Source: Nitrosopumilaceae archaeon | GTDB lineage: Archaea; Thermoproteota; Nitrososphaeria; Nitrososphaerales; Nitrosopumilaceae | Assembly (NCBI GenBank): GCA_028279545.1 | Contig: JANQNN010000012.1 | Span: 1-64,000, forward strand | Reading direction: 5' to 3' | Length of the DNA stretch: 64,000 nt | In this document: piece after piece, positions 1 through 64,000 of the stretch | Position numbering within the stretch: position 1 is the stretch's first letter | Layout: the number at the start of each line of letters is the position of its first letter | Translations under genes and position numbers: made by a program | The notes under the pieces: generated by a model | Databases searched by the model: none | Told to the model about the DNA's origin: nothing | What the model saw: only the letters and a program-made list of their open reading frames with translations

Positions 1-108
1 AAAGTTAAAGCAACGACTGCTAAAACCAAAGTTAAAGCAACGACTGCTAAAACCAAAGTTAAAGCAACGACTGCTAAAACCAAAGTTAAAGCAAAGACTG
101 CTAAAGTC
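1..108 (+). repeat. 27-base in-frame tandem repeat, about four copies
   Basis: Units start at 1, 28, 55 and 82. The first three are identical and the fourth has drifted (KVKAKTAKV). Because the unit length is a multiple of three, changes in copy number keep the frame. The array probably extends to the left of the window. Confidence 0.85.
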
Positions 109-162
109 CTAAAAACTGCTCAAGATCTACCAGAAACTGAATCAATAGCAATAAAAGCATAA
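1..162 (+). CDS. C-terminal end of a Lys/Thr/Ala-rich repeat protein (5' truncated)
   Basis: The reading frame is open from the first base and ends at TAA 160-162. It reads as tandem nine-residue units KVKATTAKT, then an acidic tail ending in ESIAIKA. Such basic low-complexity tails occur on archaeal histone-like, ribosomal and other nucleic-acid-binding proteins, but the folded part lies upstream of the window, so no function can be assigned. The repeat itself is certain. Confidence 0.7.
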   Translation, partial: KVKATTAKTKVKATTAKTKVKATTAKTKVKAKTAKVLKTAQDLPETESIAIKA

Positions 163-179
163 GATTTGTTCAAAACTTA

Positions 180-518
180 TTGACCTCTCCAAAAGGGTTT
201 TCTGAGAAAGCCGTTGATTTGGGGAGTCGTAGTTTTTCCATAAGGGTTTTAGAATATGAAAATGGATGTTTTATTTCAGTAACTGAGGGAACACCTAAAC
301 TTGGTTCAATGGTTGTTTCTTTATCCACTGGACAAAATTCTGTCACGACTACCGTAATTCCCTCAAAATCAGAATCACTTTTTTTAAAATTAATAGCTGA
401 AAGAATTAGTAATAAAATGAGAGGAATCGCTATTGTATCAACCAACCTCCAAAAAGATTTAGATCCTGGAACTGCAAAAGGCTTAATGATAGAAATTACT
501 GAGATAATTCAAAATTGA
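180..518 (+). CDS. PAC4/PSMG4-like proteasome assembly chaperone (putative)
   Basis: 112 residues from a TTG start. The order of elements resembles eukaryotic proteasome assembly chaperone 4 as I remember it: an N-terminal strand (SFSIRVLEYENGCFISV), a G-x-P-x-L turn, a strand of small and hydrophobic residues (MVVSLS), a long helix with L-x-x-x-I-A-E-R-I and the closing strand IAIVSTNLQ, which parallels VFVSYNLQ. Such chaperones help assemble the alpha ring of the 20S proteasome. The stop overlaps the TTG of the next gene by four bases, so the two are probably cotranscribed. The family call is by eye. Confidence 0.5.
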   Translation: MTSPKGFSEKAVDLGSRSFSIRVLEYENGCFISVTEGTPKLGSMVVSLSTGQNSVTTTVIPSKSESLFLKLIAERISNKMRGIAIVSTNLQKDLDPGTAKGLMIEITEIIQN

Positions 519-1846
519 CTGACTTACGTAACTATGTTTCATTAATAAAAAAAAGTGGAGAATTAAAGAATATCAAAACTCCTGTTTCCACAAAATATGA
601 AATTGCCGGAGTCACAGCTAAACTAGATGGATCATTTGCAGTTTTATTTGAAAATATTAAAGGAAGTAATTTCAAATTGGTAACCAACCTTGTTGGTACA
701 AGAAAAAGATTTTCTCAAGCTATTGGAAGTACTGAAGAAGGAATTCATGAAAAAATAATTTCTGCAATAAAAAAAGCAAAAAAACCACAAATTTCTTCTT
801 CTGGTAAATTTATGGAAAATCAATCAAGAAAGATAAATTCATTACCAATTGTGACCCACTTTGAAAAAGAGTCTGGCCCATTTATCACCTCATCAATAGT
901 ATATGTTAAAAATCCTGAGACCGGCAAACAGAATTCTTCATTTCATAGAATGATGCCCATTGACGACAAGAATTTTTCGATTAGAATGGTTGAAGGAAGA
1001 CATCTCCATAGATGTTTCTTGGATGCAAAAAACCATGGTGAAGATCTCAAAGTAGCAATAACTATCGGGGTACATCCAGCTATTTCTATTGCAGGTGCAT
1101 ATCAGGCTGAATGGGGATATGATGAAATTGATATTGCCAACTCTCTTCTTGGAGGAAAATTATCACTTTTTCAACTCCCTTTTACAAAATTAAAGGTTCC
1201 ATCTAAAACAGAAATTGTAATGGAAGGAAAAATTTTACAAGATAAAACACATCCTGAATGGATGGTAGAAATGCTTCAAACCTATGATCATAAGCGTAAT
1301 CAGCCAGTTTTTGAATTAGAAAAACTGTATTTTAGAAACAATCCTATTTTTCATGATGTTTTATCAGGTTTTTCAGAACATAGATTATTGATGGGAATGC
1401 CCATTGAATCTAAACTGAATGGGGAATTAAAGAAAGCATTTCCACAAACCAGAAGAGTGTCCATGAGTAATGGTGGGTGCAATTGGTTACACACAGTCGT
1501 ACAAATAAAAAAGAATAAAGAAACAGACGCAAAAAAAATAATTAAAAAAACATTTCAACTACACCGTTCGCTAAAACAAGTTATTGTAGTGGATGAAGAT
1601 ATTGAACCTTCTAATGCTGATGCCGTGGAATATGCACTAGCTACAAGATTTCAGGCTGATAAAGATTTGATAATTTTTACCAAGGTACGTGGTTCAAGTC
1701 TTGATCCCTCAAGTGACCAAAAAAGATTACAGACAGCTAAAATGGGTCTTGATGCTACAAAACCATTGAATAAACGCCCGGAGGGATTTGAAATTGCTAA
1801 AATTCCCAAAATCAATAAAATTAACCTAGAAAATTATTTTAAGTAA
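515..1846 (+). CDS. UbiD-family decarboxylase
   Basis: 443 residues, a normal length for UbiD-type enzymes, which use prenylated FMN for reversible (de)carboxylation of aromatic or unsaturated acids. Family features include the N-terminal NLVGTRKR segment, the R-M-V-E-G-R-H core at about residue 158, HPAISIAGAYQAEWGYDE in the middle, and the C-terminal VDEDIEP and TRFQADKDL segments. The start is TTG, overlapping the preceding stop. No UbiX flavin prenyltransferase is in the window. The substrate is unknown; quinone or other aromatic metabolism is inference. Confidence 0.85.
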   Translation: MTDLRNYVSLIKKSGELKNIKTPVSTKYEIAGVTAKLDGSFAVLFENIKGSNFKLVTNLVGTRKRFSQAIGSTEEGIHEKIISAIKKAKKPQISSSGKFMENQSRKINSLPIVTHFEKESGPFITSSIVYVKNPETGKQNSSFHRMMPIDDKNFSIRMVEGRHLHRCFLDAKNHGEDLKVAITIGVHPAISIAGAYQAEWGYDEIDIANSLLGGKLSLFQLPFTKLKVPSKTEIVMEGKILQDKTHPEWMVEMLQTYDHKRNQPVFELEKLYFRNNPIFHDVLSGFSEHRLLMGMPIESKLNGELKKAFPQTRRVSMSNGGCNWLHTVVQIKKNKETDAKKIIKKTFQLHRSLKQVIVVDEDIEPSNADAVEYALATRFQADKDLIIFTKVRGSSLDPSSDQKRLQTAKMGLDATKPLNKRPEGFEIAKIPKINKINLENYFK

Positions 1847-1896
1847 AATAATTCATTCCGAAACAAATTAAATCCGATTAATATTATACCAAATGA

Positions 1897-2319
1897 TTGC
1901 CACAAAAATCAGAAAGATTTTTCAAAGATTATCTAAAAAATATTTCCAATGAACAGTTAATCCAATTTTATAATGATGTTGAGTGGACACCTTTTCCGGT
2001 TTTGGTACTTAAAGAATATCAAAGTAGATTTAAAACCAAAAATAAAAAAGAAGTGATTAAAAAGTTACAGACTCATGCCCAAAATACCAAAGAAAAAACC
2101 AAAGAATTAAGATCCTATGCAAAAAAACGAAGTTCAAAGGTTGGCCAAAAAATACAGGATAAAGGAAAAAAAATTTCGAAATCCATTAGTGATATTAAAC
2201 TAAGTTCTTCAGAAAAAAATATAAAAATTTTAGAAAAATTAGGCGAATTAAATAAAAAGAAAATTATTACAAAAAAAGAATTCTTGGAGAAGAAAAAGGA
2301 GATATTAAAAAGAATTTAA
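1897..2319 (+). CDS. Lysine-rich protein with a C-terminal SHOCT-like helix pair
   Basis: 140 residues from TTG. About a third of the residues are Lys or Arg, and the middle (about 55-100) looks like a charged coiled coil. The last 30 residues (ILEKLGELNKKKIITKKEF and on) match the SHOCT pattern L-x-K-L-x-x-L-x-x-x-G/K-I-I-T-x-x-E-F, usually found at the end of oligomerising or membrane-associated proteins. An ATG at 1893 is out of frame. It ends one base before the thioesterase start. Function unknown. Confidence 0.6.
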   Translation: MPQKSERFFKDYLKNISNEQLIQFYNDVEWTPFPVLVLKEYQSRFKTKNKKEVIKKLQTHAQNTKEKTKELRSYAKKRSSKVGQKIQDKGKKISKSISDIKLSSSEKNIKILEKLGELNKKKIITKKEFLEKKKEILKRI

Positions 2320-2320
2320 A

Positions 2321-2812
2321 ATGTCCCTTGAAAAATCAAAAATTGAAAAGAGCCCAGCAGAATCTCAGGCTGAAGTAATTGTTAGAATGTTTCCCACCGA
2401 TGCTAATCCAGCAGGAAATGTTTTTGGTGGAGAAATTCTAAAACACATTGATATGGTTGCTGGCATTGTGGCTCAGAGACATTCTCAATTAAATGCTGTA
2501 ACAGTTAGTATGGATAGCGTGAATTTTATTAAACCAGTTTTTGTAGGCAATGTCTTAAAACTAACTGCAAGAATAAATTATGTACACAACTCTTCCATGG
2601 AAATAGAGGTAAGAGTAGAAGCTGAAGATATTGTAACAGGTATTAAAACCATAACTGGTACTGCCTTTGTAACTTTTGTGGCATTGGATAAAAATGGAAA
2701 ACCCATTCACGTTCCACGTCTTTCCTTAAAAACAGATGAAGACAGAAAAAAATTTGCTGAAGGAAAAATTAGAATGGAAAAAAGATTAAAAAATCGTAAG
2801 AAGTCAGACTAG
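2321..2812 (+). CDS. Acyl-CoA thioesterase, hotdog fold (YciA-like)
   Basis: 163 residues. The hotdog signature is clear: FPTDANPAGNVFGGEILKHID with the central helix, then AVTVSMDSVNFIKPVFVGN, where the Asp before the second strand is the usual catalytic acid in YciA-type acyl-CoA hydrolases. A basic tail follows (residues 135-163). It would hydrolyse acyl-CoA in the cytosol. The start ATG lies directly after the previous stop, suggesting one transcript. Confidence 0.85.
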   Translation: MSLEKSKIEKSPAESQAEVIVRMFPTDANPAGNVFGGEILKHIDMVAGIVAQRHSQLNAVTVSMDSVNFIKPVFVGNVLKLTARINYVHNSSMEIEVRVEAEDIVTGIKTITGTAFVTFVALDKNGKPIHVPRLSLKTDEDRKKFAEGKIRMEKRLKNRKKSD

Positions 2813-2855
2813 ATTTTATGGAACAGTTTAAGAGTATGTGTGTAGTGTAGTTAGC

Positions 2856-3266
2856 ATGTCTAAAGAATCAAAACCTAACGAATGGGATTCACTCTGGCAA
2901 GAATACACTAAATCTCTTGAAAATTGGAAAACACTTTTTGAGCAAGTTCAGAATGCTAGTAATGACATGCAGACAAAATTTAATGAAGTATGGGAAAAAG
3001 CAACCAAAGAATCTAGTTTTGAAACTATGAAATCATTTGGAGAAAACTGGCAAAGTGCATTGGGAAATACGGGAATGAATTCTTTTAAAGAATTTGGTGA
3101 AACTTGGCAAAAAGCTTTGAATCAAACAAGTACAGAAGCTTTCAAGAATTTTGCTGAAAATTGGCAAAAAAATCTTGTAGGAACTGGAATGGAACAAATG
3201 GAGGCTTATGGAGAAATGATGAAAAAATTTGCTGAAACTTGGAGTTCAATGTGGCCAAAAAAGTAG
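2856..3266 (+). CDS. Phasin/PhaE-like amphipathic helical repeat protein (putative)
   Basis: 136 residues from ATG 2856; a GTG at 2838 would add six residues. The protein has three or four degenerate units with a core F-x-E-x-W-Q-K/S-A/N-L (FGENWQSAL, FGETWQKAL, FAENWQKNL), spaced about 21-23 residues apart, ending KFAETWSSMWPKK. Such Trp-rich amphipathic helices are seen in phasins and in PhaE, which coat polyhydroxyalkanoate granules or assist PhaC. No phaC is nearby, so the assignment rests on composition and repeat pattern only. Confidence 0.4.
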   Translation: MSKESKPNEWDSLWQEYTKSLENWKTLFEQVQNASNDMQTKFNEVWEKATKESSFETMKSFGENWQSALGNTGMNSFKEFGETWQKALNQTSTEAFKNFAENWQKNLVGTGMEQMEAYGEMMKKFAETWSSMWPKK

Positions 3267-3332
3267 TGTGAAACGATAACCATTTCTTTACTCAATCCAT
3301 ATGCTTAAGTTTAAAATGATTAGTATTAACTT

Positions 3333-3542
3333 ATGGATCTTTATTCAAACAAACTTCCAATAATCATCATTATCATCCTTGTTGGAATTTTAGCCTTTCA
3401 GGTATTAAGTAATGAAAAAAGTACCACCATTATTGATTCTGAAACTTGTGAATTGTATATTGAAGATTTTCAATTTGGTGGAAAAAAATATCTTGGTGAA
3501 TTTGATTCAAAATGTTTAGATTTTAAAAATCTTAACCCCTAA
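3333..3542 (+). CDS. Small single-pass membrane protein
   Basis: 69 residues. A hydrophobic run rich in Ile (residues 9-25) anchors a short soluble tail with two Cys (CELYIEDFQFGGKKY and later KCLDF) that could form a disulfide outside the cell. Function not recognised. Confidence 0.5.
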   Translation: MDLYSNKLPIIIIIILVGILAFQVLSNEKSTTIIDSETCELYIEDFQFGGKKYLGEFDSKCLDFKNLNP

Positions 3543-3929
3543 AGATTGAAGAGTTCTCAATCTCTATTGTAACTAGTCAATAGACTTAAGTTCATAATAG
3601 ATTAAGAAACTATATGGGAATAAGAAATACCCTGCGAAAATTTTGCGTAATGAAAAGTGTTAGAGAAAAAGCCACTAAACCTGAAGAAGAGTGAATATAC
3701 CCAAAGAATCGAGCCTGAAATTTTAAGAGGAACATGAAGAATTACCTTAGAATTAATAACTACTAATTGAATATTAGCATCTAGGTGTTTTGAAATACAA
3801 AGTCAATGTTTTGTTGAGTTATCTAGTTTTAATGATTTTGCGAGATTTGTATGTGCATTTAGGGAATACCCTCTTCGAGTCTTTTCTCAAAATTTTAATG
3901 GGAACCGTATTTTTTCTAGCAACTTAACT
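3543..3929. other. 387-base intergenic region without a recognisable gene
   Basis: It opens with an imperfect hairpin (AGATTGA near 3543 against TCAATCT near 3557), possibly a transcript end for the small membrane protein. A TATA-like run (ACTATATGG, about 3610) could start a short RNA, but I see no box C/D, SRP, RNase P or tRNA signature. The following gene starts at a TTG. Confidence 0.4.
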
Positions 3930-4448
3930 TTGGCCAATACTTTGGTGTCATTTTATACTCCTATGAAAAAATTTGGAAGATACATTTCATACAACCCCAA
4001 AGGTGGAAAAGAATACTGTGAAATTGTAGAAAACACAAAAAATATTTCTACGTATGCTCCAATAATTCATTTTGAATCTGAAGTATCGTCATTACCTATA
4101 GAAACAGAACAAATTTCTGATAAATTTCATCCAATGCCCTTAAAAGATTTAGGAAGCTTGGCAAGATTAACTTATGATCCAGAATTTCCCGATGAAACAA
4201 ACCTCACCCTCTATTCAGTTCCACATCAAAATTCTTGGATGGTAGGTTATTTAACTTCATTAGAATTTGATGATGTTTTTTATCAATTCAACTATGTTAA
4301 ACTGGATTCTGAGCCCACAAAACCATTTTTAAAATACCAAGGCAGAGAGGGCAAAGAACCGGAGTTATCTGATACCCTTGATCATGGGTTTTCTTATCTT
4401 CCTATTATTAGAATAAAAAACGAACATTCTATTTTTGGTCTAAACTAA
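3930..4448 (+). CDS. Conserved-looking hypothetical protein
   Basis: 172 residues from TTG 3930. It is soluble, without signal peptide or membrane segment, with alternating hydrophobic strands (VGYLTSLEFDDVFYQFNYVKL) suggesting a mostly beta fold. I do not recognise the family. It stands alone, convergent with the next gene. Confidence 0.5.
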   Translation: MANTLVSFYTPMKKFGRYISYNPKGGKEYCEIVENTKNISTYAPIIHFESEVSSLPIETEQISDKFHPMPLKDLGSLARLTYDPEFPDETNLTLYSVPHQNSWMVGYLTSLEFDDVFYQFNYVKLDSEPTKPFLKYQGREGKEPELSDTLDHGFSYLPIIRIKNEHSIFGLN

Positions 4449-4480
4449 ATAAATTACCATTGCAATTTTTTTATCAATAT

Positions 4481-4864
4481 TTATTCAATTTTTTCAGAAT
4501 TATTTTTTAAATATTTAGATCTTTTCTTTAGATTTAGAGCTAATTCCTTGAAGATTTCGTTTACACTAACGTTCACGAGATTTATCGTAGCATTATCGCT
4601 AACAATTTGATGTTCAAATTTTTCCTTTATTGCAAAGGAAACCGAAGACCAATGCAGAATTCCTTTTAATTGCTCTTCTATTGTTGCATTTGTGGTAGGG
4701 AAATTGGAAGGAGAAAAAACAATCCCATTTGTCCATTGCATTGTAGGAATTCCTCCTCCTGAGGATCTCGTGCTAAAGGCTATTTGTTTTACCCAATCCG
4801 AAAAATCATACTCAATAATTTCATGAATAATTAGTTTTTTCCAAGGTTCTATGGATATTTCCAT
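4481..4864 (-). CDS. Hypothetical protein
   Basis: 127 residues, ATG at 4864. The N-terminal half has Trp-rich strands (EPWKKLIIHEIIEYDF) and a Gly-rich turn SSGGGIP; the C-terminal third is a basic helix (FKELALNLKKRSKYLKNN). No known motif seen. An AT-only stretch upstream (4880-4925) probably contains the promoter. Confidence 0.5.
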   Translation of the reverse strand: MEISIEPWKKLIIHEIIEYDFSDWVKQIAFSTRSSGGGIPTMQWTNGIVFSPSNFPTTNATIEEQLKGILHWSSVSFAIKEKFEHQIVSDNATINLVNVSVNEIFKELALNLKKRSKYLKNNSEKIE

Positions 4865-5043
4865 GGTTCATTATTATTTTGGACCAATTATAATCTTATT
4901 TTTTTTAAATATTATTTTTTAAAATTTGGTTCAGATTTTTTTATAAAATCTTAAAATCCCATTTCAAATCCAGGATTCTCTAGTAAATGGTTAGTTCTTT
5001 TTACCTCGAATTTTTATCTGTCTTTTAGTAAACTACAACTAAA

Positions 5044-5925
5044 TTGGTCCAAGAAACTCAAAAATCTAGTTCAAGCATATCAAAAACTTCTCCAAAAGTT
5101 GCAGTAATAATTCCTGCCTTTAATGAGGAAAAAACCATTGGTGATTCACTACTTTCATTAAAAAACCAAACCCTTACTCCCTATAGAATTATAGTCATTA
5201 ATGATGGGTCCACCGATAAAACTGAACAAATTATCCGTTCTTTTAGCGAAGTTGAAATTGTAAATAAAGAATCTCATGAGAGCTATGTGGGAAAAAAGGA
5301 GTTAGCTTATACCTTTAATTCAGGTTTAGAAAAACTTTCTGATGATACCAATTGTGATTTTATTTTAATTCTTGGATCAGACATTATACTTCCTAAAAAC
5401 TACATTTATGAAGTAACCAAAAGAATGATCGAAAAACCTAACGTGGTGATTTCTTCTGGGATAATAGAAGGAGAGTATTCTATCACTCCTAGAGGAGCAG
5501 GAAGAGTTGTTCGAATTGATTTTTGGAAAAATTTAGGACTTCATTATCCCGTAAATTATGGGTTTGAGGGATATCTCGTTCTGAAAGCAAAAAGCTTAGG
5601 ATACGAAACCGAAACCTATAGCGATTTAATTATCACCACAAAAAGAAAAACTGGACAGAGATACGATCCTAATTTGTATTATTGTTATGGATTAGCAATA
5701 AAGGCACTTGGTTATACTTTCCCCTATGCCCTTGGTCGAATTATTATTTTTGGGAAAAGAAACCCCAAAGGAGCTTTTAAAATGCTCCAAGGTTTTTTAT
5801 CAAAATACGATCAACTATACGAGTTGGAATTACGACAATATGTTAGAAAAACTCAAAGAGAAAATTTACTTCATATGGACCAAAACTTCATAAAAAAGAT
5901 TTACAATTTATTGAAAAACTCCTAG
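5044..5925 (+). CDS. Family 2 glycosyltransferase
   Basis: 293 residues from TTG. A GT-A fold is indicated by VAVIIPAFNEEKTIGDSLLS, then VINDGSTDKT and a metal-binding acidic motif in LILGSDIILPKNY. There are no clear transmembrane helices, although the C-terminal part (YTFPYALGRIIIFGK) is hydrophobic. It probably transfers a sugar from a nucleotide donor onto a lipid- or protein-linked glycan. It is followed after 37 bases by a nucleotide-sugar dehydrogenase-like gene, which supports a surface-polysaccharide role. Confidence 0.85.
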   Translation: MVQETQKSSSSISKTSPKVAVIIPAFNEEKTIGDSLLSLKNQTLTPYRIIVINDGSTDKTEQIIRSFSEVEIVNKESHESYVGKKELAYTFNSGLEKLSDDTNCDFILILGSDIILPKNYIYEVTKRMIEKPNVVISSGIIEGEYSITPRGAGRVVRIDFWKNLGLHYPVNYGFEGYLVLKAKSLGYETETYSDLIITTKRKTGQRYDPNLYYCYGLAIKALGYTFPYALGRIIIFGKRNPKGAFKMLQGFLSKYDQLYELELRQYVRKTQRENLLHMDQNFIKKIYNLLKNS

Positions 5926-5962
5926 AAAAAAAATTTGAAATTTATACCGTTAAAGTTAAGAC

Positions 5963-6790
5963 ATGGGTTTAAAAACACATTTCATGAAAGAAAAAAATAT
6001 TGTTGCAGGCCTTGGTGAAATCGGAAAACCTCTTTTAAAATTATTCTCGTCTAAAGTGCTTACAATTGGATATGATATTAACTCTCAGTTATCTCAAGAA
6101 AAAAAATTAATTAAATTTAACGAAAACCCTACAAAGTTTTTACATATCTGTATTCCTTTTAATAAAAAATTCCAAAAAAATGTAGAAAGTCTTTCTTTGA
6201 AATTCAATCCAAAAGGAGTTATTATTCATAGTACTGTAAGTCCTTATACAACAAAAAATATCCAAAAGGCTTTGTCGATACCAGTGATTTATAGTGCAAC
6301 AAGGGGAGTCCACAAAAGAATGATTTCTGACTTGAAAAAATATACAAAGTTTTTTGCTATTTCCAAAAGCGCTCCAAATGCAAAATGGGCTAATGCCAAT
6401 TTTCGAAATTTAATGAAAAAATGTAACGTAAAAACAAAACAAATGTCTGATCCAATTACCTTAGAACTTGCCAAAATTGTTGTAGATACTTCATATTATG
6501 GATGGTTAATCAATTATGCTCAAATAAGCTATATGATTGCTAAAAAACATGGTGTAGATTATGATGAAATGTGGTCATTTTCTCACGAGATTCATAAATT
6601 TTTGGGTAACCGCCCAAAAATGTTTCCAGGTTTTATTGGCGGACATTGTGTAATCCCAAACTTGAATTTGATAAATGAAAGCGATCTTGATCAAATAAGA
6701 AAGATTAATTCAATTTATTTAGATAATGTTCCAGAAGCTAAAAAATTAACAAAGAAATATTCTAAAGGCAAATCATCCTATGATTTATAG
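5963..6790 (+). CDS. UDP-sugar dehydrogenase-like NAD-binding protein
   Basis: 275 residues from ATG 5963, or from MKEKN at 5984. The N-terminus is a Rossmann fold (GLGEIGKPLLKLF), followed by HICIPFNKKF and VIIHSTVSPYTT, as in the UDP-glucose/UDP-ManNAc dehydrogenase group. The middle part (TLELAKIVVDTSYYGWLINYAQI) parallels the central helix of those enzymes. The third, UDP-binding domain is missing and the catalytic Cys motif is replaced by FPGFIGGHCVIPN, so it may be a short homologue with altered activity. Confidence 0.65.
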   Translation: MGLKTHFMKEKNIVAGLGEIGKPLLKLFSSKVLTIGYDINSQLSQEKKLIKFNENPTKFLHICIPFNKKFQKNVESLSLKFNPKGVIIHSTVSPYTTKNIQKALSIPVIYSATRGVHKRMISDLKKYTKFFAISKSAPNAKWANANFRNLMKKCNVKTKQMSDPITLELAKIVVDTSYYGWLINYAQISYMIAKKHGVDYDEMWSFSHEIHKFLGNRPKMFPGFIGGHCVIPNLNLINESDLDQIRKINSIYLDNVPEAKKLTKKYSKGKSSYDL

Positions 6791-6826
6791 AATTAATTAA
6801 TTTTCTTTTCAAATTTTTGGAAATTT

Positions 6827-7240
6827 TTAATTTGTATCTTTTTCAAAAAATGTTTCATCGGATTTCTTTTCAATTTTTCGAAGAAATTCTCTAAATTCGT
6901 CAATATCCTCTTTTGATGCTCTTTCCTGAATAATATCAATTAACATTCTAAAATTTCTTGCCATGAAAGGATTATTCAATAAAGCTTGCTCATTTTCGAT
7001 TTTTATTTGAGTTCTTCTATGCCATGCTCCAACACCAATAGCTATTGGAATGTAAGCAAAAACAAAAATCAGAACAAAAATCCATAACTCTGAAAAAATA
7101 TTATCTAAGAATTCAACTCTTTCAATTAATAATCTATGAAAAATTAAAATGAAATTTGAGAATGACAATAAAAATATCAGGTAAACACTATGCCCTAATC
7201 GAAAATCAAACCAACGTCTTCTAAACCAAACAGTTTCCAT
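6827..7240 (-). CDS. Two-helix membrane protein with a cytosolic coiled tail
   Basis: 137 residues. An arginine-rich start (METVWFRRRWFDFRLG) is followed by two membrane segments at about 19-37 and 50-72, then a charged helical C-terminal half. This matches the general plan of small 2TM-domain proteins. Function unknown. Confidence 0.55.
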   Translation of the reverse strand: METVWFRRRWFDFRLGHSVYLIFLLSFSNFILIFHRLLIERVEFLDNIFSELWIFVLIFVFAYIPIAIGVGAWHRRTQIKIENEQALLNNPFMARNFRMLIDIIQERASKEDIDEFREFLRKIEKKSDETFFEKDTN

Positions 7241-7321
7241 TTTGGGATACCATTTTGATTCTGACCCTAAGATATATGATGATTATAGGTTCAATGTTTA
7301 CGCTAATTACTTCAAAGATTT

Positions 7322-7331
7322 AGATTTAATA
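7322..7331 (+). promoter_or_regulatory. TATA box of the mtnA gene
   Basis: The run TTTAATAAA lies about 25-30 bases before the GTG at 7355, the spacing expected if transcription starts close to the start codon (leaderless mRNA). Confidence 0.5.
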
Positions 7332-7354
7332 AACTCGTTTTATGGTATGTAGTT

Positions 7355-8419
7355 GTGACATTGGAAAATAACGAAAAACAATCCACCTTAAAAACTGTTG
7401 AGTGGCGAGACAATAAAGTTGTAATGATAGACCAGACAAAGCTACCAAACCAATTGGTCTTTGTCACATATGATGACTATAATCAGGTGGCTGAAGCAAT
7501 TAAAACGCTTGTAGTAAGAGGCGCTCCTGCAATTGGAGTTTCCGGGGCGATGGGGTTAGCTTTGGCTGCATTACAAAGTAAAAGCAACACAAAAGAAGAT
7601 TTTATTTCCGATTTAGAAAAGGCAAAAAAGATCCTTTTTGATACTAGACCTACTGCAGTAAATTTGGCCTGGGGACTTGACCAAATAATGGAAGTTGCTA
7701 ATGAAGGTTCATCAATCAATCAAATAAAGGAATCAATAATTGAACAAGTAAAAAAAATGGCTGAAGACGACATAAGGATCAATAAAACCATGGGAAAAAA
7801 TGGTTCTGAGTTATTTGATAACAATGACACTGTTATGACTCATTGTAATGCAGGTGGTCTAGCTACTGTAGGATATGGAACTGCCTTAGGAGTAATACGG
7901 GCAACAAGAGAAAGTGGAAAAAATGTTAAAGTAATTGCAACAGAAACAAGACCAATCCAACAGGGATCACGATTAACTGCTTTTGAGTTAAAACATGATG
8001 GATTTGATGTAAGTTTAATTCCCGATACGGCTGTTGGGTATACCATGGCAAACGGTTTAGTAAACAAAGTAGTAGTAGGAGCAGACAGGATTGTGAAAAC
8101 TGGACATGTTTTTAACAAAATTGGCACCTACCAGGTTGCAACAATGGCCAAGCAACATGGAATTCCATTTTATGTAGCAGCACCATTGTCTACTTTTGAT
8201 ATGAAGACAAACGCTGAAGATGTCATAATAGAAATGAGAAAAGGATCTGAGGTAACAAGTTTAGGAGATAAAAAAACCGCACCTGATGATATTGAAATAA
8301 TAAATCCAGCTTTTGATATGACCCCACCAGAATTAATTTCTGGCATCATAACAGAAAAAGGAATTGCGAAACCTCCATTTGAAGAATCCATAAAAAAGTT
8401 ATTTGACAAAGATTTTTGA
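7355..8419 (+). CDS. mtnA: Methylthioribose-1-phosphate isomerase / eIF2B-like sugar-phosphate isomerase
   Basis: 354 residues, full length for MtnA, starting at GTG. The substrate-binding RGAPAIGVSGAMGLAL, the catalytic-Cys motif THCNAGGLATVGYGTALG, ETRPIQQGSRLTAFEL and the catalytic-Asp segment VVGADRIV..GHVFNKIGTYQ are all present. The enzyme converts methylthioribose 1-phosphate to methylthioribulose 1-phosphate in methionine salvage. Ribose-1,5-bisphosphate isomerase is the closest alternative in archaea, but length and motifs favour MtnA. Confidence 0.88.
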   Translation: MTLENNEKQSTLKTVEWRDNKVVMIDQTKLPNQLVFVTYDDYNQVAEAIKTLVVRGAPAIGVSGAMGLALAALQSKSNTKEDFISDLEKAKKILFDTRPTAVNLAWGLDQIMEVANEGSSINQIKESIIEQVKKMAEDDIRINKTMGKNGSELFDNNDTVMTHCNAGGLATVGYGTALGVIRATRESGKNVKVIATETRPIQQGSRLTAFELKHDGFDVSLIPDTAVGYTMANGLVNKVVVGADRIVKTGHVFNKIGTYQVATMAKQHGIPFYVAAPLSTFDMKTNAEDVIIEMRKGSEVTSLGDKKTAPDDIEIINPAFDMTPPELISGIITEKGIAKPPFEESIKKLFDKDF

Positions 8420-8549
8420 CTGCTTAAGGATTATCTCATAAAAAGGCAGAAAAATAATTTTCAAATTTAATAAATAAAAAATCAAAATTTTTCGTAACTT
8501 TACCGCTCAATGGTGTTTGTAATTTACCTTAATAACGTGATGTTAAATC

Positions 8550-9053
8550 ATGTTATATCTTTCTCAAAATGTGAAGTTTGATAGGAATCTTGGATATGAG
8601 GAAAAAAATCTGAATACTCTATTAACAAAAGAGGGCCTTGAGATTTTATGTAACAGACTTTGCTATGAACCAAAAATTAGATTTTGTGGAATTATAAATT
8701 CTATGGGAAAAGCCATAGCATGTGGTTTCAAAAATGGAATTCATCCACTAAACAAAGAAGAGCAAAGACAAATGCTATACATTGAATCGAGCCTTGAATT
8801 GTCTATGAAAAATGAATTTAATGATACTTTGGGTAACGTTAATTTCATTGCAACCTATAGGGATAATTTAGCTTTAATCACAATTCCTATAAAACAAAAT
8901 TATCTCCTATTGATTTCAGCCGAAAGGAATGCCTCCATAGAAAATATAGTTAAAAATGCAATTAATTTTTTTGAAAGTAATAATTTACTAGATGAAACAA
9001 AAGAACCTATTTCGAAAAACAAAAATTTTTCAATTTTTTCAGAGTGTGCGTAA
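8550..9053 (+). CDS. Roadblock/profilin-like small protein (putative)
   Basis: 167 residues. A pattern of two strands, helix and three strands (IRFCGIINSMGKAIACGF, then NVNFIATYRDNLALITIPI and NYLLLISAER) is like the sensor-type small proteins that are abundant in ammonia-oxidising archaea. No catalytic residues are seen. It stands alone between mtnA and the MIP18-PqqD gene. Confidence 0.45.
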   Translation: MLYLSQNVKFDRNLGYEEKNLNTLLTKEGLEILCNRLCYEPKIRFCGIINSMGKAIACGFKNGIHPLNKEEQRQMLYIESSLELSMKNEFNDTLGNVNFIATYRDNLALITIPIKQNYLLLISAERNASIENIVKNAINFFESNNLLDETKEPISKNKNFSIFSECA

Positions 9054-9240
9054 ACCTGAAGAAAAATAGAAATTATAATTTAATTAAAAAGTTAATTTGA
9101 AAGTTTTATTCTTTCAAATATTTAGGGTCGAAAAAATCCATTTTAGATATCAAGTCGTGGGTAATTTTGTAAAGAAATTTTTGTTAATCGAAGCTAATTA
9201 ATAGAAAGTTTTTATTGTTTTTTTAATAGCAATTTACATT

Positions 9241-9879
9241 ATGAATGCTGTTTCACCATCTGCCATTGAAGAATCACTAAAATCATGCATGGATCCGGAA
9301 GTTCCATTGAATATAGTTGAAATGGGATTAATTTATGGAATTGATGTAACAGAAAACAATGATGTTAATATTAAAATGACCATGACTACTCAAGGTTGTC
9401 CCCTTCATGAAACCCTTGTACAAGATGCAACTAGATATGTAAAAAAAGTTCCAGGAGTTAATAATGTTAAAGTAGATATCGTTTGGGAACCTCCTTGGTC
9501 AATGGATAAAATGTCTGAGGAAGCTAAAATAAAAATAAAAAACATGGGATCTGGATTTAATACTCCTGCACCAATAAATTATGAAACCGCATTACCTCAA
9601 GGTGTAGGAAAGCTAGTTAAACAAGAAGACGGTTCAATGGTTTTGGCAAATGAGCATGACCAAGGATTTATGGTTAACCAAGCTATTGTGGATTTTTGGA
9701 AATCTTGTAATGGCCAACACAAAGTTACCGAACTAGTAGACATGTTTGCAAAACAAACTGGATTACAAAGAAAACAGGTAGAAAAAGAAGTAATGCAACT
9801 CCTTCAACAACTTAGAGATGGGGGATTAATTGCCATTGCAGGCCAACCTGATACTCCAAATGTTGAATTTAAAAAATAA
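9241..9879 (+). CDS. MIP18 (DUF59) - PqqD fusion protein
   Basis: 212 residues. Residues 5-85 are a MIP18/SufT-type domain: the DPEVPLNIVEMGLIYGI motif, then TMTTQGCPLHETLV, whose Cys is the conserved residue used in Fe-S cluster transfer. Residues 115-205 look like PqqD (GSMVLANEHDQGFMVNQAIV, then a winged-helix-like helix bundle), a peptide-chaperone fold. The combination suggests Fe-S assembly or delivery to a partner enzyme. The ATG follows about 190 bases of AT-rich upstream DNA. Confidence 0.75.
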   Translation: MNAVSPSAIEESLKSCMDPEVPLNIVEMGLIYGIDVTENNDVNIKMTMTTQGCPLHETLVQDATRYVKKVPGVNNVKVDIVWEPPWSMDKMSEEAKIKIKNMGSGFNTPAPINYETALPQGVGKLVKQEDGSMVLANEHDQGFMVNQAIVDFWKSCNGQHKVTELVDMFAKQTGLQRKQVEKEVMQLLQQLRDGGLIAIAGQPDTPNVEFKK

Positions 9880-9881
9880 CT

Positions 9882-10529
9882 TTAAAAAATATAATTTGAA
9901 TTTGCACCATCAAAATTGATTGTTACACCTGATAGATACTTTATATCATTTTCAATTATTGCTTTAACAAAATTTCCAATTTCTTGAGGTTCACCTAATC
10001 TCCCCATAGGCAGATTTTTTTTGTATTCATCTATGTCTTCTATCAATTCTTTAGTTCTATCTGTGTTAATAATTCCAGGTGCGATATTGATACAACTAAT
10101 ATTTTTTTTAGCATACTCCTTGCTTAGAATTTTTAGGACTTCACTAAATGCTGCACGATAAGCAGATGAAATGATTAATTTGGGATTTGGTTCTTTGATA
10201 ACTCCTGAGCTAATTAGGAAAATATATCCTCCTTCTTTAATTTTCATTTTTTGTAAAATAAGGCAAAACCCCAGAAACAACTGTTTATGATACTTGTCCC
10301 AATCTTTTTCTGATACTTCAAAAAATTCTTTTGCTGGAGGACCTCCAGTATTTAGAATTAAAATATCCGTCTCATTTTGATCTTCTAAAAATTTTTTCAC
10401 CATTTCTATATTTGATGTATCAAGATCTTGTTTTGAAACGGCCAAAACTTCACAATTTATGGAACTAAGAGAATTTGAAATTGCCTTTCCTATTCCTCTT
10501 GAACCTCCAAGAACAATTGCTTTTGTCAT
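9882..10529 (-). CDS. Short-chain dehydrogenase/reductase
   Basis: 215 residues. The cofactor motif GGSRGIGKAI is at residues 8-17, LNTGG takes the place of the usual NNAG, and the catalytic Ser-Tyr-x-x-x-Lys site is present only as ISSGV and SAYRAAF: the Lys four residues after Tyr is Phe. Either the active site is altered or the protein acts without the usual lysine. It is convergent with the MIP18-PqqD gene, three bases apart. Confidence 0.75.
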   Translation of the reverse strand: MTKAIVLGGSRGIGKAISNSLSSINCEVLAVSKQDLDTSNIEMVKKFLEDQNETDILILNTGGPPAKEFFEVSEKDWDKYHKQLFLGFCLILQKMKIKEGGYIFLISSGVIKEPNPKLIISSAYRAAFSEVLKILSKEYAKKNISCINIAPGIINTDRTKELIEDIDEYKKNLPMGRLGEPQEIGNFVKAIIENDIKYLSGVTINFDGANSNYIF

Positions 10530-10592
10530 TGTTTTTGATATAATATTTTGATGATTAAATTTCTTTAGTAAAATTAGTTTTCAAAAACTCAA

Positions 10593-10832
10593 TCATATTT
10601 CTTTGATTTCTGTAATTTTTGCTTGAACGGAATCCATTTTAATTATTGCCTTTTTTTCATCCCATCCCAAAGCCACGTACCAATCACCAGCATCTGTATG
10701 ATATTTAGTTTCTAAAGTTTTAATATTCTCAATCTTTACAGGATATTTTTTTGCGATCCCAGAAACTGCAAGCGCAACTGCATCTTTTTCCTTTTCCAGT
10801 CTTCGCTTCATGAGACCTATTCCTGGAGTCAT
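10593..10832 (-). CDS. Small soluble hypothetical protein
   Basis: 79 residues (72 if it starts at the internal Met MKRRLEK). A helix followed by three strands (YPVKIENIKTLET, DWYVALGWDEKKAIIKMDS) resembles a single small alpha/beta domain. No catalytic motif. It is separated from the SDR gene by about 60 bases and read in the same direction. Confidence 0.5.
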   Translation of the reverse strand: MTPGIGLMKRRLEKEKDAVALAVSGIAKKYPVKIENIKTLETKYHTDAGDWYVALGWDEKKAIIKMDSVQAKITEIKEI

Positions 10833-10950
10833 ATATGGACTAAATTTTCTAGTTTAATATAGTTAATTCCAAAAAATTAGCCATAAAGTTCATTTTTTTT
10901 CAATTTAACAATTTACAATATTCCAAATACAATATACTATAGGAAAAGAA

Positions 10951-11544
10951 ATGAGATTAATCCAAAGATTTTCAAATTCTGTTCTAACAAAACCAAATAG
11001 TCTTTTATCGATAACGTCTGTTTTAGCAGTTATTGGACCTGTAGTAATTTTAACTGGAGGTATATGGGATGCCATATCTCATCTTCAACGGGAACCAGAA
11101 TTATTTTGGACAATTCAACATGTTTCAGTTTATACAGGTGTTTCAATGGTAACTGTTGCTGGGATAATTGGCATCAGTCTTTTATTTAGAAATTCAGTAA
11201 GGGGGATTTTAAAAAAAGGAATTCAACTAGTGTTCATAGGATCTATAATTCAACTCATTTCAGGTTTTGGAGATTCCATATCTCATGATATTTATGGAAT
11301 TGACGGTTTAATTTCTTGGTCACATCAACCTTTAGAACTAGGTATAGTATTAGCTTCTCTTGGAGGTTTTTTTATTATTAAAAGTCGTCAACATACTAGG
11401 TTAAAGAATTTTTTACCTTTTTCTATAATTTCTCTATTACTTTTAGCTGGTTGGTTAGGATTCAATATTTTTCTCATATTTGGTCATGTGATTCAATGTG
11501 TACCCGTTTATGAGATATTTTCATCAGGTTGTGCTATTCTATAA
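10951..11544 (+). CDS. Polytopic membrane protein with an internal duplication of Asp/His motifs
   Basis: 197 residues with about five membrane segments (23-43, 60-80, 95-115, 125-145, 150-172). The loops carry related motifs, WDAISHLQREPELFWTIQH and GDSISHDIYGIDGLISWSH, so the protein appears to be a duplicated helix pair placing Asp, His and Trp at the membrane surface. That would suit metal or haem binding, but this is inference. Its last 37 bases overlap the convergent gene. Confidence 0.6.
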   Translation: MRLIQRFSNSVLTKPNSLLSITSVLAVIGPVVILTGGIWDAISHLQREPELFWTIQHVSVYTGVSMVTVAGIIGISLLFRNSVRGILKKGIQLVFIGSIIQLISGFGDSISHDIYGIDGLISWSHQPLELGIVLASLGGFFIIKSRQHTRLKNFLPFSIISLLLLAGWLGFNIFLIFGHVIQCVPVYEIFSSGCAIL

Positions 11545-11996
11545 TCTCTTAGTTTAATGTAAGATGCAAAAACAACCATCAAGCCACCTATTAGGGTGAC
11601 AATTCCAGGAATTACCATCTCTTTACCATTTGTGGTCCCAAATTCAACTTCCAAATCCATTTTGTCCTCTGAAAGGTTTGAAATTTTTAAAACGTGTAAT
11701 CCTTCTTCAAAATCAAAATAACCAACCGATAATTTTGTTTCAACTATATTATCTGAAATTACATTCCTGTTTTGATCTAAAACCTGAATAAAGACCCCTT
11801 TTCCAGAAAAATTGGGCATAAAGACCTTGTAATATCCAATATCACTTCCTTTAAAATCCATTTGAATTTCAAAAGAATCTTTAGACGTTAGTGAAAATTC
11901 CTCCCAAATTTTATCTCCTTCATTGAAAATAAAAGACAACCAAACAATCCCAATTATGGTTAACCCAATGCCAATTTTGAGAAATGAGGGTCTCAA
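11508..11996 (-). CDS. Membrane-anchored exported beta-domain protein
   Basis: 162 residues. An N-terminal membrane segment (FLKIGIGLTIIGIVWLSFIF) precedes a beta-rich domain (FEIQMDFKGSDIGYYKVFMP, then YFDFEEGLHVLKISNLS) and a second helix at 130-150, giving an outside-facing domain between two anchors. Family not recognised. It overlaps the 3' end of the preceding gene tail to tail. Confidence 0.55.
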   Translation of the reverse strand: MRPSFLKIGIGLTIIGIVWLSFIFNEGDKIWEEFSLTSKDSFEIQMDFKGSDIGYYKVFMPNFSGKGVFIQVLDQNRNVISDNIVETKLSVGYFDFEEGLHVLKISNLSEDKMDLEVEFGTTNGKEMVIPGIVTLIGGLMVVFASYIKLRDYRIAQPDENIS

Positions 11997-12038
11997 ATTA
12001 CTTTTTATGATAAATTATTTACTAATAAGATAATCGAA

Positions 12039-12112
12039 GGGCTCGGAGGGCTTCGATCCCTCGACCTAGCGGTCCGAAGCCGCTCGCACTATCCAGACTG
12101 TGCAACGAGTCC
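12039..12112 (-). tRNA. tRNA-Arg (anticodon TCG)
   Basis: Read on the minus strand it folds as a complete tRNA: acceptor GGACTCG with CGAGCCC, D stem GCAC/GTGC, anticodon stem AGCGG/CCGCT around loop CTTCGGA (anticodon TCG), and T stem GAGGG/CCCTC. Two features are odd: an A-C mismatch at acceptor pair 3-70, and A instead of T at position 54 of the T loop. CCA is not encoded. No intron. Confidence 0.9.
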
Positions 12113-12156
12113 AAACAATTAAGAATTTAACAGGCCTAAATATCTGTCTAGACACT

Positions 12157-13332
12157 TTGAAAATTTCCAAAAAAGTAGCAGGGGTAGAATATGCCATTAG
12201 AGACATTGTGCTTACTGCAAGAAAAGTTGAGCAACGTGGGATAAAAGTAGATTATCTTAACATAGGTGATCCTGTTCAGTATGGTTTTCAACCTCCCAAT
12301 AATGTAAAAGAGGCTTTTATCAATGCCATAAAAAAAGGAAATAATTTCTATTCTTCATCAGAGGGACTGGTCGAGCTAAGAGAAGAAATTGCAAAAAAAG
12401 AAAACGCCAAAGGACTTTCAATTTCCTCAGATGATATTCTAATTACAAATGGAGTTTCCGAAGGACTTGACATGGTTATATCATCAATTGTAGAAGAAGG
12501 AGATGAAGTTCTTTTACCCGGACCTTACTATCCACCTTATGCCTCGTATGTTAGACTACATGGGGGTACCCCTGTTGAATTTGCAGTAGACTTGAATAAT
12601 TCCACTCCTGATATTGAAGATATTAAATCCAAAATTACTTCAAAAACCGTTGCCATATGTTTAATCAGTCCAAACAATCCAACTGGAGTAGTATTCAATG
12701 AATCATCACTAAAAGAATTAGTAAACATTGCAAATCAAAATGATCTCTACATAATTTGTGACGAGATTTATGACCAAATTGTTTTTGATGAAAAATTTGT
12801 CGGCATTGGAAAAGTAGCAGGAGATTCTCCTATAATCATTCTAAATGGATTTTCCAAAGTGCATCTAATGTCTGGTTGGAGAATAGGTTACATTGCTTTT
12901 AATCAATCTCCTAAACTTGAACCTCTGAGGGAAAATCTACCTAAACTTGCTAGAGTACGAATTGCAACAAATCTTCCTGTGCAATATGCTGCTTTGGAAT
13001 CATTGCGAGGTCCTCAAGATTACATTTCTAACTTTGTTCTGGAATGTAAAAAGAGACGAGACCTTGTGGTAAAAAGATTAAATTCAATTTCTGGATTGTC
13101 ATGCTCAAACCCTAAAGGATCATTTTATGCATTTCCAAAGATTGAAAATAACAAATATGGTTCTGACAAAGAGTTTGTAACTAAACTTCTGGAAACTCAA
13201 GGAGTATTAACTGTACATGGTTCTGGTTTTGGTGAAAAATACGGTAGTGGTTATTTTAGAATTGTTTATCTTCCAAGCATTGAAATTCTGGATTCTGCAA
13301 TGAATAAAATTGAAAAATTTGTTTCTCAATAA
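12157..13332 (+). CDS. PLP-dependent class I/II aminotransferase (aspartate/alanine type)
   Basis: About 391 residues from TTG 12157. An open frame upstream runs into the tRNA-Arg gene, so it is not used. The AAT-I landmarks are present: YLNIGDPVQYGF, YSSSEGLVELREEIA, SPNNPTG, the CDEIYDQIVFD segment and the PLP lysine in LNGFSKVHLMSGWRIGY. It transfers amino groups between an amino acid and 2-oxoglutarate or pyruvate; the exact substrate cannot be read from sequence. Its 3' end overlaps the convergent PNPOx-like gene by seven bases. Confidence 0.85.
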   Translation: MKISKKVAGVEYAIRDIVLTARKVEQRGIKVDYLNIGDPVQYGFQPPNNVKEAFINAIKKGNNFYSSSEGLVELREEIAKKENAKGLSISSDDILITNGVSEGLDMVISSIVEEGDEVLLPGPYYPPYASYVRLHGGTPVEFAVDLNNSTPDIEDIKSKITSKTVAICLISPNNPTGVVFNESSLKELVNIANQNDLYIICDEIYDQIVFDEKFVGIGKVAGDSPIIILNGFSKVHLMSGWRIGYIAFNQSPKLEPLRENLPKLARVRIATNLPVQYAALESLRGPQDYISNFVLECKKRRDLVVKRLNSISGLSCSNPKGSFYAFPKIENNKYGSDKEFVTKLLETQGVLTVHGSGFGEKYGSGYFRIVYLPSIEILDSAMNKIEKFVSQ

Positions 13333-13727
13333 CTCCATTTTGAAAATTTTTCAGGAATTATTTCAATAACACAATCAGTATCATCTAGCAATTCTTTTGC
13401 TGACTTATTTTTAATATTTTTAAAGTATCTTAATAGAATTGCTGTTGCTAATTTGTTTACTTTGTTTTTTTCAAAAATAAGATTTGCTTTCCCTTTACCC
13501 ATCACTCCAAAAATATTTGGAGCATTGATACCTGTATCAACGCAAAAAGCGACCCGATCATTTTTTTTCAAATTTTTTGCCTTCTTAGTACGAGAATTTG
13601 TTCCTATGTAGATTTTTTTTGATCTGTAAATATACCAAACAGGCACAATATGCGGCGTTTTATTTTTATCCATGGTTGCGATCCTCAAAATTTTTTGAGA
13701 TCTTAAAAATTCATCTCGTTTGTTCAT
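13326..13727 (-). CDS. Pyridoxamine-5'-phosphate-oxidase-fold flavin/F420-binding protein
   Basis: 133 residues. The split-barrel pattern is clear: RIATMDKNKTPHIVPVWYIY, KIYIGTNSRTKKAKNLKKND, VAFCVDTG and GVMGKGKANLIF. Members bind FMN or F420, and many actinobacterial and archaeal ones are F420-dependent reductases. The F420:NADP oxidoreductase two genes upstream on the same strand supports an F420 link, by inference. The start overlaps the preceding gene by 17 bases. Confidence 0.75.
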   Translation of the reverse strand: MNKRDEFLRSQKILRIATMDKNKTPHIVPVWYIYRSKKIYIGTNSRTKKAKNLKKNDRVAFCVDTGINAPNIFGVMGKGKANLIFEKNKVNKLATAILLRYFKNIKNKSAKELLDDTDCVIEIIPEKFSKWSY

Positions 13728-13944
13728 TCTTTCTGAATCCTAATACCACAATAAAAATACCAACACAAATTGTTATAATTGAAATTTTTTCGCTATTAAT
13801 TTCAGCATTAAATAAAAATTCAAAAACAAAATCTGGACTCCAAATAAACAACTGTCTTGCTAAAGCAACACCACCAATAATTATAAACAAAATTCCAAAC
13901 GCTGTGGTTGGATTTCTTCCTCTACGATAATAATTAGAACTCAT
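13711..13944 (-). CDS. Small two-helix membrane protein
   Basis: 77 residues with two membrane segments (about 13-31 and 50-68), a basic N-terminus (SSNYYRRGRNPTT) and a C-terminal RKNEQTR. It sits in a tight minus-strand run between the F420 reductase (10 bases upstream) and the PNPOx-like gene (overlapping). Function unknown. Confidence 0.55.
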   Translation of the reverse strand: MSSNYYRRGRNPTTAFGILFIIIGGVALARQLFIWSPDFVFEFLFNAEINSEKISIITICVGIFIVVLGFRKNEQTR

Positions 13945-13954
13945 TTAGATTGTC

Positions 13955-14626
13955 TTAAACTATCTTAATGCCGGGATTTTTTATTTTATTTCGAATCATT
14001 GCATTGAGTAACAATGGAGTTGAAATTTCAGCCATGTAGGATAATTCTCCTGGCCCTAAGTAAATAGCCCTTAGACCTTGAATTTCATTAATTAATTGAT
14101 TTACAATTCCCACCGCATCTTTGTCATCTCCACAAACAAAAATATCATAATCCAGTTCTAAATTTGGATTAACAAGTTTTTTCTCCGATATTACATGGAA
14201 TGCAGAAACCAATTTTGATTTATCTTTAAGATATTTTGAAACAAGTTGATATGAAAAAGGTTTATTTTCTTTAATTGGAATAAACTCAAAACCTACATCT
14301 GTTTTTACCATTGGAACAATTGGTGAAACTACAACACAACTATCTTTTATTTCAGGAAGAATTTCAGAGCAAAGTGAATCAATATTTTCATATGGAATTG
14401 ATAATACCAAAACATCACTTTCTTTGGCGACCGATAAGTTATCATTTCCTGAAATAGAACCATTTATTTGACCAAAAGATTCCTTTGCTAGATTTGTATA
14501 TTCTTCAGCAGAATTTGATGCTCTGGATGCATCTCTTGATCCTACTAGTACATCATTATTTTTGGACCATCTCAATGCGAAACCTTTTCCCATTCCACCA
14601 GTTCCACCGATAATCCCTACTTTCAT
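13955..14626 (-). CDS. F420-dependent NADP oxidoreductase (NpdG-like)
   Basis: 223 residues. The N-terminus MKVGIIGGTGGMGKGFALRW with VGSRDASRA is the NADP/F420 Rossmann signature of the archaeal F420H2:NADP oxidoreductase family. VVVSPIVPM, SAFHVISEKKL and FVCGDD also fit. It moves hydride between F420 and NADP in the cytosol. It is divergent from the histidine phosphatase, and probably first in an operon with the two genes downstream. Confidence 0.82.
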   Translation of the reverse strand: MKVGIIGGTGGMGKGFALRWSKNNDVLVGSRDASRASNSAEEYTNLAKESFGQINGSISGNDNLSVAKESDVLVLSIPYENIDSLCSEILPEIKDSCVVVSPIVPMVKTDVGFEFIPIKENKPFSYQLVSKYLKDKSKLVSAFHVISEKKLVNPNLELDYDIFVCGDDKDAVGIVNQLINEIQGLRAIYLGPGELSYMAEISTPLLLNAMIRNKIKNPGIKIV

Positions 14627-14677
14627 GATTTCTTCTCGGACAATGTTATTATTATCTCTATTTGAAGTTCGATCTAA

Positions 14678-15301
14678 TTGGGCTCTATCATTTTTCTAAG
14701 ACATGGACAAGCAAAAAACAATACTGAAAGGATTTTGGCTGGACGAACTCCTGGAATACCTTTAACTGAAGTTGGCATTACACAAGCCGAAAAAGCTGCT
14801 AAATTCTTAGAAGAAATGAACATTTCTGCAATTTATTCAAGTCCAATTGAGAGAGCAAAAAATACTGCAGAAATTGTAGGTAAACACAATTCCGTTGATG
14901 TAACAATCGATGATCGGTTAATTGAATTAGATATGGGAAAATTTACGGGAGTACCATACGATGAGATTTTTTCAAATCATGGAAATGTGTTTATGAAGTT
15001 CTATAGAGGAGAGCTTGAAATTGCACATAATGGAGTTGAAACTTTTGCAGATGTTAAAAAGCGAGTAAACGGAATGGTCGATCATGTTCTTGAGAATCAT
15101 CCAAATGAAAATGTTGTATTAGTGACCCATATGGATCCAATAAAAGCCATGCTTTCTACTGTAGTCTCTCTTTCTCCTGAAAATTTATTTGAGTTGATAA
15201 TCGCAAATGCTTCCCTAAATATATTTAGAGAAAATAAAAACAAATTTTCAATTGGTGGAATTAATGTAATGCATCCAAGTCGTTTTCATCAAGACTTTTA
15301 G
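14678..15301 (+). CDS. Histidine phosphatase (phosphoglycerate mutase-like)
   Basis: 207 residues from TTG. The phosphohistidine motif FLRHGQAKNN is at the N-terminus, IYSSPIERAKNTA provides the conserved Arg, and VTHMDPIKAML carries the second catalytic His. It matches cofactor-dependent mutase / broad phosphatase members; the substrate cannot be told. A TATA-like run occurs in the short gap to the divergent F420 reductase. Confidence 0.82.
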   Translation: MGSIIFLRHGQAKNNTERILAGRTPGIPLTEVGITQAEKAAKFLEEMNISAIYSSPIERAKNTAEIVGKHNSVDVTIDDRLIELDMGKFTGVPYDEIFSNHGNVFMKFYRGELEIAHNGVETFADVKKRVNGMVDHVLENHPNENVVLVTHMDPIKAMLSTVVSLSPENLFELIIANASLNIFRENKNKFSIGGINVMHPSRFHQDF

Positions 15302-15320
15302 ATAATAATCTTGAAAACCC

Positions 15321-15327
15321 TTAAATA
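15321..15327 (+). promoter_or_regulatory. TATA box of the terminal oxidase operon
   Basis: TTAAATA lies about 30 bases before the ATG at 15357. The layout implies a very short or absent leader. No other promoter of similar quality was seen until after the oxidase genes, so the block from 15357 to 19055 is probably one transcript. Confidence 0.55.
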
Positions 15328-15356
15328 GAAATTATAGGTCACGACATTCACCGATA

Positions 15357-15632
15357 ATGAAGGATTTACTTGGTCTATTCTTAGTATTGGCAATTTTAGT
15401 TGTAATTCCCACAGCTGATTACGTATTTGCAGCAGGTGATGAACCAGGCGAATATATTGATCGCAGAGTTTTGATTTGGAATCTATTTTTTAAAATGATG
15501 GTAGTAGCTTTTACTGTAGGTGCTGTAGTTTCTGGCACAATAATTTGGATATGTTGGCGATTTAGGGAATCTCATCCAAATGCAACCCCCACTGAATATG
15601 AAAAAGCTGGAATAGAGGCAGGTCCTGCATAG
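15357..15632 (+). CDS. Haem-copper oxidase subunit II, N-terminal membrane part (split)
   Basis: 91 residues: a first hydrophobic segment that could be a signal peptide or helix (3-25, ending DYVFAAG), then EYIDRRVLIWNLFFKMMVVAFTVGAV as the second, continuing to WICWRFRES. This corresponds to the first membrane hairpin of a CoxB-type subunit. The CuA domain is encoded by the next gene, which starts on the base after this stop. The split form is an inference from order and content. Confidence 0.65.
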   Translation: MKDLLGLFLVLAILVVIPTADYVFAAGDEPGEYIDRRVLIWNLFFKMMVVAFTVGAVVSGTIIWICWRFRESHPNATPTEYEKAGIEAGPA

Positions 15633-16064
15633 ATGGGACATCACTCTAATTGGCCTGAATGGATTTACGTTGGTGTTATTGTAGCTTTAATGTTATGGGT
15701 AGGAGCTGAGGCTTGGAATGTTGAAAGATTAGTAGAACATGTACCAGCTGATGCTGAAGTGATTAAAGTAGTAGGGCAACAATGGTTTTGGACATTTGAA
15801 CATGAAGATGGAACTAAAGAAGTGGGAACTTTACATGTAGAGGCTGGAAAAGCCTACAAATTTGAAATCCATTCTACAGATGTAATTCATTCTTTTAATA
15901 TTCACGATTATGTTGTTTTGATGGATGCAGTCCCAGGTAGAGTAAACACTGTTTGGTTTGCACCAGATAAGGCAGGAGAACACGATATTCAATGTAGGGA
16001 GTATTGTGGTTTGATTCATTACAATATGCGCGGTAAATTAATTGTGGAGGAACCTTCAGCATGA
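15633..16064 (+). CDS. coxB: Haem-copper oxidase subunit II, CuA domain
   Basis: 143 residues. One membrane helix (about 9-24) leads into a cupredoxin fold. It includes VVGQQWFWTFEHEDG, the CuA His in STDVIHSFNIHDY, and the binuclear CuA site QCREYCGLIHYNM with both Cys, His and Met in place. The subunit takes electrons from a blue-copper carrier and passes them to haem a in subunit I. It directly follows its membrane part and overlaps the next tiny ORF by four bases. Confidence 0.9.
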   Translation: MGHHSNWPEWIYVGVIVALMLWVGAEAWNVERLVEHVPADAEVIKVVGQQWFWTFEHEDGTKEVGTLHVEAGKAYKFEIHSTDVIHSFNIHDYVVLMDAVPGRVNTVWFAPDKAGEHDIQCREYCGLIHYNMRGKLIVEEPSA

Positions 16065-16114
16065 AGCCAAGGCTTTTAACCAAAAATCATTTAGACATTG
16101 AGGTAGATAACTAA
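16061..16114 (+). CDS. 17-residue coupling ORF between coxB and coxA (possible)
   Basis: ATG 16061 overlaps the coxB stop (ATGA) and its own stop TAA overlaps the coxA ATG (TAATG). The peptide reads MKPRLLTKNHLDIEVDN. The double overlap would let ribosomes pass from coxB to coxA by reinitiation. A 17-codon frame can arise by chance, so this is tentative. Confidence 0.35.
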   Translation: MKPRLLTKNHLDIEVDN

Positions 16115-17640
16115 TGGTTCTAGAATTACAAAAACCAAGACCAGTTTGGCAAATAATGTTTTCAACTCACCATACAGATGTAGGACTACTTTATCTTATC
16201 ATGTCAATAGGCTTCTTATTTTTAGGAGGAGCCTTAGCACTTCTAATTAGAGCTGAATTATTCTTACCAGGATCACAAATGATTGCAGATGCAATGACGT
16301 TTAACAGAATATTTACTGTTCACGGAACAACTTTGATCTTTTTGTTTATTCTGCCAGCAGCTTCTGCAGTTGGTAACTATTTCGTTCCAATTATGGTAAG
16401 ATACAAAGATATGGCTTATCCAAAGCTCAATGCAATTGCATTTTGGATGATTCCTCCATCTGGAGCACTAATTTGGTTAGGGTTTGCAGATTTTACATGG
16501 TATGCAACACCACCTTATTCTATTATTAGCGCACCTGGACCTGCAGCAGACATGTGGATCTTTGGACTAAAGATTTTAGGAGTATCATCGGTTCTTGGTG
16601 CTATCAACTTTATTGTTACAATTTTAAAATGTAAACATCCTGACATGTCAATTGGTCAAGTTCCCTTGTTGGCATGGTCATTTTTGGCCTCATCCTTAAT
16701 CATACTTGTAGCAATTCCAACTTTTGCTGCGGCTCTTTTGATGTTACTTACAGATAGACTTGGTGTAACTGGATTTTTCAATCCTGCAATGGGAGGAGAT
16801 CCAATTGCATATGCACACCTGTTTTGGTTTACATTCCACCCTGAGGTTTACGTACTGGTAATTCCAGCCATTGGAATGATGTATGAAATAATTCCGAGAT
16901 TCTCTAGAAAACCTATTTTTAGCAAGTCCTCAGGCATCTTTGCATTTGTCTTATTGTCAATTGTAGGATTTTCTTCTTGGGCACACCACATGTATGCCAC
17001 AGGAATGTCATTTACTGAAAAAACTGTGTTTATGATAGGAACCTTGGCTGCAGTTCCTGCTTCAGGAATGCACGTTTTCAACTTTATAGCCACAATGTGG
17101 AATGGCAGAATTAAATTTAGCACACCAATGATGTGGTCCATCGGAGGTATTGCCTTATTCTTCTCCGCAGGAGCAGGAGGAGTTGCAAATGCTGCAATGC
17201 CATTAGACTTTACAACTCACGATACGTATTGGGTAGTTGGTCACTTCCACCTATTTGTGATGGGCACAATTGCCTTTGGAACTGTTGCCTTCATCTATTA
17301 CATGTTCCCATATGTTACTGGTAGGATGTACCACGAAGGTATGGGTAAGGTGCATTTCTTCATGTCCTTTATAGGAACCATTTTGGTATTCTTTACTCAG
17401 CATGTTCTTGGTCTTTATGGCATGCCACGTAGAATCTTCGACTATCCTGCGATTCCTGAATGGGTTGCTATGAATCAAATAGCCACTATTGGAGCAATGA
17501 TAATTGGTGTTAGCATGGCCATATTCTTGTTTAATATTATTTACAGTTCAGCAAAAGGAAAACCAGCAAATATACACGATCCATTTGGTCTTGGAGGAAA
17601 ATACTACTATCCATTTGAAGCCAAGAACCCACATCATTAG
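16114..17640 (+). CDS. coxA: Haem-copper oxidase subunit I (A-type)
   Basis: 508 residues with twelve predicted helices. All metal ligands are visible: the haem a His in FTVHGTTLIFLF, the CuB His plus cross-linked Tyr in FTFHPEVYVLVIP, the CuB pair in WAHHMYATG, and the haem a3 and a His in HDTYWVVGHFHLF. The Tyr in HPEVY places it among A-type oxidases; the Glu just before HPEV that marks A1 enzymes is absent. It reduces oxygen to water and pumps protons as terminal oxidase of the respiratory chain. Confidence 0.95.
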   Translation: MVLELQKPRPVWQIMFSTHHTDVGLLYLIMSIGFLFLGGALALLIRAELFLPGSQMIADAMTFNRIFTVHGTTLIFLFILPAASAVGNYFVPIMVRYKDMAYPKLNAIAFWMIPPSGALIWLGFADFTWYATPPYSIISAPGPAADMWIFGLKILGVSSVLGAINFIVTILKCKHPDMSIGQVPLLAWSFLASSLIILVAIPTFAAALLMLLTDRLGVTGFFNPAMGGDPIAYAHLFWFTFHPEVYVLVIPAIGMMYEIIPRFSRKPIFSKSSGIFAFVLLSIVGFSSWAHHMYATGMSFTEKTVFMIGTLAAVPASGMHVFNFIATMWNGRIKFSTPMMWSIGGIALFFSAGAGGVANAAMPLDFTTHDTYWVVGHFHLFVMGTIAFGTVAFIYYMFPYVTGRMYHEGMGKVHFFMSFIGTILVFFTQHVLGLYGMPRRIFDYPAIPEWVAMNQIATIGAMIIGVSMAIFLFNIIYSSAKGKPANIHDPFGLGGKYYYPFEAKNPHH

Positions 17641-17652
17641 GAGATAAAAGAA

Positions 17653-18609
17653 ATGAGTGAAACTGAAGTTTATCGAACATCCCCTGCAAGGACCGGCAAA
17701 ATGATGGTCATTATGCTCGGCATTTGTATTGTAGGAGGAGCTATTTTCTTTGGAATGTGGGATTATTGGCTATCACAACCACCCCCTGTAGTTGAAATGA
17801 TGAGTGGAGCTGCAGATGACCATGGAGCACCAGCCGTTGCAACAGGAGAAACCATTACGGTGGATTTGCAATTTGTTCAAACTCCAGATGGATTTACGGA
17901 TTTGGCTTTTAATGCACTGACAGGAGAACCTGGACACAATCCAACAATTAATGCAGCAGTTGGAGATAAAATAATTTTCAACGTGTTAAACCAAGATGGA
18001 GGTTTTCATGCATTTGGTGTAACTGCTGATGAAGAAGGATTTTCGGGAATTATACCTGGAAGTGAGGTAGCTTCTGCTTCTGCTCCATTACCAAAAGGAG
18101 AATCTGGATCATCTGAATTTGTTCCAGGTGAAGAAGGTACTTACTATTACATTTGTACTGTTCCAGGTCATAGAGAACTCGGAATGGTTGGAGAAATTAT
18201 TGTAGGTGCAGCAGAGGGACCTGCAGAAGCAGCCGCTCCAACTGGTGTAAGTCATGACTTTTCAGTTGACTTTGTAGAGTCTGAAGATGGGTTTAGTGAT
18301 CTGGCGTTTGATGCATTAACAGGTGAACCAGGACACAACCCAGACTTTGTTGTAAACTCAGGTGATGAGGTTACCTTTACTGCAACAAATGCTGGAAATG
18401 GATTCCATGCTTTTGGAGTTGTAGCTTCTCCTGATGATTTTAATAATTCACTTTGGGGCTCTGAAATTGCCTCACCAACTGCACCTCTAAAGGCTGGTGA
18501 GTCTGGAAGTACTACCTTTACTGCAGGTGCTCCTGGAACTTACTATTACATTTGTACGGTTCCAGGACATGCCGCACTTGGAATGCAAGGATCATTTATT
18601 GTAGAATAA
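17653..18609 (+). CDS. Oxidase-associated membrane protein with two blue-copper (plastocyanin-like) domains
   Basis: 318 residues. An N-terminal membrane helix (about 16-38) is followed by two similar cupredoxin domains, about 66-187 and 200-318. Each has a complete type 1 copper set: GFHAFGV for the first His and YYYICTVPGH..LGM for Cys, His and Met. The duplication is recent enough that FDALTGEPGHNP is nearly identical in both. It probably carries electrons to the CuA subunit outside the membrane. It begins 12 bases after coxA with an A-rich purine leader. Confidence 0.88.
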   Translation: MSETEVYRTSPARTGKMMVIMLGICIVGGAIFFGMWDYWLSQPPPVVEMMSGAADDHGAPAVATGETITVDLQFVQTPDGFTDLAFNALTGEPGHNPTINAAVGDKIIFNVLNQDGGFHAFGVTADEEGFSGIIPGSEVASASAPLPKGESGSSEFVPGEEGTYYYICTVPGHRELGMVGEIIVGAAEGPAEAAAPTGVSHDFSVDFVESEDGFSDLAFDALTGEPGHNPDFVVNSGDEVTFTATNAGNGFHAFGVVASPDDFNNSLWGSEIASPTAPLKAGESGSTTFTAGAPGTYYYICTVPGHAALGMQGSFIVE

Positions 18610-18611
18610 TT

Positions 18612-19055
18612 TTGGCTATTCAATATCTTGCTTTATCAACTCTGATAATTCTATATTCTCTAATGTTTGTTGGTGGATATGTTTCTGCTGCTGGACTTGG
18701 ATTAACTTGCCCAGAATGGCCTCTATGTCCTAACGGTATTTTTCCAGATGAAGAATATTTTATTGAATGGGTTCATAGATTAATTGCTGCCACTACAGGT
18801 ACACTAGTAATTGCAACTGCGGTGGCTAGCTGGATTAATAAAAATGCAGGAAGAAAAATAAAATTTACCAGCACATTTGCAGCTACACTTGTGGTTACAC
18901 AAATTTCTTTAGGCGCCCTAGTTATTGATTTAAAACTTCATGCAGTTTTAGTTGCAATTCACTTAGGAGTTGGAGTTTTATTATTTGCAATGGTTCTGCT
19001 AACTACATTATTTGCATTTAAAATCACACGATCAACTATAGAAACTAAAAACTAA
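18612..19055 (+). CDS. ctaA: Haem A synthase, half-size (CtaA/COX15-like)
   Basis: About 147 residues from TTG 18612. A longer frame overlaps the cupredoxin gene in another frame and is not used. Four helices are present. GLGLTCPEWPLCPNG gives the Cys pair and EWVHRLIAATTG the haem-ligating His of the first CtaA half; LHAVLVAIHLGVG gives the next two His. Archaeal CtaA is often four-helix and works as a dimer. It converts haem O to haem A for the oxidase encoded just upstream. Confidence 0.85.
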   Translation: MAIQYLALSTLIILYSLMFVGGYVSAAGLGLTCPEWPLCPNGIFPDEEYFIEWVHRLIAATTGTLVIATAVASWINKNAGRKIKFTSTFAATLVVTQISLGALVIDLKLHAVLVAIHLGVGVLLFAMVLLTTLFAFKITRSTIETKN

Positions 19056-19569
19056 ATTTGGACTTTAGTTTCTTTGGGAAATAAACATAGGCTATTACTA
19101 CTGTCATTCCAACTGCGCCAACTGTTATTGCTATAAAAAAGATATAGCCAAACGGACTTTGGGTTCCCATGTTAAAGGTATAAGTAAGAATTTCTTTAGC
19201 ATCTTTCATATCATACAAGTCTACTCTAACAATATGATTTCCTGAATTTTTCCAGACAAAGTCCATATCTACATGTCCTCCTTGGTATGATTTTGGAGGT
19301 ATGGCTTCAATTTGTTGTCCATTAAAAAAAATCCTTACCCCAAGAGTAAAGTTGTCTACTTCTTCAAAGTCTGCATCAGTTACTCTAAACAAAATTTGCG
19401 AAGGTTCACCTATTTGGGGAAATTCAGGTAAAGTCGCCACCTGAACTCTATAACCACCTAGGGTAGATTCAGCAGAATTAAAGAAAGAGTGTCCATTTGC
19501 CTCAGAAAAAATTGGTATTATTAAAAGCAGTAAAAAACCCATCAAAATTCCTGATCGTAAATTTTTCAT
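19045..19569 (-). CDS. Exported YtkA/FixH-like beta protein with C-terminal anchor
   Basis: 174 residues: a signal peptide (MKNLRSGILMGFLLLLIIPI up to about residue 24), a beta-sandwich domain (GYRVQVATLPEFPQIGEP, ILFRVTDADF, FNGQQIEAIPPK) and a membrane helix at about 143-163 before a basic tail. The pattern is like YtkA-type domains seen near copper and oxidase genes. It overlaps ctaA tail to tail by 11 bases. Function is inference. Confidence 0.6.
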   Translation of the reverse strand: MKNLRSGILMGFLLLLIIPIFSEANGHSFFNSAESTLGGYRVQVATLPEFPQIGEPSQILFRVTDADFEEVDNFTLGVRIFFNGQQIEAIPPKSYQGGHVDMDFVWKNSGNHIVRVDLYDMKDAKEILTYTFNMGTQSPFGYIFFIAITVGAVGMTVVIAYVYFPKKLKSKFSF

Positions 19570-19635
19570 TCAAATTATTGAAATTAGTTCATGAATATAG
19601 TGTTAATCAATTTGAACTGGAAAATCTTCAAAACC

Positions 19636-19642
19636 TTTAAAT
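19636..19642 (+). promoter_or_regulatory. TATA box of the SRPBCC gene
   Basis: TTTAAAT is about 25-31 bases before the TTG at 19667. This is the standard layout for a leaderless transcript in these archaea and supports the TTG start. Confidence 0.55.
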
Positions 19643-19666
19643 CCTTATCGGCGAGACATTCATTCG

Positions 19667-20269
19667 TTGACTGTAGTTAGTAAATCAATCGATATTAAAA
19701 CCCCAGTTGAAAATGTTTTCACCTATTTTGCAAGACCAGAACATGTCTCCGATCAAATCAAGAATGATTCTGTAGGAATGACAGTAGTTCCCATGGATAT
19801 TAAAGAAGGAATGGGTGTTGGAACAACCTTTAGAGTAATTGGAGATTTTAATGGCAAACGCCTAGAGTGGGATTGTGAAACAACAGAATTTATCAGAAAT
19901 GAAAAAATTTCAGCAAAACAAATTGAAGGTCCATTCAAAAAATGGCAAATTACTAATGAATTCAAATCTCTAGGTGAAAATCTTACTAGAGTTACCATGA
20001 CAGTGGATTATCAGATGCCATTTGGTCCTTTAGGTTCAATTCTGGACAAAGCAAAGTTTGCAAGTTCTGCTGAAAAAGGTATGGAAACTGCATTATACAA
20101 TGTTAGAGGTTTACTTGAAGGAAACGGTTCAATTCCTGTATACATAACATTAGATGCATACCAAAAACTGCTAGCTGAGAAGAAAAAGATGAATGATGTT
20201 CCAGTTTCAACTGTTCTTACAGCAATTCTAGAAAAATACAACGAAGTAGAAGCTACTGCACAAAAATAA
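19667..20269 (+). CDS. SRPBCC (START-like) family protein with C-terminal helical extension
   Basis: 200 residues from TTG. Residues 1-150 follow the polyketide-cyclase/START-like fold: KSIDIKTPVENVFTYFARPE, GMGVGTTFRVIGDFNG, EWDCETTEF, and a long C-terminal helix. Such proteins bind hydrophobic ligands. The last 45 residues (ITLDAYQKLLAEKKKMNDVP) form an extra helical segment I do not recognise. Ligand unknown. Confidence 0.75.
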   Translation: MTVVSKSIDIKTPVENVFTYFARPEHVSDQIKNDSVGMTVVPMDIKEGMGVGTTFRVIGDFNGKRLEWDCETTEFIRNEKISAKQIEGPFKKWQITNEFKSLGENLTRVTMTVDYQMPFGPLGSILDKAKFASSAEKGMETALYNVRGLLEGNGSIPVYITLDAYQKLLAEKKKMNDVPVSTVLTAILEKYNEVEATAQK

Positions 20270-20325
20270 TTTTTTTCATTTTTAATCTTAAGATTAATAA
20301 TAACACTAGGCTCAGCTAGATTTAT

Positions 20326-20399
20326 GGGTCTATGGCGCAGCCAGGTAGCGCACCGGACTCTTAATCCGGTTGTCGAGGGTCCGAATCCCTCTAGACCCG
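20326..20399 (+). tRNA. tRNA-Lys (anticodon CTT)
   Basis: A full cloverleaf: acceptor GGGTCTA/TAGACCC, anticodon stem CCGGA/TCCGG around loop CTCTTAA (anticodon CTT), T arm GAGGG-TCCGAAT-CCCTC, discriminator G at 20399. CCA is not encoded and no intron is present. A TATA-like TTAATAATAA lies about 25-30 bases upstream. Confidence 0.95.
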
Positions 20400-20592
20400 C
20401 TTTTTAAAAACGATCATATTTTTTAAAAATTCATTCTTTGGAATTTCTCTTATCTGACAATATTTCTAAATCGAATTGTAATTCTTTTGGTAATCCTATC
20501 CACCACTCATTGTTTTTCATACTTTAATCGAAATAATTTTTTGGCTTATAGATCTTTCTAAATTAAATTTGTTTTATTTTTTAAATTTACTA

Positions 20593-21150
20593 TTATTCTA
20601 ATTTTTTAATTAAAGTAAATCTAATTTTTTCAGGTTCAATATCTTCATGCATATCTACATCGCTGATAATTTTTACTTTATAATTACTCCATCTTTCTAA
20701 CATGTTTCTACCTTTAAAAATATCATCAATCTTTGATTCATTTTTTGAAAACGTTTCACAATTTGCAATATATTTTCGAGAAACCCGATACATTTCAGAC
20801 ACTCCTTTATTCAGATCCTCATCATTAAGACAATTCAAAAATTTATGTGTAAAAATAAAATCAATTGAAGAATCCTCAAATGGAAGGTCTGTGATAGAAT
20901 GTTTTTTGAATGTAAATTTTGGGTTTTTCTTTTTTGCCATATCTAATGCTAAATCATTCAAGTCAACTCCATAAATCTCAACAGTGTCAGGAAAAAGTCT
21001 TAAATCAATTCCAGTACCACATCCAACCTCTAATACACTTGAACAGCGCAAGGAAATCGCCAAATCTCGAATGAATTTAGAAAATTCCTCATTATATCGG
21101 GACTCGTTTTCTTTGGCATAATTATCCCAAAATTCCTGATTATAACTCAT
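20593..21150 (-). CDS. SAM-dependent class I methyltransferase
   Basis: 185 residues. SAM motif I is VLEVGCGTGIDLRLF at about residue 38, motif II IYGVDLNDLALDMAKKK, and the post-I region has SITDLPFEDSSIDFIFTHKFLNCL, typical of Methyltransf_11. Nothing nearby tells the substrate. It is read in the same direction as the small Cys protein and ilvE upstream. Confidence 0.8.
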   Translation of the reverse strand: MSYNQEFWDNYAKENESRYNEEFSKFIRDLAISLRCSSVLEVGCGTGIDLRLFPDTVEIYGVDLNDLALDMAKKKNPKFTFKKHSITDLPFEDSSIDFIFTHKFLNCLNDEDLNKGVSEMYRVSRKYIANCETFSKNESKIDDIFKGRNMLERWSNYKVKIISDVDMHEDIEPEKIRFTLIKKLE

Positions 21151-21178
21151 GATATAATTCTCAAAACTCCTGTATTTG

Positions 21179-21349
21179 TTATTTGGTCAAATGGGCACAA
21201 TTACAAGGAATCATTTTGGTATCAAAGGTACAATCATGGGGTCCATCTGAGTTGCTCTCTACTGGAATTTCTTTCATACAATCCTCGTGTCTTCCTTTCC
21301 TACAAAACCAACAAATTTTTTCTGTATTTCCAGGCGCACAAGTTTCCAT
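21179..21349 (-). CDS. Small Cys-rich, probably zinc-binding protein
   Basis: 56 residues from the ATG at 21349 (METCAPGNTEKICWFCRKG); a longer frame begins upstream but overlaps ilvE. Eight Cys and several His (CWFCRKGRHEDCM, HDCTFDTKMIPCNCAH) suggest one or two zinc sites. Many proteins of this kind in archaea bind nucleic acid or partner proteins; nothing more specific can be said. Confidence 0.55.
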   Translation of the reverse strand: METCAPGNTEKICWFCRKGRHEDCMKEIPVESNSDGPHDCTFDTKMIPCNCAHLTK

Positions 21350-21387
21350 GTTATTCGTTAAGAAATCTCCATAAAAAGACTTCAGGT

Positions 21388-22302
21388 CTAGATATAGGTT
21401 AACCAAGGGAGAAATCTTTCATCTCTTCCCATTACGACTTCTGTAAAGGATTTCTGTAAGGCTTTTGTAATTTTTCCCATTTTTCCGTTTCCTATCTTTA
21501 CCTTATCGATTTGAGTCACTGATTTTACTTCAGCTGCAGTTCCTGTCATAAAAATCTCATCAGCTGCATACAAATCATCTCTATCCAAGTCTCTTTCAAT
21601 TACAAATCCTCCATTTTCTTCAATTATCTGAATTACACTATCTCTGGTAATTCCTTCCAATCCGCCAGCAGATAAGGGAGGTGTCTGAATAACGTCATCC
21701 TTGATGATAAAAATATTTTCTGCACTTCCTTCAGCTATTTTTCCTTGGGAGTTTAACATGATTGCTTCATCATATCCATTTTCAAGTGCCTCCACTCTTG
21801 CAAGAGCTGCATTAGAATAATTTGATGCAGCTTTTGCTTGCATTGGTTGTGACCTAGAATCAATTTTAATCCAACTTGAAACTTTACATTTAGAACCTGA
21901 AAATTTTCCTGCTTTAGATTCTCCCATTGCCCACTCCCAACAAGCAATTGACACATCAACTTTATTTTCAGTTGGAGTTAGACCCATTGCTCCATATCCA
22001 TAATATGCTAGCGGTCTTATGTAGCACTCTTTTAATCCACTTTCTTTTACTGTTTTTATAATTGCATCAAAAATCTCTTTTTTTGAAAACTGCATTTTCA
22101 TGGAATATAATTTTGCAGAATTGAAAAATCTATCATTGTGCTCTTCTAGCCGAAATATGGCAGAGCCATTTGATGTATTATAACATCTAATCCCTTCAAA
22201 AATAGATGTGGAATAATGTAACGCATGGGTTAGAACATGTACCTTGGCATCTTTGAATGGTACCAATTTTCCATTCATCCAGATTTTACCGGTTTCCTTC
22301 AT
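21388..22302 (-). CDS. ilvE: Branched-chain amino-acid aminotransferase
   Basis: 304 residues, usual length for IlvE. The start GKIWMNGKLVPFKDAKVHVL, SIFEGIRCYNT, the PLP-lysine segment QAKAASNYSNAALA and EGSAENIFI are all diagnostic of fold-type IV aminotransferases. It catalyses the last step of leucine, isoleucine and valine synthesis. Read on the minus strand with a short AT-rich leader. Confidence 0.9.
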   Translation of the reverse strand: MKETGKIWMNGKLVPFKDAKVHVLTHALHYSTSIFEGIRCYNTSNGSAIFRLEEHNDRFFNSAKLYSMKMQFSKKEIFDAIIKTVKESGLKECYIRPLAYYGYGAMGLTPTENKVDVSIACWEWAMGESKAGKFSGSKCKVSSWIKIDSRSQPMQAKAASNYSNAALARVEALENGYDEAIMLNSQGKIAEGSAENIFIIKDDVIQTPPLSAGGLEGITRDSVIQIIEENGGFVIERDLDRDDLYAADEIFMTGTAAEVKSVTQIDKVKIGNGKMGKITKALQKSFTEVVMGRDERFLPWLTYI

Positions 22303-22397
22303 AGCAGAGAGAAAATAATATGCTAATTTAAAGAATTATCTTTTATTCTAACGCTTAAACTAGAAACTAAATAATAAGCACGGAAGCTAAACAGTGT

Positions 22398-22598
22398 ATG
22401 AATTGGGTATTGGGTTTTACAGCAATTGCGCTACTCGTATTTGGCTTAATTGGCCAGGGCTTTGAAATGAGAAAAATTAGACTTTCATACCCAGATGAAG
22501 AAGGCTCACCAAAAATTTTTACAGATAAAAAAAATTTCAAATGGTATGCAATAATTGGCGTGGGAATGGTTTGTTGGTTTATAGCTGAGCGTACGTAA
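22398..22598 (+). CDS. Small two-helix membrane protein
   Basis: 66 residues. Helices at about 3-21 and 48-62 flank a polar loop (MRKIRLSYPDEEGSPKIF). It is divergent from ilvE and ends shortly before a possible RNA gene. Function unknown. Confidence 0.55.
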   Translation: MNWVLGFTAIALLVFGLIGQGFEMRKIRLSYPDEEGSPKIFTDKKNFKWYAIIGVGMVCWFIAERT

Positions 22599-22634
22599 AG
22601 AAACTATATAGATCAACTCTAAATACTAGTGACA

Positions 22635-22742
22635 AGTAATAATATTATCGCGTGTTGTAGGTAACGCCGGACTAAATCTAGATAACGGTCCAAGAACAAA
22701 CCTATGATGGCGCTACAGGGTGAGAACCCGTAGGGCCACTTA
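22635..22742 (+). ncRNA. Structured non-coding RNA candidate, unidentified
   Basis: This 108-base stretch between two genes has no convincing frame and is locally richer in G+C. It can form two strong hairpins: GGAC/GTCC around a 15-base loop (about 22669-22691), and a nearly perfect stem CTAC-A-GGG with CCC-GTAG closing on TGAGAA (about 22714-22734). A TATA-like ACTATATAG at about 22606 is placed right for a start near 22635. It lacks SRP and RNase P core motifs and a tRNA cloverleaf. An ATGATGG resembles a C box, but no D box is found. Confidence 0.45.
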
Positions 22743-22749
22743 TACTCAA

Positions 22750-24165
22750 TTAAACAAAACTAATTTTTGATGTTTCAGTATGGATAGCCCTTATTGCCTT
22801 TTTGATATTATCCTCAGCGTCCTCAACTACAATAATTATTCTTGAAGTTTCTTCTTGTGCATCCATATTTAGAATATTTAGTCCCGCTTCTCCAATCTTT
22901 GCACTGGTTCGTGATGCTACTTGTTGAACTCTCCACATTTCATCTCCAATTAATGTAATGACGCCTCGGTTGTATGTTATTTTGGCAAGCGAATCAAAAC
23001 CCAAAAAATATTTTTCATTACGTTTAACATAATCAGCATCTAAAAATAACATTCGTGAAAACTCAATACCATCTTTTGTGAATGGTGATAAAATAATAAA
23101 TTCGCTATAGCGTTTGTCTTTCTCAAGTGATGTAAGCAGTTTTTGAATCCAGTTTGTTTCAATTCGAAATATTGCACAATTCTTTTTTCCCGTTACAATT
23201 TTAATTGGATGCCCGTTTTTTTTATCTGGGACTCGCTTTATTGTAGTTATTTTCGTTGGATTTGTCATGTTGGTGACAATTATTGGTATATCGACTCCAT
23301 TTTCCAAGATTTCTTTTATTGCAATTGGATCTAAAATTTTCATTCCAAACATTCCCGCTAATCTTGCTTCATTGTAGGATAATTGATCAACTTCACTAAG
23401 ATCTGTTTCAACTATTTTAGGATCAGCTGAAACTACGGCACTATCTTTTTCAAAATCAACTCTAGTTTCATATTTTTTATGAAATAGTATTCCAAGATCT
23501 GCAGCCGTTCTATCCGAACCTCCTCTTTCATATGTGGTGGTTATTCCATCTGGGGTTTTTCCAATAAATCCTCCAATTGTGACCACCTCATTTTGCTCTA
23601 CAAGCTTTTCTGTGTGATCAAGCTGAGCTTTTGATTCTACTGGAAGAAAATTTGTAGATTCGATATTTTTATCAGTAATTATTGGCCAATTATCAAAATC
23701 TACAGAACCTGATTTAATTCCATTACTTTGTAAAATGTAATTCATTACATGAGACATTAAAATTTCTCCGGTAAAAGCAAGAGCATTAGACCGTATTTCA
23801 TTTGCAAACTCTTTTTTTTCAGAAGCCTCACCTAATGCACTTTGAGATTTTTCTAAGAATGAATTGATTATTCTATTACAGTCTTCTTTTTTTTCTGAAC
23901 TTACAAATTCCAAAATTTTCTGGTAAGAAGATTTTACTGCACCTAAAGAATAGGAATTTCCGTTTTCTGCATTTTTTCCCTGTTCTAAAACTACATCTGT
24001 CAAGGATCGTTTTTGACCTTCGGCAATAGTAAGGGGTGCTGAAAATACAGCTATAATTTTCGAGTCTGTTTTCAAATTTTTTATTCTTTCAACTATTGTT
24101 GGAACAAATTTCCCGTCTGGACCAATTGCGCTTCCACCAAACTTGGCTACAATCAATTTTTCCAT
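22750..24165 (-). CDS. lysC: Aspartate kinase
   Basis: 471 residues. The kinase N-terminus is LIVAKFGGSAIGPDGK, GGFIGKTPDGITTTYERGGSDRTAADLG provides the nucleotide and aspartate site, and KILDPIAIKEILE closes the kinase domain. The C-terminal 160 residues form two ACT-type regulatory domains (RGVITLIGDEM and IIVVEDAEDNI). It phosphorylates aspartate for lysine, threonine and methionine synthesis and is probably feedback-controlled through the ACT domains. Confidence 0.9.
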   Translation of the reverse strand: MEKLIVAKFGGSAIGPDGKFVPTIVERIKNLKTDSKIIAVFSAPLTIAEGQKRSLTDVVLEQGKNAENGNSYSLGAVKSSYQKILEFVSSEKKEDCNRIINSFLEKSQSALGEASEKKEFANEIRSNALAFTGEILMSHVMNYILQSNGIKSGSVDFDNWPIITDKNIESTNFLPVESKAQLDHTEKLVEQNEVVTIGGFIGKTPDGITTTYERGGSDRTAADLGILFHKKYETRVDFEKDSAVVSADPKIVETDLSEVDQLSYNEARLAGMFGMKILDPIAIKEILENGVDIPIIVTNMTNPTKITTIKRVPDKKNGHPIKIVTGKKNCAIFRIETNWIQKLLTSLEKDKRYSEFIILSPFTKDGIEFSRMLFLDADYVKRNEKYFLGFDSLAKITYNRGVITLIGDEMWRVQQVASRTSAKIGEAGLNILNMDAQEETSRIIIVVEDAEDNIKKAIRAIHTETSKISFV

Positions 24166-24214
24166 GATTATCTACAAAACCAAATTGCCTTCTATTAATG
24201 GTTTGATTGGATTC

Positions 24215-25227
24215 TTAGTTTAACAATTCTTGGATAATTTTGGCAGCCTTTTGAGCACCACTGCTTTTTACAGGATTTCTCTTTTCTTCAATCTTTTGGT
24301 AAATTAATTCCTCTAACCGATTAATGTCTTCAAAGACAAAACCCTCTTCTTTGGCATTATCTTCTTGCTCAAAGTGTCCTCTTATTGGAATAAAAATTGA
24401 TGGTGTTCCAAATTCTTTGGCTTCATCAATTGTTGATTTTCCTGCCAATGAAATTAGTAAATCAGCAGCATAGATTATCTCATGAAGATTATTTACAAAA
24501 CCTAAATTTCTAAATTTTTTAAAATTTTTTTTAAGTGAAGGTCCTGCAACTAAAACAATTTCAAACTCATTTTCTTCTGGAAATATTTCTAAAACTTTTT
24601 CAATTAAAAATAATCCAGCATCTGTTCCACCAATAGCCACTACAATTGTTTTTTTATCAAAAGAAAATTTTTCTCTTAAATTAGATCTGGAAAAACTTGT
24701 TTGCCTTACAATTGGTCCCACTCTTATGATGTTTCCTTCATTATCCCCTACTTCGGGAATAATTACAGTATTGCATTTTTCAATTATTTTTTTCATTGAT
24801 TTATTCATTTTTTTTTCTATAATTGATGAAAATCCATTTGTAAATCTAGTCTCTAAAATATCAGTAACTAAAACCGTAGGAATTTTTTTTTCTTGAGATA
24901 TAGTAAGTGATGCAAAATCCTCATCACTTACCACAATTTTTGGATTATCTCTTTCTATAATTTTGTTTGATTTTTTTTACAATCCTTATAATATTGAAAA
25001 TAACTCCAAAGCCATTTGGCAGAATTTTTTAGGCCACCATTTTCAACAATAAATTGTGGCGGCATGTAAACATTTTCTACATTAAAATTCAAATTTTGTA
25101 AAATTTTAGCAGCACCCTCTCCTGTAACAAAATTTGTAGAGATATCAGTGAGGTTATTTGCTATTGCAATATCTCGAGTTACATGTCCTAAACCTATGGG
25201 ACTCGAAAAAAAATCCATGTCAATCAT
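24215..25227 (-). pseudogene. MurG-like glycosyltransferase interrupted by a frameshift at an A8 run
   Basis: Two frames together make one GT-B glycosyltransferase. The N-terminal part begins MIDMDFFSSPIGLGHVTRDI (ATG at 25227) and stops after KKNQTKL. The rest continues in another frame as IIERDNPKIVVSDEDFASLT and runs to 24215, with VVAIGGTDAGLFLIEKVL, SLAGKSTIDEAKEFG and FIPIRGHFEQEDNA of the UDP-GlcNAc transferase type. The frames join at the T8 run 24971-24978 (A8 in the mRNA); one more A would restore the gene. It could be sequencing error, decay, slippage, or two chains that reassociate. Confidence 0.7.
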
Positions 25228-25306
25228 AATTTTGTTAAATCCTGAAGAAATTTCTAGATTTCTTATTGTCTCAAAGTTTAAATGGATTTTAACAAGGTAG
25301 GTTTCT

Positions 25307-25381
25307 GGGCTCATAGTCCAGATCGGTTATGACGTCGCCCTTACACGGCGAAGATCCGGGGTTCAAATCCCCGTGGGCCCA
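25307..25381 (+). tRNA. tRNA-Val (anticodon TAC), integration target
   Basis: Acceptor GGGCTCA with TGGGCCC (one G-T pair), anticodon stem TCGCC/GGCGA around CTTACAC (anticodon TAC), T arm CCGGG-GTTCAAAT-CCCCG, discriminator A 25381. The 3' part from 25362 is repeated at 37173, and an integrase gene follows at once, so this tRNA has been the attachment site of two elements and remains intact. Confidence 0.95.
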
Positions 25382-25383
25382 TC
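25362..25383 (+). repeat. att site, tRNA-proximal copy
   Basis: A 22-base segment running from the T loop to two bases past the discriminator of tRNA-Val, identical to 37173-37194. Beyond the repeat the two flanks differ. This is the classic footprint of a tyrosine integrase at a tRNA 3' end. Confidence 0.9.
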
Positions 25384-25424
25384 CTACTTTAGTGACTGAA
25401 ATAGTCCCACTTACTAATAATAGT

Positions 25425-26810
25425 ATGAAGATAGGATTAGATAATATGGAAAACAATGCATATTCTAATTTTATTGATTCAATAAGAAATCCTGAAACCA
25501 AGCGTGGCTATGTCAGAAACCTGAAGCGATTCTTGAACCTGATACCAGATGATATATTTGTAAAATATTTGGGGATGGTTCCAAAATCAAGGGAGTTAGA
25601 AGATTTAACAAATGCCTTTATCGGCATTGCAAAAAAAGATATCAACGTCACAAAGTCATTAATCAGATCATATGTCAAACAGATAAAGCAAGAGGTTGAA
25701 TCAGGTCAAATAAGCCCAAACACTGTTTCAAACAGACTAAAGCCGATTAAGGCCTTGTTTGCAGCAAATGAGATTGACATGTCTTGGACAATAATTAACA
25801 AAATGTTTCCAAGAGAGACAAAAAGTGAGGATAGAGCATACACTAGGGAAGAAATCTCAAAGATGATAAAACACTGCACTGACATTACAGACAAGGTTAT
25901 CATTTTGATGTTCTCTTCTGGGGGGTTCAGATTGGAATCATGGGACTTTTTTTGTTGGAAAGATGTTGTATTTTTTAAGGATAAGGCAAACAAGTACAAG
26001 GGAGCTGCCTTGCGTGTTTACCGGGGAGATCCAGAAGAATACTGGACATTCGTCACTCCTGAAACTTGTGAGGCTTTGATGTTATACAGAGAAGAATGGA
26101 GATCCAGATTCTTGAGATATCCTGATGAAAATGATCCAGTTGTTGCATCTACAAGATTTGATAGACCCGTACGCCTCAGACAAAAAGGAATTCGCTCTAG
26201 AGTTGATAAAATCGTAACCAAGATTGGTCTGAGAGATCAATCAAAGAAAAAACAAAGAAGGTATGAGGTAAAACTTGACCATGGTTTTAGAAAGTATTTC
26301 AATACCATGATGAGACGTGCAAAGGTCAACTACCTAGACAAAGAAGATATGATGGGTCACAAGGTAGGGCTTGAGAAAAATTACGAGAGGTATCAAGAAG
26401 AAGATTTTGAACGATTTCCAGAATATCAAAAGGCAATTCCTTATCTCACTATATCAGATGAGGAGAGATTACGATTTGAAAATCAACAAAAACAAGATGA
26501 ACTTGAAGAGGTTGAAAAGAAAAATCTAGAGCTTCAAGACCTTGCAAAAAGAATCGATGAGCTGGAAAACGGACCCAAGGCAAGATGGAATGATTTTTAC
26601 AAAGATCTCTTCAAAGTACAGGAAAACCCAGAAAAAAAAATTACTCTTATGGTATTTCAGATGTGGTTTGAAATGAGGGCAACAGAAGAAGAAAAACGAG
26701 ACATCTGGAAAAAGATTCAGGAAGCAAAAAGAAATGGAAAAACCTTTGATGTATCAGAATTTGGGGAATCAAAAGGACTGAGTTTCGATAATTTGTATTC
26801 AGAAAAATAG
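25425..26810 (+). CDS. Tyrosine integrase of element A
   Basis: 461 residues from ATG 25425 (or ATG 25446). The frame is open into the tRNA but that part is not coding. A SAM-like N-terminal domain (FIDSIRNPETKRGYVRNLKRFL) precedes the catalytic domain: Arg in FSSGGFRLESWD, Lys region with YRGDPEEYW, H-x-x-R in LDHGFRKYFN, His in MMGHKVGLEK and Tyr in NYERY. A coiled coil follows (about residues 350-400). All catalytic residues are kept. It is clearly homologous to the integrase at 37240 and should recombine the tRNA-Val att sites. Confidence 0.92.
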   Translation: MKIGLDNMENNAYSNFIDSIRNPETKRGYVRNLKRFLNLIPDDIFVKYLGMVPKSRELEDLTNAFIGIAKKDINVTKSLIRSYVKQIKQEVESGQISPNTVSNRLKPIKALFAANEIDMSWTIINKMFPRETKSEDRAYTREEISKMIKHCTDITDKVIILMFSSGGFRLESWDFFCWKDVVFFKDKANKYKGAALRVYRGDPEEYWTFVTPETCEALMLYREEWRSRFLRYPDENDPVVASTRFDRPVRLRQKGIRSRVDKIVTKIGLRDQSKKKQRRYEVKLDHGFRKYFNTMMRRAKVNYLDKEDMMGHKVGLEKNYERYQEEDFERFPEYQKAIPYLTISDEERLRFENQQKQDELEEVEKKNLELQDLAKRIDELENGPKARWNDFYKDLFKVQENPEKKITLMVFQMWFEMRATEEEKRDIWKKIQEAKRNGKTFDVSEFGESKGLSFDNLYSEK

Positions 26811-26853
26811 TTTGGAAATAGAAACATCAAGAGGAAAATTTCATTCTTAAGTT

Positions 26854-26864
26854 CAGGGTCCCTG
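26854..26864. other. Short perfect palindrome after the integrase
   Basis: CAGGGTCCCTG is a perfect odd palindrome in the gap between the integrase end and the convergent GHKL gene. It may contribute to transcript ending or be a protein site; there is no supporting poly-T run directly after it. Confidence 0.25.
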
Positions 26865-26992
26865 TTGGTGATTTACCTTATCAAAATCAATATTGATTAC
26901 GCTTAAATAATTATCAGTGATTAAACGTATGCGCTTAAAATTTCAAACTCAATGAAAAATCATTAATTTACTAAAAAAGGATTGAAATTCAA

Positions 26993-28903
26993 TTACTCAT
27001 TAGAAAAATTTTCAAGTCTTGGATCATCTGGTGGTACTTTTTTCCTCATGGCATTAAAGAATTCTTGATGGGATTTTCTTGCTGTCTCTAGTAATGTATC
27101 CCAGGTTTTGGTATAGATGCCGTCTCGATGCGCTCTATCCATTTCTCCCTTTGCATCTTCAGAATAATTAGTACCTATTAAATATCCAAAAAAAGTTTTT
27201 TTGTTCTCTAAATTTGAAATCTTTGAATTTTCTTGTCTTAGAAAATCGATATAGGTCGTAAGTTGCTGAATTTCCGCCCTGCCTATTTTTTCCTTGGGTC
27301 GTTTAACTTCAATTACAAATGCTCTTCCCAATTCGCCTAAACAGAAAAAATCAATTCTTTTGTTTTTTCCCTTTGCTTTGGTTTTTTTATGAAATTTTTC
27401 CTTCAGGATGGTCTCTAATCTTTTTTCATGAGAAAGGCCCATGTAAGTCGGATCTATTAACCACGGATAGTCTTTGAGATATTCTTGCATGTTCGGTTTT
27501 TCAGGTACTCCTTTGTCAATCATTTCTTCAAATTTTTCAATAATCTTAATGTGAGATTTGACTATTTGGGCTATGGATACAGATTCTAATATTTGGAATT
27601 CTTGTAAGATTTCGTATAGCTTAGATTGTGCATCTGGAGATAAAGCAGAAACTTCATCAATCATATGAGTAAGTTCTTTATTTTCATAAGCATTAATTAG
27701 AGATCGTACTAACTCTATTAAACGGTCATCCTCAATTGTTTCTATCGAGGCCATTTTTGTCATGACAGCAGTTAATTCTTTCCTTTGTCTTTTAGGAAAT
27801 TTTTGAATACGTTCTAAGTATGGTGTTGCTCTTTGAATGTGTTCAATTTTGATTTTCCCACGTTCATCAGCCCATTTTGAAAGCACCGCAACAACCTTAG
27901 CTTTGCCCCATTCTTTTAGCAAAGCAGGAATTTTCATGGACCATAAAATAGTATTTCTTCCAGTGGTTACAAAATCAGTTTTATCATCTAAAAAATCTGC
28001 TTCAACTTCACCAGTCATGTATTGCATTCCATGTTGACCATATACACCACCAGTAACATCAAAAAACCAAGGCTCTTGAACTAATTTTCCTCTGGATAAA
28101 ACAGCAATGCCTCTTGATTCTGCATCATGTATTGGTTTTTCAGTAAAACCAATCCAAAATGTAACTGTACCAGCTCCAGGAATTTGAAAAACACCTTTCT
28201 TTTTGATAATTTTCTCTTTATCAAATTTCATACGATTGTTAGGAAAATAAATTTGAAATGGTCCTTCGTCTTTTTTTAATATTTTATCATTTATTTGTAC
28301 TTGAAATTTATCAGACAGTACTGAAAATCTCCTCGCCATACTTCGCATAAAAATATCTTCAACAATTGCGTTTCTGAGTTTTAAATTTCGAAGAATTACC
28401 TTAGTTCCATCATTATCTGATGTAGCAACATTATCCTCTTCTGGTAGGATTTCATAATCCTCTCCATGTTCTAATTTTTCTATAACTGAATAATCTAAAA
28501 CAAATTTTGTTCTTTTTTTGTTTTTCACAGTAATAATTTCAACTGTGTTAGCAATTCCAAAACCAGCTAATTTACCTAATCCTTTATGTGCCATGCGTTT
28601 ACGTTTAAATTTTCCTTGAGTATAGTTTCCATCTTCTTTTCTCGCATCTCTTCCTATAACCATATATTTTGAATCACAATCAGACCATTCCATTCCATGA
28701 CCATTGTCTTCTACTTCAATCATACTTGTAGTTGAAATTTTTTTTCCAAACGTGATATTGATTTTTACCTTTTCTGCATTTGCGTCCCATGCATTTGATA
28801 TTAATTCCGCAATGGCCGGAACAGGGCCAGCATACATTTGTAATCCTAAATGTCTTACCACTTCACCAGCAAACTTCATTTTAAGCGGTCTGGGTTTTGC
28901 CAT
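26993..28903 (-). CDS. GHKL (MutL/MORC/Hsp90-type) ATPase fused to a PD-(D/E)XK nuclease
   Basis: 636 residues. The ATPase domain shows the N box AIAELISNAWDANAEKVKI (E33, N37), motif VEDNGHGM (D66, G68, G70) and the lid AHKGLGKLAGFG (G108-K111). A helical middle (about 350-480) leads to a nuclease domain with RIDFF (D518) and VIEVKRP (E532, K534), the PD-(D/E)XK set, followed by QQLTTYIDFL. GHKL ATPases with Dcm and Vsr neighbours are known from restriction systems related to MORC proteins. Here ATPase and nuclease are in one chain, so it is probably the restriction subunit of the adjacent Dcm-type system. Confidence 0.85.
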   Translation of the reverse strand: MAKPRPLKMKFAGEVVRHLGLQMYAGPVPAIAELISNAWDANAEKVKINITFGKKISTTSMIEVEDNGHGMEWSDCDSKYMVIGRDARKEDGNYTQGKFKRKRMAHKGLGKLAGFGIANTVEIITVKNKKRTKFVLDYSVIEKLEHGEDYEILPEEDNVATSDNDGTKVILRNLKLRNAIVEDIFMRSMARRFSVLSDKFQVQINDKILKKDEGPFQIYFPNNRMKFDKEKIIKKKGVFQIPGAGTVTFWIGFTEKPIHDAESRGIAVLSRGKLVQEPWFFDVTGGVYGQHGMQYMTGEVEADFLDDKTDFVTTGRNTILWSMKIPALLKEWGKAKVVAVLSKWADERGKIKIEHIQRATPYLERIQKFPKRQRKELTAVMTKMASIETIEDDRLIELVRSLINAYENKELTHMIDEVSALSPDAQSKLYEILQEFQILESVSIAQIVKSHIKIIEKFEEMIDKGVPEKPNMQEYLKDYPWLIDPTYMGLSHEKRLETILKEKFHKKTKAKGKNKRIDFFCLGELGRAFVIEVKRPKEKIGRAEIQQLTTYIDFLRQENSKISNLENKKTFFGYLIGTNYSEDAKGEMDRAHRDGIYTKTWDTLLETARKSHQEFFNAMRKKVPPDDPRLENFSNE

Positions 28904-28947
28904 AACAAAATCAATGGTTTGTATAGTATTATATTTTTATAAATTTC

Positions 28948-29364
28948 ATGAGTGACATTTTTTCAAAACAAAAAAGATCTGAGGTTATGCGTAATATTAA
29001 GAGCAAAAACACAAAACTCGAATTATCTACAAAAAAATTACTAAGAAGAAAAAAGATCAAATTCAGATCGCATCCTAAAATTTTTGGGAAGCCAGATTTT
29101 ATTATTGAAAATAAATTAATTTTGTTTTGTGATAGCTCTTTTTGGCATGGAAGAAATTGGGAAAAATTGAAGAAAAGATTGGAAAAGGGAAATAATTCAG
29201 AATATTGGATAACTCACATAGAAAATAATAGAAAAAGAGATAGAAAGGTAAACAGTATTTTGAAAAAAGAAGGTTGTAAGGTAATCAGACTTTGGGATTC
29301 GGATATTCATAAAAGACCAGATTGGTGTGCAAGACAAATCCAAAACCGAATAAATTTAAGGTAA
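28948..29364 (+). CDS. vsr: Very short patch repair endonuclease (Vsr)
   Basis: 138 residues. Typical Vsr features are DIFSKQKRSEVMRNIKSKNT at the N-terminus, the metal Asp in FGKPDFII, ILFCDSSFWHGRNW with the His/Trp region that intercalates at the mismatch, and the C-terminal RLWDSDI. Vsr nicks T-G mismatches left by deamination of 5-methylcytosine. It lies divergent from the GHKL gene over a 44-base AT-rich gap and overlaps the Dcm gene tail to tail by nine bases. Confidence 0.9.
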   Translation: MSDIFSKQKRSEVMRNIKSKNTKLELSTKKLLRRKKIKFRSHPKIFGKPDFIIENKLILFCDSSFWHGRNWEKLKKRLEKGNNSEYWITHIENNRKRDRKVNSILKKEGCKVIRLWDSDIHKRPDWCARQIQNRINLR

Positions 29365-30423
29365 AATTTGCATTAATTGTATACCTATCCGTTTTGCCAA
29401 ATGAACAGGAACAGCGTCCCCAATCATTTCTTCTGCTCTTTGTCGATTTCCTCCCATTTGGAAGTTATCTGGAATTGTTTGAATTCTCATTGCTTCTCTG
29501 AGTGAGATTCCTCGATTTTGCGATGGATGAATAAAGCGTCCACATGCTGGTGTCGTACAGCGACATGTCATAGTAGGTGCTGGTTTATCCCACCACATTC
29601 TTCCATATACTGAATCTGCCCCATGTTTGATTTTTTTATGGCATTCTAACCAAAGGTTACGTGGCAATTGAGTACGGCTTCCACCATTTTTCGGAATTGC
29701 CTTAATAATTTTCAAAACTTTAGGATCGTGATTTCTAGAAAAGTGTAAATTATCTTCAATGTCTTTTTTTCCCACACTAATAGGTTTTAGATCTTTAATG
29801 GCATCTTTAACGGTTTTGTGATTTCGCTTTTTTGTATTAAGGAATTTCTGCAAAGATTTTTGAACTTTTTGAGTCATATGTTTTTTTTTAATTGATATTG
29901 CAATAACCCTATGTCTGTTTTGTGGTACGTTAAAATCTGCGGCGTTTACTGTGTTAAACACAGTACTATAACCAGCTTTTTCTAGTTTTTTCAAATAATA
30001 TTCAAAAAATTTCTTTCCGGGTCCTTTTACCATCCATGCAACATTTTCAAAAACCACTGCAGTAGGTTTGGTTTCCTCAATTATCTTGGCAAATTTTTTT
30101 ACATATTTGCTTCGGGGATCCGAAGAAGCGTTTACCGATGTTGTGTCTGAAAGCTTACTAAATGATTGGCAAGGGGGGCATCCAACAATACAAAATCTTT
30201 CGGTTTTACGGATTTTCCCTGCCTTGAGGATTTGCTTACCGTCTACATTCATAACGTCGCGGATGATAGGTTTTACCTTCAAATTACTTTCATAGACTTC
30301 ACAACGAATCGGGTTAATTTCCAAAGCAGTAGCAATTTCAAATCCAGCTTGTCTGAATCCTAGAGAGGCGCATCCCATTCCCGAAAATATGTCAACAAGT
30401 TTGTATCGTTTTTGGGATTTCAC
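29356..30423 (-). CDS. dcm: DNA cytosine-5 methyltransferase (Dcm type)
   Basis: 355 residues with all key motifs: I in KLVDIFSGMGCASLGFRQAG, IV as VGCPPCQSFS (catalytic Cys), VI as VFENVAWM, VIII as QNRHRVIAIS and X as GDAVPVHLAKRIG. The target-recognition region (about 190-280) is short. It probably protects element DNA against the GHKL-nuclease; the Vsr next door would repair its deamination products. Read on the minus strand, upstream of the HEPN-type gene's end. Confidence 0.92.
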   Translation of the reverse strand: MKSQKRYKLVDIFSGMGCASLGFRQAGFEIATALEINPIRCEVYESNLKVKPIIRDVMNVDGKQILKAGKIRKTERFCIVGCPPCQSFSKLSDTTSVNASSDPRSKYVKKFAKIIEETKPTAVVFENVAWMVKGPGKKFFEYYLKKLEKAGYSTVFNTVNAADFNVPQNRHRVIAISIKKKHMTQKVQKSLQKFLNTKKRNHKTVKDAIKDLKPISVGKKDIEDNLHFSRNHDPKVLKIIKAIPKNGGSRTQLPRNLWLECHKKIKHGADSVYGRMWWDKPAPTMTCRCTTPACGRFIHPSQNRGISLREAMRIQTIPDNFQMGGNRQRAEEMIGDAVPVHLAKRIGIQLMQILP

Positions 30424-30538
30424 AATTTTATGATTTTTTTGAGGGTTAATTAAGTGAACGTCTCGGAGACCAGAAATCCATAATCTACAGTAAATTTACG
30501 TGTTGTTTTTTTGTTCTGAAAATGGTTACTGACCGCCT

Positions 30539-31123
30539 TTAAGAGATTTTTTTTACCTGCTCATATAACTTCTTTATTACGTTTAATCTATCTTCAAATT
30601 TGAAAGATTGATTCAAGAAAGTTATTTCGCGCGTTGCAGGATTAAAATGTCTCATATACATACTGGAATCAGTGTTCAAAAATCCATCTTTGTCCCCCCA
30701 ATTTGAATCTATAAATGGAATTCTTGAATCTTGCAACATATCTTCTGCATATTCGTCAAAATGTTCAAATTTATTTCTCAGTTGACGTGAACCACTATTG
30801 AATTCATGTCCCAAAGGGATCAATTCAAGTAACTCTTTCCCTCTTTGAGCATATTGAGGTTTGTTGGGATTAGGTGCAAAGATTTTTGAAATATTTGCGT
30901 CTGCAATTAGAAATGCCTGAAGGTAGAACCAACATTCCAAAAATGGTGGTTCTTTATTTTTCGAGAGGTTATGATTTTTTAAAATTTTTTGGAATTCGTC
31001 ATATGCTATAAATGCAAATTCACATTGTTTTTTTATTTCGCAAACAAAAACATCTTTCGTTCTAGAATTCAATAGATTGAGATTACCGTTTTCTTTTAAA
31101 AATTTGTTTTTAATGATATGCAT
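30539..31123 (-). CDS. HEPN-type helical protein, possible RNase
   Basis: 194 residues, mostly helical. The segment RQLRNKFEHFDEYAEDM (R116 to H121) carries R-x4-H with a preceding polar residue, the RNase signature of HEPN domains in abortive-infection, RES/MNT and CRISPR-linked nucleases. Helices before it (FLECWFYLQAFLIADANISKIF) fit the HEPN bundle. No MNT antitoxin-type nucleotidyltransferase is beside it. The call rests on one motif plus helix pattern and a defence-island setting. Confidence 0.55.
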   Translation of the reverse strand: MHIIKNKFLKENGNLNLLNSRTKDVFVCEIKKQCEFAFIAYDEFQKILKNHNLSKNKEPPFLECWFYLQAFLIADANISKIFAPNPNKPQYAQRGKELLELIPLGHEFNSGSRQLRNKFEHFDEYAEDMLQDSRIPFIDSNWGDKDGFLNTDSSMYMRHFNPATREITFLNQSFKFEDRLNVIKKLYEQVKKIS

Positions 31124-31142
31124 AATCTATAGTAGGATAATG
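31121..31142. repeat. Palindromic spacer, copy 1 (degenerate)
   Basis: CATAATCTATAGTAGGATAATG, quoted as CATAATC-TATAGTAG-GATAATG, is a weaker copy of the 26-base palindrome described at 32776. It covers the ATG of the HEPN-type gene. Confidence 0.6.
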
Positions 31143-31169
31143 AAAAAAAAGAAAACAATTGTTGGAATG

Positions 31170-31274
31170 TCAACAAGTGAAGTCACATAATGGACAGGTA
31201 TTTGAATTGCCAGGTTCCAAAGGAACTGCTATTCCATGTTTTTGGCAGTTTGGACATTGGTTAAACCGACTCAC
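31170..31274 (-). CDS. 34-residue zinc-ribbon micro-protein
   Basis: From GTG 31274 the peptide contains RFNQCPNCQKHGIAVPLEP then NTCPLCDFTC and stops at 31170. Two C-x-x-C knuckles spaced by about 17 residues make a complete small zinc ribbon. It is read in the same direction as the HEPN-type gene, 47 bases upstream of its start. Role unknown; perhaps a partner or antitoxin, which is inference. Confidence 0.5.
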   Translation of the reverse strand: MSRFNQCPNCQKHGIAVPLEPGNSNTCPLCDFTC

Positions 31275-31351
31275 AAGATTTTGATTTATTTTTTGTATTT
31301 AGTATAATGTCAGTTGGAATTCTTTCAGACTTGTAGCTTGAACATCATTTC

Positions 31352-31642
31352 TTACGGATAATTTTTGATCATGTGTTGGTACATTAAATCAAGGTCTCGA
31401 AACTCTGGACAATCCATCTCAACGTATTTCATGATTTGCTCATATTGGAGACTGGTTGCTTCACGCTCACTTGTTGCCATTTCAGGGCTATGATTTAGCT
31501 CCCAAATGTCCTTGTAAAGTAGCAGGCATTCTAATTCTTTAGATTCTGAATTAACAAGCGAAGAAGTGCCAAATACCCATCCAACGATGAAACTGACAAT
31601 TACTAAAATTACAAAAGATAAAAAGATTATTTTCTTATTCAT
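31352..31642 (-). CDS. Small signal-anchored exported protein
   Basis: 96 residues from ATG 31642 (MNKKIIFLSFVILVIVSFIV as anchor); a start at 31669 is possible. The exported part is helical with two Cys (ECLLLYKD, MDCPEFRDLD). The segment DCPEFRDLDLMYQHMI resembles the DLxxxPxFxxLI motif of two other exported proteins in these elements (33799, 47764). It overlaps the stop of the gene upstream. Confidence 0.55.
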   Translation of the reverse strand: MNKKIIFLSFVILVIVSFIVGWVFGTSSLVNSESKELECLLLYKDIWELNHSPEMATSEREATSLQYEQIMKYVEMDCPEFRDLDLMYQHMIKNYP

Positions 31643-32726
31643 TTTCAAATAACATCCGATAAATTTCATCTAGTCTAGGTTCAAAATAAGGATCGTATTG
31701 TGATTTAATTACAATAAATGTCGCTCCAATAATTTCTTCTTTTAATAACAGACTAGAAGATTTACCGCCACTTCCAAACCTCATTGCTTTGCTAATATCC
31801 TCAATTTCGACCTTTGTCCCATTTGAGAATTTTAAATCAGGATGCAAAACGATTCTTACTGTTTCTTTACCTGCAATTTTATCACCATCATTGTGTTGAC
31901 CTACCATTGAAGCGCCAAGGGGATAATTTGTGAAAATTGGTTTTCCAACAAACTCAGGTAATCTCAAAAAGGGGTGAGTGTAATTATCAAACCTAAACTG
32001 GGTAGAGTTTTCATTCACGTTTCCAGGAAAAATATAGACAGTAAGATTGTGTGGTTTTGTCCATCCCCGTTCAATTAGTTTAGGAATAGTTTCAGGTTTA
32101 ACACAAGCTGGAAATCCATTATTTGATTTGAGAATTACTTCAAATTCATTATTGCAATGGACAAACTCAGGTTTTACTCCTCGTTCATATTGTACAAGTG
32201 GAGAAGGATTGTTTATGATTTCAAAGAAAGCAGTTTTTACAATTTCTCCTGTGGGATACGAAAGGCCATATGTTTTTTCAAAAGTAATGGTAAATTTTCC
32301 CGACTTTGTAATATTGTATAACCAATGATTGGTCAGAATTTCATATCTAGATTCATTGCTTGCACCCCACAAAGTAGCATCAATTCTATTGCCATCAGGA
32401 TCAAACACTTCATGAAGATAATTCTCGATGTCTGGAATATCATAAGATGGCATTGAATAATGATACACTAAATTTTCTCCATACTTTATCTTGTCAGGAG
32501 TTACTTTGACGGTGATTTCCGGAGTATATTCATTTGAATCTCCAAATCTTTGACAGAGATCAAATATTGTATTGGCATCCTCTGAATCTAGAAATGAATT
32601 ATCTTTGCATAATTTCTTCAAATCTTCTAATTTTTCTGGAATTTCTGCAAAGGCTTCAAAATTTACAAGATTGATTGACACTAAAGTTATAGAAAAAATT
32701 AGAAACAAAAATATCAAGAATCTCAT
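31635..32726 (-). CDS. Secreted protein with an ACVK module
   Basis: 363 residues. A signal peptide (MRFLIFLFLIFSITLVSINL to about residue 28) is followed by a beta-rich domain (EITVKVTPDKIKYGENLVYH, KSGKFTITFEKTYG). At about residues 190-225 comes the module C-x4-E-V-I-L-K-S..GFPACVKPETIPKLIERGW, shared with the proteins at 35518, 49344 and 51520. The C-terminal 130 residues are unique. The gene lies in element A, upstream of a small exported protein with overlapping ends. Confidence 0.6.
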   Translation of the reverse strand: MRFLIFLFLIFSITLVSINLVNFEAFAEIPEKLEDLKKLCKDNSFLDSEDANTIFDLCQRFGDSNEYTPEITVKVTPDKIKYGENLVYHYSMPSYDIPDIENYLHEVFDPDGNRIDATLWGASNESRYEILTNHWLYNITKSGKFTITFEKTYGLSYPTGEIVKTAFFEIINNPSPLVQYERGVKPEFVHCNNEFEVILKSNNGFPACVKPETIPKLIERGWTKPHNLTVYIFPGNVNENSTQFRFDNYTHPFLRLPEFVGKPIFTNYPLGASMVGQHNDGDKIAGKETVRIVLHPDLKFSNGTKVEIEDISKAMRFGSGGKSSSLLLKEEIIGATFIVIKSQYDPYFEPRLDEIYRMLFENE

Positions 32727-32775
32727 AACTTCATTATGTAATTGCTGTTTTTACTTCTTTCCTAGAAATCATCAG

Positions 32776-32801
32776 TTCATAATCTCTACTAGGATTACGA
32801 A
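32776..32801. repeat. Palindromic spacer, copy 2
   Basis: An almost perfect inverted repeat, TTCATAATC-TCTACTAG-GATTACGAA. It precedes the 5' end of the secreted ACVK protein gene. Consensus of all copies: TTCRTAATC-CTAnnnnA-GATTACGAA. Confidence 0.85.
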
Positions 32802-33190
32802 CTCTTTTTCACTTCATAATTTGTTACCAATTTTTTGTAAGTTTTAGCTTTTCATGAAAATAGCTTCAAAGATTTATTGTTCACGCATGAAAAGCTTGTA
32901 AATAACTCATTAGTTCATGCGTGATTTGTGAGAAAAGCTGTTTCTCATAGATTTTACGAATGAACGATGAAAATTTTCACAAATTTTTCAGGTAATGAGA
33001 ACTTGGAGAATTGGAAAACACCCTATTCTCTCACGCATGACCAAAGCTCTAATTATCTTCGTAATCCTAGGGGAGATTACGTGTTTTTGTGATGATTATA
33101 GCTTTAACAATATTCTGAATTTTCTCAACGATTTTGGTTTGGAATAATTTTTACATCAAAGGTTTTAACAATAAATGTGTCCTTGATATT
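32802..33190. other. Gene-free region with inverted repeats ACGCATGA
   Basis: TCACGCATGAA at 32881-32891 is inverted as TTCATGCGTGA at 32914-32924, and TCACGCATGA occurs again at 33031-33040. Between them lies the hairpin TGAGAAA/TTTCTCA (32929-32947). The region also contains palindromic spacer copy 3. No gene is seen. It could be a control region for the divergent genes on both sides or a replication/partition site of the element. Confidence 0.5.
33058..33083. repeat. Palindromic spacer, copy 3
   Basis: TTCGTAATC-CTAGGGGA-GATTACGTG, same arms as the other copies with a changed centre. Confidence 0.85.
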
Positions 33191-33721
33191 ATGTTAAACT
33201 TTGAAAGAGTAATTCTTTTTTCAATTTTATTTGTTTCAATTTTTGTGGTTAATACGGCTTTTGCGATTTGCTTATCTGATAAGGACTGGCCTGAAAATCC
33301 ATGTTTTGACAATCTTCCTTATTCAAAATCCAGTCTTCAAAGTTCAATGGATCAATACTATTCAATGAAAGGTCAAGAATGGATGGAAATGAAAAAAGCT
33401 GAAATGGATTATGCAATTGAAAACAGAATATTAGAGTATTGGATTTCAAAGGGTGATGAATCTAAAGGTTTTGCAAATTCCAATGTCTATATGTATTATT
33501 TTGTATATGATGAAGCACCCTCTCTTGGAGGGTACTATAATCGACTCATAATTGAAGAAGACAGGGACCCCGATATGGAATTTTACCCTGGAGATATAGA
33601 AGAAAATATTCCACCAGCTAGAGCCATTAATCCATATCAAGGTCCAATCATTTGGTCCCTTTTGATTGCAGGGATTGTTGCAATAGGATTTATTTTTGTC
33701 AAAAAACTGATGAGAAAATAA
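33191..33721 (+). CDS. Exported protein with N-terminal signal and C-terminal membrane anchor
   Basis: 176 residues from ATG 33191. Signal peptide MLNFERVILFSILFVSIFVV to NTAFA (about 24), a helical acidic middle (EWMEMKKAEMDYAIENRILE), a Pro-rich linker and a C-terminal helix (about 151-170) before KKLMRK. A surface-exposed, membrane-tethered protein of unknown function. It sits alone between spacer copies 3 and 4. Confidence 0.6.
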   Translation: MLNFERVILFSILFVSIFVVNTAFAICLSDKDWPENPCFDNLPYSKSSLQSSMDQYYSMKGQEWMEMKKAEMDYAIENRILEYWISKGDESKGFANSNVYMYYFVYDEAPSLGGYYNRLIIEEDRDPDMEFYPGDIEENIPPARAINPYQGPIIWSLLIAGIVAIGFIFVKKLMRK

Positions 33722-33747
33722 TTCATAATCCTAGTAGAGATTATGAT
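33722..33747. repeat. Palindromic spacer, copy 4
   Basis: TTCATAATC-CTAGTAGA-GATTATGAT, directly after the stop of the preceding gene. Confidence 0.85.
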
Positions 33748-33798
33748 AAAACGGAGCAGCTGGAAAGAGCTTAAAACAAAAACCTTCGTAATATTGGT

Positions 33799-34248
33799 AT
33801 GAAATGGAAAATAATTCTGGCATTTATCATAATTTTAGTAATTGTTTCATCTATAATTGGTGCCTGGTTTCTTTCTTCACCTGCAAGATTTGCTGTAGAA
33901 AGACAAAATGAAAAATCGAATTTTTCATATATTCAAGTTTCTGATAGAACCTTAGAAAAATTTCCACACATAAAACAGTCTATGGAAAAAACTGAAAAAC
34001 TTCTTGTTATAACCCATGATGACCTTGGGAATGAATATCGTCAATATTCTCCTATTCATAGAGCTGTAGATATTCCCAATTCTGTAGCTTGGCAATTGTT
34101 TGACGAACTGGGAATTGATAAGAGGTTTCCTGGTTCTAACTTATCTGATCTATTAGGTACTAGGACACCTTTTCATTTACAATATGAAGAAAAGTTCTAT
34201 TATGCATTGATTGAATTCTGTCTCGAACCCTGTAGAGACTTTGCTTAA
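33799..34248 (+). CDS. Signal-anchored exported protein (DLxxxPxFxxLI type)
   Basis: 149 residues. Anchor MKWKIILAFIIILVIVSSII, then an outside domain with YIQVSDRTLEKFPHIKQSM and a closing strand YEEKFYYALIEFC ending in a Cys pair (CLEPC). The same two segments appear in the frameshifted protein at 47764 (FLDLTDEDLSQVPQFRELI, YQNEYYLAGFSIC), so the two elements carry homologues. Function unknown. Confidence 0.55.
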   Translation: MKWKIILAFIIILVIVSSIIGAWFLSSPARFAVERQNEKSNFSYIQVSDRTLEKFPHIKQSMEKTEKLLVITHDDLGNEYRQYSPIHRAVDIPNSVAWQLFDELGIDKRFPGSNLSDLLGTRTPFHLQYEEKFYYALIEFCLEPCRDFA

Positions 34249-34304
34249 AAAATTACCAGTTAAATCTAAAAAATTGATAAGACAATAATGTATGCTAAGG
34301 TAAT

Positions 34305-35120
34305 ATGAATAAAAAAATAATTTTAGCTGTTTCTATTATTGCCGGGATTGGTATTTCAGTATGGTTATTTACCTATTGTTTCCCTGCTTGTGACAAGGCT
34401 CTGGCAGGTGAAAGATTCTATAATTTAGAAATTGACGGATTAAAAGAAGAATACTACCTAGATGAAACAATTCAAGCCAAGCTTCGATTTCATTATTTTG
34501 GAAAACCTTGTGGTCCAGCATCTTTACAAATTCTTCAAAATGGTGAAACCATTTGGGGAATTAATGCCACACCAGGTTGTGATTCTAATCAACCGCCAAT
34601 TTATGGAAATTCTACCTCCTCACATCTTCGTGTAAATGCTGACCCAATTAAGGATCTAAACGGAGCAGGAAATTATGTGATAAAAGGAGTTCATGAGACA
34701 ATGGAGGATGGTTCATTTTCTGTTGAAAAACAGTTTACCATAAAGGAAATCCCTAAAAATGAAGAAAATGAAAACATTCCTCTTGAGCGTGGAGCCCCCC
34801 TGAATCTTAGAGTGGTAGACAAAAATAACAACTATTTGAGTACCATCACATCAAATGAAGAAGTAACTTTTCAATACGATCTGATGAATAAAGAAAATTC
34901 TGATAAAAAAATTGAGATTGAGTTTTTCGTAAGGATTGATGAGGACACAACAGATGATGAAAAAATCATCCTTTATGAAAAATTAGTAGTTGAACTAGAA
35001 CCTAATGAATCCAAGTTACTAACCTGGAATCACACCTTTGATAAATCTGGATACTATGCAGCAACCATTATTCCAAAAGGGCAACCATCACAAGAAGTAA
35101 GTTTTTTTGTTTTGTCTTAA
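34305..35120 (+). CDS. Signal-anchored secreted protein with a PLERG beta domain
   Basis: 271 residues. Signal or anchor (MNKKIILAVSIIAGIGISVW), a first beta domain with Cys residues (CFPACDKALAG, GKPCGPASLQIL) and a second from NIPLERGAPLNLRVVDKNNN to EVSFFVLS. The second matches the protein at 51520 (NVPLERGEPLGIRIVDVEGN to EISFFVFE), so it is a shared Ig-like module. Probably extracellular. It shares the interval between spacer copies 4 and 5 with the gene upstream. Confidence 0.6.
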   Translation: MNKKIILAVSIIAGIGISVWLFTYCFPACDKALAGERFYNLEIDGLKEEYYLDETIQAKLRFHYFGKPCGPASLQILQNGETIWGINATPGCDSNQPPIYGNSTSSHLRVNADPIKDLNGAGNYVIKGVHETMEDGSFSVEKQFTIKEIPKNEENENIPLERGAPLNLRVVDKNNNYLSTITSNEEVTFQYDLMNKENSDKKIEIEFFVRIDEDTTDDEKIILYEKLVVELEPNESKLLTWNHTFDKSGYYAATIIPKGQPSQEVSFFVLS

Positions 35121-35139
35121 TCCTACTATAGATTACGAA
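35117..35139. repeat. Palindromic spacer, copy 5
   Basis: TTAATC-CTACTATA-GATTACGAA; its first bases are the stop codon of the preceding gene. Confidence 0.8.
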
Positions 35140-35405
35140 TTGGATTCTTGTTTAGCATTACTTGGAGCTTCAACAGATTTTTTCATGAAGCCTGCAATTA
35201 TTAGTACAATTCCAATAATAAAAAAAACCCCAAGAGTACCATCAGAATAATTAGTTGAATCGCAATCAACTGCTATATAAACCGGGAATCGAAAACCTCC
35301 CAAACTAGCAAGATTACATTGGGCTAAGTTGTTTAAAGAAAGAAAGATGCCAAAAATTCCAAAAATGGTTGAAGCTATTCCTACTAAAATTAGTTTTATT
35401 CTCAC
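35133..35405 (-). CDS. Small two-helix membrane protein
   Basis: 90 residues on the minus strand. Helices at about 5-24 and 59-75 enclose an outside loop with Cys residues (AQCNLASLGGFRFPVYIAVD, then DCDST). Alone between spacer copies 5 and 6 and opposite in direction to its neighbours, as expected if each interval were moved as a unit. Function unknown. Confidence 0.5.
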   Translation of the reverse strand: MRIKLILVGIASTIFGIFGIFLSLNNLAQCNLASLGGFRFPVYIAVDCDSTNYSDGTLGVFFIIGIVLIIAGFMKKSVEAPSNAKQESNS

Positions 35406-35455
35406 ATTAAATTTTGAATTTAGTTTTATTTATCACTGATTTGTAAAAATTAGTT

Positions 35456-35480
35456 GCGTAATCTTACTATGGATTACGAA
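35456..35480. repeat. Palindromic spacer, copy 6
   Basis: GCGTAATC-TTACTATG-GATTACGAA, 38 bases before the Kunitz-serpin start; it may also lie in that gene's leader or promoter. Confidence 0.85.
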
Positions 35481-35517
35481 GAATAGAACTACTTATGAAT
35501 ACCATTTCAATAAACTA

Positions 35518-37047
35518 TTGAGAATGAAGGTAATTTCCATTATTTTATCGGTAATTTTATTTTCGGGAATTTTTGGAATAGGGGATTCTTTTGCAAAAGA
35601 ATGCAAACAAGAACATGTTTTAATTTTCAAAGTATCAAAAAATACTCCTGCTTGTGTACAGCCCACAACAGCAGAGCGATTAATGGAAAGGGGTTGGGGA
35701 ATGATGCCTGAAGAACCTTTTTCAAATTATCAAGACTCTTGTGAGGCAGAACCTGATCCTGGACTTTGTAGAGCCGCATTTATGAAATATTTTTTCAACC
35801 CCGAAACTTCTTCTTGTGAGGAATTCATTTGGGGGGGATGCGGAGGTGTAGTTCCCTTTGACTCATTGTCTAGCTGTCAAGTTCAATGTGAAACTGCAAA
35901 CACCTCTGAACCAATTACTCAACTTAATGAAAATAGTGTAATTGATGCAAATAATCAATTTGCTTTAGATTTCTATTCTCAAGTTTCAAAAGATAATAAT
36001 GAAAATATTTTCTTCTCACCTTGGAGCATCTCTACTGCTTTTGCCATAGCGTTTGAAGGGGCAAAGGAAAAAACGACTGAAGAAATTCAACAAGTTTTTG
36101 GCTTTCCAATCGATTATGACACAAGAACTTCAGAATTTCAAACTGCGATTAAAGACCTAAACCCTGATGATGTTCCATACCAATTAACAGTCGCAAATGC
36201 CTTATGGTTGGCAGAAAGATTTGAACCATTTCAAGATTATGTAGATACTGCTACTACCTATTATGATAGTGAAGTATCAACCGTGGATTTTGTTTCAGAT
36301 GAAGGAGTTGATAAAATTAATGCGTGGGTAGAGAACAAAACTAATGAGAAAATAAAAGATATTCTAGCGCCTGGTTCTACGGATGCATTAACACGTCTTG
36401 CAATAACAAATGCAATTTATTTCAAAGGAAACTGGGTTACACAATTTGATAAAAATGATACTCGTGAAGATCCATTTTGGATAACTCCAGATGAAAATGT
36501 TACAGTTCCCTTGATGCGCTTAATTCCAAATGTCTTCAACTACACCGAAACAGAAACTATGCAAATTCTCAAAATGCCATATGAAGGTGACAGACTATCG
36601 ATGTTAGTATTATTACCTAAAGAAAAAGATAACCTGCCACAATTAGAAGAATCACTTTCTGTTGAGAACCTAAATCAATGGAATAACCAATTAAGGCCAA
36701 CTGAAATTCAGATATTTATTCCAAAATTCAAACTAGAAACAATGTATAATCTTGTAGATCCGCTATCTGAAATGGGAATGCCAACTCCATTTATTGCCGG
36801 GTCGGCTAATTTTGAAGGAATTGCCCCAATTTCATTATATATTTCACAAGCAGTTCACAAGGCCTTTGTTGATGTTAATGAAGAAGGAACTGAAGCTGCT
36901 GCTGCAACTGCTATAGTGATTACAGCGGAATCATCCAAGCCACCTGTTCCAGTCTTTAAAGCAGATCATCCTTTTGTCTTTTTGATTCAAGATGATTCTA
37001 CTGAAAATATCTTATTTATTGGAAAAGTAGTAAACCCAACAAAATAA
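35518..37047 (+). CDS. Secreted Kunitz-serpin double protease inhibitor
   Basis: 509 residues from TTG (ATG at 35524 is in frame). Signal peptide to about residue 26; ACVK module at 29-60; a Kunitz/BPTI domain at C75-C124 with the spacing C-x8-C-x15-C-x7-C-x11-C-x3-C, WGGCGG as usual and P1 Arg85; then a complete serpin (about 140-509). The serpin breach, shutter and hinge are present (FFSPWSISTAFAIAFEGAKE, ITNAIYFKGNW, VDVNEEGTEAAAATAI, DHPFVFLI). The hinge alanines mark an inhibitory serpin; simple counting puts Glu-Ser at P1-P1'. It should block trypsin-like and Glu-cleaving serine proteases outside the cell. Confidence 0.92.
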   Translation: MRMKVISIILSVILFSGIFGIGDSFAKECKQEHVLIFKVSKNTPACVQPTTAERLMERGWGMMPEEPFSNYQDSCEAEPDPGLCRAAFMKYFFNPETSSCEEFIWGGCGGVVPFDSLSSCQVQCETANTSEPITQLNENSVIDANNQFALDFYSQVSKDNNENIFFSPWSISTAFAIAFEGAKEKTTEEIQQVFGFPIDYDTRTSEFQTAIKDLNPDDVPYQLTVANALWLAERFEPFQDYVDTATTYYDSEVSTVDFVSDEGVDKINAWVENKTNEKIKDILAPGSTDALTRLAITNAIYFKGNWVTQFDKNDTREDPFWITPDENVTVPLMRLIPNVFNYTETETMQILKMPYEGDRLSMLVLLPKEKDNLPQLEESLSVENLNQWNNQLRPTEIQIFIPKFKLETMYNLVDPLSEMGMPTPFIAGSANFEGIAPISLYISQAVHKAFVDVNEEGTEAAAATAIVITAESSKPPVPVFKADHPFVFLIQDDSTENILFIGKVVNPTK

Positions 37048-37067
37048 GATTCTCCTTGGAATGTTAA

Positions 37068-37093
37068 TTCATAATCCTATACAAGATTACGAA
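37068..37093. repeat. Palindromic spacer, copy 7
   Basis: TTCATAATC-CTATACAA-GATTACGAA, 21 bases after the Kunitz-serpin stop. It is the last copy seen; none is found after the att site at 37173. Confidence 0.85.
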
Positions 37094-37172
37094 GATTCTT
37101 TGGTTAGAATAAAAAATACTCAGAATTTTTCATTTTTTCTAAATTTTGGGACCAAAATAGTCACCAAAAACC

Positions 37173-37194
37173 TTCAAATCCCCGTGGGCCCATC
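37173..37194 (+). repeat. att site, second copy (element A right end / element B left end)
   Basis: Identical over 22 bases to 25362-37383-type tRNA tail at 25362-25383, without the rest of the tRNA. It separates element A from the next integrase gene. Confidence 0.9.
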
Positions 37195-37201
37195 TACCAT
37201 C

Positions 37202-37225
37202 ATGGGTATTAAATAGGACACCCAT
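37202..37225 (+). promoter_or_regulatory. Integrase B promoter inside an inverted repeat
   Basis: ATGGGT (37202-37207) and ACCCAT (37220-37225) enclose the TATA-like run ATTAAATAG, 15-30 bases before the ATG at 37240. The extended flanks also repeat directly (CCATCATGG twice). A dimeric repressor bound here would cover the TATA box, so autoregulation of the integrase is plausible. Confidence 0.45.
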
Positions 37226-37239
37226 CATGGCATCATGCG

Positions 37240-38421
37240 ATGGTAATTAGCATAGAAAAAATAAACATTCGGGATGATCCCTATCAACTATTTCTAGATT
37301 CTATTAGAAATGAGTCAACAAAAAGGAATTACAGAAAACGACTTTACCAGTTTCTTAAAGAAATTCCAAATGAAATTTACTCCGAACATCTAAGGAAAAT
37401 TCCCCAAGATTATGAACCCAACACTTTGGCAAGCTTTTTTGTTTATCTTGCAAAGAAAGACTCCGATCTTGCATCTGATGTTATTGCTGCTTACATTAAA
37501 GAGGACCGAAAACGAGTAGAAACAGGAGAGATTAGCTCTCAAACTTTGCCTAATCATATCAAACCAATCAAAGTATTACTGGATGCAAATCGTATTCACA
37601 TTCACTGGAAGTCCCTTCACAAGTTAATGCCTCGACGCGAATCCAAATCCAAGGATCGAGCATACACCAGAGAAGAGATACAAAAGATGCTGGAGGTAAC
37701 AAATGACCTTACAGATAGGGTAATAATTCTAATGTTTTCATCTGCTGGATTTAGATTAGAGGCCTGGGACTATTTTACTTGGAAAGATGTAATATTTTTT
37801 AAAAATGATGATGGTTCCTTCAAAGGAGCATCTTTGCTAATCTACAGGGGAGATCCTGAAAGTTATTTCACCTTTATCACTCCAGAAGCGTGTGAAGCAT
37901 TGATTCTCTATCGGGAAAACTGGAACGCTGAAATTAGAAGTTATCCTAAACCCGATGATCCTTTAATCAAATCCAAACAATCACCGATTGTACGTCGATT
38001 AAATCAAAAAGGAGTAAGAAAAAGAATGGATAAGGTTGTTCATGCAATTGGTCTTAGACCTCCTCTACCTTATGGAAAAAGACGCCATGCTGTGCAATTA
38101 GATCACGGATTTAGAAAATACTTTAACACCATGCTAAGGAGAGCCAAAGTGGATTATCTTGACAAAGAGGACATGATGGGGCATAAAGTAGGTTTGGAAA
38201 AGCACTATGAAAGGTATAATGAGGAAGATTTTGAGCGATTCCCAGAATATCAAAAGGCAATCCCATTTCTTACAATTTCAGATACTGAACGAGTCAAATT
38301 TGAAAATCAACAACTAAAAGAAGAAAAAACCTCGTTGGAAAAAAAATTACCCGAAATGATTGAGGAAGCAATAAAGAGAATTAAGGTAGATTTGCAAAAA
38401 GAAGGTTGGAAATCTAAATAA
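37240..38421 (+). CDS. Tyrosine integrase of element B
   Basis: 393 residues, homologous throughout to the integrase at 25425 (DSIRNESTKRNYRKRLYQFL, RAYTREEIQKML, FSSAGFRLEAWDYFTWKDV, LDHGFRKYFNTMLRRAKVDY, MMGHKVGLEKHYERYNEEDF). Arg, Lys, H-x-x-R, His and Tyr are kept. It is shorter at the C-terminus, lacking about 70 residues of the coiled-coil region. It should use the same tRNA-Val att site, consistent with tandem insertion. Confidence 0.92.
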   Translation: MVISIEKINIRDDPYQLFLDSIRNESTKRNYRKRLYQFLKEIPNEIYSEHLRKIPQDYEPNTLASFFVYLAKKDSDLASDVIAAYIKEDRKRVETGEISSQTLPNHIKPIKVLLDANRIHIHWKSLHKLMPRRESKSKDRAYTREEIQKMLEVTNDLTDRVIILMFSSAGFRLEAWDYFTWKDVIFFKNDDGSFKGASLLIYRGDPESYFTFITPEACEALILYRENWNAEIRSYPKPDDPLIKSKQSPIVRRLNQKGVRKRMDKVVHAIGLRPPLPYGKRRHAVQLDHGFRKYFNTMLRRAKVDYLDKEDMMGHKVGLEKHYERYNEEDFERFPEYQKAIPFLTISDTERVKFENQQLKEEKTSLEKKLPEMIEEAIKRIKVDLQKEGWKSK

Positions 38422-38494
38422 TTTTTCCAATTTTATGATTATGATTTACACTAATTAGTACTAAATGGAGATAATTGTATGACAAACTGTTTCT

Positions 38495-38539
38495 CACCAA
38501 ATGGCGAAAGGGTATCCATTTGATCCACGCCATTTGGTG
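38495..38539. repeat. 12-base inverted repeat after integrase B
   Basis: CACCAAATGGCG (38495-38506) and CGCCATTTGGTG (38528-38539) are perfect inverses 21 bases apart, and each is followed by GAAAGGGTAT in direct orientation. No gene covers it. It could be an operator or replication-linked site; the integrase has already ended, so a simple terminator is less likely. Confidence 0.6.
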
Positions 38540-38702
38540 AAAGGGTATTATGATAATTTACTCATTTTGTGATATGGCTTAATGATCTCCTCTCTTAATA
38601 GGTCATTTGGAAGAAGACTAGTTATTTTTTAGAAATTTTGTGAATCATCATACTTAAGAGATAGTACTCGATGCCATCAGATGCTTGAGTTTCGTATTAG
38701 AA

Positions 38703-38843
38703 ATGATCTGTAGTGCCTGTTCAGGAGGGGAATGCAAGTATCATCAACAAAAAATTTTGGCTAAAGACCAAGTTACTGGACTCGAAATTGAAGCAAGATG
38801 TGTTTGTCAGAACTGTACTGGAATGAAAAAATTTGAAAATTAA
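38703..38843 (+). CDS. 46-residue zinc-binding micro-protein
   Basis: From ATG 38703: MICSACSGGECKYHQQKILA, then EARCVCQNCTGMKKFEN. Two Cys pairs (C-x-x-C plus a third Cys and His, then C-x-C-x-x-C) give a zinc ribbon or two small sites. Its stop overlaps the TTG start of the next gene by 11 bases, so they are probably translated together. Too short for most gene finders. Confidence 0.6.
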   Translation: MICSACSGGECKYHQQKILAKDQVTGLEIEARCVCQNCTGMKKFEN

Positions 38844-39678
38844 CATTAACGGATTAATAACAGATTATGGTAACGGACGACATTATACACAGAGACAGAA
38901 AAAATTCTTAGAAAAATGCTTAGAATTTCATTATGACTATGGATTAGCTTTCTCTCACTTAGATTTTCCAAACATGTCTAAGGGAAATTTCAGACAAACT
39001 ATACACAAAGTAAAACCAATGATTGAAATTGTACAAAAAAGTAAACCTTGTCTTTACAAGATTAAAAGAGCTCCGATCCGCAAAGATTTACCAAAAATAA
39101 CGGATCACCCAACGGGGGACATAATGATCAGAATTTTAAAAAAACTTAGGGAGAAAAAACCATACATTCATGACATTAAAGGTAAGTTTTATTCAACAAT
39201 GCATAAAGTCCTTTGTAATCAAGGTAAAATTCCTCATAAGAAGAATAAAGGATTCCAACTTCTATATAGACTTGATTATAATATTTCTTGTAAAATTCAG
39301 ATATATCCTCAAACAGTTCAGTTTGATCTAGGATGTACTAATGGTCCTCTTGCTTATGATATTTCAGGAATAATTCAACTTATTTCTGTACTTTCTCAAC
39401 TCAAATCCCGTCTCTTTTGGTATTCTAAATTTCGCGCAGGCTTTCCACCCATTGATGAATGGATAATAACTCATTATCATTTTGGTAAAGATCTCCCTGA
39501 AGATTACTCTGGTCAGGCCTATCATATGACATTTGCAGAAGTTGCAACTGGTTTTGTTAGATTTTATTCAAAATCTCAAAGTACGAAGAGTGTAATTCAT
39601 AGATTTGAACAAGTTAAAACTCCGAATTCTACTCTAAATCAAGAAATTGATAAAATGATTTTATGCCAAACCCAATAG
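38833..39678 (+). CDS. Unknown basic protein encoded with the zinc micro-protein
   Basis: 281 residues from TTG. The N-terminal 60 residues look like a helix-turn-helix (YTQRQKKFLEKCLEFHYDYG, then SKGNFRQTIHKVKPMIEI), so DNA binding is possible. The middle is alpha/beta (CKIQIYPQTVQFDLGCTNGP) and the C-terminal third contains YHFGKDLPEDYSGQAYHMTF. I do not recognise the family. Position next to the integrase suggests a regulatory or replication-related element gene. Confidence 0.55.
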   Translation: MKININGLITDYGNGRHYTQRQKKFLEKCLEFHYDYGLAFSHLDFPNMSKGNFRQTIHKVKPMIEIVQKSKPCLYKIKRAPIRKDLPKITDHPTGDIMIRILKKLREKKPYIHDIKGKFYSTMHKVLCNQGKIPHKKNKGFQLLYRLDYNISCKIQIYPQTVQFDLGCTNGPLAYDISGIIQLISVLSQLKSRLFWYSKFRAGFPPIDEWIITHYHFGKDLPEDYSGQAYHMTFAEVATGFVRFYSKSQSTKSVIHRFEQVKTPNSTLNQEIDKMILCQTQ

Positions 39679-39856
39679 GAAAATAAATTTTAAGGAATTT
39701 TATTAGAAAAAAATTGGATATCAAAAAATGAAGTCAATTTTCCATAGGGTGAAACAGATAATCGCATAATTTATCGAGGTTTTTTCCAAGATTTCTATTT
39801 GTGCTTTAAACGTGGATTATCGTGGATGTAATTTCAAAAAAGATGGGTGACTAGTA

Positions 39857-40004
39857 AGAAAAAACCTGATCGAATAATGTATCAAATTAAGAATACTAGA
39901 AACACCAGACGTGACTAAAGCTAGGACATACGTGGACAATATTTTTAGAAAAACCCAAAAATTATGGAACAGAACTAGATCGGAAAATTGAACAGGTTTT
40001 TTCT
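39857..40004. repeat. 148-base segment with 12-base terminal inverted repeats
   Basis: AGAAAAAACCTG (39857-39868) is a perfect inverse of CAGGTTTTTTCT (39993-40004). The interior is A-rich and not coding. It may be a folded RNA with a long closing stem or a small MITE-like insertion; no target-site duplication is evident. Confidence 0.5.
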
Positions 40005-40122
40005 GCACAAAAAAATCGATGGGTCATAGGACGAATAATCACCATGTAAATCAAAAAAAAACTTCAGATCGATAGTTTTTGGTAGATGAACTCTTCAACC
40101 TAGTAACTCAGATTAAAAAAGG

Positions 40123-40253
40123 GTGGCAAATTGCCACTATTTCGAAAAGGGGTTCAATTTGAACCCCTTTCCTAGAGATTTCTATAGTAAAACTCCGACA
40201 ATTTGTCGGCATTTTCCAAGAAATTTTCTAATTTAAACCCGTAAAATTTACGG
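40123..40253. repeat. Four tandem odd palindromes with differing arms
   Basis: Palindromes with one unpaired central base at 40123-40137 (GTGGCAA-A-TTGCCAC), 40149-40167 (GGGGTTCAA-T-TTGAACCCC, extendable to 40146-40170), 40195-40209 (CCGACAA-T-TTGTCGG) and 40239-40253 (CCGTAAA-A-TTTACGG). Centres are 28, 44 and 44 bases apart. The last two intervals share TTTCC-AGA-ATTT-TCTA then TTTAAA/GTAAAA. Arms change in step on both sides, so pairing rather than sequence is kept. Confidence 0.75.
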
Positions 40254-40419
40254 ATTTAAAATAATTTCAAGCGATCCCAAGAAATGTTCAAGCCTTAACA
40301 GATTGATTCCTTAAAAAGTAGGGATTTGATAGAAGTTCAAATTTTCAAGGAATATAATGAGATTAACCTTTGATAAATGTCATATTTATATTTCATAAAA
40401 TAACCAATGTGATAATTAT

Positions 40420-42321
40420 ATGGCTTCAAAGGGATTATCAATAAAAAATTCTGCTCAAGGCTATTCCAAAAAGGCCGAAATAATTGATTATCTAACAAAC
40501 ACACCATTGTCCTCTACTCCACAAGAACGAATAAGGCAAATTGTGGTGAAGCGGTTAGTTGAGGAATATGGTTATAATGAGAATCAAATTCAAACGATAC
40601 CAGAATTTTCTGTAACTAAAGGTTCCTCTAAGATGGGACCATTTGATATTGTTGTTTTCAATAATTCTAATAAAACCGATGATAATGTTTACATTATTTT
40701 TGAAACAAAATTTGATGAAAATCGAATTGGAGTAGAGCAAATTAAAAATTATCTAAAAAATACAACTGCAAAATATAGTGTTTTGTATAATGGACAAGAT
40801 TTTGTTTTCTTGGAAAAACTGGAGGAGTCTCCCTATTTTCACGAAATTCCTGACATTCCAAAGGCAGGAAAAACCTTAGCAGAGGTTGGGATTTATAAGA
40901 AATCTGATCTGGTTCCAGCTACCGAACTAAAAACAATTTTTGAAACTTGTCATAATTACATTTATGCAAACGAAGGTTTTCTTAAAGAAAAAGTATTCAA
41001 TGAAGTTTTAAAACTTATTTTTATCAAAATGGTGGACGAAAAAAATGCCGATCTTGAATGTAAATTCAGTGTAACAGAAGAAGAGATTGAAAGCATTGAG
41101 CAAGAACAAAACAATGAATTTATGTTAAGACTAAATTCATTGTTTGATCAAGTTAAAAATGCATATCCTGATGTATTCCCTGATAAATCTGAACGAATTA
41201 ATCTAAAGCCCTTAACTACTGCAGTCGTTGTTAGTAGACTCCAAAAATATAGTCTAATGAATACTATAGCTGACATTAAAGGTACAGCATTCCAAACATT
41301 TGTTCATGCACATGAAAGAGGAGAAAGAGGAGAGTTTTTTACACCTTATGTAATAATTGAATTAGCTACAAGAATGTTATCTCCTAAAGAGGGAGAAAAT
41401 ATTCTAGATCCAGCATGTGGTTCGGGAGGATTTCTTGTAAGCTCAATGAAATATGTTTTTAATCAAATGGATAAAAAATATTCTACTTTTTCCCAACCTA
41501 AATTATCTAAATTAAAAGAAAAAAACGCACAAGAATGCATACGTGGAATTGATATTAATCCTGATCTTGCGCGTGTAGCAAAAATGCATATGATACTTTA
41601 TGATGATGGTCATACTGGAATTTTCTCTATAAACTCTTTAGATTGGTTTGCCAAAATTAGTGAAAAAGCTTTAGCTTCAAATGCAGGGGATTTTAAACCG
41701 AATATGTTCCAACTAATTCTAACAAATCCACCATTTGGAACAAAAGGAAAAATTACCGATAAGAAAATTTTATCTCAATTTTCTCTTGCTCATAAATGGA
41801 AAAAAAATTCTAAAACAGGAAAACTTGTAAAAACTGAAAAACTTCAAGACGGTCAAGTTCCTGATATTTTATTCTTAGAAAGATGTATTGATCTTCTAGC
41901 AGACAAAGGAAGAATGGGAGTTGTGGTTCCAGATGGAATTTTAACAAACGTTACTTTGGAATATGTACGAGAGTTTTTGCGGAATAATTGTCGAATATTA
42001 GGAGTTGTATCTTTACCAGTCGAAACTTTTATTCCACATGGAACAGATAGTAAAACATCCATCCTTTTCTTACAAAAATTATCCAAAGAAGCAATTCATA
42101 AATTAAAGCAAAAAAATTATCCCATTTTTATGGCAATCTGTCAAAAAATAGGATATGATATAAGAGGAAGAACAATCTATAAACGAAATTCATCTGGACA
42201 TTTGGTTAATGCCAAAAACAAAGAAGTGACAAATGAAGATGATGCAATTATTGATACGGATATTGAAGAAATAATTTCAGAGTTTAAAAAATTTAAGAAA
42301 ACGGCAAAACTAGATTTCTAA
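40420..42321 (+). CDS. Restriction-methylation fusion protein (BcgI A-like: PD-(D/E)XK nuclease + N6-adenine MTase)
   Basis: 633 residues. The N-terminal 130 residues are an HsdR_N-like nuclease: FDIVVF (D76), IIFETK (E95, K97) and the Q-x-x-x-Y motif QIKNYL (107-111). A helical linker precedes the HsdM-type methyltransferase with ERGEFFTPYVIIELATRM, motif I DPACGSGGFLVS (about 330) and motif IV LTNPPFGTKG (about 436). With the specificity subunit next door and no separate HsdR, the arrangement is that of type IIB/BcgI-like systems: one chain cuts and methylates, the other chooses the site. Confidence 0.85.
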   Translation: MASKGLSIKNSAQGYSKKAEIIDYLTNTPLSSTPQERIRQIVVKRLVEEYGYNENQIQTIPEFSVTKGSSKMGPFDIVVFNNSNKTDDNVYIIFETKFDENRIGVEQIKNYLKNTTAKYSVLYNGQDFVFLEKLEESPYFHEIPDIPKAGKTLAEVGIYKKSDLVPATELKTIFETCHNYIYANEGFLKEKVFNEVLKLIFIKMVDEKNADLECKFSVTEEEIESIEQEQNNEFMLRLNSLFDQVKNAYPDVFPDKSERINLKPLTTAVVVSRLQKYSLMNTIADIKGTAFQTFVHAHERGERGEFFTPYVIIELATRMLSPKEGENILDPACGSGGFLVSSMKYVFNQMDKKYSTFSQPKLSKLKEKNAQECIRGIDINPDLARVAKMHMILYDDGHTGIFSINSLDWFAKISEKALASNAGDFKPNMFQLILTNPPFGTKGKITDKKILSQFSLAHKWKKNSKTGKLVKTEKLQDGQVPDILFLERCIDLLADKGRMGVVVPDGILTNVTLEYVREFLRNNCRILGVVSLPVETFIPHGTDSKTSILFLQKLSKEAIHKLKQKNYPIFMAICQKIGYDIRGRTIYKRNSSGHLVNAKNKEVTNEDDAIIDTDIEEIISEFKKFKKTAKLDF

Positions 42322-42322
42322 A

Positions 42323-43690
42323 TTGGCATTAATTTCAACTACTACCTACATTGATTTGGAAGGCAGATTAGACGCTCCTTTTTACAAATCAGAATACGTT
42401 GAATTAGAAAACACTTTAAACAAAATTGAAAAATCTAAAAAATTTAAAATTCTTCCTTTAGGATCAATTTCAAACAAAATAAACAAAGGAATTTTTTATA
42501 TTTTAAAGAATGAATATCGATCAGAGGGAATTCCCTTTATCCGAGTAGCCGATATAAAACCAATTTTTCTTGAACCCTCAAACATGCAATTCATTTCAAA
42601 GGAAAAAAATGATTTGGAAAAAATTACATCGTTAAAACCTGGAGATTTAGTTATATCTAAAAGCGGAACTGTTGGAAGAGTTTCCTTGCTTTTTGATGAT
42701 TATCCTACCTATAATATTAGCCAAGATGTAATTGGTATTTCAATAAAAAAATCCAGAATCTTACCAGAATATCTTGTTGCGTTTTTAAACACAAAATTTG
42801 GGCAATTTCAATTACAGCGTGGTAAATCGATTGTAGTTCAAGCTCACTTGGAATTAGGAGCAATTAGAAATTTAAGAATCATTATTCCTGATAACAAGAA
42901 ACAACGACAGATTGCTAATAAAATAAAAAAAATACGATCTCTAAAAAACAAAACCGAAGAACTTTACAGAGAAGCACTAACTACCTTAGATAAATTATTA
43001 AAATTAAAAAAATCTGAAAATGATTCAATGCACTTTTCTATTCCCTACCGAGAAATTTCAAATTCTATTGGTTGGAGTGTAGAGCAACATTTACCTAAAT
43101 ATGCCGAAATCTTGGAATCGCTAGAGAACTCATCGTTTCCAATAAAAAACGTTTCACAATTGGTGGAAATTTCTCACGAGAAATTGGACCCAAGAAATTT
43201 TCCTGAAAAGATTTTTAATTATATACCATTTTCAAATATATCTGCCTCTTTTGGATTCATTGAAAGTTCAAATAAATTTAAGGGTCATGAGGCAAAGAAA
43301 AGAGCTAGAAACTTCTTAAGAACTAACGACATTTTGATTCCAAATCTTGAAGGGTCTTTTAATAAAGTTGGAATTGTTACAAAGGAGTTCAACGAATCCA
43401 TTGGAACCACAGGATTTTTTGTTTTGCGAACTAAACGTATGAATCCTTGGTTTGCCTTTGCATTATTTAGAAGTGAAATTGGTCAACTCCAACTACCTCA
43501 AAAGATTTCAGGAACCATTTTACAGTCAATTTCTGAAGATGTATTAAAAGAAATTAAATTACCACTAATTCCCAAAAAGTCTCAAGACCTTATTGGAAAT
43601 CTAATGTTACAATCGTATAATACGTATATCCAATACCATAAATTAAAAAAAAATTGTTTAACAGATTTAGAAAATTACTTAAGAATTTAG
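42323..43690 (+). CDS. hsdS: Type I/IIB specificity subunit (HsdS-like)
   Basis: 455 residues from TTG, one base after the preceding stop. Two target-recognition halves: the first has PLGSISNKINKGIF, PFIRVADIKP, LKPGDLVISKSGTVGRVSLL and the coiled NKIKKIRSLKNKTEELYREA; the second begins around ISNSIGWSVEQHLPKY and has ISASFGFIESS, RTNDILIPNLEGSFNKVGIV and the closing helix. Each half reads half of a split DNA site. The two spacer helices should hold the methyltransferase-nuclease chains. Confidence 0.9.
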   Translation: MALISTTTYIDLEGRLDAPFYKSEYVELENTLNKIEKSKKFKILPLGSISNKINKGIFYILKNEYRSEGIPFIRVADIKPIFLEPSNMQFISKEKNDLEKITSLKPGDLVISKSGTVGRVSLLFDDYPTYNISQDVIGISIKKSRILPEYLVAFLNTKFGQFQLQRGKSIVVQAHLELGAIRNLRIIIPDNKKQRQIANKIKKIRSLKNKTEELYREALTTLDKLLKLKKSENDSMHFSIPYREISNSIGWSVEQHLPKYAEILESLENSSFPIKNVSQLVEISHEKLDPRNFPEKIFNYIPFSNISASFGFIESSNKFKGHEAKKRARNFLRTNDILIPNLEGSFNKVGIVTKEFNESIGTTGFFVLRTKRMNPWFAFALFRSEIGQLQLPQKISGTILQSISEDVLKEIKLPLIPKKSQDLIGNLMLQSYNTYIQYHKLKKNCLTDLENYLRI

Positions 43691-43704
43691 GAGAAATTTG
43701 TTCT

Positions 43705-44553
43705 TTGAACTTTAATGAAATACTATCACGTCTTGAAATCATTAAACGAATAGAACATGACACACAATCAAAAATTATAACGTTTTATAAAAATTCCAAA
43801 AATCGTGAAACAACCGGAATGATTGATGAAGAATCATTTAATAATATACAGCTAGCGCTTGACCAAATTGGAGATTACGATCCTGTAACTTTAGTTTTAC
43901 ATAGTACTGGAGGACAAACTATTGCTGGTTTTAAAATTGCTGATCTTTTAAAAAAGAGGCAAGGACCCGTCCAAGCAATTATTCCTGAAGAAGCTCTTAG
44001 TGCAGCTACTCTAATAGCCTTATCAACTCAAAAAATAATTATGCTAAATAAATCAAAAGTTGGCCCAGTAGAACCACAATTGTTTTATGGTAATGAATAC
44101 GTTTCAAGTTTAGATCTTTTAGAGAGTGTTGATCCTGTTATACAAAGCAAGGGACAAAGAGCAATAAATCAAGCAAAGGAGCATTTAAAAATCTTATGCG
44201 GTGATTTAATGCCCAAAACAAAATTAAAAAAATTAACAGATCGGGTTTTACTTACCGATAGTAAACATCCCTCTCATGCTTCACCGATTTATCAAGGGGA
44301 ATTAGCGCAACTTGGAATTCCCGTTATTTCGGACCATGATCTTAATGTTAGTGCTCTTCATAGCTTGTACAAAAAACATTCCTTCACCGAATTAGATCCT
44401 AGTATTATTATTGAATATACTAAAGATCCAATTCAAAATATTGAAACAACTGAAAATGCCGAAAACAAATTAGAAAATTGCCCTTCATGTGGATTTTTTC
44501 TCATTGAAAATGATGAAGGTAAAACATGTCCGTCATGTGGATTGAGTTACTAG
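43705..44553 (+). CDS. Clp/SppA-fold serine protease with C-terminal zinc ribbon, in the RM operon
   Basis: 282 residues from TTG 43705, preceded by GGAG at 43690; a frame upstream overlaps hsdS. VTLVLHSTGGQTIAGFKIAD corresponds to the oxyanion/turn region and EEALSAATLIALSTQKIIM carries the serine nucleophile in the SDH family of Clp-fold serine proteases. KVGPVEPQ follows, as is typical. Residues 250-282 form a zinc ribbon (CPSCGFFL..GKTCPSCG). No membrane helix, so it is cytosolic. Its place 14 bases behind hsdS suggests a joint role, perhaps controlling RM components or acting as an effector (inference). Confidence 0.75.
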   Translation: MNFNEILSRLEIIKRIEHDTQSKIITFYKNSKNRETTGMIDEESFNNIQLALDQIGDYDPVTLVLHSTGGQTIAGFKIADLLKKRQGPVQAIIPEEALSAATLIALSTQKIIMLNKSKVGPVEPQLFYGNEYVSSLDLLESVDPVIQSKGQRAINQAKEHLKILCGDLMPKTKLKKLTDRVLLTDSKHPSHASPIYQGELAQLGIPVISDHDLNVSALHSLYKKHSFTELDPSIIIEYTKDPIQNIETTENAENKLENCPSCGFFLIENDEGKTCPSCGLSY

Positions 44554-44636
44554 ACTATTGATTTTTAATTATCAATTTTGTTCTGTATTAGGGAAAAGTA
44601 CAACAATCTTGAAAATAACATAGAACGACTTTGAAA

Positions 44637-44676
44637 TTCCGAATAGGGACTGAATCGTTTAATATGTGAACCTTGG
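44637..44676. repeat. Leader repeat, copy 1
   Basis: About 40 bases, CCGAATAGGGACTGAATCG then TTTAATATGTGAACCTTGG, followed by ACAACTTTTTTCTTATTGTG and the start of the 44692 gene. It is related to the copies at 45842, 46846, 47200, 56816 and 56870. Confidence 0.5.
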
Positions 44677-44691
44677 ACAACTTTTTTCTTA

Positions 44692-44988
44692 TTGTGCTTA
44701 GTGTCAGGCATGATGACAATCAAAAAAGCCCTGAAATTACTAGACTTTCTAATTGAATATGAAACTAGAATGTATACCAGGATGATTGATCCCACAAAAT
44801 CCTGGAATATTGGAGATGACAGTTTCAGTAAACTTACAAAAACCCTTTCAAATTGCCACAAAGACAACATACGAATTTTGAATATTATCAAAAAAGAACT
44901 AGTTCAAAACTGTAAATATCCAAAGAAAATAAGAGACAAGACTCCTGATGGAAAGTGGTATTGCATGAATTATAATTTGGATCTTTAA
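44692..44988 (+). CDS. Small helical protein, paralogue of 56927 with degenerate zinc motif
   Basis: 98 residues from TTG 44692. The TTG start is preferred over ATG 44710 because the first codons (MCLVSGMM here, MCLVTGMM at 56927) differ mostly at silent positions, a sign they are coding. The C-terminus has NCKYPKKIRDKTPDGKWYCM, then NYNLDL, whereas the paralogue has WYCMKCNSEL, so one zinc-ligand Cys is lost here. Function unknown. Confidence 0.6.
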   Translation: MCLVSGMMTIKKALKLLDFLIEYETRMYTRMIDPTKSWNIGDDSFSKLTKTLSNCHKDNIRILNIIKKELVQNCKYPKKIRDKTPDGKWYCMNYNLDL

Positions 44989-45082
44989 GCAATTTTCTTT
45001 TCCTTTTTGTATCTTATGTGATCCATAGGATCAAGATCATTAACAAGGAATGTATAAATGATAAAAATAGGTAAGAAGGATA

Positions 45083-45592
45083 TTGAAACTATCATTATTA
45101 TTTTCTGAATTTGATTTGGTTAAGAAAATGGAACAGCTAAATAAAATTACACGAGACAGATGGGCAAAAAAACTAAAGATCAAGCTACCTCAAAAAATAG
45201 AAAATGTGGAAAAATTAGAAAAGTTAATAAGTTCTAGTCCAAAAAAAATAAAAAATTTCAATAAGGTCTTACGAAGTTTACGTAATTGTTATGGATTTCA
45301 TAAAAAAAGCCAAAAAGAAATTAAAGAAGAAACTATTAAATTTATAAAAAAAGGTCAACGAATTGATACAGTAATTTACTCTAAAAAATCAATCAAAGTA
45401 ATTGAATTTAATGTTGATTCTTCAAAAGAAGATATTGAAACCACCAGTAATGTTGATGTTTTGGATATTTTGAAAAAAATCCTTGCAATTCTTGCCTCAC
45501 TTGGAACATTGATATCACTCACATTTCCTGATAAAACAAAAAAGTCTCTTTCAGAATTTTGCCTAAAAAGAATATTGGCTTGCCTAGTTTAA
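45083..45592 (+). CDS. Hypothetical basic protein with C-terminal hydrophobic helix
   Basis: 169 residues from TTG, with AAGAAGGA nine bases before. Lys-rich helices (KLKIKLPQKIENVEKLEKLI, FNKVLRSLRNCYGFHKKSQK) fill the first two thirds; a hydrophobic stretch LDILKKILAILASLGTLISL at about 130-149 may insert into a membrane. No known family. Small toxins sometimes look like this, but there is no antitoxin evidence. Confidence 0.45.
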   Translation: MKLSLLFSEFDLVKKMEQLNKITRDRWAKKLKIKLPQKIENVEKLEKLISSSPKKIKNFNKVLRSLRNCYGFHKKSQKEIKEETIKFIKKGQRIDTVIYSKKSIKVIEFNVDSSKEDIETTSNVDVLDILKKILAILASLGTLISLTFPDKTKKSLSEFCLKRILACLV

Positions 45593-45613
45593 AAAAATGA
45601 TTTGTGTCTAATT

Positions 45614-45814
45614 ATGTCCGAATTTAAACCAATTTGGAGCGGCAAAGATTGGGAGTTACTAGTTAATGACAAAGATGAGTTTATGATTTATGATATTCAA
45701 GCAGAGAATAATATCATAATCACGTTTAACGACAAACAAGAAATCCAGCAATTAATTGCAAGATTATCAAATGAACTTTGGCAAGAATCTACAGATTTTA
45801 GAAAAAATAAGTAA
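45614..45814 (+). CDS. Small acidic hypothetical protein
   Basis: 66 residues from ATG 45614. Strands WELLVNDKDEFMIYDI and NIIITFNDKQEI then a helix LIARLSNELW. It starts 22 bases after the preceding basic protein ends, so the two may be a pair, but no family is recognised. Confidence 0.5.
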   Translation: MSEFKPIWSGKDWELLVNDKDEFMIYDIQAENNIIITFNDKQEIQQLIARLSNELWQESTDFRKNK

Positions 45815-45841
45815 TATTTTTCACATCTACATGTGTCCATT

Positions 45842-45888
45842 TTTATCCCCAAAATGGTAGCTGAGTCGTTTAAGATTTGAATCCAGAT
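45842..45888. repeat. Leader repeat, copy 2
   Basis: TTTATCCCCAAAATGGTAG, then CTGAGTCGTTTAAGATTTGA and ATCCAGA. It lies about 70 bases before the start of the 45956 gene. Confidence 0.55.
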
Positions 45889-45955
45889 TATTTTTTGTAA
45901 TTTTGAATGATAAAAATAACGATAATCATAAATCTATTCAAGATATAACAAATTA

Positions 45956-46276
45956 GTGAATCCTTACGATGACCTGGTTGAACTAATCAATAAACTTCAT
46001 CAGCATGGGGGACATAAGCATGAAAAACTTCGACTTTTGAAAATTGTACTCAGCAGATCTACATATCTGCCAACTCTTACAAGAACTCTAAGAAATACTA
46101 CAGAAATCAAACAACAATTCAAGCAAGATCCTCATAACACCAGTTCGTATGCTACGGTTGCAGGAGAATTTGTCCTACATTACATGAATGATGAGTATGA
46201 AAATTCCTTATACTCCTTAAGTCAGGAACAAAAACAAGAATTGATTCAAAAAATCAATATTATTCTAGAAGAATAG
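45956..46276 (+). CDS. Small helical hypothetical protein
   Basis: 106 residues from GTG. His-rich near the N-terminus (INKLHQHGGHKHEKLRLLKI), all-helical by pattern, ending in EQKQELIQKINIILEE. No family recognised. Confidence 0.45.
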   Translation: MNPYDDLVELINKLHQHGGHKHEKLRLLKIVLSRSTYLPTLTRTLRNTTEIKQQFKQDPHNTSSYATVAGEFVLHYMNDEYENSLYSLSQEQKQELIQKINIILEE

Positions 46277-46393
46277 AAAAATTCCAGTCCTTTCTTAGTC
46301 TATTTTCCTTCAATTTAGTGACTAAACTATCATAATTTCAAATCATTGAACATATTTTCAAAATTTTAAAAGATAGTTTTACGTAATAAAAAC

Positions 46394-46825
46394 ATGGGAT
46401 TTAATGATCCACATCGAGAAAGGAGAGAAATTGTTGAGAATTTAATGAGCTCTAACAGTCCTATAGAGAGAGCAAAATGGAAAAAAGAATTAGAACTTCA
46501 TGATCTTATAGATGAAGAAATAAGATACGGTAAATATGGTGACCGCTTTGATCCTGAATTAAATAATTCCATTCTTTCAGCCGTAGAAGAAAAACAAAAA
46601 ATTGATGAAATTCGGGAATTAAAAAATGGTTCAAATTTTCAATCCCCAAATTGCGATATTGGCCAAAAACAATATCGAAACATCGATCAAGTTCATAAAG
46701 ATATGGAAAAGGTATTCAAAGAGATTAGAAAAGCACAGTTCAGAGGAGACTACGATAAGGTCAAGGAATATTATGGATGTATTAAAAATCTTGAAAACAA
46801 AGTAACCGATATTATCGATAGTTAA
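46394..46825 (+). CDS. Charged helical hypothetical protein
   Basis: 143 residues from ATG. Helices rich in Glu, Lys and Arg throughout (RERREIVENLMSSNSPIERA, HKDMEKVFKEIRKAQFRGD), probably a coiled coil. Unknown function; part of the run of small genes behind leader repeats. Confidence 0.45.
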   Translation: MGFNDPHRERREIVENLMSSNSPIERAKWKKELELHDLIDEEIRYGKYGDRFDPELNNSILSAVEEKQKIDEIRELKNGSNFQSPNCDIGQKQYRNIDQVHKDMEKVFKEIRKAQFRGDYDKVKEYYGCIKNLENKVTDIIDS

Positions 46826-46845
46826 TTTTGTATATACTACATCTT

Positions 46846-46890
46846 TTTTATCCCCATAAAAGGTTCAAGCCTCTTTAGATTTGAATCAAG
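46846..46890. repeat. Leader repeat, copy 3
   Basis: TTTATCCCCATAAAAGGTTC, then AAGCCTCTTTAGATTTGAAT and CAAG; about 100 bases before the 46988 gene. Confidence 0.55.
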
Positions 46891-46987
46891 AATATTTTTC
46901 TAAATTTAGGAAAAAACGAAGAATTTGATTCAAGAAGCCTGAATTTTTTTATGGATTGTTTTTTAATATATTGTCATTCTTTCTACT

Positions 46988-47197
46988 TTGTTGGCTAGTA
47001 AAAACATCAAAAGTCATCCTCTATATTCTGAATACGCTACCATGAGAGTTAGAGGGAAAGAATTGCTTCTTGAACAGGAGGAAATAAGAGAAGAATGTAA
47101 GAATTTTGAGGATTTTAAAGAGGCATGTAAAACATTCAAAATTGCCAGAGAAAAATTAGACAATGTAGAGAAATTCTTGAGAAATGAAAAATTCTAA
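46988..47197 (+). CDS. Small helical hypothetical protein
   Basis: 69 residues from TTG 46988. Two helices with many Glu and Lys (GKELLLEQEEIREECKNFED, ACKTFKIAREKLDNVEKFL) suggest a helical hairpin. Unknown function. Confidence 0.4.
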   Translation: MLASKNIKSHPLYSEYATMRVRGKELLLEQEEIREECKNFEDFKEACKTFKIAREKLDNVEKFLRNEKF

Positions 47198-47199
47198 AT

Positions 47200-47243
47200 T
47201 TATATCTATTATGAGATTGAGTCTAACAAGATTTGAATCAAGG
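47200..47243. repeat. Leader repeat, copy 4
   Basis: TATCTATTATGAGATTGAGT, then CTAACAAGATTTGAATCAAG; about 75 bases before the 47318 gene. The left half is more diverged than in other copies. Confidence 0.45.
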
Positions 47244-47317
47244 GCAATTATTTGCAAAAAATTCACAACTGGAAGAAAAGCTCATTGATTTATTGCAGTA
47301 CTTGAGAACAAACAGTA

Positions 47318-47767
47318 TTGAAGTTCCAAATTTATAAGATAATCTTTTTAGTTTTTTTTACTTCTCTATTTTCAATTTATTCTGTGGAAAGTTACGGATC
47401 AACTCAAAATGAAAATTTATGCAGACAACATGGTGGTGAGATAAAAAATTTTGGTGAGGCTTACAATTATGAATACTTGGATAACTGTCTAAATCTTAAC
47501 TCTGACCTTTGCAATGAAATAAACGGAAGTTGGAAAGAATGTATTCCACCTGATTGTAGCGATTTATCAAAACCATGTCCTACGGTTACATGCCTAGGAT
47601 ATGATGTTTGTCTTCTTAAAGATGAAAAAATATTTCAGCAAGAAAAAGAAATACAAGAATTTCAAAAAAAAATTGCTATTGTAGTAATAATAGGATTGAT
47701 AGTAATTGGAATTATTTTAATTTACAAATTATGGAAAAATAAAAAGAATAGTGTTTTGGAAAAATGA
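47318..47767 (+). CDS. Cys-rich exported protein with C-terminal membrane anchor
   Basis: 149 residues from TTG. Signal peptide MKFQIYKIIFLVFFTSLFSI to about residue 27, a Cys-rich outside domain (ENLCRQHGGEIKNF, CNEINGSWKECIPPDC, CPTVTCLGYDVCLL) and a helix at about 121-140 before a basic tail. A C-x-x-x-G-G pattern like that at 57358 (ENLCEQIGGNPN) suggests distant homology. It overlaps the next gene by four bases. Confidence 0.55.
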   Translation: MKFQIYKIIFLVFFTSLFSIYSVESYGSTQNENLCRQHGGEIKNFGEAYNYEYLDNCLNLNSDLCNEINGSWKECIPPDCSDLSKPCPTVTCLGYDVCLLKDEKIFQQEKEIQEFQKKIAIVVIIGLIVIGIILIYKLWKNKKNSVLEK

Positions 47768-48320
47768 GTAAAAAATTAATTTTTGGAATCATATCTGCTG
47801 TTTTTCTTTTGGTTTTCTTACTTAGTTTTCAAAATTTTGAATCAAAACCTCCAGAAGATTATTCTTCAATTGGAACAAAACACTCAGTACAAAAATTACT
47901 TTCAAATCCAAATCTAATTGGAATAAAGGACATTGAAGATGAAAAATATATCCAACTGTTCTCGGATGGTGAAGGAAGAGAATATAGTTGTGCCACTTTG
48001 ACCATCGAGAAAAAATCCAAAAGATATCAAGAGTTATCCAAAAAAATAACAACAGTTTTAGATTTCTGGATTTGACTGACGAAGATTTATCCCAAGTTCC
48101 ACAATTTCGAGAACTAATTGCTGCAACTCACCAAGTTGATTCTTCCATAAATGATAATATTTATGCCTTCAAATCTGTTCCTGAACATGAATGGAATTAT
48201 TATAGAAATTGGTACCAAGAAAAAATAACAAGTCAATTTAATTCTAATCAAACTTTTGTTAAAATTTCAGGTTTTGTTTATCAAAATGAGTACTATTTGG
48301 CAGGTTTTTCTATTTGTTAA
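47764..48320 (+). pseudogene. Signal-anchored exported protein split by a frameshift at A7
   Basis: The first frame (ATG 47764) gives an anchor MSKKLIFGIISAVFLLVFLL and a domain up to KKITT; it then stops at 48075. The rest of the family domain (FRFLDLTDEDLSQVPQFREL to YYLAGFSIC) continues in the -1 frame. The frames join at the seven-A run 48040-48046, in a context (TCC-AAA-AAA-ATA) that is slippery. The second half matches the intact protein at 33799. A mutation, sequencing error or programmed slip are all possible. Confidence 0.6.
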
Positions 48321-48408
48321 TTTCAATTTAGACGGATATTAATGGAAAGGTAGAGTTTCAAGATTATTGGTAACAGCACTTAAGAATCTTTAATGAGAAT
48401 AGGAAATA

Positions 48409-48672
48409 TTGAAAATTCCTTTAATTTTAACCTCAATTTTGATTTTTGGAACCCAATCGCAACAAGCCTTCGCCCATGGAGTTTCATGTGGCTTGGCTGG
48501 ATGTGTAGTAGCAGGAAGGGGATTTAATGACTTTCATTTTGTAAAAACTGCCTCAGATACAATGTTCCAATTATCGTTAATTCTTTATGGGGTAATTTGC
48601 ATTTTGGTTTGGTATTATTTGTACAAGAGAAAAAAAATAATTCAAAATATTGAAAGAAATTGTACAGAATAG
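48409..48672 (+). CDS. Small exported/membrane protein
   Basis: 87 residues from TTG. The leader MKIPLILTSILIFGTQSQQA FA is a signal peptide; residues 52-70 form a membrane helix before a basic tail (YKRKKIIQNIERN). The outside part reads HGVSCGLAGCVVAGRGFNDF, with a Cys pair. Its signal-coding DNA resembles that of 48708, 49344 and 51520. Confidence 0.55.
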   Translation: MKIPLILTSILIFGTQSQQAFAHGVSCGLAGCVVAGRGFNDFHFVKTASDTMFQLSLILYGVICILVWYYLYKRKKIIQNIERNCTE

Positions 48673-48707
48673 AACATTTTATGAGTCTCTTTTAAGGAAA
48701 TGAAACA

Positions 48708-49347
48708 TTGAAATTTCTCCTAATTATTGCCTTAATCTTGGTTTTTTGCAGGAATATTGTTTGAAAATGTACAAGCAACGCAATGCATCGGAAGGGATTT
48801 TCGAATAGAAGATGAAACCTTTTCGAAACAAAATGTCTCAGTTGGAGAATCTCTAGAAATAATGGGAAGCATAGTCAGCATTAGTCAGGATCAATTAGAA
48901 TTAGATCCTTGGGCTGTAATTAGATTTTCAGACCAATCTTCCTTTGCAAATAGCTTTTCAAGTATTTTTTCTGAGACTCCAGTACTTTGTAAAGGGGGAA
49001 CGTCTGATGGAAATCTAAATTGGTATTTCAAGATATCATCTGAACCTTTAGAACCATTTACTTTGGAGCCGGGAGATGAAGTTCCTTATTCAATAACTTT
49101 GGTTCCACAAAAATCTGGCACCTATAATATTAGGTCAGCAATGTTATTTGATGATGTTTATCGAGCCGGACCAGGACAAACCATTACCGTTGAAGGATAT
49201 GAAGGATTAACAGATGGAGAACTGTTTGGATTCTACTTGCCATTTTTTACAAGTATTTTTTTAATTGCTTTTGGAATAATTACGGGGATTATTTTGATTC
49301 GAAGAAAATTTAGTAATAAACCTAAATCTTGGGAGAAATTATCTTGA
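48708..49347 (+). pseudogene. Exported beta-domain protein with a frameshift in the signal peptide (T6 run)
   Basis: TTG 48708 opens MKFLLIIALILVF, but the frame then leaves the gene; the mature part (GILFENVQATQCIGRDFRI and on) is in another frame. They join at the T6 run 48742-48747: five T would give one continuous protein of about 212 residues with a normal signal peptide. The mature domain is beta-rich (VGESLEIMGSIVSIS, YSITLVPQKSGTYNIRSAML) with YRAGPGQTITVEGY and a C-terminal membrane helix. As given, only a leaderless version from TTG 48757 could be made. It overlaps the serpin gene start. Confidence 0.6.
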
Positions 49348-51512
49348 AAATATTTTTTCTACTATTCTCAATTTTGATTTTTTCCTCTGTATTTGGACTT
49401 CAAGAATCTTTTGCTGAAGAATTTAATCAATTTAAATGGAATTATGATGGAGCGATTTCTTCTTCAGGGTGTAAGGTAATTAATGGCAATATTGTTGATG
49501 ACAATAATTTACAAAAGTGCGTCTATCGTGACAAATTATTCAAAATTGTGGACATCGATAAAGCTTGTGGAGAGGCAATGACTAGTTGGACTGATCCAGA
49601 AACACAAAAAACTTTTAGCTATACTGATACTTGTGACCACCCCTTATTCTGTGATAAGAACGGTGGTGCCGATGCCCCTTATGGTATGTCCACAGCATCT
49701 GAATACCTAGAAAGAAATTCTGTAAATGACTTGTTTTTTGGTGAAAATGTTTGGTTCATTTCTAAATTTACTGGTGATGTTTGTTATGGAACTTTGGATT
49801 TAAAATACTCTCAACTTGACAATAGGATAGATGTTGAAATAGATGGACAATGGAATAACACAGTAGTGGAAATATCAATTCCACCCCAATTGCATACACC
49901 AGCGCTAGAAGTACAAATCGATGAGTCTCCTGTTGATTTTTCTATCACAAAAAATTTCAAGGACAACACTCTAGTTAGGGAAAATTCAATTCTTCAAGTA
50001 ATTCCTCCAAAGTCAAATTACCCTCAAAAAATCACAATACTTCCACATGGTATAATCAACCCTTACGAGACTAATGTTCCCGATAAAAATTTCCTAAAAA
50101 ACAAAACTAATTCAATTAATTCCGAAGCACCTAACTCATCACATTCTAACATTTTACCTCCACTCAAGCAGGTTCAAAATGGAGTTGCGCCAAACGATGT
50201 TGCCTGTAAAGAAAATTTTAATTTAATTTTCAAATCTTCTGACCACTCTCCAGCATGTGTAAAATCATCAACTGCTGAGAAATTAATTAAGCGTAATTCA
50301 TGGGTTTCCTCTTGGATGGGAGGAATAGTCAGTACTTCCTCAAGTACAGATACAACCTCTATGACAAAAAAATATGCAAGTTTAGTAGATTCAAACAACC
50401 AGTTTGCTTTTGATTTCTACTCTGAAATAACAAACCAAAATGAAAATATCTTTTTTTCACCCTACAGTATAATGAATGCTTTTGCCATTGTAAATGAGGG
50501 AGCAAAAGAAGATACCAAGAAAGAAATTAACAATGTCTTTGGATTTCCTGAGGATTCTAAAATATTACGAGATGATTTTTCAAAAATTTCTGAAAGTCTA
50601 AACCAGGAAAATTCTGCATATGAACTTCAAGTTGCAAATGCGCTTTGGGTTACAGAACTATACAACCTAAAACCTGAATTTGTTGAGGCTACAAAGGTAC
50701 ATTATGATAGCCAAGTCGAAAGTGTTGATTTTGTATCAGATGATGGAGTAAACAAGATGAATTCATGGGTTTCAAACGAGACCAACCAAAAAATAAAACA
50801 AATTCTAAAACCTGGCTCTACTAACGCAGAGACGGTATTTTTTGTCACAAATGCGATTTATTTCAAAGGGACTTGGGTAACCCAGTTTGAAGAAAAATCT
50901 ACGATAGATGATGATTTTTGGCTAAATTCCGAGGATAAAGTACCAGTAAAAATGATGAATCTTTATCCAAAATATCTATCGCACGGAGAATTTGAGGAAT
51001 TGGAAATTCTAAAACTCCCCTATGAAGGAGACCGACTATCTTTGATGGTTTTACTTCCCAACCAGATAGATGGACTAGGATCAGTTGAAGAATCTATTTC
51101 AAATGAAAAACTAAGGAATTGGATTGCTGAATTGGATTCAAATTTTGTTGCAGTCTCAATTCCGAAATTTAAACTCGAGACAGATTATGACCTAAAGGAA
51201 TTGCTTGAAGAAATGGGACTGGAGTTAATTTTTGATGACAAGAAAGCAGATTTGTCTGGAATTGCAGAATTATCCGGACCCTTTGGAGTCCTTCACGTAA
51301 ATAAAGCCATTCACAAGGCCTTTGTTGATGTAAATGAAGAAGGAACAGAGGCTGCTGCCGTTACTGCCATTGGAGGAATGTATGAATCGAGTATGCCACC
51401 AAAACCACATATATTCAAGACAGATCATCCTTTCATGTTTTTAATTTGGGATGATGAAACGCAATCAATTTTATTTTTAGGCAAAATTTCAAATCCTGAA
51501 GGATTGGGATAA
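49344..51512 (+). CDS. Secreted serpin with N-terminal beta domain and ACVK module
   Basis: 722 residues from TTG 49344, overlapping the previous stop. Signal peptide MKIFFLLFSILIFSSVFGLQ, a Cys-containing domain (about 25-150) that includes CGEAMTSWTDPETQKTFSY, a beta segment and linker, then LPPLKQVQNGVAPNDVACK and SPACVKSSTAEKLIKR (the ACVK module, about 275-325). The serpin domain (about 345-722) has FFSPYSIMNAFAIVNEGAKE, VTNAIYFKGTW, VDVNEEGTEAAAVTAI and DHPFMFLI. The hinge is inhibitory, and counting again puts Glu-Ser at P1-P1'. Unlike the 35518 protein it has no Kunitz domain. Confidence 0.88.
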   Translation: MKIFFLLFSILIFSSVFGLQESFAEEFNQFKWNYDGAISSSGCKVINGNIVDDNNLQKCVYRDKLFKIVDIDKACGEAMTSWTDPETQKTFSYTDTCDHPLFCDKNGGADAPYGMSTASEYLERNSVNDLFFGENVWFISKFTGDVCYGTLDLKYSQLDNRIDVEIDGQWNNTVVEISIPPQLHTPALEVQIDESPVDFSITKNFKDNTLVRENSILQVIPPKSNYPQKITILPHGIINPYETNVPDKNFLKNKTNSINSEAPNSSHSNILPPLKQVQNGVAPNDVACKENFNLIFKSSDHSPACVKSSTAEKLIKRNSWVSSWMGGIVSTSSSTDTTSMTKKYASLVDSNNQFAFDFYSEITNQNENIFFSPYSIMNAFAIVNEGAKEDTKKEINNVFGFPEDSKILRDDFSKISESLNQENSAYELQVANALWVTELYNLKPEFVEATKVHYDSQVESVDFVSDDGVNKMNSWVSNETNQKIKQILKPGSTNAETVFFVTNAIYFKGTWVTQFEEKSTIDDDFWLNSEDKVPVKMMNLYPKYLSHGEFEELEILKLPYEGDRLSLMVLLPNQIDGLGSVEESISNEKLRNWIAELDSNFVAVSIPKFKLETDYDLKELLEEMGLELIFDDKKADLSGIAELSGPFGVLHVNKAIHKAFVDVNEEGTEAAAVTAIGGMYESSMPPKPHIFKTDHPFMFLIWDDETQSILFLGKISNPEGLG

Positions 51513-51519
51513 TACGGTT

Positions 51520-52635
51520 TTGAACTTATTTCTAATTTTAACCTCAATTTTGATTGTTGCCTCAGTTTTGATTATTTCTTCCGTATTTGAACTTCAAGAT
51601 GCTCTTGCAGAGGAATCAACTACTTCCAATTCAAATGCCGAACCTCAAGTTCTCATATCTCCTTGTGAGAAAAAACATGAACCATACGATCCAAATGTTC
51701 CACTAGAAAGAGGAGAACCTTTGGGAATCCGAATAGTTGATGTTGAAGGAAATACTCGTAGTAGTGTAAACCTAAATGAAAAAACCTTTCTAACCTACGG
51801 TATTTCCAATGAAGATTCTTCAAGGTGTTTAATGGAAATTGAAATATTTGTATATCATTATGAAAATGATGGAAAAGAAAAACTAGTTTCATACGAAAAA
51901 ATTAAAGAAAAGTTTCTCCCACATCAAGGAAAGCAGATTCCAGGAACTTTTACGCCTTCCTTGGAAGGAGAATATTTAGTAATATTTGATCCAAAAGGAT
52001 TTCCCCCAAGTGAGATTTCATTTTTCGTTTTTGAGTCTCCCTCTGCTAAAATAAATTACATAAAAAAATTACCTCCACTTAAACAAATTCAAAAAGGAAT
52101 TTTACCAATTGATGTTAGTTGTAAACAAAATTTTGAATTAATTTTAAAATCACCAGACCATTCTTCTGCTTGTGTAAAACCATCTACTGCTGAAATCCTT
52201 GTAAAGCGAGGATGGATTCAACCTGAATTATTTTTTCTGGTCCCCAATCCTAATGAAAAGGAGTATGAAGTAAAACCTAGGGAATGGCAAACCTCAGGTC
52301 CATTTCAAATAGACAGAAGGGAATATGCCTTAGGTGAGAAAATTTTCCTAAAAATTGACGGGTTAAGTCTAGAAGAGAAAGGTCAAATTACTGTTATGAG
52401 ACCCCTAAACATTACACATTATTCTGTATATGTTACAATTCCCTTTGATGGGGCAAATAAGGATGCCTTCAATTACTATATTGATCCTCAATTATCCAAA
52501 ACACGTGGATTGTGTTCAGTTGATGATGTTCTTGGAAAATGGGCTTTGGTTTTTAGAGGTACGAACTATTCGAATCTAAATTTTGAAATTATCGAATCTA
52601 TTGTTCCTGGAACAGACTGGAACCCAGTATGCTGA
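51520..52635 (+). CDS. Secreted protein with PLERG domain and ACVK module
   Basis: 371 residues from TTG, seven bases after the serpin. Signal peptide MNLFLILTSILIVASVLIIS; PLERG beta domain at about 58-170 (homologous to 34305); the ACVK module at about 185-230 (LPPLKQIQKGILPIDVSCKQ, then SSACVKPSTAEILVKRGW); and a unique C-terminal domain (YALGEKIFLKIDGLSLEEKG to TDWNPVC). Likely exported with the serpin and cotranscribed with it. Confidence 0.65.
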   Translation: MNLFLILTSILIVASVLIISSVFELQDALAEESTTSNSNAEPQVLISPCEKKHEPYDPNVPLERGEPLGIRIVDVEGNTRSSVNLNEKTFLTYGISNEDSSRCLMEIEIFVYHYENDGKEKLVSYEKIKEKFLPHQGKQIPGTFTPSLEGEYLVIFDPKGFPPSEISFFVFESPSAKINYIKKLPPLKQIQKGILPIDVSCKQNFELILKSPDHSSACVKPSTAEILVKRGWIQPELFFLVPNPNEKEYEVKPREWQTSGPFQIDRREYALGEKIFLKIDGLSLEEKGQITVMRPLNITHYSVYVTIPFDGANKDAFNYYIDPQLSKTRGLCSVDDVLGKWALVFRGTNYSNLNFEIIESIVPGTDWNPVC

Positions 52636-52787
52636 AATTGATAGTAATCAATTATTTCCAAATAAAGCATTCACAGGAATAATAAATCAATACCACAACA
52701 ATTTGTAATGGAAAATTAAGACAAAACCAAACTCAAACCATCAAACATTTAATCTAAAACCTTAAGTGGGTTTTTTGAAAAGATAAG

Positions 52788-55367
52788 ATGGTGGTAAGGC
52801 TGCATTTTAATAAATTTATAATTTTTACAGTTTTTTTATTTTCTTTAATCTTGGTTTTAAACATTAATTCAGTTTACGCAAATCAAGTTGATTTTTTAGA
52901 TGTCCCTGAATTTGCAAAAGGATCTGTTTTACAAAGTTCTACAACATCTCCCAACAATTCAATCCATCTAAATGTCATAAAAGGAATTTTCCAAGAAAAT
53001 GACACTTTACAAATTTCAGGAAAGGCAAACTATCTTGAAAATTCTACAATTAATTTTAAATTTTTTGCCCCTAATGGCAATGTAGTTGCGGTTGCTGATC
53101 TGCCTGTTTCTAGCGATAATACTTTTGAATATTCTTTAAATCTTAAAAGTCCATTGAGGACACAGACTGGAATCTATACCATTTTAGTATCCAATGGCAA
53201 CTCATATGCGGATAGGTACATTTGGTATGATCCTGGAAACAATTTACGAGTTTCTACTGATGTTTTAATGGTAAATAATTGGAAGAAGATAGTAGAACAC
53301 TGTGAAAACGAGAATTGTAAAGAAGTTCCAAGATTGTGGGGTCCACCAGGTACAAGCTTTACCTGGTTAGATGTGGAAAATGAAGTTGTAAAGGTAATAA
53401 TTCAGGAAAAAATCGGAGATTCTCTTGTCGCTATTTATGAAGAACCATCAAAATCAGATATTTTTTCATACAAATTTGATAGACCAGGAGAATATGTTTT
53501 CTATCTAGAGACTGATCATATTCTAAGTTATCTTAGAATTTACATGGCAGGAATTGTTAACATTGATGAGAACTTGGGTTTTGCATCTGCAACGTTAGCT
53601 TATTCCTCATCAACGTCAATTTTGGATTCTTCATCGGCAATTTATGATCCAGGAAGAAGTGCCAGTGTTTCCATTCAACCAGGATCTCTCATTCCTGGAT
53701 GCGAAATAATCTTTGATTGCTTTAAGCCCACCTCGTTAGTAGTGGATAGGGGTGCAACCGTTTCTTGGTCAAACAATGACTCTGCATCAAACACGGTTAC
53801 TTCTGGAAGTCCCAAAAAGGGACCAAACGGGCTGTTTGATAGCAGCTTATTTTTACCAGGAGAATCTTTTGAAAACACTTTTGATACTACCGGACACTTT
53901 GAATATTTCTCAATGATTCATCCTTGGATGGTAGGAAGTGTAACTGTGTTAAATCCATTATTTTCAATAGAATATGACTCAGATGGAGATAGTGACTCTT
54001 CTGATCAAACTGATGAACCTGCTGATCCTGAACCAACTCTAGAAGAAGAAGGAGAACCAACTGAGCCAACCATTGACAAAGGAGAATATGCGTATGTATC
54101 AGTACCCCAAGGAACGTCTGTACCTGGATGCGAGAAATCATTTGATTGTTATTCTCCTTCAGATTTAGTAATTTCACAAGGAACAAAGGTAATTTGGTCC
54201 AATGATGACAATGCTGCACACACCGTAACTGCAGGAAGTGCAATAGATGGTCCAACGGGTCACTTTGATAGTAGTCTGTTTATGTCAGGCACCACCTTTT
54301 CTCATTCCTTTGGTTCTGTTGGAGAATTTGAGTACTTTTGCATGGTCCATCCATGGATGAACGGAAAAATTACCGTAGTACAGAATTTGCCTAACGATTC
54401 TTCAGGGGGAAATGAATGGGATACTAGACCAACATTTGGAAAAAGTCATGAAACCCAAAATGAATTAATTGTAGAAAACGCCTTTACATTTAACGATAAT
54501 CAGTTCACCATTACAGATAATCATCACACTGATTTTGAACAACAATCGATAATTATTGGGGCCACAAATTCATTTTCAGCTAAAGTCTATGCTGATAAAA
54601 AATTAAAGGTTCAAGAATTTTTATTTGGAATTCCAAATGTTGGTGAATCACACTTGGCTGAACTTGGAGTGGAGATATGGTATGGATTTGATGGTGAGAT
54701 TGAGGATGTCAAAATAATTCAAAATTCACCAGTAATTGATGAGACATCTCTTGTTGTAACTCATGATAAGACCAAGTGTATCTCTTCAGATAAAAAACCA
54801 AAATGTGACACAACCAAAGTCTCTATGACCTTTTTAGAACCACTAAAAGATAATGTAATGGCAATAAAGGCAATTGATTTTAAAAACCGCGACCAACGGA
54901 CATATCTCAATGACGGATTTGATATTTCAGGTGAATCATTAAACCCAATGAAGACAAAGATGATTCCTTCTTCAGTAAAAAATGAAGGATTACTCAATGT
55001 AACTCAATTAGAAAAGTATAGTCCATTTTGGGTTACTGAAGATGGGAGAACATTTGAGATGAACAACTTTGGTTCATTCAAGCAAGTGGATCAATTGTTT
55101 AAACGATTTCAAGATTCAGGAGAACCCAAAAATAGGCTACATTCTGGATTTGGAGAGATTATTCACCATGAGCAAGATAGAGCAATTGAAATTTTTGACT
55201 CTACTAAATTAATCTCAGAGTTACCTGATAGTTTTGGATATCATTTTGAAATCAGTGAGAGAGTTGACAAAGAGATGAAGAAAGAAATGTTGCTGCAAGA
55301 AGATATCGCAAAAGAGATACTAGACGATTATAATGTACAGGCTAGATATTCAAAACATAGTAAATAG
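52788..55367 (+). CDS. Large secreted protein with two cupredoxin domains, one lacking copper ligands
   Basis: 859 residues. Signal peptide to about residue 31; a beta domain (50-150, GIFQENDTLQISGKANYLEN); cupredoxin 1 (about 291-390) and cupredoxin 2 (about 434-531), joined by an acidic Pro/Glu linker; then a 320-residue C-terminal region. Cupredoxin 2 has all ligands (AAHTVTAG, EYFCMVHPWM). In cupredoxin 1 the first His is Asn (ASNTVTSG) and the Cys is Ser (EYFSMIHPWM), so it cannot form a type 1 site. It probably acts in the pseudoperiplasm, possibly in electron transfer. Confidence 0.8.
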   Translation: MVVRLHFNKFIIFTVFLFSLILVLNINSVYANQVDFLDVPEFAKGSVLQSSTTSPNNSIHLNVIKGIFQENDTLQISGKANYLENSTINFKFFAPNGNVVAVADLPVSSDNTFEYSLNLKSPLRTQTGIYTILVSNGNSYADRYIWYDPGNNLRVSTDVLMVNNWKKIVEHCENENCKEVPRLWGPPGTSFTWLDVENEVVKVIIQEKIGDSLVAIYEEPSKSDIFSYKFDRPGEYVFYLETDHILSYLRIYMAGIVNIDENLGFASATLAYSSSTSILDSSSAIYDPGRSASVSIQPGSLIPGCEIIFDCFKPTSLVVDRGATVSWSNNDSASNTVTSGSPKKGPNGLFDSSLFLPGESFENTFDTTGHFEYFSMIHPWMVGSVTVLNPLFSIEYDSDGDSDSSDQTDEPADPEPTLEEEGEPTEPTIDKGEYAYVSVPQGTSVPGCEKSFDCYSPSDLVISQGTKVIWSNDDNAAHTVTAGSAIDGPTGHFDSSLFMSGTTFSHSFGSVGEFEYFCMVHPWMNGKITVVQNLPNDSSGGNEWDTRPTFGKSHETQNELIVENAFTFNDNQFTITDNHHTDFEQQSIIIGATNSFSAKVYADKKLKVQEFLFGIPNVGESHLAELGVEIWYGFDGEIEDVKIIQNSPVIDETSLVVTHDKTKCISSDKKPKCDTTKVSMTFLEPLKDNVMAIKAIDFKNRDQRTYLNDGFDISGESLNPMKTKMIPSSVKNEGLLNVTQLEKYSPFWVTEDGRTFEMNNFGSFKQVDQLFKRFQDSGEPKNRLHSGFGEIIHHEQDRAIEIFDSTKLISELPDSFGYHFEISERVDKEMKKEMLLQEDIAKEILDDYNVQARYSKHSK

Positions 55368-55389
55368 AAATTTTTCAATTCATCGAATC

Positions 55390-56685
55390 ATGGATTTCAA
55401 AACCTTTTCTATTGTTTTGCTTTTTCTTTTGTTTTTTTATTCTACTAACTTTTCTGTTTTTGCAAATCATAATGAACAATTGGTTGCAAGTACAGGAGAC
55501 ATAATTGAGGGTAACGTATTGACAGAATTTAGGGATCCCTCAATTAATGACAGTGGAGATATAGTTTTTGAAGGGTTTCTTTTTGAGGGTGATGGAATTT
55601 TTTCACCTAATAATTTGGTAGCAGGCCCAGGTGATATAATCGATGGTAAGGAACTGACTGGTTTTAGTAGCAATCCGGCAATTAACGACAACGGTGATGT
55701 TGTTTTTGTTGGGTTTTTTTCTGGAGGTCGGGGAATTTTCACTCTTGACAGTTTAATTGTTAGTACAGGGGAAATAATTGATGGAAAAACATTGACTGGT
55801 TTTAGTAGCACCCCAGCAATTAACAACAATGGGGATATTGTCTTTCAAGGATTTTTCTCGGGCGTTGATGGAATTTTTACACCTAATAGTTTAGTTGCCG
55901 GAACTGGTGACACAATTGATGGCAAGATAATGACGCAATTCGGTTTTTCTCCTGCAATTAATGACAATGGAGATATTGTTTTTGCTGGAGCTTATACTGG
56001 TGGTAATGGAATTTTTCTTAACGATAGTTTGGTAGCAGGGACTGGCGACATCATAGAGGGAAAAACATTGATTGACGTAGGTAACCCCAGAGTTAACAAC
56101 AATGGTGATATTGTATTTAGAGGAATTTTTTCTGGAGGTGAGGGAATTTTCACACCTGATAGTTTAATTGTCGAAGCAGGTGACATGATTGATGGCAAGA
56201 CATTGACTATTTTTGATACTCCATCGATTAATGAGAGTGGCGATATTGCATTTTTTGGATTTTTTTCTGGAGGTGAGGGAATTTTTACTCTTGATAGTTT
56301 GGTAGCAGGTTCAGGTGACATTATTGATGGCAAGACATTAACGGGTTTGAGTAGTTATCCCTCCATAAACAACAATGGTGATATTACATTTAGAGGGTTT
56401 TTTTCTGGAGGTGAGGGAATTTTTACTCATACCCAAGGTGCAACGTGTGGTCTGGGAACAATTTTGGAAGGAGACGAATGTGTAGTAGACCCTTCTCTTA
56501 CGGTTATTTCTACGGATACTGTTTTAGAATCTGACACACTAGTCACTGGAAGCATGGTTGTTCAGGGTAATTCAATGCTTACAATTCCTAGTGGAGTTAC
56601 CTTAGATATTGATTTTGAAAACCACTATTTGCTTGTAAAAATCGGATCTGGAGTTTTAATTAAACAAGGCGGCGCAATCACTTAA
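55390..56685 (+). CDS. Secreted tandem-repeat (NNG/DGKTLTGF) protein
   Basis: 431 residues from ATG 55390; the frame further upstream overlaps the preceding gene. Signal peptide MDFKTFSIVLLFLLFFYSTN to FA, then about eight repeats of roughly 41-42 residues: L-V-A-G-T-G-D-I-I-D-G-K-T-L-T-x-F, P-x-I-N-N-N-G-D-I-V-F, x-G-F-F-S-G-G-E-G-I-F-T. This is a beta-propeller-like exported repeat. A C-terminal piece (CGLGTILEGDECVV) leads into a beta-helix-like end. Repeats are alike enough to recombine. Likely a surface or matrix protein. Confidence 0.75.
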   Translation: MDFKTFSIVLLFLLFFYSTNFSVFANHNEQLVASTGDIIEGNVLTEFRDPSINDSGDIVFEGFLFEGDGIFSPNNLVAGPGDIIDGKELTGFSSNPAINDNGDVVFVGFFSGGRGIFTLDSLIVSTGEIIDGKTLTGFSSTPAINNNGDIVFQGFFSGVDGIFTPNSLVAGTGDTIDGKIMTQFGFSPAINDNGDIVFAGAYTGGNGIFLNDSLVAGTGDIIEGKTLIDVGNPRVNNNGDIVFRGIFSGGEGIFTPDSLIVEAGDMIDGKTLTIFDTPSINESGDIAFFGFFSGGEGIFTLDSLVAGSGDIIDGKTLTGLSSYPSINNNGDITFRGFFSGGEGIFTHTQGATCGLGTILEGDECVVDPSLTVISTDTVLESDTLVTGSMVVQGNSMLTIPSGVTLDIDFENHYLLVKIGSGVLIKQGGAIT

Positions 56686-56815
56686 TGCTTTTTAAAAAAT
56701 TTTCAATAATGTGAAAGAAGTAGAATTTACAAACTAAATTTATTTTTATATAATATAGATTAAAAAAATTCCAAATAATCTAAATTTACATTTTTTCACG
56801 CCTTCTGCGTCTCAT

Positions 56816-56860
56816 TTTATCCCCAATTTGATAGGTGAGTCCCCGTGATGTATAACTTGG
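56816..56860. repeat. Leader repeat, copy 5
   Basis: TTTATCCCCAATTTGATAGG, then TGAGTCCCCGTGATGTATAA; directly upstream of copy 6. Confidence 0.45.
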
Positions 56861-56869
56861 AACTTTACA

Positions 56870-56911
56870 TTCCCCAAATATGGTTCAAGCCCAACAAGAT
56901 TTGAACCCATG
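56870..56911. repeat. Leader repeat, copy 6
   Basis: TTCCCCAAATATGGTTCAAG, then CCCAACAAGATTTGAACCCA; followed by ACAACTTTTTTCTAATTGTG and the 56927 start, exactly as at copy 1. Confidence 0.55.
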
Positions 56912-56926
56912 ACAACTTTTTTCTAA

Positions 56927-57223
56927 TTGTGCCTAGTCACAGGCATGATGACCATCAAAAGAGCAATTGCATTGATTGATTATTTTATAAAATATGAAAC
57001 AAAGATGCAAAAAAGTTTGGCAGATTCTACAAAAGCCTGGAACAGTGGATCTGGTTGTATGAAGGTTCTTTCAGAGACCCTTTCAAAATGTCATGAAGAT
57101 AATGCTCAGGTTCTGAATTTAATCAAAAAGGAACTAGTTCCCAACTGTAAACACCCAAAGAAGATGAGAGATAAGGATCCTAATGGAAAGTGGTATTGCA
57201 TGAAATGTAATTCTGAATTATAA
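56927..57223 (+). CDS. Small helical protein with C-terminal zinc motif
   Basis: 98 residues from TTG, paralogous over its whole length to 44692 (about 60 percent identical by eye). The C-terminus NCKHPKKMRDKDPNGKWYCM followed by KCNSEL gives C-x-H and C-x-x-C, a complete zinc site. The N-terminal two thirds is a helical bundle (ALIDYFIKYETKMQKSLADS). Function unknown. Confidence 0.65.
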   Translation: MCLVTGMMTIKRAIALIDYFIKYETKMQKSLADSTKAWNSGSGCMKVLSETLSKCHEDNAQVLNLIKKELVPNCKHPKKMRDKDPNGKWYCMKCNSEL

Positions 57224-57357
57224 AAAAATCCTAGGGATGAAGATTTGAATTTATTGGGGTGTTAAATAATTTTGCAAATCCCTTTAAAGGACTCGAATTT
57301 TTCTGTTTATGAAATCAAATCTAATTTATGTTGTTAAGTTTTCATTTTCTTTTTTTG

Positions 57358-57741
57358 CTATTTTGGGAATTCACAACCGATAGGACTTCGGAATTCACAT
57401 GGTGCAGGTTTTTCTAATTCCTGATACTCGGCCATAATTGAATCCCTGCACGAAAGTGACTCTACCACCTTCCCTCCCATACCCTTACACAGATCTTGTC
57501 CTGTTTGACATTCGTCGTTTGTAAAAAAATCAAAACTTTCATCACAAACAATTGAGGGCATCACACATCCTTCATATTCTGGATGATTTGGATTACCTCC
57601 AATTTGTTCACAGAGATTTTCATCTGAACCTTCCACATATTCACTAATTTCATAAGCCGTGAGAGAACCTATAGTCCAAAACAACATTATTGAAAATATC
57701 ACTCCAATTATTGCTACAGCAAAAATAATTCTAGTTTTCAT
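57358..57741 (-). CDS. Cys-rich exported protein
   Basis: 127 residues from ATG 57741. Anchor or signal MKTRIIFAVAIIGVIFSIML, then a domain with about ten Cys (ENLCEQIGGNPN, GCVMPSIVCDESFDFF, CQTGQDLCKGMGGKV, LSCRDSIM, PCEFRSPIGCEF). Likely disulfide-rich outside the cell. Distantly like 47318. It lies between two copies of a degenerate direct repeat (57244-57290 and 57880-57925). Confidence 0.55.
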   Translation of the reverse strand: MKTRIIFAVAIIGVIFSIMLFWTIGSLTAYEISEYVEGSDENLCEQIGGNPNHPEYEGCVMPSIVCDESFDFFTNDECQTGQDLCKGMGGKVVESLSCRDSIMAEYQELEKPAPCEFRSPIGCEFPK

Positions 57742-58069
57742 TTTCTCTCTCCCAATTGGACTTTCATAAATTATTCTATTTTGAAACAAGTATTGGTAGA
57801 TCCGTTTCTTAAAAAACCACCCTTCAAAAGAATGATTTTATTTTAATTCCCTCAAGTGGAATTGACTAAAACCATAAATTCAAAGTTATTGGGTGTTAAA
57901 CTAATTCCGCAAACCCCTTTGACTGATTTGGAGAATTACCATCAGTTTTACACGCAAAGGCTAGCCAATTTGATTTCTCTGAGATTTGAACCATGGTTTT
58001 TGCACAAATACATCAAAGGGGGTAGTGTGTGGCAAAAAGAAAATACACAACGCAAAACAAGCAGTCCTG

Positions 58070-58483
58070 ATGGCAGATATTTTCACAAAGGAAAAAAGGT
58101 CCTGGGTAATGTCCAGGATCAGGGGAACCAACACAAAGATCGACCTTAGGATGAAGGAGCTCCTCTCAGAGAACAAGTACAAATTTGAAATGTATCCAAG
58201 GATGTTTGGAAACCCTGACTTTGTACTGCGAAGAAAGAAGATAGCAATATTCTGTGACGGCGACTTTTGGCACGGATATAATTTCAGGAATGGCAAGACA
58301 CCCTCAAAAAAATTCTGGATTGAAAAAATTCAGAGGAACATGGAGCGAGACCAGAGATATTCCCGGAAATTACGGAGTGATGGGTGGTCAGTCCTGCGGT
58401 TCTGGGAGCATGACATAGAAAGAAACCCCGAAAAATGCATGAGAAAGATAAGTAGAAAGTTCAACGAAAGAAGAAGGCCGTAG
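58070..58483 (+). CDS. vsr: Orphan very short patch repair endonuclease (Vsr)
   Basis: 137 residues from ATG 58070. MADIFTKEKRSWVMSRIRGT, the catalytic Asp in FGNPDFVLR, IAIFCDGDFWHGYNF and RFWEHDIERNPEKC give a complete Vsr. No cytosine methyltransferase is adjacent. Its composition is richer in G+C than the first Vsr at 28948, so it has a different origin. Confidence 0.85.
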   Translation: MADIFTKEKRSWVMSRIRGTNTKIDLRMKELLSENKYKFEMYPRMFGNPDFVLRRKKIAIFCDGDFWHGYNFRNGKTPSKKFWIEKIQRNMERDQRYSRKLRSDGWSVLRFWEHDIERNPEKCMRKISRKFNERRRP

Positions 58484-58571
58484 CTGGTTTCTCCTGAAGC
58501 ATCCTGCCGGATGATCATTTTCTGTTCTACGTCGGTTTTTTTCATAAACACAAAACAGGTTTTTGGTTTTG

Positions 58572-59123
58572 TTATGGCCTTAGTGGAGGCAAATCCACAC
58601 AAATCACAAACGCAGCAGGGTTTATTGTAAGCAAATCGGGGTTGTAAAACTGTGCAGAGTACCCTGTTGTAACAGTCCCTGCCACGTTTGGGATGGGGGA
58701 CAGGGTTGTTATTGCAATCTGTTCTGAACCAACCGGGCCACCTTTGCTTGCTCCGCCCCCTGTTGCAAAGTCGCCCGAGTCACAGAACGCCTGGACAAAA
58801 GGCGAGGCAGTACTGGTTCCAATAATGGCCTCAGATACCAAGTATGTGGAAAGAGCGCTTCCTGCTGAATCTATGCATGCCCATGCCTCTCCATCAAACT
58901 GTGCAATTTGGTTGGCAGTACATCCAAGCAGCGCTAATGTGTCAGTGCCCGGAGCTGAATCAACGTATGCCTTTGTTACGGCGTCAGTTGACAGGGTTGG
59001 GGTCCCGACATTTGTAATCCTGTTTCCCGCCATGTCTAAAACCCCATTCACAATGACAGGATCACCCCCAAGTGTTATTGTTATGGCATATGCTGCTGGA
59101 ACTCCTACTGCAAGAATGATCAT
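58572..59123 (-). CDS. Exported fibre-like protein
   Basis: 183 residues. A short signal peptide (MIILAVGVPAAYA) or a longer non-ATG start upstream, then the segment DMAGNRITNVGTPTLSTDAV followed by TKAYVDS, a motif typical of phage tail-fibre and trimeric fibre stalks. The C-terminal part is Gly/Thr-rich beta with a Cys pair (CTANQIAQFDGEAWACIDS). G+C is clearly higher than around it. It could be a pilus or surface fibre, or phage-derived. Confidence 0.55.
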   Translation of the reverse strand: MIILAVGVPAAYAITITLGGDPVIVNGVLDMAGNRITNVGTPTLSTDAVTKAYVDSAPGTDTLALLGCTANQIAQFDGEAWACIDSAGSALSTYLVSEAIIGTSTASPFVQAFCDSGDFATGGGASKGGPVGSEQIAITTLSPIPNVAGTVTTGYSAQFYNPDLLTINPAAFVICVDLPPLRP

Positions 59124-59281
59124 TGATACTATGAGATAGTTGTTGGTTGAGATTTTGCCACCATTCCCAAGTTTAACAATGAATGAACCTACTTAAATTG
59201 ATGAAATGTAAAGTAATTCACACTTTTTTTAATAATTTTTCCTTGATTCGAAATGGTTGCAAACTTGAAGAAATTTCAAAA

Positions 59282-59596
59282 TTATTTTGCCTCTGGTTTT
59301 TCATTTACCTGGTTATCACAATAAATTTTGCTGTTGTGTCTTTTAATTGCAAGATAAACTATCAGGCCAAAACCGACTGCAAATAGAATTGAAATGAACG
59401 TTTGTACATAAAACGAAGTCAGGCATTCTGGATTTGAAAGAATGGCCATTGGCTCAAAACCTAAATGAAAAAAGACAAACCACCCCATGCCAACAAATCC
59501 CTTACATTCGGGAATAGAAGAATCCAAAAGTAAGAATCCGTCAAGGCTGAAGATAATTAAAAAAATTGCAATAGTTATCAAAGGTCTGGCTTTCAC
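59282..59596 (-). CDS. Small two-helix membrane protein
   Basis: 104 residues. Helices at about 6-25 and 64-84, with an outside loop carrying two Cys (IPECKGFVGMGWF, NPECLTSF) and a basic C-terminus. Unknown function. Confidence 0.5.
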   Translation of the reverse strand: MKARPLITIAIFLIIFSLDGFLLLDSSIPECKGFVGMGWFVFFHLGFEPMAILSNPECLTSFYVQTFISILFAVGFGLIVYLAIKRHNSKIYCDNQVNEKPEAK

Positions 59597-59774
59597 TGTC
59601 TAAAGATCCTAGTTGGAACTAGTATTTCTACTAATTTACGATGATGGTAAAATTGTTATTAACTCCCTTTCCAATCACAATTCTTTCCATTTTTTTGTCA
59701 AATTTTCATTAACTTGCGTGATGGAATCGACAATCAAAAAATGATTATAGTGATATTGATTAAAAAGAGATGAT

Positions 59775-61205
59775 TTGTCAGCAAGGTTACCCTCCAATCC
59801 TAAACTCTTTTTTGACAAAGGCACCATTCACATAGAAGACAGCAAGTTAATACAAATTCCAGGCACAAAATATGATGATAGGACAAAAAATCTCAGATCC
59901 TACGGCCTTTACTATTCAGAAATTATTGAATACCTGGAAAAAAGTGATTTGGACTTTGTTGATAATGTGCCTGATTTCATACCCTCCCCTACATTTCAGA
60001 CAAGGGGTCTGGAGCTACGGGATTACCAACAGCATGCCATACAGAATTGGGAAAAGTCTTCCAGACGCGGGTGTGTCATTTTACCTACCGGTGCTGGGAA
60101 AACTGCCGTAGGAATTCAGGCAATTCAAAAAGTAAACGCGTCTACAATAATAGTTGTCCCAACAATTGATCTAATGGAACAATGGTCTGCCAATCTTTCC
60201 AAGTATCTCTCAACAAACAACCAAAACCAACAAGGCATACCTATTGGGAAATTAGGTGGCGGGGAAGATAATCTCCAAGCAATCACTGTGGCAACATACG
60301 ATTCTGCTTATCTTAGGGCACCCTCAATAGGCAACCAGTTCAAGCTGATAGTCTTTGATGAGGTACATCATCTTCCTGCACCAGGATACCGCTCCATTGG
60401 AGAGCAGTTTATTGCACCATACAGGCTGGGTCTGACTGCAACAATAGAAAGAGAAGACGAATTACATGAATTAATCCCGTATCTTGCTGGCGGAGTTGTC
60501 TTTCGTCTTGGATCACAGGAACTCTCTGATCAAAAGCATCTTGCAGAATATACTATTGACAGAATCCAAGTTGCACTTACCGCAGAAGAGCAAAAGGAAT
60601 ATGATACTAACAATACAAAATTCTTGACAAACCTGCGAAGATTAGGATTCAGTGCTCCATCAATGCATAACCTTAAACGGTTAATCATGATGTCAAACAG
60701 AAACAATATTGCAAGGGAGGCATTGCTTGCACGAAACAAGGCAAACGAGATTGCACTAAACAGCAGTGCAAAGATAGACGAGTTGCAAAAAATCCTAAGA
60801 CAAAACAAAGACACAAAAACAATTATCTTTACACAAAACAACAAGATGGTATATGATCTTTCGGGCCGATTCTTGATTCCGCACATTACTTACAAGACAA
60901 TAAAAGAAGAAAGACAAGATGTCTTGGAGGGATTCAAGTCTGGCAGATACAATGTAGTTGTAACCTCTAAAGTATTAGACGAGGGAGTAGATGTACCTGA
61001 TGCAGAACTGGGCATAATAATGAGTGGAACAGGCAGTGGACGAGAACTAATTCAGAGGTTAGGAAGGATTCTAAGACCAAAGCAAGATGGCAGAAAGGCT
61101 AGGCTGGTTGAACTGATCTCCAAACATACCAGAGAAACAAACATCAGCGCAAAAAGGATAACATCTCTCAAAAGAAACTCTTCTGCAAATGTAGGTTCAA
61201 AATAG
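59775..61205 (+). CDS. xpb: XPB-like SF2 DNA helicase
   Basis: 476 residues from TTG. Walker A is ILPTGAGKTAVGIQA, motif II FDEVHHLPAPGYR, motif III GLTATIERED, motif V SKVLDEGVDVPDAELGI and motif VI QRLGRILRP. The N-terminal part and the pairing with the next gene identify it as the archaeal XPB homologue rather than a general helicase. It opens DNA for nucleotide excision repair or related repair. It ends 54 bases before its partner. Confidence 0.85.
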   Translation: MSARLPSNPKLFFDKGTIHIEDSKLIQIPGTKYDDRTKNLRSYGLYYSEIIEYLEKSDLDFVDNVPDFIPSPTFQTRGLELRDYQQHAIQNWEKSSRRGCVILPTGAGKTAVGIQAIQKVNASTIIVVPTIDLMEQWSANLSKYLSTNNQNQQGIPIGKLGGGEDNLQAITVATYDSAYLRAPSIGNQFKLIVFDEVHHLPAPGYRSIGEQFIAPYRLGLTATIEREDELHELIPYLAGGVVFRLGSQELSDQKHLAEYTIDRIQVALTAEEQKEYDTNNTKFLTNLRRLGFSAPSMHNLKRLIMMSNRNNIAREALLARNKANEIALNSSAKIDELQKILRQNKDTKTIIFTQNNKMVYDLSGRFLIPHITYKTIKEERQDVLEGFKSGRYNVVVTSKVLDEGVDVPDAELGIIMSGTGSGRELIQRLGRILRPKQDGRKARLVELISKHTRETNISAKRITSLKRNSSANVGSK

Positions 61206-61259
61206 ATGGAAACTGATATGCTGTCTCACGAAATAACCAAGAAACTGAGGTAAGGGTCA

Positions 61260-62936
61260 ATGCTTTCATCTGAACTTTTACGTACCAGAATCACCCAAGG
61301 CAAAATAATTCCGTTGTTTTGCATTACTGACTTTGGTGCTGGTACTGACTATGAACTTGCCAACAAGTTGATTGTATTTTTTACAAATGCGCAAAAGGAT
61401 AAAAAATGCAAAGGCGATCTGCTGCAAAAGATTAGGCTGCTTGAATCCGAACATGATTACAAGTTAGTAAGAGGGTTTGTTGCATTACTGGAGAGACGAT
61501 CCGTTTTTGAGCGGATCAATCCGTCTTCTTCCTTTGTTGCAACTCCGATGCTAATAAGACAGAAATTGTTTGAAGAGTCTTCAAAACAAGGTTTGGCTTT
61601 GTCTGATTCCCAAAGGAAAGACATCATCAAACAGGTTGCAAATCAGATGCATATTTCACCTGATAATGTTGAAACCATGATGTGGAGTGACAAAGATGAG
61701 AACCTCGCACTAACACACTTTGATTCAATTGACCCTAAAAACCTAATCTTGCGGTACAATCTTTCATTGTTACAAACACTTCTCTTCAAATGTATTAGAC
61801 TAGAATTTTTTATAAAAGGTGGACTATACTGGAAACAAGTTTTACGCAATGTCAAAAGATACGGTCTGATGTATAACTTGGAATACAATTCATCAGATAA
61901 CAAAGAGGGGGATGACTCCATAAAGTGTGTTTTGGAAGGGCCGCTCAGTCTCTTTAAAATGACTGAAAGGTATGGCACATCTATAGCCAAGCTATTGCCC
62001 TTGATTGTAGGTACGCCAACTTGGAAACTCAATGCATCCATCATAAGAAATACCGATGATGGGAAAAAAATCTATCCCTTTGAATTATCTAGTGATAATG
62101 CCCAAGGACTTCTTAGTTCAACAATAGGTACAACCTATCAAAATATTGGTAATGCGGTAAATGACGATTATGTTTATGATAGTTCTACAGAAGCCGCATT
62201 TGCAAAGAGATTCTCCCAATACTTTGACCAAAATGACAAATTTGGGTGGAAAATTTCCCGCGAACCAGACCCCTTGATTGCAGATGGCAAAGCCATGATT
62301 CCTGATTTTTTATTTGAGCGATTTGGAAGAAAAGTATACTTTGAAATTGTTGGCTTTTGGACAAAAGAATACCTGGAACGAAAAGCAGCTAAACTCAAAG
62401 CACTGTTTGATTCTAATGAGAAAAATACACACAACAAAAACATTGATTTGTTGGTGGCAGTAAATTCTGAATTATCCTGTTCGCAAATAGAGGCAATTTC
62501 TAAAGATCGAATTTTTACTTTTAAAAAAGAAGTTCCTATCAAACCTATCTTAGAACATTTGAAGAAAATCGACGCCCAAATTACTAAGGAAAAAATCAAT
62601 GAAACAAGAATTAAACTAGACAAAAATAACTTGGATTTGATTTCTGTAGAGGAAGTTGCTCAAAAATATGCCATTCCAAAAGAAGCAGCTTTGAAAATTA
62701 TCAATGATGCTTATCCTGATGCTTATGTGCTGATTGGTTCCTATTTAATTTCAAAAGAAAAAACCAATGCTGTAGATGTTTCTCTTGATGGGATTTCTAA
62801 ATTTGTTCCGGCATGTACGGTTTTAAATTCCCACAAAATCCCAGATTCATGTCATGCTGATTTGTTAGCCATGTTGGGATATGATGTAATCTGGAATGAT
62901 TTGGATCCTAGCAATGCCACAATAGTTAAAAAATAA
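61260..62936 (+). CDS. bax1: Bax1 (DUF790), nuclease partner of XPB
   Basis: 558 residues. It is the gene conventionally next to archaeal XPB. The nuclease core is MIPDFLFERFGRKVYFEIVG with PD, E and FW in the expected places. The N-terminal half has helical repeats, including LRYNLSLLQTLLFK, a family hallmark. Bax1 binds XPB and cuts DNA near bubbles, playing the part of XPG. It should form a helicase-nuclease complex with the upstream product. Confidence 0.82.
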   Translation: MLSSELLRTRITQGKIIPLFCITDFGAGTDYELANKLIVFFTNAQKDKKCKGDLLQKIRLLESEHDYKLVRGFVALLERRSVFERINPSSSFVATPMLIRQKLFEESSKQGLALSDSQRKDIIKQVANQMHISPDNVETMMWSDKDENLALTHFDSIDPKNLILRYNLSLLQTLLFKCIRLEFFIKGGLYWKQVLRNVKRYGLMYNLEYNSSDNKEGDDSIKCVLEGPLSLFKMTERYGTSIAKLLPLIVGTPTWKLNASIIRNTDDGKKIYPFELSSDNAQGLLSSTIGTTYQNIGNAVNDDYVYDSSTEAAFAKRFSQYFDQNDKFGWKISREPDPLIADGKAMIPDFLFERFGRKVYFEIVGFWTKEYLERKAAKLKALFDSNEKNTHNKNIDLLVAVNSELSCSQIEAISKDRIFTFKKEVPIKPILEHLKKIDAQITKEKINETRIKLDKNNLDLISVEEVAQKYAIPKEAALKIINDAYPDAYVLIGSYLISKEKTNAVDVSLDGISKFVPACTVLNSHKIPDSCHADLLAMLGYDVIWNDLDPSNATIVKK

Positions 62937-63015
62937 TTATTACTCTGAGTAGAACGTTTCATTTTATTGAGTTAGAGTTTCAACCTAAATTTGTAAACAT
63001 ATTAAAGATTAAAAA

Positions 63016-63291
63016 GTAATAATCACTCCAGAACAAGTCCAGAATCTAAAAGAACTCGTAAAGGCAGCAGATGAATATCGTCGCATGTCAGAAGGTGAAG
63101 ATGTTCTAGGACTTGCAGTTTCTGTAGGGCGTCCATAAATGCCAAAGCATACCCCACACATGGCAATGACAAGTGGAATAATGCATGCCAACTGTGCAGG
63201 AGCACCCTCGATTGAAAAATGGCCTTTCTTTACACTTTTTTGGGAAAAAATGTTGACGTTTTTTTTAAAGAATAACTTGTTTGACAAATAA
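63016..63291 (+). pseudogene. Possible decayed small gene with an in-frame stop
   Basis: One frame reads ITPEQVQNLKELVKAADEYR to GLAVSVGRP, then TAA at 63136-63138, and continues in the same frame as MPKHTPHMAMTSGIMHANC to NNLFDK, TAA 63289-63291. The first part has no ATG, GTG or TTG start. It looks like the remains of a gene, although the ATG at 63139 could start a 50-residue peptide. Confidence 0.35.
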
Positions 63292-63593
63292 GCATTGGTG
63301 TGCCGCTGCAAAGGTAATCAAACATGCATGTATCATTATCAAAAAAACAACCCAGATTCAGTAAAGAAGGCAGATTATAGTTTACAAGATTAACAACTGA
63401 ACAAAAAACCCACGAATTCTTTTATAGCCTAACGTGACCCTGTTGAATTTCTTGCACTTGGAAAATTATGTGTGTCTAGGTTTTCTAATGGTTTATAGAA
63501 ATGAGCAGAATTAGCCATTTTTTTTAAAAAATTTATGCCTGAATTCTAGAAAAATTTTCCAAAGTGTCTATAATGAAATAAACTGACACAACT

Positions 63594-63601
63594 CTATATG
63601 A
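63594..63601 (+). promoter_or_regulatory. TATA box of the receiver gene
   Basis: TATATGAG-type run about 25 bases before the ATG at 63622, in line with a leaderless transcript. Confidence 0.45.
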
Positions 63602-63621
63602 GATAAAATCAACCCTAAAGT

Positions 63622-63978
63622 ATGAAAGTTCTCATAATTGATGATAATGAGAATATTACCAGTCTACTTTCAACATTTCTTCAATCAAAAGGGTTTGATA
63701 ATGTAATCACAAATGATTCAAAAGATGGGTTGGAACTAATTCAAGAAGAAAAGTACGACGTGGTTTTGTTAGACCTACAAATGCCTGAACTCAGTGGGTT
63801 GGATATTATCAAAAAACTTGAAGAACAAAAAATTTTAAAGGATCAAAAAATTGTTATTCTTTCTGCCTCAGCATATTCTACAAAAAAAATTGATGGTTTA
63901 TTGAAAAAAGACGGAGTTCAACAATACTTGAAAAAACCTGTCAAATTAAACCAACTTTTGACAGCTATGGCAAGCTAA
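63622..63978 (+). CDS. CheY-like single-domain response regulator
   Basis: 118 residues. Acidic pair in LIIDDNE (D7, D8), phospho-acceptor D51 in VLLDLQMPELSG, S81 in ILSAS and K105 in YLKKPVK: a complete receiver domain with no output domain. It would be phosphorylated by a histidine kinase not in this window. It comes after a long non-coding stretch. Confidence 0.9.
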   Translation: MKVLIIDDNENITSLLSTFLQSKGFDNVITNDSKDGLELIQEEKYDVVLLDLQMPELSGLDIIKKLEEQKILKDQKIVILSASAYSTKKIDGLLKKDGVQQYLKKPVKLNQLLTAMAS

Positions 63979-64000
63979 AATAATTTTTCATCCTATTACT

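Follow-up and report, generated by a model that had tools for sequence, protein, structure and literature searches.

Kunitz domains are textbook animal inhibitors of proteases, and an open reading frame in a Nitrosopumilaceae archaeon, an ammonia oxidiser of marine type, appeared to join such a domain to a serpin in one exported protein. The locus raises the question of whether this pairing is real, where its parts came from, and what a protein of this kind would do for an archaeal cell. The gene lies in a stretch of 64,000 nucleotides (GenBank assembly GCA_028279545.1, contig JANQNN010000012.1, positions 1 to 64,000), referred to here as the window. The features considered below are listed in Table 1.

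Table 1. Coordinates of the Kunitz-serpin gene, its domains and neighbouring features in the window
Feature	Position	Strand	Remarks
tRNA-Val(tac)	25306..25384	+	left att copy formed by its 3′ end, 25362-25383
Tyrosine integrase of element A	25329..26810	+	Phage_integrase below Pfam cut-off, E 0.0026; true start lies downstream of the listed one, which falls within the tRNA
Restriction-modification cargo of element A	26993..30423	mixed	REase-II-like 26993-28903 (−), Vsr-like 28948-29364 (+), C5 methylase 29356-30423 (−)
Kunitz-serpin gene	35518..37047	+	open frame of 509 codons from TTG; ATG at 35524 is the likelier start, 507 aa
Probable Sec signal peptide, MKVISIILSVILFSGIFGIGDSFA followed by KEC	35524..35595	+	read from sequence; L006 (G089 protein) has a similar signal sequence
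WING-49 module (NCBIfam NF058652)	35599..35700	+	residues 28-61, E 1.3e-12
Kunitz/BPTI domain	35740..35892	+	Cys spacing 8-15-7-11-3, P1 Arg85; HMM, relatives, structure model
Full-length serpin domain	35947..37038	+	HMM and sequence relatives
Serpin hinge and reactive-centre loop, EEGTEAAAATAIVITA-E-S (P17-P1′)	36880..36933	+	counting gives P1 as Glu471, in an uncertain register
Right att of element A	37173..37194	+	repeats 22 bp of the tRNA-Val 3′ end exactly, 126 bp past the Kunitz-serpin gene
Second tyrosine integrase	37240..38421	+	start of next inserted unit, just past the att repeat; 56% identical to element A integrase
Second serpin (WING-49 and serpin, no Kunitz)	49329..51512	+	P1 Glu/P1′ Ser by count

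A Kunitz domain and a serpin in one open reading frame

Read from the sequence, the ATG two codons past the TTG begins a better, typical signal peptide, and neither a lipobox nor a C-terminal membrane anchor was seen in the protein. The Pfam model Kunitz_BPTI (PF00014) matched residues 75-125 with E 1.2e-11 and a score of 45 bits, the cut-off being 21; the model Serpin (PF00079) matched residues 144-507 over positions 2-370 of its 370 with E 5.6e-121. An NCBIfam search added a WING-49 domain that the earlier note on this DNA had overlooked. The order along the protein is signal peptide, WING-49, Kunitz, serpin, and the Pfam and NCBIfam scores of these domains cannot be due to chance. The exported Kunitz-serpin fusion that had been proposed for this archaeon is thus borne out, with both models matching far above their cut-offs within one open frame and with export predicted.

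The WING-49 module was found in 46 of 61 sampled Nitrosopumilaceae genomes and was absent from 14 control genomes. The window's own genome has 21 copies, and a simple motif search detected the module in 7 of 23 serpin frames. Further WING-49 frames in the window lie at 31635-32726 (minus strand), 49329-51512 and 51520-52635, and the module is abundant on exported Nitrosopumilaceae proteins. WING-49 may have a common place-keeping or surface-binding role.

The Kunitz head

All six Kunitz cysteines are present, with the spacing 8-15-7-11-3 as against 8-15-7-12-3 in animals. Arg85 (TTG numbering) immediately follows Cys2 and occupies P1, as had been assigned previously, with Ala at P1′; the canonical binding loop (G-L-C-R-A) and its W-G-G-C support are both in place. 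An AF2 model of the Kunitz part, built with 23 relatives, had a mean pLDDT of 91.3. In a Foldseek search the best matches of this model were solved Kunitz domains: the trypsin-bound second Kunitz domain of TFPI (KD2), with rmsd 1.4 and E 1.8e-5, and TFPI KD1, APPI and BPTI. TM was 0.7-0.8 and rmsd about 1.4-1.7 Å over these matches. Sequence relatives in the PDB were TFPI, SmCI and boophilin. Structure prediction, which had been suggested as a check, succeeded for the Kunitz part; the full-length model was poor (pLDDT 43, from a thin alignment with two serpin rows), and for the serpin the fold is taken from its relatives in sequence and from homologues of solved structure.

The domain shares with animal Kunitz/BPTI domains (PF00014; MEROPS I2; the nearest being TFPI KD2, SmCI and boophilin) the fold, the six cysteines, Arg or Lys at P1 and the Gly-Gly-Cys loop support, at about 33-45% identity and a Foldseek rmsd of 1.4 Å. 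It differs from them in the Cys4-Cys5 gap of 11 rather than 12, in VPF replacing the Asn43-type GN-x-N motif, in its prokaryotic host and in the serpin fused to it. Some animal venom members of the family have roles other than protease inhibition.

A short-gap Kunitz branch in prokaryotes

Approximately 85,000 prokaryotic species genomes were scanned with an alignment of four archaeal Kunitz domains and one TFPI domain, an alignment with several animal sequences being too loose for a genome scan. The scan found 25 Kunitz loci, two in Nitrosopumilus and 23 in bacteria: 11 in Bacteroidota (mostly Flavobacteriales), seven in Alcanivorax, two each in Campylobacterota and Neomarinimicrobiota, and one of Myxococcota type. 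A Cys4-Cys5 gap of 11 and the signature GGCxGxVPF occurred in 22 of the 23 bacterial loci, and L068 alone had the animal-like gap of 12. The scan pattern ends at GGC, so the gap was not forced, yet the range of detectable domains was limited.

In a tree of 35 rows the short-gap domains stood apart from the animal domains and L068 with support 95/91, and the window's domain grouped with those of the Nitrosopumilaceae genomes G089 and G174 with support 96/84; with few columns and long branches, the deeper branching of this tree is unsure. The gap of 11 in the bacterial relatives, together with the separation in the tree, indicates a group trait and a domain of prokaryotic type. The gap that the earlier note counted as one residue short is therefore no defect. 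Its statement that Kunitz domains are known mainly from animals also needs revision, since the short-gap clade extends to marine bacteria of several phyla and to further Nitrosopumilaceae. Judged by sequence, the window's Kunitz domain is a member of a scattered prokaryotic clade and not a fresh animal copy.

Contamination with animal DNA, or a recent transfer out of an animal, was rejected because the domain clusters with short-gap domains of bacteria and archaea and the gene lies on a 168-kb archaeal contig of 33% GC. A viral or plasmid origin was likewise rejected, no Kunitz relatives having been found in phages, plasmids or viral contigs.

The bacterial proteins found share the gap of 11 and the GGCxGxVPF signature with the Nitrosopumilaceae domains. 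They are either small and lipoprotein-like or secreted with a single Kunitz domain; none is fused to a serpin, and no serpin was found near any of the 23 bacterial loci. Among the short-gap domains L045-L067, those of Alcanivorax are on small, lipoprotein-like proteins and several of those from Flavobacteriales lack a basic P1. A search of the open-access literature turned up no paper on archaeal or other prokaryotic Kunitz domains, on a Kunitz-serpin fusion or on WING-49.

Rarity and mosaic origin of the fusion

PF00014 matched in six of 250 Nitrosopumilaceae genomes, and there was no credible match outside the family in samples of 400 genomes of the class and 398 of the phylum. A Kunitz match in G317 (L037) was discarded as spurious; it has no cysteine frame and contains stops. 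Four of the six genomes carry an intact domain (the window's genome, G089, G174 and G038). The copy in G149 (L041) lacks Cys4, and that in G154 (L042/L054) is a 64-aa fragment lacking Cys5. The archaeal Kunitz domain is thus not always kept, two related copies having lost a cysteine. A Kunitz domain and a serpin in one frame were found in no second genome among the 250.

The two parts of the protein have different closest relatives. Over residues 1-145 it is 57% identical to a protein of G089 with the same signal, WING-49 and Kunitz parts (54-57% over residues 1-147), and residues 127-506 are 57% identical to a serpin of G009 that has WING-49 and no Kunitz domain (57-59% for the serpin). The joint lies at about residues 127-145, and the two partners come from two different archaeal genera. 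The G089 protein (L006/L038) shares the signal/WING-49/Kunitz cassette and runs on into a Peptidase_Mx-like metallopeptidase domain, below the Pfam cut-off, where the window's protein has a serpin. At L038:4561-7245 this places an inhibitor and a protease on one chain.

Values of dN and dS (NG86) were 0.20/1.01 for the Kunitz pair, 0.35/1.14 for the N-terminus and 0.33/1.72 for the serpin, and are rough because synonymous change is near saturation. The low dN relative to dS in both halves indicates that both are under purifying selection, with dN/dS near 0.2, and are kept as proteins.

The serpin head and its relatives

The serpin part has solved relatives in the PDB that include conserpin, serpin B3 and many others. 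Its hinge from P17 to P8, EEGTEAAAAT, is an exact match to the inhibitory-serpin type. Among 24 family serpins compared, there is little variation in the hinge, and the loop past P8 is variable. By count, P1 is Glu471 and P1′ is Ser472; the loop is four residues longer than that of conserpin, so the cut site may differ. Glu/Ser at these positions occurs in five of the 24, the second serpin of the window among them. The description of this head as a full inhibitory-type serpin agrees with the near-complete profile match and the hinge, inhibitory activity itself being predicted. The second serpin has a long N-terminal region and sits in the unit past the att repeat.

Of the 250 Nitrosopumilaceae genomes, 33 have serpins, and these genomes belong to 13 of 22 genera. 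Thaumarchaeota serpins, for example those of Ca. N. ianthellae and C. symbiosum, had already been described (PMC6790972, PMC7848895). The earlier view that the fusion is unexpected in an archaeon thus applies to the pairing, which occurs in one of 250 family genomes, and not to the serpin. The published thaumarchaeal serpins (MEROPS I4) are, like this one, predicted to be exported and inhibitory; no Kunitz head is reported for them, and the word Kunitz is absent from both papers.

The gene is carried on a tRNA-Val element

The 3′ end of tRNA-Val is repeated exactly just behind the Kunitz-serpin gene; zero copies of this 22-bp repeat are expected by chance, and no third copy was found within the 168-kb contig. 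Together with the tyrosine integrase next to the tRNA, the repeat confirms the integrative-element setting that had been proposed. From the tRNA onwards, element A contains the integrase, the restriction-modification set, small exported proteins and the Kunitz-serpin gene. With the second copy 126 bp behind it, the Kunitz-serpin gene closes the cargo of the element, which is 11.8 kb long.

In G044, a genome of the same genus, the sequence that begins within about 40 bp downstream of tRNA-Val corresponds to contig position 112037 of the genome studied here. Because tRNA-Val there adjoins far-flank sequence, element A is part of an apparent island of ~87 kb that is absent from G044; a precise second boundary or att was not found near 112 kb. 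Tandem integrases between window position 25306 and position 112037 of the contig (C13) suggest stacked elements. Elsewhere in the window, the frame at 43654-44553 (plus strand), close to type I restriction genes, encodes a ClpP-like serine protease of SDH type whose C-terminal tail resembles a zinc ribbon, and that at 52788-55367 (plus strand) an exported protein of 859 aa with two cupredoxin-like stretches.

Discussion

The domains, the Kunitz fold, the serpin hinge, the mosaic origin, the purifying selection and the element rest on data; from these we predict export, activity, targets and role. We put at roughly two in three the probability that the protein is an exported two-headed serine-protease inhibitor whose likeliest role would be protection of the cell from proteases of other organisms. 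After Sec export, WING-49 may hold or place the protein at the cell surface. The rigid loop of the Kunitz head, with Arg at P1, Ala at P1′ and its Gly-Gly-Cys support, would dock into trypsin-like S1 proteases and inhibit them tightly and reversibly. Cleavage in the reactive loop of the serpin head, between Glu and Ser by count, would let this head trap the attacking protease covalently; Glu-preferring S1 proteases or subtilases are candidate targets.

The window's genome has a single S1 protease, which is HtrA-like and carries a membrane stretch at its N-terminus, and for this reason the trypsin-directed Kunitz head probably meets a protease from outside the cell. For the serpin head, outside or own proteases are possible, and the cell's own subtilases are possible targets that it could also restrain; both uses have been proposed for serpins of sponge-dwelling relatives (PMC6790972, PMC7848895).

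A serious if unlikely alternative takes the second use as the main one, as proposed for the sponge symbionts, with the serpin regulating the cell's own exported S8 subtilases and the Kunitz domain a passenger or surface-binding module. The genome has at least six S8 subtilase frames, one of them about 50 kb downstream on the same contig; serpins of Ca. N. ianthellae adjoin S8 genes (PMC6790972), and the closest serpin, that of G009, lacks a Kunitz domain. However, no S8 gene adjoins the Kunitz-serpin gene, which travels on a mobile element without the proteases, and a passenger would need neither an intact P1 Arg and Gly-Gly-Cys loop nor purifying selection on the Kunitz domain. We consider it improbable that the protein is a host-association factor, by which an archaeon living in or on an animal or protist resists digestive or immune serine proteases of its host. 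Sponge-associated Thaumarchaeota are rich in serpins, for which such a role has been proposed (PMC7848895, PMC6790972), but the spread of serpins over 13 of 22 genera is hard to square with sponge symbiosis alone, and the Kunitz domain is of prokaryotic type.

We regard it as very improbable that the pairing is an artefact of assembly or a gene in decay, and not a working protein. The fusion is known from one assembly, which has 57 contigs, and the G149 and G154 copies of the Kunitz domain are losing cysteines. Against this, the frame is uninterrupted and the linker intact, the contig is 168 kb long in a genome that is 99% complete with 0.35% contamination, and dN/dS is low in both halves. The N-terminal part also has its match, in the same signal/WING-49/Kunitz order, in G089, which is an independent single-contig genome.

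On the two-headed inhibitor reading, the gene would have arisen when a WING-49/Kunitz cassette was joined to an existing archaeal serpin, and the fusion would then have been carried as cargo on the tRNA-Val integrative element. We suggest more tentatively, and at somewhat less than even odds, that prokaryotes hold an old, independent short-gap Kunitz branch. This branch would move among marine bacteria and archaea, its domain serving as a cassette that recombination attaches to one exported effector or another. Here the outcome would be an inhibitor with a reversible and a suicide head, which tRNA-Val elements would carry from one archaeon to the next.

Animals, too, have multi-head inhibitors that unite several inhibitor domains in a single chain, such as TFPI, bikunin, SmCI, boophilin and the WAP-Kunitz proteins. 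To our knowledge, all heads of these are small canonical inhibitors, with no suicide-type serpin on the same chain. The combination of two known inhibitor families is new and unusual, and a prokaryotic Kunitz branch lies behind the pairing. The modules of exported proteins, WING-49, Kunitz, serpin and metallopeptidase, are shuffled within the Nitrosopumilaceae. An archaeal protein that combines reversible with suicide inhibition would offer a well-defined case, open to experiment, of the way in which ammonia oxidisers may withstand extracellular marine proteases.
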